From NCBI RefSeq assembly GCF_900107375.1, contig NZ_FNPT01000003.1, positions 310,001-374,000 on the forward strand: a stretch of DNA of 64,000 nucleotides, written 5' to 3'. A program made the position numbers and the translations under genes. The stretch comes from Lysobacter sp. yr284 (lineage in GTDB: Bacteria; Pseudomonadota; Gammaproteobacteria; Xanthomonadales; Xanthomonadaceae). Shown here piece after piece: positions 1 to 64,000 of the stretch; position 1 is the first letter of the stretch; every line of letters starts with the position of its first letter. The notes under the pieces were generated by a model that worked only from the letters and a program-made list of their open reading frames with translations, was not told the origin of the DNA and did no database searches.

Positions 1-2
1 AC

Positions 3-24949
<24,947 letters not shown>

Positions 24950-25033
24950 GACGAAGCCGAGGCAGGGCCAGGCGCGGCGCGCAGCGTCGCTGCAGGCCGC
25001 GCCGGGCGCAACCGTAGCCAGTGGATGGACAGC

Positions 25034-28000
25034 ATGAATCGACAAGACGTATTGCGCGACCTGCAATCGCGGCGGATCACCCCGGAGCAGGCCAAGCGGC
25101 TGCTGGCGCAGGCGGCCGCGCAACCGGCCGCGACGCCGGAACCCGCGGCCGCAGCGATTGCTGCGCGCACGAATGCGGGCACGGACGAGCGCATCGCCAT
25201 CGTCGGCATGTCCGGCCGCTATCCCGGCGCCGACTCGCTCGACGCGTTCTGGGAACTGCTGTCGCAAGGCCGCTCGGGCGTGCGCACGGTGCCGGCGTCG
25301 CGCTGGGACGTGGAGCGCTTCTACGACCCGCGTCCGCAGCAGCCGGGCAAGGTCTATTGCAAGTGGCTCGGCGCGCTGGACGAAGTGGAAAACTTCGATC
25401 CGCTGTTCTTCGGCATTTCGCCGGCCGAAGCGACGGTGATGGACCCGCAGCACCGGGTGTTCCTGCAGGAAGGCTATCGCGCGTTCGAGGACGCCGGCTA
25501 CGCGCCGGCGACGCTGGACGGGGCGCGCTGCGGCGTCTACCTGGGCATCATGGGCAACGAGTACGTCGGCCTGTGCCGGCAGGCCGGCGCCGGCATCGGC
25601 GAGGCCACCGGCAATTCCTCGTCGATCGCCGCGGCGCGCATCGCCTACCACCTCAACCTCAAGGGCCCGGCGATCGCGGTCGACACCGCGTGCTCGTCCT
25701 CGCTGGTGGCCACCCACCTGGCCTGCCAGGCCTTGCTGGCCGGCGAGATCGACCTCGCCCTGGCCGGCGGGGTGACCTTGTACCTGAGCCCGGAAACCCA
25801 CGTCAGCATGTGCGCCGCCGGCATGCTGTCGGCGGCGGGGCGCTGCAGCGCGTTCGACGACTCCGCCGACGGCTTCGTCCCGGGCGAGGGCGTGGGCACC
25901 CTGGTGCTCAAGCGCCTGAGCGACGCGATCGCCGCCGGCGACCGCATCCACGCGGTCGTGCTCGGCTCGGGCATCAACCAGGACGGGCGCACCAACGGCA
26001 TCACCGCGCCCAGCGCCAAGAGCCAGGCCGACCTGCTGCGCGAGGTGTACCGCCGCCATCGCATCGACCCGGCCTCGATCAGCTACGTCGAAGCCCACGG
26101 CACCGGCACCCGGCTCGGCGATCCGATCGAATTCGAGGCGCTGTCGACGGTGTTCGGCGAAGCTACCGCCGAGGTGCATTTCTGCGCGCTCGGCTCGGTC
26201 AAGAGCAACATCGGCCACACCTCGGCCGCCGCCGGCGTCGCCGGCGTGCACAAGGCGCTGCTGGCCCTGCGCGAAAAACGCCTGGTGCCGACCCTGCACT
26301 ACAGCCGGCCCAACCCGCACGTGGAACTGCGCGGCTCGCCGTTCGTGATCAATACCGAACTGCGCGAATGGCGGGTACCCGAAGCGGGCGCGCGCCGCGC
26401 CGCGGTCAGTTCGTTCGGTTACAGCGGCACCAACGCGCACCTGGTGCTGGAGGAATGGCGCGAGCCCGAAGCGCAGGCCGCCGCCCACGCCGATGCGCGC
26501 GAGCCGCAGCTGTTCGTGCTGTCCGCGCGCGGCGCGGACGAACTCAAGGCGCAGGCGCTGGCGCTGGCGCAGTGGCTGCAGCGCGATGCGGCCACGCCGC
26601 TGGCGGACGTCGCCTATACCTTGCAGAGCGGGCGCGCGGCGTTCGAGCAGCGGCTGGCGTTCGTCGCCGCCAGCCGCGCCGAGGCGGTCGCGCGGCTGCA
26701 GGACTTCCTCGCCGGCAACGCCGCAGCGGCGTCGTTCGCCGGCCGGGTCACCGCGCAGATGCGCGAATCGCATCGCGCCGACACCGCCGCGCCGGCGCCG
26801 CTGCGCGCCGATGCGCAGGCGCTGGCCGAGCTCGCCGCGCGCTGGGTCGGCGGATTCGATCCGGATTGGCGCGAGCTGCCGCGGTCGCGGCCGGGGCGCC
26901 CCGCGCACCTGCCGACCTACGCCTTCGCCAAGGAGCGCTGCTGGGTGGACATCGGCGAAGACGCCGCAAACGCCGGCGGCGAAAGCGGGCAAACCCGCGA
27001 GACCGCCGCGGCCAAGCCCGCGCCGGCCGCCGCACCGGTGCAGCGCGTCGCCGAGGAACTGGCGGCGCTGGAATTGCTGATCGGCGATACCGAGCCGGTC
27101 GCGGCGCCGGCGCCGCAGTCGGTGGACGCGCACGCGCGCGTCGCCGTCGTCGGCGCCAGCGCGCAACAACTGGCGCAGTTCGCGCGGCTGTGGCCGCATG
27201 CGGCTTCCTTGCCGCTGCCCGCGGGCGACGCCGCCGGCGCCGACGCCTGGGCCGAGGCGCTGCGCGTGCTGGGCCGCATCGATCGCATCCTCTGGTTCGC
27301 CGGCGACGGCGGCGGCGAGCGCATCGACGAATTGCTCGATTACGCCGCGCGCAGCGCGCCGGTGCTGGCGTGCTTCCACGCGATCAAGGCCTTGCTCGAC
27401 CAGGACTACGGCGCCGGCGCGTTGGAGTGGACCCTGGTCACCCGCGACGCCGGCACCGACCCGAGCCACGCGGCCGTGCAAGGGCTGGTCGCCAGCGCGG
27501 TCAAGGAAAACCCGCAGTGGACCCTGCGCCTGGTCGATCTGGGCCGCGCCGATGCGATCGGCGCCGACGCCGGCATCGGCGTCGAGCAACTGCTCGCCGT
27601 GCCCGCCGACACCCAGGGCCGCGGCTGGCTCTGCCACGACGGCCAGTGGGCGCGCGAACGGCTGCGGCCGGTGCCGGTGCCGGCGCGCACCGACGGTGCG
27701 TTCCGCCGCGACGGCGTGTACCTGATCGTCGGCGGCGCCGGCGGCGTGGGCGAGGTGTTCAGCGAATACCTGCTGCGCCGCTACCAGGCGCGCGTGGTCT
27801 GGGTCGGCCGGCGCGCCGCCGATGCCGGGATCGAAGCCAAGCGCGCGCGGCTGGCCGCGCTGGGGCCGGCGCCGCTGTACCTGCAGGCCGACGCCGCCGA
27901 CCCGGCCGCGCTGGCCGCGGTGCGCGCGCAGGCGTTGCGCGCGTACGGCCGGATCGACTGCATCGTGCATTCGGCCATCGAACTGCACGACCAGGGCCTG

Positions 28001-31000
28001 GCGGTCATGGACGCGGCGCGGTTCGAGCGCGCGTTCGCGACCAAGGCCAGGATCGCCGCCAACCTGCTGGGCGCGTTCGCCGACGACGTCGCCGACGGCG
28101 TGGTGCTGTTCTCGTCGCTGGTGAGTTATTCGCGCGACGCCGGCCAGAGCAACTACAGCGCCGGCAGCCTGTACCAGGACGCGCTGGCGCGCGGCCTGGC
28201 GGGCCGCTACGGCCGCCGGGTCAAGACCCTCAACTGGGGCTTCTGGGGCGACATCGGCGCCACCGCGAGCCTGCCGCCGCGGGTGCGCGAACGCTTCGCC
28301 CAGGCCGGCATCGGCGCGCTGCGGCCGGCCGAGGCGATGGCCGCGCTGGAAGTCTTCATGCACGCCGCGCTGCCGCAGCTGGCGGCGCTGCACCGCTTGG
28401 GCGCGCAGGGCCTGCGCGTGCCCGAGCCGGCGCCGGCGGCCGAAGCCGCGGCGCCCGCGCCGGCCGTCGCGCCGCCGGTTCGCGCAGCGCAAACCGAGCG
28501 CGAACCGGCGCGTGCCGAACCCGAATCCCAACCCGACTACGAACCCGACCAGACGGTGGCCGCCATCGACCTCGAAGCCCATGTGAAGGACACGCTGCTC
28601 GCGCAGCTGGCCGCAATCCTCAAGCTGGCGCCGGAGCGCATCGATCCGGACAGCGCGTTCGCCGGTTACGGCGTCGACTCGATCAGCAGCGTGCGGATCG
28701 TGCGCGCGCTCAACGACGCGCTCGGCATCGAACTGGCCGGCACCAGCCTGTTCGACCACAGCTCGGTCAACAAGCTGGTGCGGCATGTGCTGCAGGACCA
28801 CGACACCCCGCAACTGCACGCCGCCGCGCGCGCGGCGCAGCCGCAGCCGGTGGTGGCGCAAGCGGCGCCGGCGCAGTCCGCCACGGATGCGGACCGCCGC
28901 ACGACCGCGGCGGCCAACGATGCCGCGGCCGATTTCGGCGCGCGTACGCAACCGGCGGCGCAGCGCAGCGGCGCCGGCGCGGCGCCCGGCCCGATCGCCA
29001 TCGTCGGCATGAGCGGCCGCTTCCCGCAGTCGCCCGACCTGCAGACGCTGTGGGCGCACCTGGCCGCGGGCGACGAGGTGACCGAGCCGATCACCCGCTG
29101 GAAGATCGATTCGCTGGGCCTGCCCGAGGACATCAAGGTCTGCCCGCGCGGCGGCTTCCTCGGCGACATCGACCAGTTCGATCCGCTGTTCTTCAACATC
29201 TCCGGCACCGAAGCCAATTTCATGGACCCGCAGCACCGGGTGCTGCTGGAAACCTCGTGGCATGCGCTGGAAGACGCCGGCTACGCGGGGCAGGGCATCG
29301 CCGGCGCGCGCTGCGGCGTCTACATGGGCTTCAACGGCGGCGACTACGGCGAACTGCTGCACGGCCAGCCCTCGCTGCCGCCGCACGCGATGTGGGGCAA
29401 CGCCGCCTCGGTGCTGTCGGCGCGCATCGCCTATTACCTGGACCTGCAGGGCCCGGCGATCACCCTGGACACCGCCTGTTCGAGCTCGCTGGTCGCCGTG
29501 CACCTGGCCTGCCAGGGGCTGTGGACCGGCGAGACCGACGTGGCCCTGGCCGGCGGCGTGTGGATCCAGTGCACGCCCGGTTTCCTGATCTCCTCCAGCC
29601 GCGCCGGCATGCTCTCGCCGACCGGCCGTTGCCGCGCGTTCGGCGCCCAGGCCGACGGCTTCGTGCCGTCGGAAGGCGTCGGCGTGGTCGTGCTCAAGCG
29701 GCTGCAGGACGCGCTCGACGCGGGCGACCACATCTACGGCGTGATCCGCGGCAGCGCGATCAACCAGGACGGCGCCAGCAACGGCATCACCGCGCCCAGC
29801 GCCGGCGCGCAGGAGCGCTTGCAGCGCCACGTCTACGACAGCTTCGGCATCGACGCCGGCCGCCTGCAGATGGTAGAGGCGCACGGCACCGGCACCATCC
29901 TCGGCGATCCGATCGAGGCCGCGGCGCTCGGCCGCTCGCTGCGCCACTACAGCGACCGCACCGGCTTCTGCGCGATCGGTTCGATCAAGACCAACATCGG
30001 CCACACCGGCGCCGCCGCGGGCGTGGCCGGGCTGATCAAGGTGCTGTTGTCGCTGCAGCACCGGCAGATCCCGCCGTCGCTGCACTTCGACCAGCCCAAT
30101 CCGCACATCGCCTTCGCCGACAGCCCGCTGACGGTCAACACCCGGCTCAAGCACTGGGAGGAGCCCGCCGCCGGCCGCCGCCTGGCCGCGGTGAGTTCGT
30201 TCGGCCTGAGCGGCACCAACGCCCATGTGGTGGTCGAAGAGGCGCCGCCCGCGGCCGCCGCCGCGACCGCCGCGCAGCCGACCTTGCTGGTGCTGTCGGG
30301 CTTCCGCGAAGAAGACCTGCCGGCGCAGGCCGCGGCGCTGGCCGAGCACCTGGAGCGCGAAAGCGCGCTGGAGCTGAGCGCGGCCGGCTACACCCTGGCG
30401 GTCGGCCGTCGCCATCATCGCCATCGCCTGGCGCTGGTCGCCCACGACGCGGCCGATGCGGCCGCGCAACTGCGCCGCTGGCTGGCCGGCGGCGCGTCGC
30501 GCGTGCTCGCGGGCACCGCGGCCGCCGGCAACGGCGGCGAGGAACGCTACGCCCCGGCGCAGCAGCGCCTGCAGGCGCTGGCGCAGACGCGCGACGACGG
30601 CGAACGCGCGCGGCTGCTGGCGGAACTGGCCGCGCTGCACGTGCAAGGCCTCGCGCCGGAACTGGGGTCCGCGTTCGCTTCGCAGCGGCGCATCGCGCTG
30701 CCGCTGTACCGTTTCTCGCGCAAGCGCTATTGGGTGCCCGAGCGCGCCGCGCCGCGCAGCGAAGTCGCCGTCGCGCCGGTCGCGGCCGCGGTCGAGGCTG
30801 CGCCCGTCGCCGTGGCCACGCCTGTCGCCAGCGTCGCGCCCGCGGCCGCTGCGCCCGGCGCGGTTGCGCCTGCGCCGAAGCCGACTGCGGCGAGTGTCGC
30901 CCCGGCCGCGACAGCCGCACCGTTGCACCCGTTCGTGCACGCCGCCGTCGCCGGCAGCGAGGGCGCACGCTACGCCACCCGCTGGAGCGGGCAGGAGCCG

Positions 31001-34000
31001 TTCCTGCGCGACCACGTCGTCCAGGGCGCGCCGATGCTGCCCGGCGCGGCCTGCCTGGAAATGGCGCGGGCCGCCGCGGAACTGGCGCGTCCGGGCCAGC
31101 GCGTGCGGCAGTTGCGCAACGTGGTGTGGCTGCGGCCGCTGGCCGTGGCCGAGCCGGTGGATTTGCAGGTCGCATTGGAGCCGGTGCCGGCGCGCGACGG
31201 CGAACTCGCGTTCCGCATCCTCGGCGCGGGCAGCGACACGCCGCATTGCCAGGGCCGCATCGTCCTGGACGCGGCGCCCGCGCGCGGTGCGTTCGTCGAC
31301 GTCGGCACCCTGCGCATACGCTGCGACCTGCGCACGCTCAAGGGCGGCGACTACTACCGCGTGTTCGACCTGATGGGCCTGGCCTACGGCGAGAGCTACC
31401 GCGGCATCGAACGCGCCTTCGTCGGCGAAGACCAATTGCTGGCCCAGATCCGGCTGCCGGCCGCGGCGGTGCAGGACGGCTTCGGCCTGCATCCGAGCCT
31501 GCTCGACAGCGCCTTGCAGGCCTCGATCGGCTTCGAGATCGGCGACGGCCGCGAGGAGCGCGCGGACGACGGCGCCGCGCCGCGTTCGCTGATGCTGTTC
31601 GCGCTCGACCAGATCGAGCTGTACGGCCCGTGCAGCGAACAGATGTGGGTGTGGATCCGCCGCGATCGCCGCAGCAACGGCAACAAGCTCGACATCGACC
31701 TGTGCGAACCGACCGGACGGGTGGTGGCGGCGCTGCGCGGGGTGACCTCGCGCGAAGCCGGCGCGCCGCAGCGTCCGGCCGCGGCCGCCGACGCGCCGGC
31801 CGCGACGCTTCCCGCGCAAGCGCCGGCGCAGCGGCCCGCGCACGCGCACGCGCCGCTGCCGTCGCCCGCGCCGCCGGCGCCCGCCGGTGCGCACGCCGAG
31901 GCCTTCCCCGGCGGCGACCGCGTCGGCGCGCTGACCCTGGCGCCGGAGTGGGAGCCGGCCGCGCCGCCGCAGGCCGATGCCTGGCCGCAGGAAAAGGCCA
32001 ACGTCGTCGTGATCGGCGGCGACGAGGCCCAGTTCGCGCAACTGCGCAAGCGCCATCCGCGCGCGCGCCACCTGTCGGCGGCGATCGCCGATACCGCCGA
32101 CCGCGCCGCCGAGGAACTGCGCGTCGCCGGCAACATCGAGCACCTGTTCTGGCTGGTGCCGCCGTCGCAGGCGCGCTCGGTCGACAGCGAAAGCATCGTG
32201 GTCGACCAGCAGCGCGGGGTGATGGCCAGCTTCCGCCTGGTCAAGGCGCTGCTCAAGCTCGGCTATGCCGGCAAGCCGCTGGGCCTGACCGTGGTCACCG
32301 CCGGCACCCAGCCGGTGCTGGACGACGAGCCGGTCGATCCCACCCATGCCGGCGTGCACGGCCTGGTCGGCACCCTGGCCAAGGAATATCCGGACTGGCG
32401 CGTGCGCCTGGTCGACGTGGAAGCCGGCCAACCGTGGCCGTTGGACGCGCTGCTGGCGCTGCCGGCCGACCGCGACGGCAACGCCTGGGCGCACCGCCAC
32501 GGCCGCTGGCACCGCCAGCGCTGGATCCAGTGCGCGCTGCCCGAACCCGAGCAGACCGCGTTCCGCCGCAACGGCGTCTACGTCGTGGTCGGCGGCGCCG
32601 GCGGCATCGGCGAGGCGTTCAGCGAATACCTGATCCGGCGCTACGCCGCGCAGGTGGTGTGGATCGGCCTGCGCAAGCGCGACGAGATCGTGGAAGAAAA
32701 GATCGGCCGCCTGTCCCAGTTGGGCCCGGCGCCGCATTACATCTCCGCCGACGCCACCGACCAGCCGTCGCTGGAGCGCGCCTGCGCCGACATCGAACGC
32801 CGCTTCGGCACCATCCACGGCGTGGTCCACGCCGCGCTGCTGATGGCCGGCGACCCGCTCGAACGCATGGACGAGCAGCGCTTCTGGCGCGGGCTGGCGG
32901 CCAAGATCGAAGTGTCGGTGCGCATGGCCCAGGCCTTCGCCCACCTGCCGCTGGACTTCGTGCTGTTCTTCTCTTCGATCCAGGCGCTGGAAAAGACTCC
33001 GCGCCAGGCCAACTACGCCGCCGGCTGCACGGTCGAGGACGCGTTCGCGGCGCGGCTGGCGCAGCAATGGCGCTGCCCGGTGCGGGTGGTCAACTGGGGC
33101 TACTGGGGCAGCGTCGGCTTCGCTGCGATTTCCAGCGGCTACCGCAACTGGATCGCCCAGGCCGGCATGGGCTCGGTGGAGCCGGCCGAGGGCATGGCCG
33201 CGCTGGAGCGCTTGCTGGCCGGCCCGCTGCGCCAGTTCGCGTTCCTCAAGACTCGACGCGAGGACGCGCTGACCGGCGTGCAGTTCTCCGACGACCGCCT
33301 GTGGCGGGTCGAGGCGACCGCGCCGGTGGTGCCGCTGGACGCGCCGGTCGACCTCGATCCGGCCGGCCTGGCCGGGCAGGGACTGCCCGAGCGCTTCGAG
33401 ACCTTGCTGCTGGAACTGCTGCGGCATGAACTCGACGCGCTGGGCGTGTTCGCCGCCGCGACCGAGCAGGCGCGCGAGACGCGGGTCGCGCCGCACTACC
33501 GCGCCTGGCTGCGGCACACGCTGGACCTGCTCGGCGAGCGCGGCCTGGCCGCGCGCGACGGCGAGGCCTGGCGCGCCGCCGGGCCCGCGTCCGCGGTTTC
33601 GCCGTGGCAGGAATGGGAGCGCAACGCCGCGCAATGGCTCGCCAGCGCGGAACTGGCCGCGCCGGTGCGCCTGGCCGAGGCGACCTTGCGCGAACTGGGC
33701 CCGGTGCTGAGCGGCCAGCGCGCCGCCACCGACGTGCTGTTCCCGAAGTCCTCGCCGCACTTGGTCGAGGGCATCTACCGCGACAGCCCGGTGCCGGACT
33801 ACTTCAACAAGGTGCTGTGCAGCGCGATCGTGCGCTACATCGAGCGCCGCCGCCGGGTCGACCCGGACGTGCGCCTGCGCATCCTGGAGATCGGCGCCGG
33901 CACCGGCGGCACCACCGCGCCGCTGGTGCGGGCGCTGGAGTCGTACGCGGCCAACCTCGCCGAGTACCGCTTCACCGACATCTCGCGCTCGTTCGCGGTC

Positions 34001-35659
34001 GCGGCCCAGGACGAGTACGCGCAGCGGGCGCCGTACATGAGCTACGGCAGTTTCGACGTGGAGCGCGCGGCGGCGGCGCAGGGCATCGAGGTGGGCGGGT
34101 TCGACATCGTCGTCGCCGCCAACGTGCTGCACGCCACCGGCGACATCGCCCGCACCCTGCGCAACGCCAAGGCCGCGCTCAAGCGCAACGGCCTTCTGGT
34201 GTTGAACGAGGTGTGCGCGACCAGCCTGTTCGCCCACGTCACCTTCGGCCTGCTCAAGGGTTGGTGGCTGTACGAGGACGCGCACCTGCGCATTCCCGGC
34301 TCGCCGGCGCTGTCGCCGGAATCCTGGCGCGCGGTGTTGGCCGGGCAGGGCTTCGGCGCGATCGGCCTGCCGGCCGAAGCCGCGCGTTCGCTCGGGCAGC
34401 AGATCGTGCTGGCGACCAGCGACGGCTGGGTCCGCCAGCCGGTCGGCGCGCAGCCCGCATCGCCGCAGGCGGCCGATACGCTGCGTGCGCCCGAGCCGCG
34501 CGCCGCGGCGCCGGCGGCGCCTGTCGCCGAGCCGGTGGCCGTCGCGCCGGCCGCGCCCGCGGTCGAGGACGAGGCAGCGGCGATCCGCCGCATCGTCCGC
34601 GACGCCCTGATCGCAACGCTGGACGTGCCCGCGCACGAACTGCGCGACGATGCGCCGCTGACCGACTATGGCCTGGACTCGATGCTGGCGGTGCAGACCG
34701 TCGAAGTGCTCAACACCACCGCGGGCACCGAGTTGACCACCACCAGCCTGTTCGACCATCCCAGCATCGACGCGGTGGTGGCCCACCTGCTGTCGATGCG
34801 GCCGCGCAGCGTCGCGCCCGCGGCGAGCGCAGCGACGAACGCCGTCGCCAGCCGCGCGGCAGCGCCGGCCGCCGCGCCGCCGCAGCCTGCGTCGCAGCCG
34901 CAGCCGGTGGCACAGGCGCCGGCGCCCGCAGCCAGCGCACCGCCCGCAGCGACCGCCGCCAGCGCCGGCATCGCCCAGGCCATCGGCCAGGCGCTGGTCG
35001 AGATCGCCGGCATCGACAGCGGCGACATCCGCGGCGACGCGGAGTTCGTCGACTACGGCATCGACTCGATGCTGGCGGTGCAGATCGTCGAAGCCTTGAA
35101 CCGGCGGCTGGTGGTCGAGCTGACCACCACCAGCCTGTTCGACTATCCGACCATCGACGCCCTGGTCGCGCACTTGCTGGCCAGCGCAAGCGGTGGCGCC
35201 AGCCCGGCGGTCGCGGCGCAGCCGCCGCAGCAAGCCCAACCACCGCAACCGCCGCAATCGTGGACGCCGCCGGCGCCGCAACCGCAGCCTGCGCCGCCAG
35301 CGGCCGTCGCGCCTCGCGCGGCGCCGGCCGCGCCCGGCGGCCTGCGCGAGCGCGTGCGCGAGGAGCTGCTGGCGGTGCTGGCGATCGACGCCGCCGAGTT
35401 CGATCCGGCCACGCCGTTCACCGACTACGGCATGGATTCGATGCTGGCGGTGCAGTGGGTCGAACGCCTCAACCAGTCCTTGCAGTTGGAGCTGACCACG
35501 ACCGCGCCGTTCGACCATCCGACCCTGGACGCGTTGATGCAGCACATCGGCGAGGACCACGCCGCGGCTGCGGCCGCCGACGCCGGCGGGAGCGTCGCGC
35601 CGGCGCCGCAGGCCGCGCCGGCGAAGCGTCGCGAGCAACCGATGAGCTACACGATATGA
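25034..35659 (+). CDS. trans-AT polyketide synthase: KS-KR-ACP, KS-DH-KR-MT-ACP-ACP-ACP
   Basis: 3541 residues from ATG 25034. An in-frame ATG at 25025 is possible, but GTGGATGG lies better placed for 25034, where the protein begins [20 protein letters not shown], a typical N-terminal docking-like helix. Approximate spans: KS (25187-26460, [22 protein letters not shown]); KR (27085-28350, GGAGGVG, Tyr in SNYSAG); ACP (28575-28800, YGVDSI); KS (28990-30245, DTACSSSL); DH (30915-31760, [12 protein letters not shown] and LLDSALQ; the usual YGPS is YGES); KR (31960-33255, GGAGGIG); C-methyltransferase (33390-34430, LEIGAGTG); three ACPs in tandem (34575-34800, 34965-35190, 35340-35560). The third ACP has Trp3475 six residues after Ser3469; the first two have Thr and Ile there. 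The protein stops shortly after the third ACP with no thioesterase, so the chain must be released by a separate enzyme or passed to a synthase outside the window. It lies 84 bases after the preceding synthase and no terminator is evident between them. Confidence 0.95.
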
Positions 35660-35792
35660 GCCGTTCGCGGACTGCGGAACGACGCCTGCGCGGCCGTGGA
35701 CTCGGCCGCCCGGCAGCCACTAGTATGGGCGCGCAAAAGTCGTGCCTTCCTTGCATGCGCGGGCCGCGTCCCGCCGAGAATCCGAGGTAACG

Positions 35793-36023
35793 ATGTCCGA
35801 GCCCGATTCGTCCGAGGACTTCATCGTCCTGATCAACGACGAAGAGCAGTACTCGCTCTGGTCGCAGTCGATCCCGGTCCCGTCCGGCTGGCGCGTGGCG
35901 CACGGCCCGGCCGCGCGACAGGCGTGCCTGGACTACGTGGACGAGGTCTGGAAGGACCTCACCCCGCGCAGCGTGCGCCTGCGCTTGCAGCAGGCCGCCG
36001 ACAGCGGCCGCGCGGCCGAATGA
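35793..36023 (+). CDS. MbtH-like protein
   Basis: A 76-residue protein with the MbtH-family pattern: NDEEQYSLW, then PSGWRVAHGP, then CLDYVDEVWKDLTPRS. MbtH-like proteins bind adenylation domains of NRPSs and are often needed for their solubility or activity. The obvious partner is the phenylalanine-type adenylation domain at about 9.6-11.1 kb, the only one in the window. ATG 35793 was chosen because GAGG sits about eight bases upstream and the family's usual length (60-80 residues) fits. The 133 bases between the preceding PKS and this gene hold no recognisable gene. The stop overlaps the next start (ATGA), so the two are probably co-translated. Confidence 0.94.
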   Translation: MSEPDSSEDFIVLINDEEQYSLWSQSIPVPSGWRVAHGPAARQACLDYVDEVWKDLTPRSVRLRLQQAADSGRAAE

Positions 36024-36949
36024 CGGTCTCGATGAGCGATCCGCGCGCCGCCCACGCCGGCGCCGCGGCGGCCGGGCATCCGCGCGAAGCCGGGTTGCGC
36101 GTGCAGGTCGCCGACGGCCTGCGCGTGCACGTGCGCACCTGGGGCGAACGTCCGCCCGCGTTGCTGCTGGTGCACGGTTTCAGCCACGGCGGTTTCGTCT
36201 GGCGGTCGCTGGCGGCGGCGATGCCGGACTACGGCCTGGCCGCGCCCGACCTGCGCGGCCACGGCGACTCCGATCACGATCCGTCGCGGCGCTATTCCAT
36301 CGCCGCGCACGTGTCCGACCTGATCGAGGTCGCGCGCGCGCTGGAGCTGCGCGACTACGTGCTGGTCGGCCACTCGCTCGGCGCTTCGGTGGCGGTGTTG
36401 GCGGCGCAACGCCTGCCGCGCCCGCCGCGCGCGGTGGTGCTGGTGGACGGCGGGCCGGGCCTGAGCCCGACCGCGTCGGCGCACATCCGCGAGGAATTCC
36501 TGCGGCTGAAGTTCCGCTACCGCTCGCCGGAGGAATACCTGGAGCATCTGCAGGCGACCATGCCGCTGGTGCCGCCGCCGCTGCTGCAGGCGCTGGCCGT
36601 CGACGCGCTGGAGCGGCTCGGCCCCGAGGAGTTCCGGCTCAAGGCCGATCGCGCGCTGGGCTACCAGGACCAGGCCGCCTCGGTCGAGGACGAACTCTGG
36701 CAGGGCCTGAGCGAGATCCGCGCGCCGCTGCTGCTGGTGCGCGGCGCCGCCTCGGCGCTGTGCGGCAAGCGCTGGTGCGAAGCGTTTTGCGCACGCGTGC
36801 CGCAGGCCGAGGTGGAGTCGGTGCAGCGCGCCGGCCACGCGGTCATGCTCGACAACCCGGCGCGCTTCAACGCGCTGTTGCGCCAGTACGCAGCGCAGCG
36901 GCTGGCGCCGCACGCCGCCGCGCCGCTCCACGCCGACCAGGCAGGTTGA
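36020..36949 (+). CDS. alpha/beta-hydrolase fold protein
   Basis: 309 residues. It has the oxyanion-region LLVHGFSHGG, a nucleophile elbow GHSLGAS with the catalytic Ser, the acid candidate in the LLLVRG strand region, and the terminal His in AGHAVML. No signal peptide is seen, so it should act in the cytoplasm. The start overlaps the MbtH stop as ATGA; an in-frame ATG 12 bases downstream is the alternative. Because no synthase in the window carries a fused thioesterase, this enzyme could release or edit chains. Sequence alone does not distinguish that from ester hydrolysis, haloalkane-type or resistance roles. The glycosyltransferase gene follows after three bases. Confidence 0.9.
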   Translation: MTVSMSDPRAAHAGAAAAGHPREAGLRVQVADGLRVHVRTWGERPPALLLVHGFSHGGFVWRSLAAAMPDYGLAAPDLRGHGDSDHDPSRRYSIAAHVSDLIEVARALELRDYVLVGHSLGASVAVLAAQRLPRPPRAVVLVDGGPGLSPTASAHIREEFLRLKFRYRSPEEYLEHLQATMPLVPPPLLQALAVDALERLGPEEFRLKADRALGYQDQAASVEDELWQGLSEIRAPLLLVRGAASALCGKRWCEAFCARVPQAEVESVQRAGHAVMLDNPARFNALLRQYAAQRLAPHAAAPLHADQAG

Positions 36950-36952
36950 ACG

Positions 36953-38077
36953 ATGCTCTGGCATGCCGTCATCACCCGTTTCAGCTACCGCCACACCACC
37001 GCGGCGGCCGGCCTCAACGGGGTCCTGGTCTCGCTGCTGCGGCGCGATCCGCTCGAACCCAAGCGGCTGGCGCTGCGCTACTCGCTGTTCGAGCTGACCT
37101 GCCTGCCGTCGCTGCTGGGCCAGACCTCGCAGGACTTCGACTGGTTCATCGTCGTCGACCCCGAGTTGCCGCCGTCGTGGCGCGAACGCCTGCAGGCGCT
37201 GGTCGCCGGCCGCCCGCGCACCCATCTGTACGACTACGACCCGGCCCAGGACCTAACCGAGACCGGCTGGCTGCAGGCGTACGCGCCGGCGCAGACCACC
37301 CGTCTGCTGACCACGATCCTCGACGACGACGACGCGCTGCCGGCGGATTTCGTCGAGCAGATGCAGCGCACGGTGGCGCAACGCGAAACCGAACTGGCGC
37401 CGATCGCGACCCTGGCCAGCCGCAAGAGCCGGCAATGGGAGTTGGTGCACAGCCGGCGCGCGCCGCTGGGTTACCGCTGCGCCTGGCATCGCGGCGACTG
37501 GGTGCTGTCCACCGGCCTGTCGCTGCTGTGCCGCTGGCCGCAGCACCGGCTGACGGTGCTGGCGATCCATCACCAGGTCGCCGACCTGTGGTTCCTGCCC
37601 GAACGCGGCCCGGCGCTGATGCAGTTGCTGCAGCAGCGCTGGTCGCTCAACGACGCCCGCGCGGTCGAAGCCACCGCGTTCATCGCCGGGCGCATGGACG
37701 ACTTCCAGCGCCGCGCGCAGGCGTGCGTGGACGGCGCAGCGGACGCCGCCGGCGAGGCGGGCGAGGCGGGCGAGGGCGCGCTGCGCTTCGTCGACCTCAG
37801 CGACACCGTCGAGGCCTTCGTGGTCAGCAACCACTTCGGCAACGACCAGGTGCTGCGATTGTTCGAACCCAAGCCCGACCGCGAGCCGGTCAGCGGGCCG
37901 CAGGACTTCCCCGGCGTGCCGATCGACTTCGCCCGTTTCCGCGGCAACGCCCGCGCCTTCGGCAAGCGCCCGCGCATCTACCGCGAGCTGGTGCGCGAGC
38001 TGTGGTCGCGGCCGATGCCGTGGTGGCCGCGCCTGCGCATGGTCGCGTGGGCGAGCTGGCGTTTCGCCCGCGCCTGA
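36953..38077 (+). CDS. putative rhamnosyltransferase-like glycosyltransferase
   Basis: 374 residues. The N-terminal half has the layout of the putative rhamnosyl transferase family (Pfam-type Rhamno_transf): TRFSYR, then SLLGQTSQDFDWFIVVD, then a TILDDDDALPADF acidic motif in the position of the metal/nucleotide-binding DxD of GT-A enzymes. The family assignment is from remembered motif layout, not a search. It would transfer a sugar, perhaps a deoxyhexose, from an activated donor; no sugar-nucleotide biosynthesis genes are visible nearby. Its position between the hydrolase and the malonyl transferase in one tight run suggests it decorates the polyketide product. The donor and acceptor cannot be told from sequence. 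Confidence 0.75.
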   Translation: MLWHAVITRFSYRHTTAAAGLNGVLVSLLRRDPLEPKRLALRYSLFELTCLPSLLGQTSQDFDWFIVVDPELPPSWRERLQALVAGRPRTHLYDYDPAQDLTETGWLQAYAPAQTTRLLTTILDDDDALPADFVEQMQRTVAQRETELAPIATLASRKSRQWELVHSRRAPLGYRCAWHRGDWVLSTGLSLLCRWPQHRLTVLAIHHQVADLWFLPERGPALMQLLQQRWSLNDARAVEATAFIAGRMDDFQRRAQACVDGAADAAGEAGEAGEGALRFVDLSDTVEAFVVSNHFGNDQVLRLFEPKPDREPVSGPQDFPGVPIDFARFRGNARAFGKRPRIYRELVRELWSRPMPWWPRLRMVAWASWRFARA

Positions 38078-38107
38078 GGCCGCCACCATGACCCGAAGGA
38101 GCGGCCG

Positions 38108-38992
38108 ATGCAGGCGATGATCTTTCCCGGGCAGGGCGCCCAGAAAGCCGGAATGGGCGGCGCGCTGTTCGATCTGCCCGAGTACGCGGCGATCGAGGCG
38201 CAGGCCGACGGCGTGCTCGGCTATTCGCTGCGCGGCGCCTGCCAGGACGCGCACAAGCTCGCCGATACCCGCTACACCCAGCCGTGCCTGTACATGGTCA
38301 ACGCCCTGCACGGCATCCGCGCGCTGCGCGACGGCGCCGCGCCGGCGTTCCTGGCCGGGCACAGCCTGGGCGAGTACAACGCGCTGCAGGCGGCCGGCGC
38401 GTTCGACCTGATGACCGGCCTGCGCCTGGTGCAACGGCGCGGCGAACTGATGGCGCAGGCGCGCGGCGGGGCGATGGCCGCGGTGCTCGGGCTCGAGGCC
38501 GGGCGGATCATCGAGCTGATGATGGCCCACGGCCTGGACGCGGTGGACATCGGCAACTACAACGCGCCCACCCAGACCGTGGTGTCCGGCCCGCAGGAGG
38601 AGATCGAACGCGCCTTGCCGCTGTTCGAGGCCGCCGGCGCTGGCGCCTGCGTGCGCCTGTCGGTCAGCGGTGCGTTCCATTCGCGGCTGATGCAGGACGC
38701 GGCGCGCGCCTACGCCGGGTTCCTCGAGGGTTTCGCGTTTTCCCCGCTGCGCCTGCCGGTGATGTCGAACGTCACCGGCACCTTCTATCCGGCGCAGGCG
38801 CCCAGCGCGGTGATCGCCTCGTTGCTGGTGCGCCAGATCGTGCGGCCGGTGCTGTGGGTGAAGTGCGTGCAGGGCCTGTTGCGCAGCGGCGCGACCTCGT
38901 TCGTCGAAGCCGGCCCCGGCAACGTGCTGACCCGCCTGGTCGCGCAGATCCGCGCCGCCGCGCCTGCCGAAGCGTCTCCCGCAACCCGTTAG
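38108..38992 (+). CDS. stand-alone malonyl-CoA:ACP acyltransferase (trans-AT)
   Basis: 294 residues. FabD-type fold with FPGQGAQ near the N-terminus, the catalytic Ser86 in GHSLGEYNAL and the His191 in GAFHSRLM, a pattern associated with malonyl specificity. It transfers malonyl from CoA to ACP phosphopantetheine. None of the PKS modules has its own AT domain, so this is the enzyme expected to load them. It is about the usual length of trans-ATs and has no second AT or fused enoylreductase. AAGGAG lies six bases upstream of the ATG. It could also serve fatty-acid synthesis as a FabD, but its location inside the cluster argues for dedicated PKS use. Confidence 0.95.
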   Translation: MQAMIFPGQGAQKAGMGGALFDLPEYAAIEAQADGVLGYSLRGACQDAHKLADTRYTQPCLYMVNALHGIRALRDGAAPAFLAGHSLGEYNALQAAGAFDLMTGLRLVQRRGELMAQARGGAMAAVLGLEAGRIIELMMAHGLDAVDIGNYNAPTQTVVSGPQEEIERALPLFEAAGAGACVRLSVSGAFHSRLMQDAARAYAGFLEGFAFSPLRLPVMSNVTGTFYPAQAPSAVIASLLVRQIVRPVLWVKCVQGLLRSGATSFVEAGPGNVLTRLVAQIRAAAPAEASPATR

Positions 38993-39051
38993 CGCCGCCA
39001 CATCCTCCCGCCCAACCGCCGCACGCCGATCACTCCCCGGACAGCCAGCAG

Positions 39052-40005
39052 ATGCGAACCGAACCGAGCCACGGCAACGCCGTCATCCTGATGTACCACC
39101 GCATCGCCGACGACGGCACCGAGCTGTGCGTGTCGCCGGCCGAGTTCCGCGCCCATCTGGCCGTGCTGCGCGAGGAGGGCTGCCAGGTGCTGCCGCTGCA
39201 GGAGCTGGCGCAGGCGCTGGCGCGCGGCGACGCGCCGCCGCGCAGCGTCGCGATCACCCTGGACGACGGCTACCTCGACGCGCTCACCGATGCCGCGCCG
39301 ATCCTGCGCGAGTTCGAGTACCCGGCGACCTTCTTCGTCATCACCGCGACCCTGGACGGGCCCGCCGAGTTCTGGTGGGAAACCCTGCAACGCGTGTTCG
39401 ACCACCAGTCGCTGCCGGCCGAGCTCGACGCCGACCTGGCCGGCGCGCCGGCGCCGCTGCCGCTGGCCACGCCCGAACAGCGGCGCGCGGCCTTCGACGC
39501 GGTGCGCCGCCCGTTCTATGCCTGGACGCCGGAGCAGCGGCGCGAACGCATCGCCGCGCTGCTGGGCTGGAGCGGGCTGGCCGCGGCCGACGGCGCCGGG
39601 CCGGTGCGCGCGATGACCCCGGAGGAACTGCGCCATCTCGACGCGATGCCGGGCATGGAACTGGGCGCGCACACCGAGAACCACCTGCTGCTGCCGGCGC
39701 ACGCGCTGCCGATCAAGGAACGGGAACTGCTGCTGTGCCGGCAGCGGCTGGAAGCGCTGCTCGGGCGCGAGGTGCGCTCGCTGTCGTATCCCTACGGCGC
39801 CTTCGACGAGGAATCGGTGCGCGCCGCGCAGCGCGCCGGCTTCGCCGCGGCGGTGACCACCGGCAACCAGCCCGCGTCCGCGCACAGCCACCCGCTGGTG
39901 CTGCCGCGCTGCGCGGTGCAGGCCGGCGACGACCTGCGCGCGCGCCTGCGCGAACTGTTCGCGCAGGCGCCGCAAGCGCACCACTACGACCGGTCCTTCG
40001 CATGA
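39052..40005 (+). CDS. polysaccharide deacetylase (NodB homology domain) family protein
   Basis: 317 residues. Family motifs are present in order: MYHRI near residue 13, TLDDGYLD (motif 1, catalytic/metal Asp pair), a HTENH motif (H-T/S-x-x-H metal ligands) and SYPYGAFD. These enzymes remove N- or O-acetyl groups from sugars or amides using a metal ion. No signal peptide is evident, so a cytoplasmic substrate is likely. Inside this cluster it could deacetylate a sugar attached by the neighbouring glycosyltransferase or unmask an acylated intermediate; that is inference. Its stop overlaps the ABC ATPase start as ATGA, tying it to the transporter genes. Confidence 0.9.
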   Translation: MRTEPSHGNAVILMYHRIADDGTELCVSPAEFRAHLAVLREEGCQVLPLQELAQALARGDAPPRSVAITLDDGYLDALTDAAPILREFEYPATFFVITATLDGPAEFWWETLQRVFDHQSLPAELDADLAGAPAPLPLATPEQRRAAFDAVRRPFYAWTPEQRRERIAALLGWSGLAAADGAGPVRAMTPEELRHLDAMPGMELGAHTENHLLLPAHALPIKERELLLCRQRLEALLGREVRSLSYPYGAFDEESVRAAQRAGFAAAVTTGNQPASAHSHPLVLPRCAVQAGDDLRARLRELFAQAPQAHHYDRSFA

Positions 40006-40688
40006 GCCTGGTGTCGGTGCGCAACCTGCGCAAATCCTACGGGCTCGGCGCCAACAGCGTCGAAGTGCTGCATGGGGTCGACCTGGACGTCGCCGAGGGC
40101 GAGTTCGTCGCGCTGATGGGGCCGTCGGGTTCGGGCAAGTCGACCCTGCTGAACCTGATCGCCGGCCTCGACAAGCCCAGCTCCGGCGAACTGACCGTGG
40201 CCGACGCGCGCATCGGCGAGATGAGCGCGACCGAACTGGCGCGCTGGCGCGGCCGCCACATCGGCTTCGTGTTCCAGCTCTACCACCTGATGCCGACCCT
40301 GACCGCCGCCCAGAACGTGGAAGTGCCGTTGCTGCTCAGCGGCCTGGACGCCGCCCGGCGCCGGCGCCAGGCGCGCATCGCGCTGGAGGTGGTGGGCCTG
40401 TCGCACCGCATCGACCACAAGCCGGCGCAGTTGTCCGGCGGCCAGCAGCAGCGCGTGGCGATCGCCCGCGCCATCGTCACCGACGCGCCGCTGCTGGTGT
40501 GCGACGAGCCCACCGGCGACCTCGACCGCGCCAGCGCCGACGAAGTGCTGGACCTGCTCGGCGCGTTCAACCGCGAGCACGGCAAGACCATCGTCATGGT
40601 CACCCACGATCCGGCGGCGGCGGCGCGGGCGACGCGCCAGCTGCACCTGGACAAGGGGCGCGCCGTCGACGCCCCTGCGACCCACTGA
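40002..40688 (+). CDS. ABC transporter ATP-binding protein (MacB/LolD-like)
   Basis: 228 residues, a single nucleotide-binding domain. Walker A GPSGSGKST, Q-loop in FVFQLYHLMP, signature LSGGQQQR, Walker B LLVCDEPTGDLD and H-loop VTHD are all present. The DEPTGDLD and YHLMP features are typical of the MacB/LolD/FtsE group, whose partners are FtsX-type permeases. Two such permeases are encoded a little downstream (41.7-44.0 kb), separated only by an aldo/keto reductase. The set could extract or expel the product or another hydrophobic substrate from the inner membrane. The start overlaps the deacetylase stop by ATGA. Confidence 0.95.
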   Translation: MSLVSVRNLRKSYGLGANSVEVLHGVDLDVAEGEFVALMGPSGSGKSTLLNLIAGLDKPSSGELTVADARIGEMSATELARWRGRHIGFVFQLYHLMPTLTAAQNVEVPLLLSGLDAARRRRQARIALEVVGLSHRIDHKPAQLSGGQQQRVAIARAIVTDAPLLVCDEPTGDLDRASADEVLDLLGAFNREHGKTIVMVTHDPAAAARATRQLHLDKGRAVDAPATH

Positions 40689-40697
40689 GGCCCGCGC

Positions 40698-41627
40698 GTG
40701 CGCTATTCCTTTCTCGGCTCGACCGGACTCAAAGTCTCCGAACTGTGCCTGGGCGCGACCGAGTTCGGCGGCAGCACGCCGGCCGACGAGGCGCGGCGGA
40801 TCTGGGCGCGCTGCCTGGACGCCGGGGTCAACTTCGTCGACACCGCCGATTTCTCGCCGGAAAGCGAGCGCCTGCTCGGCGAGTGGATCGGCGAGCGGCG
40901 CGAGCAACTGGTGATCTCGACCAAGGTGTTCCGCCGCACCGGTCCCGGGCCGAACCAGCTCGGACTGTCGCGCAAGCACATCGTGCAGTCCTGCGAAGCC
41001 TCGCTGCGCCGGCTCAAGACCGATTACATCGATCTGTATTTCGCCCACTCCGACGATTTCCTCACGCCGCTGGAGGAGACCCTGGCCGCGTTCGAGCAAT
41101 TGGTGCGGCAGGGCAAGGTGCTGTACCTGGGCGCATCCAACTACACCGCCTGGCGCCTCAACGAGGCGCTGTGGACCGCGCAAGGCAACGGCTGGTCGCG
41201 CTACTGCTGCGTGCAGGCGCTGTACAACCTGCACCAGCGCGACATCGAGGCCGAACTGTTGCCGATGTGCGCGCACAAGGGGCTCGGCGCGATCGCCTGG
41301 AGCCCGCTGGCGCGCGGCGCATTGACCGACGCCAAGGCCGGGCGCGAAGGCGCGTCCTCGCCGGTGGATGCGGCGCTGGCGGAGGTCGCCGCGCAACTGG
41401 GCCGTCCGCGCGCGCAGGTGGCGTTGCGCTGGGCCTTGAACCGCGCGGGCATGAACGCGGTGGCGATGGGCCCGTCGAGCCTGGCCCAGGCCGAGGAGAA
41501 CCTCGGCGCCTGCGCGGTGGAACTCGACGCCGGGCACATGGCCGCGCTGGACGCCGCCGGCGCGCCGCGACGGCCGTATCCGGCCAACCTGGAGCCGCTG
41601 GCGCGCGCCTTGCGCAGCAACGACTGA
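40698..41627 (+). CDS. aldo/keto reductase family protein with an altered catalytic tetrad
   Basis: 309 residues, GTG start just after the ABC ATPase stop. The (beta/alpha)8 reductase pattern is clear: LGSTGLKVSELCLG, NFVDTAD, ISTKV, LYFAHSDD, GKVLYLGASN and the C-terminal GPSSLAQAEENL nucleotide region. Of the usual tetrad, Asp48, Lys76 and His117 are present. The Tyr normally five residues after the Asp (DTADxYG) is Ser53 here, within DTADFSPE. Tyr is the usual proton donor, so the enzyme may be weak, use another residue, or do something other than carbonyl reduction, such as the ring-opening or elimination chemistry known for divergent family members. The role in the pathway is unknown. 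Confidence 0.9.
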   Translation: MRYSFLGSTGLKVSELCLGATEFGGSTPADEARRIWARCLDAGVNFVDTADFSPESERLLGEWIGERREQLVISTKVFRRTGPGPNQLGLSRKHIVQSCEASLRRLKTDYIDLYFAHSDDFLTPLEETLAAFEQLVRQGKVLYLGASNYTAWRLNEALWTAQGNGWSRYCCVQALYNLHQRDIEAELLPMCAHKGLGAIAWSPLARGALTDAKAGREGASSPVDAALAEVAAQLGRPRAQVALRWALNRAGMNAVAMGPSSLAQAEENLGACAVELDAGHMAALDAAGAPRRPYPANLEPLARALRSND

Positions 41628-41697
41628 GCCGCGGGCGGGCAGGGCCCGTCCGGTACATCCCCGCAACCGACGCATCGATGGAGTACGCAGCCGAACC

Positions 41698-42846
41698 ATG
41701 AACCACTTGTTGCTGATCTGGAAGGGACTGTGGCGAAAGCCGGTGCGCACCGGGTTGACCTTCGCGTCGATGACGGTGGCGTTCCTGTTGTTCGGGCTGC
41801 TCAACGGCATCAACCAGGGCCTGGACCACGTCACCGAGCGCTTCCACCTCGACCGCCTGTACGTGATGAACCGGATCAGCATGTACCACCCGCTGATCCT
41901 GCCGTTCGCGCAACAGGTGGAGAAGATCCCCGGGGTCGAGGACGTCGCCTACTGGGCCTACTTCGTCGGCTACTACCAGCGCCCGACGGTGCAGTTGCCG
42001 ATCGTGGCCGCGGACGTGGAGCGGATGTTCCGCATGTATCCGGAACTGCACCTTCCGCGCAGCCAGCTGGAGACCATGGGCATCGTCAAGTCCGGCGCGG
42101 TGATCAGCAAGAACCTGGCCAAGCGCTTCGGCTGGAAGATCGGCGACCGCGTCCCGATCAAGTCCTCGATCTGGCCGCGCAAGGACGGCAGCGACATCTG
42201 GTACTTCGACATCGTCGGCGTGTACGAGCCGTCGGAGGCCTCGCCGGCGCTCAACGACCTGTTCTTCGTCAACCTCGACTACTTCGACGAGGCGCGCGCG
42301 TTCGGCGCCGGCCAGGTGCACCTGATGATCGTGCGGGTGAACGACGAGAAACGCAGCGGCGCGATCGCCCAGGCCATCGACAAGCTCGCCGAGAACTCGC
42401 CGCTGCAGACCCGCACCCGCACCGAGAACGCCTACGCCGCGGTGCAGTGGCGGCAGATCAACGACCTGCGCACGGTCGGCAACTTCATCATCGGCGCGGT
42501 CCTGTTCACCCTGCTGGTGGTCAGCGCCAGCACCATGATGCAGTCGGTGCGCCAGCGCTTCGCCGAACTGGCGGTGCTGATGACCCTGGGCTTCACCCCG
42601 CTGCGCATCGCCGGGCTGATCCTCGGCGAGGCCTTGTTGCTGAGCCTGATGGCGGCGATCGCCGGGTTCGGCCTGGCCGCGCTGGCGTTCCCGGCGGTGG
42701 CCGAGCTGTTCGGCGCCATGCGCATGCAGCCGGGCGTGTACGTCAGCGGCCTGGCGATCGCGCTCGGCATCGCCCTGGTCAGCGCCTTGCTGCCGATCGT
42801 GCGTGCGATGCGCTTCAGCCTCGTCGCCGCGTTGTCCGGACGCTGA
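41698..42846 (+). CDS. FtsX/MacB-type ABC transporter permease 1
   Basis: 382 residues. One N-terminal membrane segment (residues about 19-40, FASMTVAFLLFGLLNG), a large extracytoplasmic domain, and a C-terminal bundle of three hydrophobic segments beginning at about residue 260 (NFIIGAVLFTLLVVSAS), with the coupling-helix pattern RFAELAVLMTLGFTPLRI. This is the FtsX-like permease layout. It is expected to work with the ATPase encoded at 40.0-40.7 kb and with the second permease immediately downstream as a heteromeric inner-membrane transporter. The periplasmic domain has no motif that reveals the substrate. Confidence 0.9.
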   Translation: MNHLLLIWKGLWRKPVRTGLTFASMTVAFLLFGLLNGINQGLDHVTERFHLDRLYVMNRISMYHPLILPFAQQVEKIPGVEDVAYWAYFVGYYQRPTVQLPIVAADVERMFRMYPELHLPRSQLETMGIVKSGAVISKNLAKRFGWKIGDRVPIKSSIWPRKDGSDIWYFDIVGVYEPSEASPALNDLFFVNLDYFDEARAFGAGQVHLMIVRVNDEKRSGAIAQAIDKLAENSPLQTRTRTENAYAAVQWRQINDLRTVGNFIIGAVLFTLLVVSASTMMQSVRQRFAELAVLMTLGFTPLRIAGLILGEALLLSLMAAIAGFGLAALAFPAVAELFGAMRMQPGVYVSGLAIALGIALVSALLPIVRAMRFSLVAALSGR

Positions 42847-42857
42847 GGAGGCCGCGC

Positions 42858-44045
42858 ATGCACAAACTCAGACTGATCGCGCAGGCCGCGCTGATGAACC
42901 TGCAAGGGCTGTCGCGCCGTCGCCTCAACGCGCTGGTGATGGTGGTCAGCATCGCCGGCGCGGTGGCGGTGTTCTCCGGGGTGCTGGCGATGAACGCCGG
43001 CCTGGACGGAGCGATGCGCGACGCCGGCCGGCCCGACCGGGCGATCGTGCTGCGCGCCGGCTCGACCGTGGAGATCGCCAGCGCGATCTCGCTCGACGAC
43101 CTGCGCGCGATCCAGAACTCGACCCAGGTGCGCAAGAACGCCGACGGCACCGTGCTGCTCACCGCCGAGGCGGTCGGCCCGATCACGTTGGTGGAGAAGT
43201 CCAGCGGGCTGGAGGTCAACGGCACCATCCGCGGCGTCGGCCCGCAGGTGCTGGCGGTGCGTCCGGAGATCAAGCTGGTCGCCGGGCGCATGTTCGAGCC
43301 GGGCAAGTTCGAGGTCGTGGTCGGCCGCCAGGCGATGGAACAGTTCCAGGGCCTGAGCCTGGGCGGGCAGGTCGCCGCCTACGGCACCCAATGGAAGATC
43401 GTCGGCGTGTTCGCGGCCCAGCACAGCATGCGCGAGTCCGAACTGATGGCCGACGCGACCGTGGTCATGGACGTCAGCCGCCGGCCGATGTTCCAGAACG
43501 TCACCGTGGTGCTGCCCGACGCGGCCGGCGTGGCCGGGTTCAAGCAGGCCGTCGCCGCCAACCCCAGCATCGCCATGGACGTGTTCAGCGAGCCGGAGTT
43601 CCTGCAGCGCGAATCGCGCAGCCTCAACGGCCTGCTCGGCTTCATGGCCTATGTGATGGGCGGGATCATGGCGCTGGGGGCGATGTTCGTGGCGATCAAC
43701 GCGATGTACTCCAGCATCGACGACCGCCGCCGCGAGATCGCCACCTTGCGCGCGCTCGGCTTCCCGCCGCTGGTGGTGGTCAGCTCGATCGTGGTCGAGG
43801 CCGCGCTGCTGGCGTTGCTGGGCGGCGCGCTCGGCGCGGTCCTGGCGGCGCTGGTGGCCGGCGGCCGCACGGTCAGCACCGCGGTCGGCGCGGACCTGCG
43901 CCAGTTGGTGTTCGACGTGTCGATGACCCCGTCGGTAGTGCTGCAGGGCTTCGCCGCGGCGCTGGCGATCGGGGTGATCGGCGGGCTGGTGCCGGCGATA
44001 CGCGCGGTGCGCAGCCAGGTCGTGGACGACCTGCGCGCGATATGA
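42858..44045 (+). CDS. FtsX/MacB-type ABC transporter permease 2
   Basis: 395 residues. It shows the same plan as the preceding gene: an N-terminal membrane segment (NALVMVVSIAGAVAVFSGVL), a periplasmic domain, then C-terminal segments including MAYVMGGIMALGAMFVAI, with the coupling pattern RRREIATLRALGFPPLVVVSS. ATG 42858 is preceded by GAGGAGG with six-base spacing; only 11 bases separate it from permease 1. Two unequal permeases with a single ATPase suggest a heterodimeric MacB/LolCDE-like complex. No membrane-fusion protein or outer-membrane channel gene is readable in the window. Confidence 0.9.
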   Translation: MHKLRLIAQAALMNLQGLSRRRLNALVMVVSIAGAVAVFSGVLAMNAGLDGAMRDAGRPDRAIVLRAGSTVEIASAISLDDLRAIQNSTQVRKNADGTVLLTAEAVGPITLVEKSSGLEVNGTIRGVGPQVLAVRPEIKLVAGRMFEPGKFEVVVGRQAMEQFQGLSLGGQVAAYGTQWKIVGVFAAQHSMRESELMADATVVMDVSRRPMFQNVTVVLPDAAGVAGFKQAVAANPSIAMDVFSEPEFLQRESRSLNGLLGFMAYVMGGIMALGAMFVAINAMYSSIDDRRREIATLRALGFPPLVVVSSIVVEAALLALLGGALGAVLAALVAGGRTVSTAVGADLRQLVFDVSMTPSVVLQGFAAALAIGVIGGLVPAIRAVRSQVVDDLRAI

Positions 44046-44123
44046 GTTCTACCCGGGCGCCGCGCCGGCGCCCACCAGGCAATCTTCCACAACGCATCCA
44101 TAAAACGCATCGAGGAAACCGCA

Positions 44124-45404
44124 ATGGCAGCGAAGGAAATCGCACGAATCTCCAGGCCCGATCCTGAGCGGTTCCTGCGCGACTACGTCCGCACGCGCAC
44201 GCCGGTGATCATCACCGACCTGTTCGCGGGCCAGCCGATCGACGCGATCCGCACGCTCCAGGACGCCAGCGCCGCGTTCGGCGGCGTGCCGATGAACGTG
44301 CAGACCGAGTACGCCGTCGCCGCCAGTTCGCCGGAGACCGCGGTCGAGACCACCATGACCTTCGACGAGTACTGGGCGCACGTGCGGGCCAACCCGGACA
44401 CCGCGCTGCTGTGCACCGAGTACGAGATCCCGGCCAGCATCATGCGCATGTTCCGGCTGCCGGAGTTCTGCCTGGCCCAGGACCTGGACGAGCCGGAAGT
44501 GCTGGACATGCCGCGCAAGTACGGCGACCACGACCTGTGCTCGAACATCTTCGTCGCCAACGCCGGCAACCGCGCCCACCTGCACTTCGACGGCGACCAC
44601 CGCCAGGTGCTGCTGCACCAGATGTTCGGCCGCAAGCAGGTGCTGTTGTTCCAGCCAGAGGCCTGCGTGGACCTGCGCACCACCTCGGGCGCGCCGTGGT
44701 CCTCGGGCGTGTACCTGGAGCAGATGTCGACTCAGGAGCAGCTGGACTTCGTCGCCGAAGTCGGCGGCTACCACGCGGTGCTCGAACCCGGCGAGACCAT
44801 CTACATGCCGGCGCTGATCTGGCATTACCTGGGCTATGTGGACGATGCGATGTCGTTCAACCTGCGCTTCCGCCGCAACCGCTTCGGCCGGTTTTTGTGC
44901 GTGGACAACTTCCATCGCGATTCCTACATCCAGAACCTGGGCTCGCATCTGGCCGGTTCCGGCGCGCACGGCGCGCTGGCCGAGGCGATGCCGCAGATCG
45001 AGGCCGAATACGCGCGCCCCGCGGCGAGCCTGCGCGAGAAGGTCAGCGGGATGCGCGCGGTGCTGCGCCGCGCCTGCGAGCAGGCCTTGCCGGACACCGA
45101 GCCGGCGCGGTTCTGCCCGCCGCAGCTGGACGCGCAGGAGGTCGACAAGATCCTCGCCGACATCGGCCAGACCGCGCGCTACGTCGAGCCCGCGCTGGCC
45201 GCCAAGTCGCGCCCGACCGGGCCGCTCAGCCCGGTGCAGAAGCAGACCATCCAGAACACCGCCGCGCGCCTGGGCTATTCCGACGAGGCGCTGGCGCACC
45301 TGCTGTGGAACCGCCTGGGCAAGTCGCAGCTCGACGACCTGAGCAAGACCGAGGCCGTGCAGTTCATGGTCTACATGCGCTCGCCGGGTTCGTCCCTGCG
45401 CTAG
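44124..45404 (+). CDS. JmjC/cupin-8-like Fe(II)/2-oxoglutarate oxygenase
   Basis: 426 residues. A cupin-8/JmjC core is indicated by FVANAGNRAHLHFDGDH, giving an HxD pair (His154, Asp156), and by the distal His234 in YMPALIWHYLG followed by FNLRFRRN. These are the facial-triad ligands and the 2-oxoglutarate-binding region. The C-terminal 150 residues are helical and could form the dimerisation or substrate-recognition part seen in related hydroxylases. Likely reaction: hydroxylation of an unactivated carbon in the polyketide/peptide chain, possibly while carrier-bound. GAGGAA lies just upstream of the ATG. It is the last enzyme of the accessory run. Confidence 0.88.
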   Translation: MAAKEIARISRPDPERFLRDYVRTRTPVIITDLFAGQPIDAIRTLQDASAAFGGVPMNVQTEYAVAASSPETAVETTMTFDEYWAHVRANPDTALLCTEYEIPASIMRMFRLPEFCLAQDLDEPEVLDMPRKYGDHDLCSNIFVANAGNRAHLHFDGDHRQVLLHQMFGRKQVLLFQPEACVDLRTTSGAPWSSGVYLEQMSTQEQLDFVAEVGGYHAVLEPGETIYMPALIWHYLGYVDDAMSFNLRFRRNRFGRFLCVDNFHRDSYIQNLGSHLAGSGAHGALAEAMPQIEAEYARPAASLREKVSGMRAVLRRACEQALPDTEPARFCPPQLDAQEVDKILADIGQTARYVEPALAAKSRPTGPLSPVQKQTIQNTAARLGYSDEALAHLLWNRLGKSQLDDLSKTEAVQFMVYMRSPGSSLR

Positions 45405-45446
45405 CTCCCTCCGCCGTCCTTCCCTTTGCTGCCAAGAGACATCCGC

Positions 45447-45941
45447 ATGCGAGCCGATATCCAGAGCGTATTGAAGACCTGGGAACGCGAGAACGAGACC
45501 ACCCTGGAGGTGTTCGCCCGGGTGCCGGAGGGGCGCAACGAACAGACCGTGGTCCCCGACAAGGGCTGGACCCTGGGCGGGCTGGTCTGGCACATCTGCA
45601 TCAGCGAACGCTGGTTCTGCGCCGAGGTCATGGGCGCGCAGCCGGGCGGCGACAACGAGGTGCCGGCGGACGAAGTGCCGGCGACGGTGGCGGAGATGAC
45701 CGCGGCGTTCCGCCGCTCGCACGCGGCGCTGATGCAGGCGGTGGCGGAGCGCGACGAGGCCTGGGTCGACGAGAGCGTGGATTTCTACGGCAATCCATGG
45801 ACGCGCATGGAGCTGCTGAACCTGATGCTGCGCCACGAAGCGCACCACCGCGGCCAGCTCAGCATCCTGATGATGGTCGCCGGCGGCCAGCCGCCGACGA
45901 TCTACGGCGCGCCGGGGATCAACCTGGAAGACGCGCTGTAA
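45447..45941 (+). CDS. DinB/YfiT-like four-helix metal-binding protein
   Basis: 164 residues from ATG 45447; a TTG 21 bases upstream is a weaker alternative. The DinB-like superfamily pattern is visible: GWTLGGLVWHI with a first His, then LMLRHEAHHRGQLS with the two closing His ligands, giving the usual three-His metal site. Members include thiol-dependent transferases and damage-inducible proteins of unknown activity. A thiol-S-transferase role for detoxification or tailoring is conceivable, since it directly follows the cluster genes in the same orientation, but nothing in the sequence fixes it. The gene is followed by a strong inverted repeat. Confidence 0.86.
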   Translation: MRADIQSVLKTWERENETTLEVFARVPEGRNEQTVVPDKGWTLGGLVWHICISERWFCAEVMGAQPGGDNEVPADEVPATVAEMTAAFRRSHAALMQAVAERDEAWVDESVDFYGNPWTRMELLNLMLRHEAHHRGQLSILMMVAGGQPPTIYGAPGINLEDAL

Positions 45942-45958
45942 CCAGGGGGTCAGCTCTT

Positions 45959-46055
45959 TGTAGGAGCGGCGCGAGCCGCGACCGCGAGTCCGCGGCTACG
46001 GCGAGGGTTTCGTCGAAGGCGCGAGTTCGCGGTCGCGGCTCGCGCCGCTCCTACA
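45959..46055. terminator. 29-bp perfect inverted repeat between convergent genes (REP-like / bidirectional terminator)
   Basis: Bases 45959-45987 are the exact reverse complement of 46027-46055, separated by 39 bases. Each arm begins or ends in the TGTAGGAGCGGCG/CGCCGCTCCTACA type of sequence. It lies between the + strand DinB-like gene and the - strand hydrolase, where a bidirectional terminator is expected. Related arms are widespread intergenic repeats in Xanthomonadaceae and pseudomonads, so it may also be a mobile REP-type element. No other copy was seen in this window. Confidence 0.8.
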
Positions 46056-46079
46056 GGCGCCAGCGCGACTGCGCGGGGC

Positions 46080-46868
46080 TCAGTCCAGGAACCGCATCAC
46101 CGCGTCGCCGACCTGATCCATCTGTTCGAGCTGGGGGATGTGCCCGGCGTTGTCGACCAGCAGCGTGCGCGCGCCGCCGATGCGCGCGGCGAATTCCTCG
46201 GCGTAGACCGGCGGGATCATCCGGTCCTGCCGGCCCCACACGATCAGGCTCGGCGCGCTGATCCGGTGGATCCGCCGCGCCAGCCCCTTGTCCGGGATCG
46301 GCCAGGTGAACTTGCCGGCGCAGGCCAGCGCCCAGGTCTTGCGGATCACCCGTTCGATCGCCGCGTCGCGGTCGCGCGGCACCGCGAACATGATCTGCCC
46401 GACCAGGCCCTCGGGCTGGGCCACGGTCCACTGCGGCAGCTGCGCGGCCGGAATCGACCACCAGTTCGGCACCGGGTGATCGTCGCGCCACAGGCCCGCC
46501 GGGGCGATCAGCACCAGCCGGCGGATGCGCGCGCGCGCATGCGCGGCCAGCTCGGCGGCGAACATGCCGCCGATGGAATGGCCGGCCACCGCGACCGAAT
46601 CCAGCCCGAGCGCGTCGAGCAGTTCGTCGAAGTACAAGGTCAGGTCCCAGACGTCGCGCAGCTCGTCGATCTCCTGCTCGGCGCCCGGGCTGGTGCCGGG
46701 GAAGTCGGGCGCGTAGACGGTGAAGCGCTGCGCGAGCCGGTCCAGGAACGGGTCCCAGTGGCCGCTCTCGCCGTGCAGGAACAGCAGCGGCGGGCCGCTG
46801 CCGCACACGTCCACGCGGGTGTTGATCCGTCCGTTCCACGCGCGCACCACGCGCTGCTCGATGTTCAT
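46080..46868 (-). CDS. alpha/beta-hydrolase fold protein
   Basis: 262 residues. LLFLHGESGHWDPF gives the oxyanion-hole region, the nucleophile Ser lies in GHSIGGM, the acid is the Asp in WGRQDRMIPP, and the terminal His is in NAGHIPQLE. This is a complete canonical triad of the hydrolase/meta-cleavage-product group. The start ATG 46868 overlaps the stop of the upstream - strand reading frame (ATGA); an alternative in-frame ATG lies at 46880. It converges with the DinB-like gene across the 29-bp inverted repeat. It is a second candidate for chain release or product hydrolysis in a cluster with no fused thioesterase. Confidence 0.92.
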   Translation of the reverse strand: MNIEQRVVRAWNGRINTRVDVCGSGPPLLFLHGESGHWDPFLDRLAQRFTVYAPDFPGTSPGAEQEIDELRDVWDLTLYFDELLDALGLDSVAVAGHSIGGMFAAELAAHARARIRRLVLIAPAGLWRDDHPVPNWWSIPAAQLPQWTVAQPEGLVGQIMFAVPRDRDAAIERVIRKTWALACAGKFTWPIPDKGLARRIHRISAPSLIVWGRQDRMIPPVYAEEFAARIGGARTLLVDNAGHIPQLEQMDQVGDAVMRFLD

Positions 46869-47002
46869 GCGCCCACCCATCCCGGCTGCGCCGGCGCCGG
46901 CGGCGCGTTGCGCGCACCGCGCAAGCGCTGCGGCCACCAGCGGTTCTCCCAGCCCTCGTCGTCCCAGATGCCGCGCAGGTGCGGCAGCACCTCGCTGCAG
47001 AA
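46865..47002 (-). CDS. C-terminal fragment of a probable luciferase-like (LLM) flavin monooxygenase, 5' part unreadable
   Basis: About 45 residues reading FCSEVLPHLRGIWDDEGW followed by ENRWWPQ and a Pro-rich end, terminating in a TGA that overlaps the hydrolase ATG. The (R)LFxxEVLPxLR pattern resembles the C-terminus of luciferase-like flavin-dependent monooxygenases; this is recognition from memory of a short stretch, so the family is tentative. Upstream of about 47,000 the sequence enters the compositionally abnormal tract and the rest of the gene, perhaps 0.9-1 kb, cannot be read reliably. If correct, it is another oxygenase tailoring candidate co-transcribed with the hydrolase. Confidence 0.45.
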   Translation of the reverse strand, partial: FCSEVLPHLRGIWDDEGWENRWWPQRLRGARNAPPAPAQPGWVGA

Positions 47003-50000
47003 CAAACGAACGCGCAGGAGCGCCAGCGCACCCCGCACAGAGCCAACCACCAGCAGCACCAGCAGAGGGCCCACCCCCACCGGGCGAACCGAACCCGCCA
47101 CCACCGCCCGCACACGGCCCCGGCCCCAGCCCACCACAAACGCGGCGCCCACCAAGCCAGCGAACCTGAACCACCGAAGCCGCGAACGCACCCGGCGCAC
47201 CGCCGACACCGCCGAGAGCAGCCAGCGCACCAGCCAACGGCAAGCCGCCGGCCCCCGCCGCGCCAACGCGCACGCAACGGCCGAACGCGGCGCCTAGAAC
47301 GAGCAGACGCGACCCCAGGACGAGCAACAGGCCGCGGCCGCGCGCCCGCCCACCGCCAACAGCGACAAAAACCAGGCCCGACAGGCAGCGCCGTCCGGCC
47401 AGCACCGCCACGAGAACGCCCAGAACGGCGACAGCAAACGCCGACAGAACCGAAGGCAGGGGGAGGACAGCAAACAAGACCAGGACGCGCGCCGGCCACA
47501 GAAGGCCCAGGTCCGGAGCCACCCGATCCCCGGCACCCACATCCGCCGCCGCGGACCCAGCAGCCGCCGACGCAACAGGCGCACCAGAGGCAGCGCGACG
47601 CACGCGCCCGTCCAGACCAACGCCCAGCACGCCCACCAGACCGTGAAGATCACCGCCGGCGACGCCGAAGACCACGCCCGCACCGCCACCGCCGCGACCC
47701 CAGAACACGACGCCCCGCAAAAAGGCGCGCAAACCGGCAAGCACCCAAAAATCCCCACCCCGCCCAGCCAGGCCAGCAACCCACACGCCGCCGCGACGAG
47801 AACCCGCCGCCACGCGCGAGGCAAACGCCACCCGACCGGCAACCAGGACACGGCCACCGCCCAGCGCCGCCGGGACAGCAACCCGCCCAGAAGCCTCCGG
47901 CCCGAAAGCAGCCCGCACGCCCAAGGCGGGGGCGCCGACACGCAGACGCCCGCGAACCCGCAACGCGCGCCCGAGACCAGCCCCGCCAACGACCACGCCG
48001 AGAACCCGCCGACCCGCGAGCACGCGGGCAACGCAGACCAGCGCACCCCGACCCAGACCGAGCGGAGGCGCGGCTCCAAAGCCCACGCCAGAGCCCGCAA
48101 CGCCAGCAGGGGCAACAGCAAAACCCTCACCGCCCCCCGTCCCGACCGCGAGCCCCGCGCCCCGGCCACCGCGACCAGTGACGACGCGCACGCAGGCACG
48201 ACCCCCGGGCCCAACCCGCACCGCCGCCCAAACCCGGCCGCCCCCGGACACCACCGCGGACGGCACGACCACCCGCGCGCCCCGGCCCCCCGCGACGAGG
48301 GGGACCTCGCCGGCGAGGCCAGCCACCACCGCACCCAGCGGGACAAGCCAACGGACGGGCTGACCAACCCGGCGGCCAAGGAGGCCACGCTCAAACCCGC
48401 CCGCCGCGCCCCCCCGCCCCGGACAAACGCGCCGAAACGCCGCCCGAGCTTCGCAACCAGCGAGCCGACCAGCGGAAGAACCAACCGGCAAAAGAGCGCG
48501 CCGCACGCGCCAACCAACATCCACCACCCCGACGCCCCGACCGTCGCGAAGCCCGCGCCCATCACCGCCCAGCAACGCCGCCAGCCCACACCCACGGGCC
48601 AATACGCAGACACCCACAGCAACGCCCCGAAGCCGAGCCAGCCAACCGCCTCGAACGCGCCGAAGGGCCCGGCGGTCGCCCCGGCGGCGAAGGGACGACC
48701 CCAAGCGCCCAGCAGCGAAAGCAACAGCCAAACCTTCGGCCCCAGGCCCAACCGCACCCAGTCGGGCGCCGAGACGGGCGCAAACAAACCGAAGAAGGCG
48801 GCCACACACACCAAGCCAACCGCGAAAGAGACCAAACCCACACACCGAACGCCCACGAAAACCCCCCCAAACACCAGCCCCGCCAGCACGCCGCCGAGGA
48901 AGAAACCCAAGGCCAGCATCAACAGGCGAAGCGAACCCACAGCCCGACCGTACACCGGCCGCGCAAAGACGCCCGGAGAAAGCACCCCCAGGCCCAGGCC
49001 CACGCACACCGCACACAGCCGGTCGAACACAGCACCGACAGAGCGCCGAGACAGAACGACCGCCACCGCAAGCACAAGCCCGCACAGACCGGCCGAAAAG
49101 CCCCAGCCCACGCCGACAACCGCCCGCCAGAGAGCGAACGCAAGGAGAAGCACAACGCCCCCCACCACCCCACCCCGGCCCACGCAAAAAGCGCCCAGCC
49201 AGCGGCGAAACGCAAGCGCGCCGACACCGCGAAGCCCCCGATCAACGACCGCCACAGCGGCAGCGCCGAACAAGCCACCGAACAGAAACGACGCCAAGCC
49301 AGCCCCGGAGCGGAACAGCACTACGCCGACCACCACGGCGGCGCCCAGAACCCTGAGCCCAACCCCCAAGTCCAAGCCGCCCCGAAGGCCCGCCAGCACC
49401 TCACCGTGCCCCCGATCGAAGAAAAGAAGCAGCCGAGCCGGGTACAGCACCGGCGCAGGCAGGCCAATCCGACCGCCACGCAGGAAACCCTGACCCAGCA
49501 GACCCAGACGGTCGACCACCTCGTCAAAACCGCCCAGGTCCGGGCGAACCACGGAAACGCCGCACCGACCAGGACCCAGGCCCCCGAGAAAGCCCACGGA
49601 AACCACAGGGCAAGGCAGCAGCGCTAGAACGCGCCGACCAACAGGAACACGCAAGGCTCCACCACCACGCCCCTCAACCCAAGCGCAAACCGGCCAACGC
49701 GCCCGAGCCGCCACCCGAAGAAGGCGGACGCCGGCCCAGCCCCGCCGGCAAGGCAGACCGAACCAACGCACTGGACGTCAGCCGCGCCGAACCCGCCGAC
49801 AGCGCAGCCAGCGGACAGCGAGCCAAAAAGGAATGCAACGGCCAACACCGCCAGGCGAACACCCAGCCGAAACGCGACCGCACGAAAGGAAGCAGACTCC
49901 ACGGGCTCCCCCCCCCCACCCAAAACAGCCGACGCGTCGAGGCCGCCGAACCCACCAACGCCTTCGGCCACGCCGCCACCCTGGCCCCGCCCAAACCCAC

Positions 50001-53000
50001 GCTGGCCCGGCGGAACGGGGCGATAAAGGCCAGCCCAAAAAGCGGCGCAATCGGCACCCCAGCCACCAGACACCCGACCAACAAGGTCGGCAGGCCCGTC
50101 GCCCCGGGAGCCCACAACGAAGGGCCCCGGCCAAAGCCGGCCGAAGCGCCAGGCGCCAACAGGGAAGAGACCACGGCCATCCACCAGAACGTGGCCACGG
50201 GCGGAGAGATGGAGCAGCGGCGACCCGAAACGCCCGGGGACAAGCAGAACACCGACAAAGTCGAGCGCGGGACCAGCGCGCACACAGAAAACGCCCGAGA
50301 CCAGCCGCACGACCACACCCGGGCCAGGAAAAGCCAACCCAGGCACGACAGAACGCGACTCGCAACCCACAGCGACCCAGGGGCCGGCCAGCACCGGCAA
50401 CACGCCCCAGGCCCCGGCCGGCGGAACCGCGAACCCCACGCGCACCCGCGAACCCAGCGCGGGGCAGCCACCGCCGTCGCCAGAAACAGCAGAGCCAGCC
50501 CGCCGGGCCAAGCCAACGCCGGACACGAGACGCTCGCGGCCGCGCACAACCCAACAGACGCGGCACCGGACCGCGGCGACCGACAAAACAGTACGGACAG
50601 GCACGCTCACGGTCACGCACCAATGGCCCCCGGCCCACGCCAACAGGACCACGCAGCCCTCCCCCCAAACCTCCACCACCACCGGCACCACCCCCTCCAG
50701 CGCCAACCCCGCGTAGCCCACCAACCACTCGATCGGCGCCGGGAAGACGAACCGCACCACCACGAACAGCGCCCAGGCCACGCGCTTGCAGGAGTACCCG
50801 TCCCACCCCACCCGGACCAGCCCGAACGGGTCCACCACCGCGACGCCGTCGGCGACCAAGCCGCGCTCGGGCAGGCCCACGTCGGTGAACACCTGCGGCA
50901 CCACGATCCAGCCCGCCCCCCCGACCTTCGTCGCCAACACCAACACCCCGAACACCACCGCCACCACGACGGTCGGGAGCAAACACACCACCCCCACCTC
51001 GAACCAACCCACGACCAGCTCGACGCTGCCGAAGAACGAAGCGAAGAGCACCACCGCCACCACGATGCGGAGGCGGAACCCGGCGAACACCCGCCAGAAC
51101 AGCGGGCCCTCCGCGCCCCACACCACCTCCACCCGCGCGACGCCGAACACCAGCGCCACCGCGCCGAGCAGGCCCCGCGAGTACAGCCCCACGACGAGCA
51201 CGAACACCACCAACGCGAAGAGCGCGGCGAAGGCGGGCACCCCGAAGCAGCCCACGCCCACCTCCACCACCAAAGCCGGGCCGAACGCGAGCAACAAGTC
51301 GCGCATCCTGACCAACAGGCCGAGCACGCCCCGCAACCCGGCCCGACGCAGCGCCGCCAGGATGACCCCGGTGACGAGCACCCGCGGCCCGAACAAAGAC
51401 CAGCCCAGGACCCAGCCCAACACCCGCACGGCGGCCAGCAGGGCGCCCGCGTCCCCCGCCACGGCCGCGCCCGCCGCGACCGCCAGGAACTGCGACCACG
51501 CGCCCAACCGGCCCACCACCGACGCGCCCGCGCAGACCAGCAAGACCCAGGACACCGCGCCCACCAGCCCCCGCCGGCGAACACCCCCGCGACGCTGCAC
51601 CATCAGCGCCGCCCCCAGGGACGGCCACCCGGCCCCCCCGGCCCGCGCAACGAACACCGTCGCGAACAAGCCCGAGCCCAGCATGTCCCCGGCCAAGGAC
51701 AAGGTCTGGGCGACGACCACCCCCAGGCACAAGGCGCCCACGCCGAGGATGGAGAGCAACGGCACCAACACAAGCAACACCACCGCGCCCAGGCCCCACT
51801 GCACCGAGACGACGAAAACCAGCAGCAGCACCACGACCCCCCCGAGCATGCCCCGCCACAGCAGCCCCGAGAACACGCCGTCGAGCAGGCGCACCGAAAG
51901 CAACCACAGCCAGAACAGCACCAAGAACAACACCGACAAGAAAAAGCCCCCGAAGCGCAACGCAACCACGGAAACCGCCACCCCCACGACCAGGGACACG
52001 GCGAACAAGCCAAAGCCCAGGAACCAGAACACCGCCAGCAACAACTGGCAAACCAACACCGGCAGCAGCACCAGGCCCACCAGGCACACCACCGACAGCA
52101 CCCCCCAGAAGCGCAGGACCGCCACCGCGCCGCCCTGGCCGGCCAAAAACACCACCAACCCCCGCACGAAACCCGACATCCAGAAGGCCACCGACGCCTC
52201 GGCGACGACATAGGCCACGAAGCCCACCAACAACAGCCGCACGTCCCCGCCCAGCAACAGCCGCAACTACGCCCCCAGCGCGCCGGCGACCTCGACCGCG
52301 CGCACAGCCAACGCCGCCACCAGCAACATCCGCCGCAGCACCCCCACCACCAAGAAGGACACGGACAAAAACCAAAACAACGCCAACCAAGCCAGCCCCA
52401 CCCCCGCCACGTCCAGGACGAACAGCGACGCCCGCAACGCCACCGGGCAGAAGAACGACACCAGCCCGAACACCACCTCCGCCATCACCGAGAAGAACGC
52501 GAAGTCCCGCACCACCACGGCCGCGCCCACCAGCGGATGGATCACCAACCCCACCACCAACACGCCCAGCCCAACAACGAAAAAGCCGACCACCAACAAG
52601 ACAGAACCCCGCACCAGCGCGACCCCCACCGCGCCGGCAAAACGCAGCGAGAACCACCCGAACAAGGGGAACCGGAGCCCACGCCCAAAGAGCAGGAGCC
52701 CGCAGCGGACCCAGACCAGGCCGGAACCGACGAAGAACGAGAACGCCACGAACCAGGCCAGAGCAACGCCCAACCGGAACTCCCACAGCCAGAACGCCAG
52801 CAAAGGCCCAACCAGGTGGGCGAGGAAGCACAGCGCCAACCACAACAACAACACCAACAGCACCACCAACGCCCACAGCGCCACGAACGGGACCCCGCGG
52901 GAAAGACCCCGCCGGCAGACACGGCCCAACAGCCACACCACCGACACCCCGAAGCCCGAAGAGAGCCACAACAGCCGCAGCGACGCGCCAACCCGCGGCC

Positions 53001-56000
53001 AGCGCCGCGCCCACACCACCCCGGAGCAAGCCCACCCCAACAGAACCCGGGGCGAAACCAGCACCCGCAACCACGCCCGCAAAGACCCCGCCAACCCCCT
53101 CCGGGCCGGAGCGACGCCGAAGACCAACCACGCCGACCACAGCGACAGCCACGACCACACCCACCACCAAACCCACCCCAGGCTGCACCAGACCAGCGAC
53201 CCCCCGAACCCCAACAGCAAGCCCACGGCCGCCGGCAACCAGCAGAGCGCCAACAGCGTCAACCACCACAGCCCCGCAACGGCCCAGCCAGCCCACCACA
53301 GCACGAAGCACAGCAGCCAGCCAACCGGCAGCACCACACCCAGCGCCCAGCGCAACATCATACACCCCCCCAAAAACCACAGCCAGCAGCGCACCCAAGC
53401 GCCCGAGCAGCCCCGCAACCACGAAAGCAGCCACGAAAACAACGACCAGGCCCCGCGCAGCCAGCGGCAGATGCGGCACAACGAACCCGGGAACGACGGC
53501 ACGAAGATCGCCCCAACGACCAAAGAACGGACCACCCCCGCCCGGACCAAGCAGCCCGACAGAAAGGCGGGGCTCACGAGCGCAGGCCCGCAGATCCACC
53601 CGGAGGCCAGCCAGTGGAACAAGCACACACCGGACAAACCCGTCCCCCCCGACCCCGCCGACCAGAACAGGGCCGAGCCCAAGAGCACGGCCGGCGAGGC
53701 CGCAAGGGACCCCCGACCCGCCGCCACCCAGATCACCGCGCGGAACAACACCTCCAGCCCCCACCGCGCGCAAGCCCGCCACAGCGACAACAACCAGCGC
53801 GACGCCAACACCACCGACCAGGCCGAAACCCGGCCCCCCGCCACGCCCAGGACCACGCCGGGAAGCGGAGCGGCCATCCCCCAGGCCAGCCCACGAAACG
53901 CACCCCGACTCAGCCCCGCCAAGAAAAAGACCAAGGGCAACACGAACTAAAAGCCGCCCCCCCCAGCAACCGCGCCGTGGCCGACCAGCAACGCCGACGG
54001 CACGCCCACCAAACAGGCCTTCAGCACCCCCACAAGCCCCCGCGACAGCACCCAGCCGATCCACAGCACCGCCCCGCCAAGCAACCACCACGCCCCCTCC
54101 AGCAGGAAAAACACCACCCCCGGCAGCGCCGGCACCGCGCCGACCCGCACCCACCCGTCCAGCAGCAGCGCCACGTCGACCACGCCCCGCACCAGCGCCG
54201 CCGCCACCAACCCCCACAGCACCACAGACCCCAGACCGAACACGGGATCGATCAGCCACACCCCATCCAGCACCCGCGCCAACGCCGCCACGCACCACCG
54301 CGACAACAGCAGGCACCCGACCGCGACCAGAGGCTCCAACCAAGCCGCGATGCCGACCGCCAAGTCCACCAGCCCCAGCCCCCCCGCCAACAAAAGCAGC
54401 GACAGATACAGCTCCAGCCAGCCCTGCACGACGCAATACCACGACAGCCCCCCGCACACCACCAGCACCGCCCCGACCTACCAGGCCAGGCCGACGGCGA
54501 ACAGCCACACCGAGACGACCACGAACACCGAGCAGACCAAACACACCCCCACGCAAAAGGACAAAAACAGGCCCAAAGGCCACGCCACCCCCAACAGCGC
54601 CCCCCAGAGCACCCCGGCGACGAGCGCGACGCCGAGGAACAGCACCACGACGGCGGCGACCAAAAAGCCCACGAGCACGCACAGGTCCCCCCAGCCGTCC
54701 AGCCCGCCCGGGCCGACGAAGAGAACCACCGCAACCCCGACCGGCCCCGGCACGGCCACGCCCAAGCCCCACACCCACACACGCACCCGGCCGCGAAACG
54801 CGCCCACCAACACCACCACCACGCCCAGAAAGGCCCCGAGGGCACAGCCGCGAAGAAGCACCTCGAAACCCGCATCGACCCCGACCACCAGGCTGACCAC
54901 CACGCCCAAGGCCACCCACGACCCCAGCCGAAGCCCGACCGAGTAACCGGCCGCGCGAAAGAACTCCAACGCAAACGCCGGAAAGCCCCGCACCGAAAAC
55001 TCCCTAAACCCACAAGAAACGACAACCCCAAAGGATTCCAGCAAGCGGGCGAGAAAGCCAACCGCCTCCAGAATCAGCGAGACCTCCACCCGCAAGGCCC
55101 TGCGCGAGGACGCGACGCGCGCGCAGACAAAACCCAGCACCAGGCAACGCCGAGAGCACCCGCTCGACCGCCGGCTGGCGCCACCACCAAGCGACAAAAG
55201 GGGCGAAAACCCACAAACAAGCGAAAGGCAACCCGCCGCACAACGCAGACAGCCAGCTCAAGGACAACAGACAAAACACCGCGACAGCGAAAACCGGCGA
55301 GGTCCACAGCATACCCAGAAACGGGCCCAGGACCGGGTCGCCGCAGGCCGACAACACCCGCCAACCGGCCCACGCCACCATGGCCCGGCCCGAGACCAGC
55401 ATGCGGCACCCGCAACCCACCGCCGAACCCAAAGCCACACCCAACACCACGACCCAGAACAGCAAGCCCACCGAGCCCAGCCACAGCCAGGCCAACAACC
55501 CGCCCCCGGAGCCGCACAGCCCCAACCACGCCAGCCGCCAAGACACCGACCACACCAGGCAGACCAGCGACACCAGCCACCCCAACGCCAACACGAACAA
55601 GCGCCACAACCCCCACGAGCAGCCCCCAGCCCACCAAAGCGCGAAGCACAACAGCGAGGCCAGCGGCAACAGCACCCACACCCAGCAGGACCCCAGCTAC
55701 CAGCGCCAGAACCGCAACAGCAAGCGGCAGACCCGCGCGCCGGCCGCGCCGCGCACCGACGACACCAGCCACGCCACCAACGGCCAGCAGCCGCGCAGCC
55801 AGCGCAAGCGCAGCCGCAACACCGAGGAAGACGACCGCGACAAGCCGGCGCGCAAGACCACGCCCACGACCAACGCCGCGCGCACCGGGCAGCACGCCAG
55901 CACCGACAAGGGCAACGACCTGTCCCACCCGACCCAGCCCAACAACATCAAGCCGAACCAGGCCACGACGGAGAACCCCGTGCCGACCAACGGCACCCAG

Positions 56001-58440
56001 CCGAACAAGTCCAGGTCCGCCGCCCACGGCCGCCAGGAACAGGCCGACGACGAGCCGGTCTCGAGCGCCAACAACCACCACACCAGCCTCGACACGCACC
56101 GCGACGCCGACACCACCGACAGCAACAAAGGCGCCACCCCCGGCACCAGCACAAAGCCCACCGCCAACCAAACCCCGGCCGCCACCAACACCGCCCGGTA
56201 CAGCGCGGCCTGCAGCACCGCCGCCAGCAGCGCCACCGCACCACGAGCCAGCGCCGAGATGCCCGCCGAGAGCACCAACACCCACCGCCAACCCGACACC
56301 GCCCACAACCCGCCCGACGCCGAACGCAACGACGAGCACCCGCCCAACAGCAAGCCGCAAAACTGCGCCAACGGCAAACACAACAGCACCCACCACAACA
56401 ACGCGCCCACGCCGCGAGTCCAGCGGCACAACCCCAGCAGCAGCCCGAAACACCCCCACGACCCGCCCGAGAGCGCCGCGAGCCGGACCCAGCCCCACCA
56501 CACCAAGGCCGCGTCCCCCACCGACGGCGCCCCCCGCCCGTACAACAACGCCGACAACACCGCACAGCCGGCGACCACCCCGCCCGCGTACACCGACAAC
56601 GAACCCAACCACCCCCCCAGCCAACACGCGCCCGACCCCAACACCACCACGCAGAACAACGACACCACCATCACCGACGCGGCCGCAAACCCGGACGCCA
56701 ACGCCAGCCACCGCAGCCAACGCGAGCAAAAAAGCAACGCCACCGACAAGGCGATCCAACGCTGCACCATCCCGCACACCAACAAAACCGCCAACAGCAC
56801 CAAAGCCGAAAGCCCGCACCAGGCCACCCGCAACGCGAACAAGCGCAGCGACAACAGCACGTACACCAAGCACAGCGAGAACAACGACCGCCAACAGCCC
56901 AACAACACCGGCCAGGCCCACAGCAACCGCAACCGGACCCGCCACCCCAAGCCCGACCCCAGCGCGACGCCCAACGCGCCCAGCCCCACCAACACCACGA
57001 AAGAGCCGAAGAGCGCCCGCCAGACGCCCGCCCCCGGCAGCTCCAACGCCAGCACCGCCACGGCCAGCACCGACACCGCGGCCGGCACCGCCGTACCCCC
57101 CGACCCCGACGCCCAACACTCGAGCCGCGCCCAGCAATCCAGGCCCCACACCACATCCATGCGCGACGAGGTCACGGCGAGGTCGCCCCACAAAACCCCC
57201 TCAACCGCCCCCGCCCCCCAAGCGGCCGGGCCACCCCCGCCCGCAACCACCCCCACCACCAGCCAACCCGACCCCGGAGAGCCACGCGAAGCGCGGCGAG
57301 ACCCGCCGCCCCACCCCGCCCCGAAACGCCGCGCCGGACTACCACGACGACAACACCCCCCAGGCGCGCAACAAGACGGCGGCGACCCCCGCGAGGTCGC
57401 CCAAGGCGCCCACGAGCACAACCACGCAGAGTGCCGCCACGCCATCCGGCCCCGAAACGAAAACCCCCACCCACAACAACGCCCCGAACGTGGGCGAACA
57501 AGACAGCACGCAGAGCCCGATCAACAGCGCCAGGTACACCGCAAAGAAGAACACCAGCATCGAGCGCCGCGCCGACCCCGTGCGCAGCCCCCCCAGCAGC
57601 TCCGACAACGTGAACCACAGCACCCACCCCAGCAACCGGCCCCACCACTCCGCGGCCGCATCGACGACCACCGCGCGCACGAAACCGACCACGAGCACCG
57701 CGCCCGCCAACGCCCACACCACGCGCAAAGCCAGGAACTTGGCCAGAGGCATCCGCAACCCGGCGGCCACCGCCAGCGCCACCACCACGACGGCGGAACG
57801 CAACAACAGCACCACCAGCATCAGCACGCGCAACGACACCCACACGAACGCGGCCCGGAAATCCAAACCGAACAACGCCTCCACGAACAGGACCCACACG
57901 AACAACGCGGAAGAAAAACCCACCGCGCCCCCCCCCATAAACCCGAACACCAACACCGGCGCCAGGTGGCCCCCGAAGCCGACCCGCACCGCCGAGACGA
58001 CCAGCCCGAACAACGCCCGCCGCGCGAAAGCGCCCACCACGCGCCGGCCGGAAAAGACCACGCCCAACCCGACGTCGAGAAGGCCGCAGTCCAGCAGCCC
58101 AGGCAGAACCAAAGCGAAAACGCGAGCCACCAACGCCGCGCAGCCCCACGACTGCAGGCCGCACGCAGCCAACCAGAAACCGAAAACAGACAAAGCCCGC
58201 GAACCCAAAGAAGCCCCCAGCACCACGCCCCCCACGCCGGGACCCGAACCGACCAGCAGACCCAGCAGCGACATCCATCCAGCCGACGATCCCCGGCCAA
58301 CCCCGACCACGCCACGGCCGCCGCGCCCGCACAAGCCAACCACAACAAACCCCCGCGACCCCGCGACGAACCGCCCAACCAAGGCATAACAACGAGCCGC
58401 CGCACGCCCCGCCCGCCCGACTCCAGCGCCCAACCCCGCC
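47003..58440. other. compositionally abnormal 11.4-kb tract; no gene can be supported
   Basis: The + strand is almost devoid of T (2-3% in samples, against about 14% in flanking genes) and rich in A and C. G+C is about the same as elsewhere. Because stop codons need T on the + strand and A on the - strand, all six frames are open for long distances, including a nominal 2732-codon + frame; these are not evidence of genes. A codon-position signal survives in at least one - strand frame around 51.9-52.3 kb, so - strand coding sequence probably underlies part of it. The base frequencies fit a position-by-position lowest-letter merge of two different sequences. Left edge about 47,000 (inside the probable LLM gene), right edge about 58,390-58,460. 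What genes lie here is unknown. Confidence 0.85.
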
Positions 58441-58484
58441 CGGACAATCCCCTGCCGTACACCGACACCCATTGCCGGAATCGC

Positions 58485-60368
58485 ATGGACAGTGACGACG
58501 CGAAGTCGGACAAGCACCGCGCTCCGGTACTGCAGCTGTACCGGGAGCTGTGGGTCCAGGCCAAGGGCCGCCGCGGCGCGTTGCTGAGCGCGATGGCGCT
58601 GCTGGTCGGCGCGCAGGTGGTGCTGCTGGCGGTGCCTTACCTGGTCGGCAAGGCGTTCAACATCCTGCAGGCGCGCGGCAACGCCGGCGCCGGCGAAGCG
58701 GCGCTGTGGCTGGCGGCGGTGCTCGGCGCGACCCTGGTCAGCTGGCTGATCCACGGCCCGGGCCGGATCCTCGAACGCAACGTCGCCCTGAGCGTGCGCG
58801 AGCGCGTCGCCACCGCGTTGACCGGACGGCTGCTGGCGTTCCCGCTGTCGTGGCACGACGGCAACCATTCCGTCGCCAGCGCCCACCGCGTGCAGCAAAG
58901 CAGCTCGTCGCTGGGCACCTTCGCCGAAAGCCAGTTCATCTACTTGAGCAGCGCGGTGCGGCTGATCGGGCCGATCGGCGCGCTGATCGCAATCCATCCG
59001 CTGGTCGGCCTCACCGCCGCGCTCGGGTTGCTGGTCATCTGCGGCGCGGTGGTCGGCTTCGACCGCGCGATCGTGCGCCTGGCGATCCAGACCAACGACG
59101 CCGAACGCCGCTACACCGCGGTGCTGGCCGACGCCCTGGGCAACGCGACCAGCGTGCTGGCGCTGCGCCAGGCGCGGCCGTTCATCCGCTCGCTGCGGCA
59201 GCTGGTGGAGAAGGTGTTCGAGCCGCTGCGGCGGATGATCGTCATCAACGAGATCAAGTGGTGCGCGGTCGACGTCGCCAGCCGCCTGCTCAGCTGCTGC
59301 CTGGTCGGGCTGTACGCATGGCTGGTGCTGCGCGCGGCGGGCGACGGCCAGAAGCTGATGCTCGGCAGCGTCTACATGGTGTGGGAATACGCGCTGCAGT
59401 CCGGCGCGGTGGTCGCGGCGGTAGCGGCGAACTTCCAGACCTTCGCCACCCAGTACGCCAACTACCAAAGCGCCGACGTGATCCGCGACCACCCCGTCGA
59501 CGAGAGCCTGCACGAACCGGCGCAGGCGCAGCAGTGGGATCGTTGCGAGATCCGCGACCTGGTGTTCCGCCACGTCGCCGGGCGCGAGGCCGGGCCGACC
59601 CTGGACCGCATCCGCCTGGACCTGCGGCGCGGCAAGCGCTACGCCTTGATCGGCAGCAGCGGCTCGGGCAAGAGCACGCTGATGCGGGTGCTCGCCGGGC
59701 TGTACGTGGCCGAACGCATCGTGGTCGCGCCGGATGCGCGCGAGGCCAATGCCGGCGACGGCGACGCCACCGTGCAGGCGCCGCTGAAGGCCGCGCGCTA
59801 CCTGCGCGGGTCGACCACGCTGATTCCGCAGGAAGCCGAATTGTTCGAAGCCTCGCTGGCCGAGAACCTGGCGATGTGCGAATCCCTGCACGGCCAGCCC
59901 GATCCCGCCGGCTTCGACCGCGCCCTGGAACTGGCGACGGTCAAGGATTTCCTGCCCGCCGACGGCGATCCGCTGCAGGTGTCGATCGCCGAACACGCCT
60001 CGAATTGGTCCGGCGGCCAGCGCGCGCGCGTGGCGCTGGCGCGCGGCATCCTGGCCGCGCGCGGCAGCTCGCTGATCCTGCTCGACGAACCCACCGCCAG
60101 CCTCGATGCGCGCACCGAGGCCGCGGTCTACGCCAACCTGTTCGCCGAATTCGCCGACGCCTGCCTGATCGCCTCGGTGCACCGGCTGGACCTGCTGCGC
60201 CACTTCGACGAAGTGCTGGTGATGGTCGACGGCCGACTGGTGGCGCAGGGCTCGGAGGCGCAGCTGGCGCGGACCTCGAGCGATTACGCCAGCCTGCGCG
60301 CGGCCAGCCTGCGCCAGGGCGAATCGGGCGAACCGGCGGCATCGTTGGCCGAGGACGCGGCCGGCTGA
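58485..60368 (+). CDS. ABC exporter (fused membrane and ATP-binding domains)
   Basis: 627 residues. The N-terminal half carries a six-segment type membrane domain, for example ALLSAMALLVGAQVVLLAV and LIGPIGALIAIHPLVGLT. The C-terminal half is a nucleotide-binding domain with Walker A GSSGSGKST, signature WSGGQRAR (Trp in place of the usual Leu), Walker B LILLDEPTASLD and H-loop SVHRL. It is a half-size exporter that would act as a homodimer, likely expelling the product or conferring self-resistance. ATG 58485 begins normal-composition sequence, just past the abnormal tract; nominal upstream extension of the frame into that tract is not credible. It converges with the Rieske beta-subunit gene. 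Confidence 0.94.
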   Translation: MDSDDAKSDKHRAPVLQLYRELWVQAKGRRGALLSAMALLVGAQVVLLAVPYLVGKAFNILQARGNAGAGEAALWLAAVLGATLVSWLIHGPGRILERNVALSVRERVATALTGRLLAFPLSWHDGNHSVASAHRVQQSSSSLGTFAESQFIYLSSAVRLIGPIGALIAIHPLVGLTAALGLLVICGAVVGFDRAIVRLAIQTNDAERRYTAVLADALGNATSVLALRQARPFIRSLRQLVEKVFEPLRRMIVINEIKWCAVDVASRLLSCCLVGLYAWLVLRAAGDGQKLMLGSVYMVWEYALQSGAVVAAVAANFQTFATQYANYQSADVIRDHPVDESLHEPAQAQQWDRCEIRDLVFRHVAGREAGPTLDRIRLDLRRGKRYALIGSSGSGKSTLMRVLAGLYVAERIVVAPDAREANAGDGDATVQAPLKAARYLRGSTTLIPQEAELFEASLAENLAMCESLHGQPDPAGFDRALELATVKDFLPADGDPLQVSIAEHASNWSGGQRARVALARGILAARGSSLILLDEPTASLDARTEAAVYANLFAEFADACLIASVHRLDLLRHFDEVLVMVDGRLVAQGSEAQLARTSSDYASLRAASLRQGESGEPAASLAEDAAG

Positions 60369-60390
60369 AGCGCACGTGCGCCGCACGCCG

Positions 60391-60405
60391 GCGCCGCTGC
60401 GGCGC
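60391..60405. terminator. short GC-rich hairpin between convergent genes, weak terminator candidate
   Basis: GCGCCG-CTG-CGGCGC forms a perfect 6-bp stem with a 3-base loop in the 58-base gap between the converging ABC exporter and Rieske beta-subunit genes. There is no T-run, so intrinsic termination is uncertain. Confidence 0.3.
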
Positions 60406-60426
60406 AGGCCACGCGGCCGGCACCGC

Positions 60427-60927
60427 TCACAGGATGATGCTGATCTTGCCGTGCTCGAACAGCGATTCGTGATCGAGCAGCACGGTACGCCGGCGGATCC
60501 GGAAACCGTCGCCGTCGCGCACCAGTTGGTGCCGGTAGCAGCCGATGAAGGTGTCGGAGCGGCCGTTGCCGAAGCGGTGGATGGCGAAGTTGGCGGTCAC
60601 CTCCAACACCCCGTCGCGCTCGTCGAGCACGCAGACGTTGGCGACCAGTCGGCGCGTGCGCGAACGCGGGTTCTCGCACCACATCACGTTGCCCAGCAGT
60701 TGGTCCGCGCGCTGGCGCAGCCGCGCCGCGTCGTCGGACACGATCGCCAGCGCGTCGCGGTCCTCGGCGCGCACGTCGGTGGACGGCACCTCGTAACGGG
60801 TGTCCTCGGTCAGCAGTTCCAGCCATTCGGCCAGCCGCCATTCGTCGAGCAGGCGCGCCTCCTTGTACAGGAAGTCCTCGACCTGCAGCCGGGTCAGCAA
60901 CGGTTTCAATGCATCGGCTTGCGACAT
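60427..60927 (-). CDS. aromatic-ring-hydroxylating dioxygenase beta subunit
   Basis: 166 residues of the small (SnoaL/NTF2-like fold) beta subunit: VEDFLYKEARLLDEWRLAEW near the N-terminus, then LLTEDTRYEVP, RSRTRRLVANV and DTFIGCYRHQLVRDGDGF, an order typical of naphthalene/biphenyl-type dioxygenase beta chains. The subunit supports the alpha3beta3 hexamer and has no metal of its own. ATG 60927 is preceded by AAGGAG at five-base spacing, which decides the start against longer in-frame extensions. It follows the alpha subunit by 41 bases. No ferredoxin or reductase gene is visible in the window, so electron transfer must come from elsewhere. Confidence 0.92.
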   Translation of the reverse strand: MSQADALKPLLTRLQVEDFLYKEARLLDEWRLAEWLELLTEDTRYEVPSTDVRAEDRDALAIVSDDAARLRQRADQLLGNVMWCENPRSRTRRLVANVCVLDERDGVLEVTANFAIHRFGNGRSDTFIGCYRHQLVRDGDGFRIRRRTVLLDHESLFEHGKISIIL

Positions 60928-60968
60928 CGCAACTCCTTGGGTTCGCGCGTCGGCCGCCGGCGCGGCGG

Positions 60969-62246
60969 TCATGGCGCGGCGGCCATCAGCTCGCGCCAGC
61001 GCTGCCAGAACACCCGCGCCGGCAACTCGTCGGTGGTCTGCGGCACCTCGCGGTTCATGCCGCGCGAGAGGTTGCAGTAGTCCACGCTGCGATTGGCGAA
61101 GCCGAGCTGGCAGGATTCGACGATCTCGATGTCGTCGGGCGTGGCGAAGCCACCGGGGCCGAGGAAGGTCAGGTAATGGCTCAGGCGCAAGGCGCGCAGC
61201 TCCGGCGCTTCGTCCTTGGGCGCCATCGCCCAGGAGGTCACCGCCAGCGCGCCGGGGCCGACCGGGTCGATCTTGCGGATGGTGATGGCGATCGCGTCGA
61301 TGATCATCAGGTTCGGGAACACCAGCAGCGCCCGGTTCATGCCGGTGATGCGCTGCGCGCGCTGCGCGCCGAAGCGGTCGATGAAGTGCTGCCGGGTCGC
61401 CTCCATCTGCGGCTTGAGCGACTCGTCGAACATCGGCGTCCAATGCGCCAGCGGCCGCGCCGCAGCCGGCGGCAGTTCGTTGGCGGCGTGGCCGTTGCCC
61501 AGGTCGCGGGCGAAGCCGCCGCGCTCGCGCGGCGCCTGCGAGCCCATCGACTCCATGTAGTCGACATAGCGCTTGTGCAGGGCGCGGAAGTGGTAGAGAT
61601 CGACGCTGTTTTCGATCAGCAGCTTCCAGTTGGCCTTGGCCCCGTGCAGTTGGGTGCCGCGCACGACTTCCATACCGACCTCGGACTGGTCGGCGATCAG
61701 GTCGAGGTACTCCTTCGCCTCGGCCAGATAATCCGACAGCGAACCCGCGCCGGCCTCGTCGAAGGCGATGAAGACGAAGCCGCGGTAGCTGTCCATGCGG
61801 TGCTGCTTGAGCGCGTAGTCGGCGCGGTCGAAGCAGTCGCCGTAGGCGTCCTGGCCGGGCACCCCGATCAGTTCGCCCTGGTTGGAATAGACCCAGGAGT
61901 GGTATGGGCAACGGAAGGCCTTGGCCGTGCCTGCGGCCTCGCGGCAGACGAACGCGCCGCGGTGCATGCAGGTGTTGGCGAACACCCGCACCGCGCCGTC
62001 GTCGCCGCGCGCCAGGATCACCGGCCGCCCGCCGACGTTGCGGGTGGCGAAGGCGCCGGGAGCGGGCACTTCCGATTCGTGGCCGACGTAGAGCCAGCAG
62101 CGGTCGAAGATCCGTTGCTGCTCCAATTGCGCGATGTCCGCGTCGACGTACGCGCGGCGGTCGACCAGGAACGAGGCGCCGGCGACGTCTTCCAGCACGA
62201 TCCGGCTGACGTCCACAGTATTGGATGGGGTGGCCGGCGCGCTCAT
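60969..62246 (-). CDS. Rieske non-heme iron oxygenase alpha subunit
   Basis: 425 residues. Rieske [2Fe-2S] ligands: Cys93 and His95 in NTCMHRG, Cys113 and His116 in CPYHSW. Mononuclear iron ligands: His219 and His224 in DLYHFRALH, with Asp216 as the bridging residue between the centres. Length fits the large subunit of two-subunit ring-hydroxylating oxygenases. It could hydroxylate or desaturate an aromatic or aliphatic position; a phenyl ring is expected in the product if the NRPS module loads Phe, making aromatic oxidation attractive but unproven. Its start overlaps the stop of the upstream glycosyltransferase gene (ATGA), and the beta subunit lies downstream, so the three genes form one operon. 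Confidence 0.95.
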   Translation of the reverse strand: MSAPATPSNTVDVSRIVLEDVAGASFLVDRRAYVDADIAQLEQQRIFDRCWLYVGHESEVPAPGAFATRNVGGRPVILARGDDGAVRVFANTCMHRGAFVCREAAGTAKAFRCPYHSWVYSNQGELIGVPGQDAYGDCFDRADYALKQHRMDSYRGFVFIAFDEAGAGSLSDYLAEAKEYLDLIADQSEVGMEVVRGTQLHGAKANWKLLIENSVDLYHFRALHKRYVDYMESMGSQAPRERGGFARDLGNGHAANELPPAAARPLAHWTPMFDESLKPQMEATRQHFIDRFGAQRAQRITGMNRALLVFPNLMIIDAIAITIRKIDPVGPGALAVTSWAMAPKDEAPELRALRLSHYLTFLGPGGFATPDDIEIVESCQLGFANRSVDYCNLSRGMNREVPQTTDELPARVFWQRWRELMAAAP

Positions 62247-63388
62247 CGGATCGCCTCGATCACGCGCTCGGCGGTGGTCGCGGCGCTGTCGCCGGCCGCG
62301 CCCGCGGCCACGCCGACGCGTTCGCCGTGGCCGCCGGCCGGATCGAGCAAGCGCTCCACCGAGGCGGCGATCGCGGCCTGCGACGCGTCGTCCGGGCGCA
62401 GCGCCAGGCCGAAGCCGGCGCGTTCGACGTAGTGCGCCTGCACCAGCTGGTCGATCGCCAGCGGGATCACCAGCATCGGCTTGCCGGCGCGGATCGATTC
62501 GGCGACCGAGTTGTAGCCGCCGTGGGTCACGAACAGGTCGGCGCGCCGCAGCATCTCGCGCTGCGGGACGTAACCGGCGAGGAACACGTTCTCGCCCAGG
62601 CCTTCGCCGATCTGCGGCCCGAGCTCGCCGACCGAGGCGACCACCTGCGCGCCGAGCCCGGCGCTGGCGGCGATGGCCTCGCGCAGCAGCTGCGGGCGGC
62701 GATAGAAGATGGTGCCGAACGAGACGTAGACCAGCGGGCGGGCAGGGTCCAGGCGCTGCCAGTCGGCGAACGCGGTTTCGTCGCCGCGCACCGCGGCCGC
62801 GCCGGGCAGGCCGACCAGGCCGACGCCGTCGAGCACCGCGTCGTCGCCGACCAACTCATGGATCGCCGGCGCCAGGTTCAGCGTCGGCGAACGCGGCGAG
62901 TGCGCGTCCTCGGACCAGATCACCCCGTGCCGCAGCAGGTAATCGCGGGTGATCTCGTCGTAAGCCCAGCGGTGTTCGCGAAAGCGCTTGGGCGCGATCA
63001 TGCCCAGGTTCGCGGTGGTCAGCCCGTAGCGCACGCCGGACGCGTGCACGCCGACCAGCGCCGGCCAAGTCAGCTGCATCGAGTCGAGCAGCACGAAGTC
63101 CGGCGCCAGCGCGCGCACCGCCGCCTCGCTGTCGGCCGCGACCGTGGTGGTGTCGAGCAGCGCGCGGATGCCGTCGGGCGGCCCGCTCCACGGCGCGATG
63201 CTGACCTCGCCGACGACGCGCACGTCGATGCCGTCGAGCGCTTCGCGCCGCGCCGGGCCCAGCGAGTCGCCGTCGGCGGCGAGTAGCAGCAAGGTCACCT
63301 TGCAGCCGCGCGAACGCAGCTCGCGCATCAGCGGCACGAACGGATTGAGGTGGCCGTGCTGGCTGGTGGTCACGAACGCGACGTGCAT
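62243..63388 (-). CDS. MGT-family (GT1) macrolide-type glycosyltransferase
   Basis: 381 residues, GT-B fold. N-terminal FVTTSQHGHLNPFVPL, then YVSFGTIF at the inter-domain region and the donor-binding signature THGGYNSVAES followed by AGKPMLVIPLAIDQ. This is the pattern of macrolide/antibiotic glycosyltransferases using UDP- or dTDP-sugars. AGGAGG lies eight bases upstream of the ATG. As first gene of the operon with the Rieske oxygenase it may glycosylate the product. Related enzymes also inactivate a producer's own antibiotic before export, and the nearby ABC exporter fits that alternative. The adjacent divergent gene leaves a 176-base promoter region. Confidence 0.93.
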   Translation of the reverse strand: MHVAFVTTSQHGHLNPFVPLMRELRSRGCKVTLLLLAADGDSLGPARREALDGIDVRVVGEVSIAPWSGPPDGIRALLDTTTVAADSEAAVRALAPDFVLLDSMQLTWPALVGVHASGVRYGLTTANLGMIAPKRFREHRWAYDEITRDYLLRHGVIWSEDAHSPRSPTLNLAPAIHELVGDDAVLDGVGLVGLPGAAAVRGDETAFADWQRLDPARPLVYVSFGTIFYRRPQLLREAIAASAGLGAQVVASVGELGPQIGEGLGENVFLAGYVPQREMLRRADLFVTHGGYNSVAESIRAGKPMLVIPLAIDQLVQAHYVERAGFGLALRPDDASQAAIAASVERLLDPAGGHGERVGVAAGAAGDSAATTAERVIEAIR

Positions 63389-63431
63389 GCGCGCTGCCTC
63401 CTGTCCGCCGTGCCGGCGAACGCCGCGAAAC

Positions 63432-63459
63432 TGGACACTGCGCTACCCCCGGGTAGACT
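63432..63459 (+). promoter_or_regulatory. candidate promoter/operator in the divergent region
   Basis: TGGACA (63432-63437), a 16-base spacer and TAGACT (63454-63459) resemble a sigma-70 promoter for the downstream + strand gene. The spacer and -10 edge contain the inverted repeat CTACCC-CC-GGGTAG (63443-63456), a possible operator. This is by eye only; the -10 element is imperfect. Confidence 0.35.
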
Positions 63460-63564
63460 GGCGCAAGCGGTTTTCGGACTGCGCCGGCGCATACGCGGCC
63501 GCCACGATGGTCTACGTTCGTTCCTCTCCACCTTCCACACTCCGGTCAACGGGCAGGGATACCA

Positions 63565-63942
63565 ATGAGCCAACAAGATCGTTACGAAAAAGGGCTGGCG
63601 AAGTTCCGCGAAGTGTTCGGCCGCGATCCCTTGCCGGGCCAGAACGAAGACTTCATCCGCATCACCCTGGAACATCTGTTCGGCGATATCTGGACGCGGC
63701 CGCACCTGTCGGTGCACGAACGCGAACTGATCACGCTGTCCGCGCTGGCGATGCTGCGCGCCGAGCGCGAGTTGAAAGGCCACCTGGGCGCCGCGGTGCA
63801 GTTGGGCATCGAGCGCGGCAAGATCGTCGAGACGATGATCCACCTGGCCCACTACGGCGGCTGGCCGGTCGCCAACACCGGCCTGCGCATCGCCCAGGAA
63901 GTGTTCGCCGAGGCCGACGCCAAGGCCGCGCAAGGCGGGTGA
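63565..63942 (+). CDS. carboxymuconolactone decarboxylase (AhpD-like) family protein
   Basis: 125 residues, all-helical CMD/AhpD-like family. DIWTRPHLSVHERELITLSALAML is the characteristic first half, followed by KGHLGAAVQLG and the closing ETMIHLAHYGGWPVANTG. The CxxC of peroxidase-active AhpD proteins is absent, placing it nearer the decarboxylase-type or function-unknown members. AGGGATA sits just before the ATG. It is divergent from the glycosyltransferase-Rieske operon and may be the edge of the cluster or a neighbouring housekeeping gene. In the remaining 58 bases of the window a - strand frame ends at 63977-63979 and could be the tail of an off-window gene. Confidence 0.9.
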   Translation: MSQQDRYEKGLAKFREVFGRDPLPGQNEDFIRITLEHLFGDIWTRPHLSVHERELITLSALAMLRAERELKGHLGAAVQLGIERGKIVETMIHLAHYGGWPVANTGLRIAQEVFAEADAKAAQGG

Positions 63943-64000
63943 GCGGCCAGGCGCGGGCGGTCGCGGACGGCGCGCTTCAGTCCGCGCCGTTCGCCGGGAA

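Follow-up and report, generated by a model that had tools for sequence, protein, structure and literature searches.

The window analysed here, a 64,000-nucleotide stretch of the Lysobacter sp. yr284 assembly, carries in its left part a 6,495-codon open frame (5462-24949) that adjoins a modular polyketide synthase of 3,544 codons (25025-35659, + strand) with ketoacyl synthase, KR, carrier, dehydratase and methyltransferase domains, and the two mark a secondary-metabolite cluster approximately 11 kb away from the tract with which this report is concerned. An element of ~100 bp at ~45959-46057 has dozens of partial and full matches on both strands of its own and of same-genus genomes; its copies are ~74-89% identical over most of their length and often lie adjacent to each other on opposite strands, and from these matches it looks like a dispersed palindromic repeat family. 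The clean left flank of the tract (44000-46997) is followed by the tract itself (46998-58447, with no assignable strand) and by an equally clean right flank that opens with an ABC transporter gene, here called R (58485-60368, + strand). For ~9 kb after the ABC transporter (from ~60405 to the window end at 64000 and on, G000:C29:370405-379419 in the coordinates of the strain's own assembly) there is no counterpart in the collinear region of the relative G008; the segment includes a Rieske/ring-hydroxylating dioxygenase-like gene (60969-62246) and is either an insertion here or a loss in that relative.

The tract stands out by its base composition. An exact count over the 11,438 bases from 47003 to 58440 gives 3128 A, 5253 C, 2801 G and 256 T (0.273, 0.459, 0.245 and 0.022), compared to 0.134, 0.366, 0.362 and 0.137 in the 52,535 bases counted outside it, and the G+C content hardly differs from that of the surroundings. 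The edges are sharp, with a best fit of 46998-58447, and the limits of 47003 and 58440 given in the preliminary description were right to within a few bases. Its hand counts were equally serviceable: the 300 bases at 51946-52245 contain exactly the 93 A, 135 C, 66 G and 6 T reported, and those at 53581-53700 contain 30 A, 52 C, 35 G and 3 T, a single C more than had been counted. Its remark that G+C is nearly unchanged holds. In overlapping 500-bp windows across the whole stretch and a further 460,190 bases of the same assembly (two of these stretches overlap, and 4,668 of the bases are N), the absolute AT skew exceeds 0.6 in 45 of 2,068, and all 45 lie inside the tract; the 460,190 bases sampled from the 6.25 Mb assembly thus hold no further example, and five 20-kb loci of relatives reach 0.40 at most. 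The first 998 bases of the tract match contig C29 of the whole-assembly copy at 100%, showing that the tract is present there as well; its place on that contig is C29:357,003-368,440.

The depletion of T removes stop codons and thereby creates long open frames. Stop triplets in all six frames number 61 in the tract, compared to between 139 and 256 in four stretches elsewhere in the window and to 250 and 307 in the two homologous sequences described below. The resulting frames include one of 2,732 codons (50191-58389, + strand) and one of 1,713 codons (49778-54919, - strand), both spurious; no Pfam family was found at E <= 0.001 for these two or for a third tract frame of 825 codons. Another, of 1,662 codons (55380-60368, + strand), is chimeric: the genuine ABC transporter is preceded, in frame, by approximately 1,030 spurious codons. 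Frame length as such is not peculiar to the tract, given that the polyketide synthase region of the window has longer ones.

The origin of the tract is revealed by comparison with a relative. A search with either flank across 100 genomes, the strain's own and those of 99 relatives, gave matches at E <= 0.001 in 68 of them for the left flank and in 91 for the right, mostly as short pieces. In G008, a same-genus genome consisting of one contig, both flanks are present at 94% identity on the minus strand: the left at G008:C1:3107158-3110180 and the right at 3093772-3095693. The two enclose ~11.46 kb of ordinary sequence, X', which is continuous with the left flank. A second stretch of 11.5 kb, Y', starts ~30 kb after the start of X' and lies immediately upstream of R', a second copy of the ABC transporter gene. 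Ungapped scores were computed for 38 pieces of the tract, each 300 bp long, along both strands of G008 in four 20-kb stretches that overlap one another; the model takes each printed base to be whichever comes first in the alphabet, the homologue's base or an independent one. Scores were above zero for 37 of the 38 pieces on X' and for 34 on Y', with both series collinear along the tract; the failing pieces start at 47003, 48803, 51503 and 58103 for Y' and at 52703 for X', and gapped alignments place indels in each of them. Best placements elsewhere in the G008 stretches score about -40 to -130, the exceptions being stretches that overlap X' or Y' and an internal duplication of X'. The latter has a lag of 2,338 bp and yields second placements with scores of up to 109 for the tract pieces from 53003 to 57202 (reverse strand of locus L033, ~10843-15043). 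In G002, a further relative from the same genus, the locus runs parallel to the X part, with positive scores for 29 of the 34 pieces between 48203 and 58402; four of the 34 fall below zero and one has its best match off the diagonal, and the four pieces from 47003 to 47903 do not match it.

The tract is the position-by-position alphabetical minimum of two sequences, X, which is native to this place, and Y, which is unrelated to it in that register. The rule was examined through the homologues X' and Y' rather than the strain's own X and Y, each aligned separately and with gaps to the tract, and the misfit of 7.5% is attributed to divergence. Both homologues are present at 11,413 of the 11,438 positions, and at 92.5% of these the printed base is the earlier of the two in the alphabet. 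On the same sites a bitwise AND of two-bit base codes fits 70.9%, X' by itself 63.4%, Y' by itself 60.8% and the alphabetical maximum 31.7%, which rules out the maximum and either source alone. Restricted to the 7,880 sites at which X' and Y' differ, the minimum accounts for 92.0%, the maximum for 3.9% and either source letter for 95.9%. All six unordered pairs print the earlier letter: A for A/C (957 of 1031), A/G (1079 of 1160) and A/T (574 of 616), C for C/G (2534 of 2768) and C/T (1002 of 1061), and G for G/T (1101 of 1244). The bitwise AND, which would deplete T as well, is excluded since it demands A and not C from the C/G pairs. The printed letter is no later than that of X' at 98.7% and no later than that of Y' at 97.6% of the 11,413 sites, species divergence included.

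Because the alignment model itself rewards printed letters that do not come after the homologue's in the alphabet, the control that counts is a shift of register. The fit of 0.925 in register drops to 0.53-0.56 with either partner one base off and lies at 0.57-0.61 for other shifts. Simulated divergence predicts 0.935 for 6% in both sources, 0.920 for 6% and 9%, and 0.912 for 8% in both, so that the observed value requires no exceptions to the rule. Along the tract the fit per 500-bp step ranges from 0.89 to 0.98, with 0.85 in the short last step (434 sites), where the Y' alignment has several gaps. X' and Y' agree with each other at 31% of sites, which is the level expected by chance and rules out that X and Y are paralogues in register. 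The composition follows from the same rule: the minimum of two independent bases with the background composition of the window would give 0.250, 0.501, 0.231 and 0.019 for A, C, G and T, while the compositions of X' and Y' themselves predict 0.278, 0.458, 0.241 and 0.023, from which the tract deviates by no more than 0.005 per base. The preliminary description had suspected a base-by-base merger of two sequences that keeps the first letter and had proposed a comparison with the min-of-two composition; that suspicion is borne out, as G008 holds the homologues of both sources intact.

The strain's own assembly lacks the second source, and it does so at a contig break. The sequence that precedes Y' in G008 matches C29:390964-395590 of the strain's own assembly at 95%. 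C29, with a length of 395,622 bases, is homologous to G008 up to 395,590, the point at which Y' begins, so that the contig ends at the place where Y would be expected. What follows Y' in G008 is found on contig C20 from its first base on, collinear and at 91% identity. Set against G008, the pieces fall in the order left flank, X, R, remainder of C29, Y, R' and C20, and the place of Y is between C29's end and C20's start, ~27 kb beyond the tract's right edge in this assembly (~18 kb in G008). Searching the own genome with Y' and the sequence before it found no close copy of Y'; apart from the match at the C29 end it returned the tract itself at 63-66%, a 755-bp match on C21 at 69% (G000:C21:71311-72065) corresponding to the nucleotidyltransferase-like gene of Y', and short matches. 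The search with X' likewise found no close copy in this genome, returning only the tract (65-71%) and short matches. Judging from these comparisons, Y is lost from the assembly at the gap between C29 and C20 and appears only where it is laid over X. By eye, six of the last bases of C29 fit the rule when set against the start of Y, a run too short to count. The earlier diagnosis of a misassembly or mixed consensus agrees with this picture.

The right edge of the tract adds a further element. R has a paralogue both in the strain's own genome and in G008: R' lies at the very start of C20 with 89% identity to R, and in G008 it occupies 3063883-3065781, again at 89% and ~30 kb beyond the R copy. 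C20 starts ~240 bp past the beginning of the similarity between R and R', and its start shares with R an identical run of at least 87 bp. The tract ends ~20 bp before the start of that similarity, and the Y' alignment ends ~22 bases out of register for a superposition of R' on R, at the edge where the alignment is least certain. X and Y thus both stop near the start of the same gene.

The tract is an assembly artefact and not biology; DNA of this sequence is not real. Almost certainly it arose when Y was laid over X, with both ending near the duplicated ABC transporter gene, and a consensus of the two kept the first letter. X and Y both run into similar copies of this gene, R and R', which would be the basis of the confusion: during assembly or finishing the contig of Y may have been taken as an alternative to X and overlaid so that the two right ends came to lie near R. 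With exactly two sequences in the consensus then written, each disagreement would have been a one-to-one tie, and at each tie the first of A, C, G and T would have been kept. Exactly two sequences suffice for the rule, given that every conflict is then a tie and the output becomes the alphabetical minimum; a consensus script that takes the first maximum would likewise yield the printed letters. Two features sit awkwardly with an overlay: 11.4 kb at a chance identity of 31% is odd for an assembler to accept, and the left end is explained only by the contig of Y ending there.

Writing two-base IUPAC codes (R, Y, S, W, K, M) and afterwards reducing each to its first letter would print the same sequence. 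In this version the merger is the depositor's, the record carries the codes and the letter rule stems from their later reduction, in the copy analysed or at an earlier step; we regard it as plausible, if somewhat short of probable. In the 854,868 bases of the window and the loci no letters other than A, C, G, T and N occur; a reduction of codes on storage would lead to this, but the finding favours neither route over the other. A tie-broken vote needs no such second step. The preliminary description had put forward this collapse as giving exactly the observed rule; it was right as to the letters, but they do not single out that route, since a majority vote that settles ties in ACGT order prints the same ones.

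The other explanations fare worse. A natural T-depleted and strand-asymmetric tract, produced by mutation, editing or an unusual element, could claim the composition alone in its favour, and it is practically excluded by the simultaneous fit of the tract to two different sequences from a relative's chromosome (92.5% with a single letter rule) and by the pair table, in which one of the two source letters is printed at 95.9% of the differing sites; the ceiling of 0.40 in the skew of the relatives' loci and the absence of the second sequence at a contig break point the same way. A scan of genome contigs for the letter pattern of the tract found no independent copy, the own or near records possibly lying outside the scan, and the left flank, searched against plasmids, matched 5 records only in part and at 60-80% identity. 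Deliberate alteration outside the depositor's pipeline would have been easy to script, given so simple a letter rule, and the tract is found in the genome copy as well as in the window, yet it is very improbable: Y is missing from the remainder of the assembly at the break between C29 and C20, and the two sources run out near the duplicated gene, as an assembly event predicts.

The overlay of Y on X, two stretches of chromosome printed over each other, has destroyed the genes of the tract and makes any protein translated from it spurious; with X and Y taken together, ~23 kb of genuine sequence are unreadable from this record. By homology to X' the losses include a luciferase-like monooxygenase and a NodU-like protein (under that model's cut-off), and by homology to Y' a nucleotidyltransferase-like protein, a glycosyl hydrolase 9, a ROK protein, a PfkB kinase, an MFS transporter and a TonB-dependent receptor. 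The nucleotidyltransferase-like gene (KNTase_C and NTP_transf_2 domains; L035:4163-5044, + strand, in the Y' of G008) is located just before R'. Of 8 mechanically picked frames in X', 6 are without a Pfam family and 6 without an NCBIfam family; of a further 10 frames, 2 are without a family. The assembly (46 contigs) is listed as 100% complete and 0.35% contaminated, which means that such checks are blind to the fault. Overlays of unrelated contigs, A/C-rich and nearly T-free on one strand, may conceivably go unnoticed in other reference genomes that are rated complete and seed protein databases with long spurious frames, a prospect that we consider rather unlikely. The composition signature provides a cheap screen for the same fault elsewhere. 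As the fault is an artefact of the record its biological interest is low, and its value lies in recognition and screening.

The literature searched yielded no paper that we recognised as describing such a fault or this genome, and its likeness to known faults and procedures is partial. It resembles the repeat-induced misassembly that leads to collapsed or chimeric contigs, in that two loci with a similar gene in common (R and R') are mistaken for each other and one of the two disappears from the assembly. It differs from it in that the merged parts are not mutual repeats, being identical at chance level only, and in that the overlay is made base by base, whereas neither part is dropped or joined to the other end to end. 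An IUPAC-coded consensus of two sequences reduced to first letters is alike in its printed output, and unlike the plain tie vote in its additional step and in the ambiguity letters that such a consensus would carry, of which the bases inspected contain none. The 'vote (A, C, G, T)' setting of CLC Genomics Workbench breaks ties in ACGT order, according to the manual. A passage in PMC3664089 names this setting among the consensus options of the program; none of the material found ties this genome to CLC Genomics Workbench. The majority vote with ties broken in ACGT order is like the tract in the letters themselves: applied to two sequences it turns all conflicts into ties and prints the alphabetical minimum.
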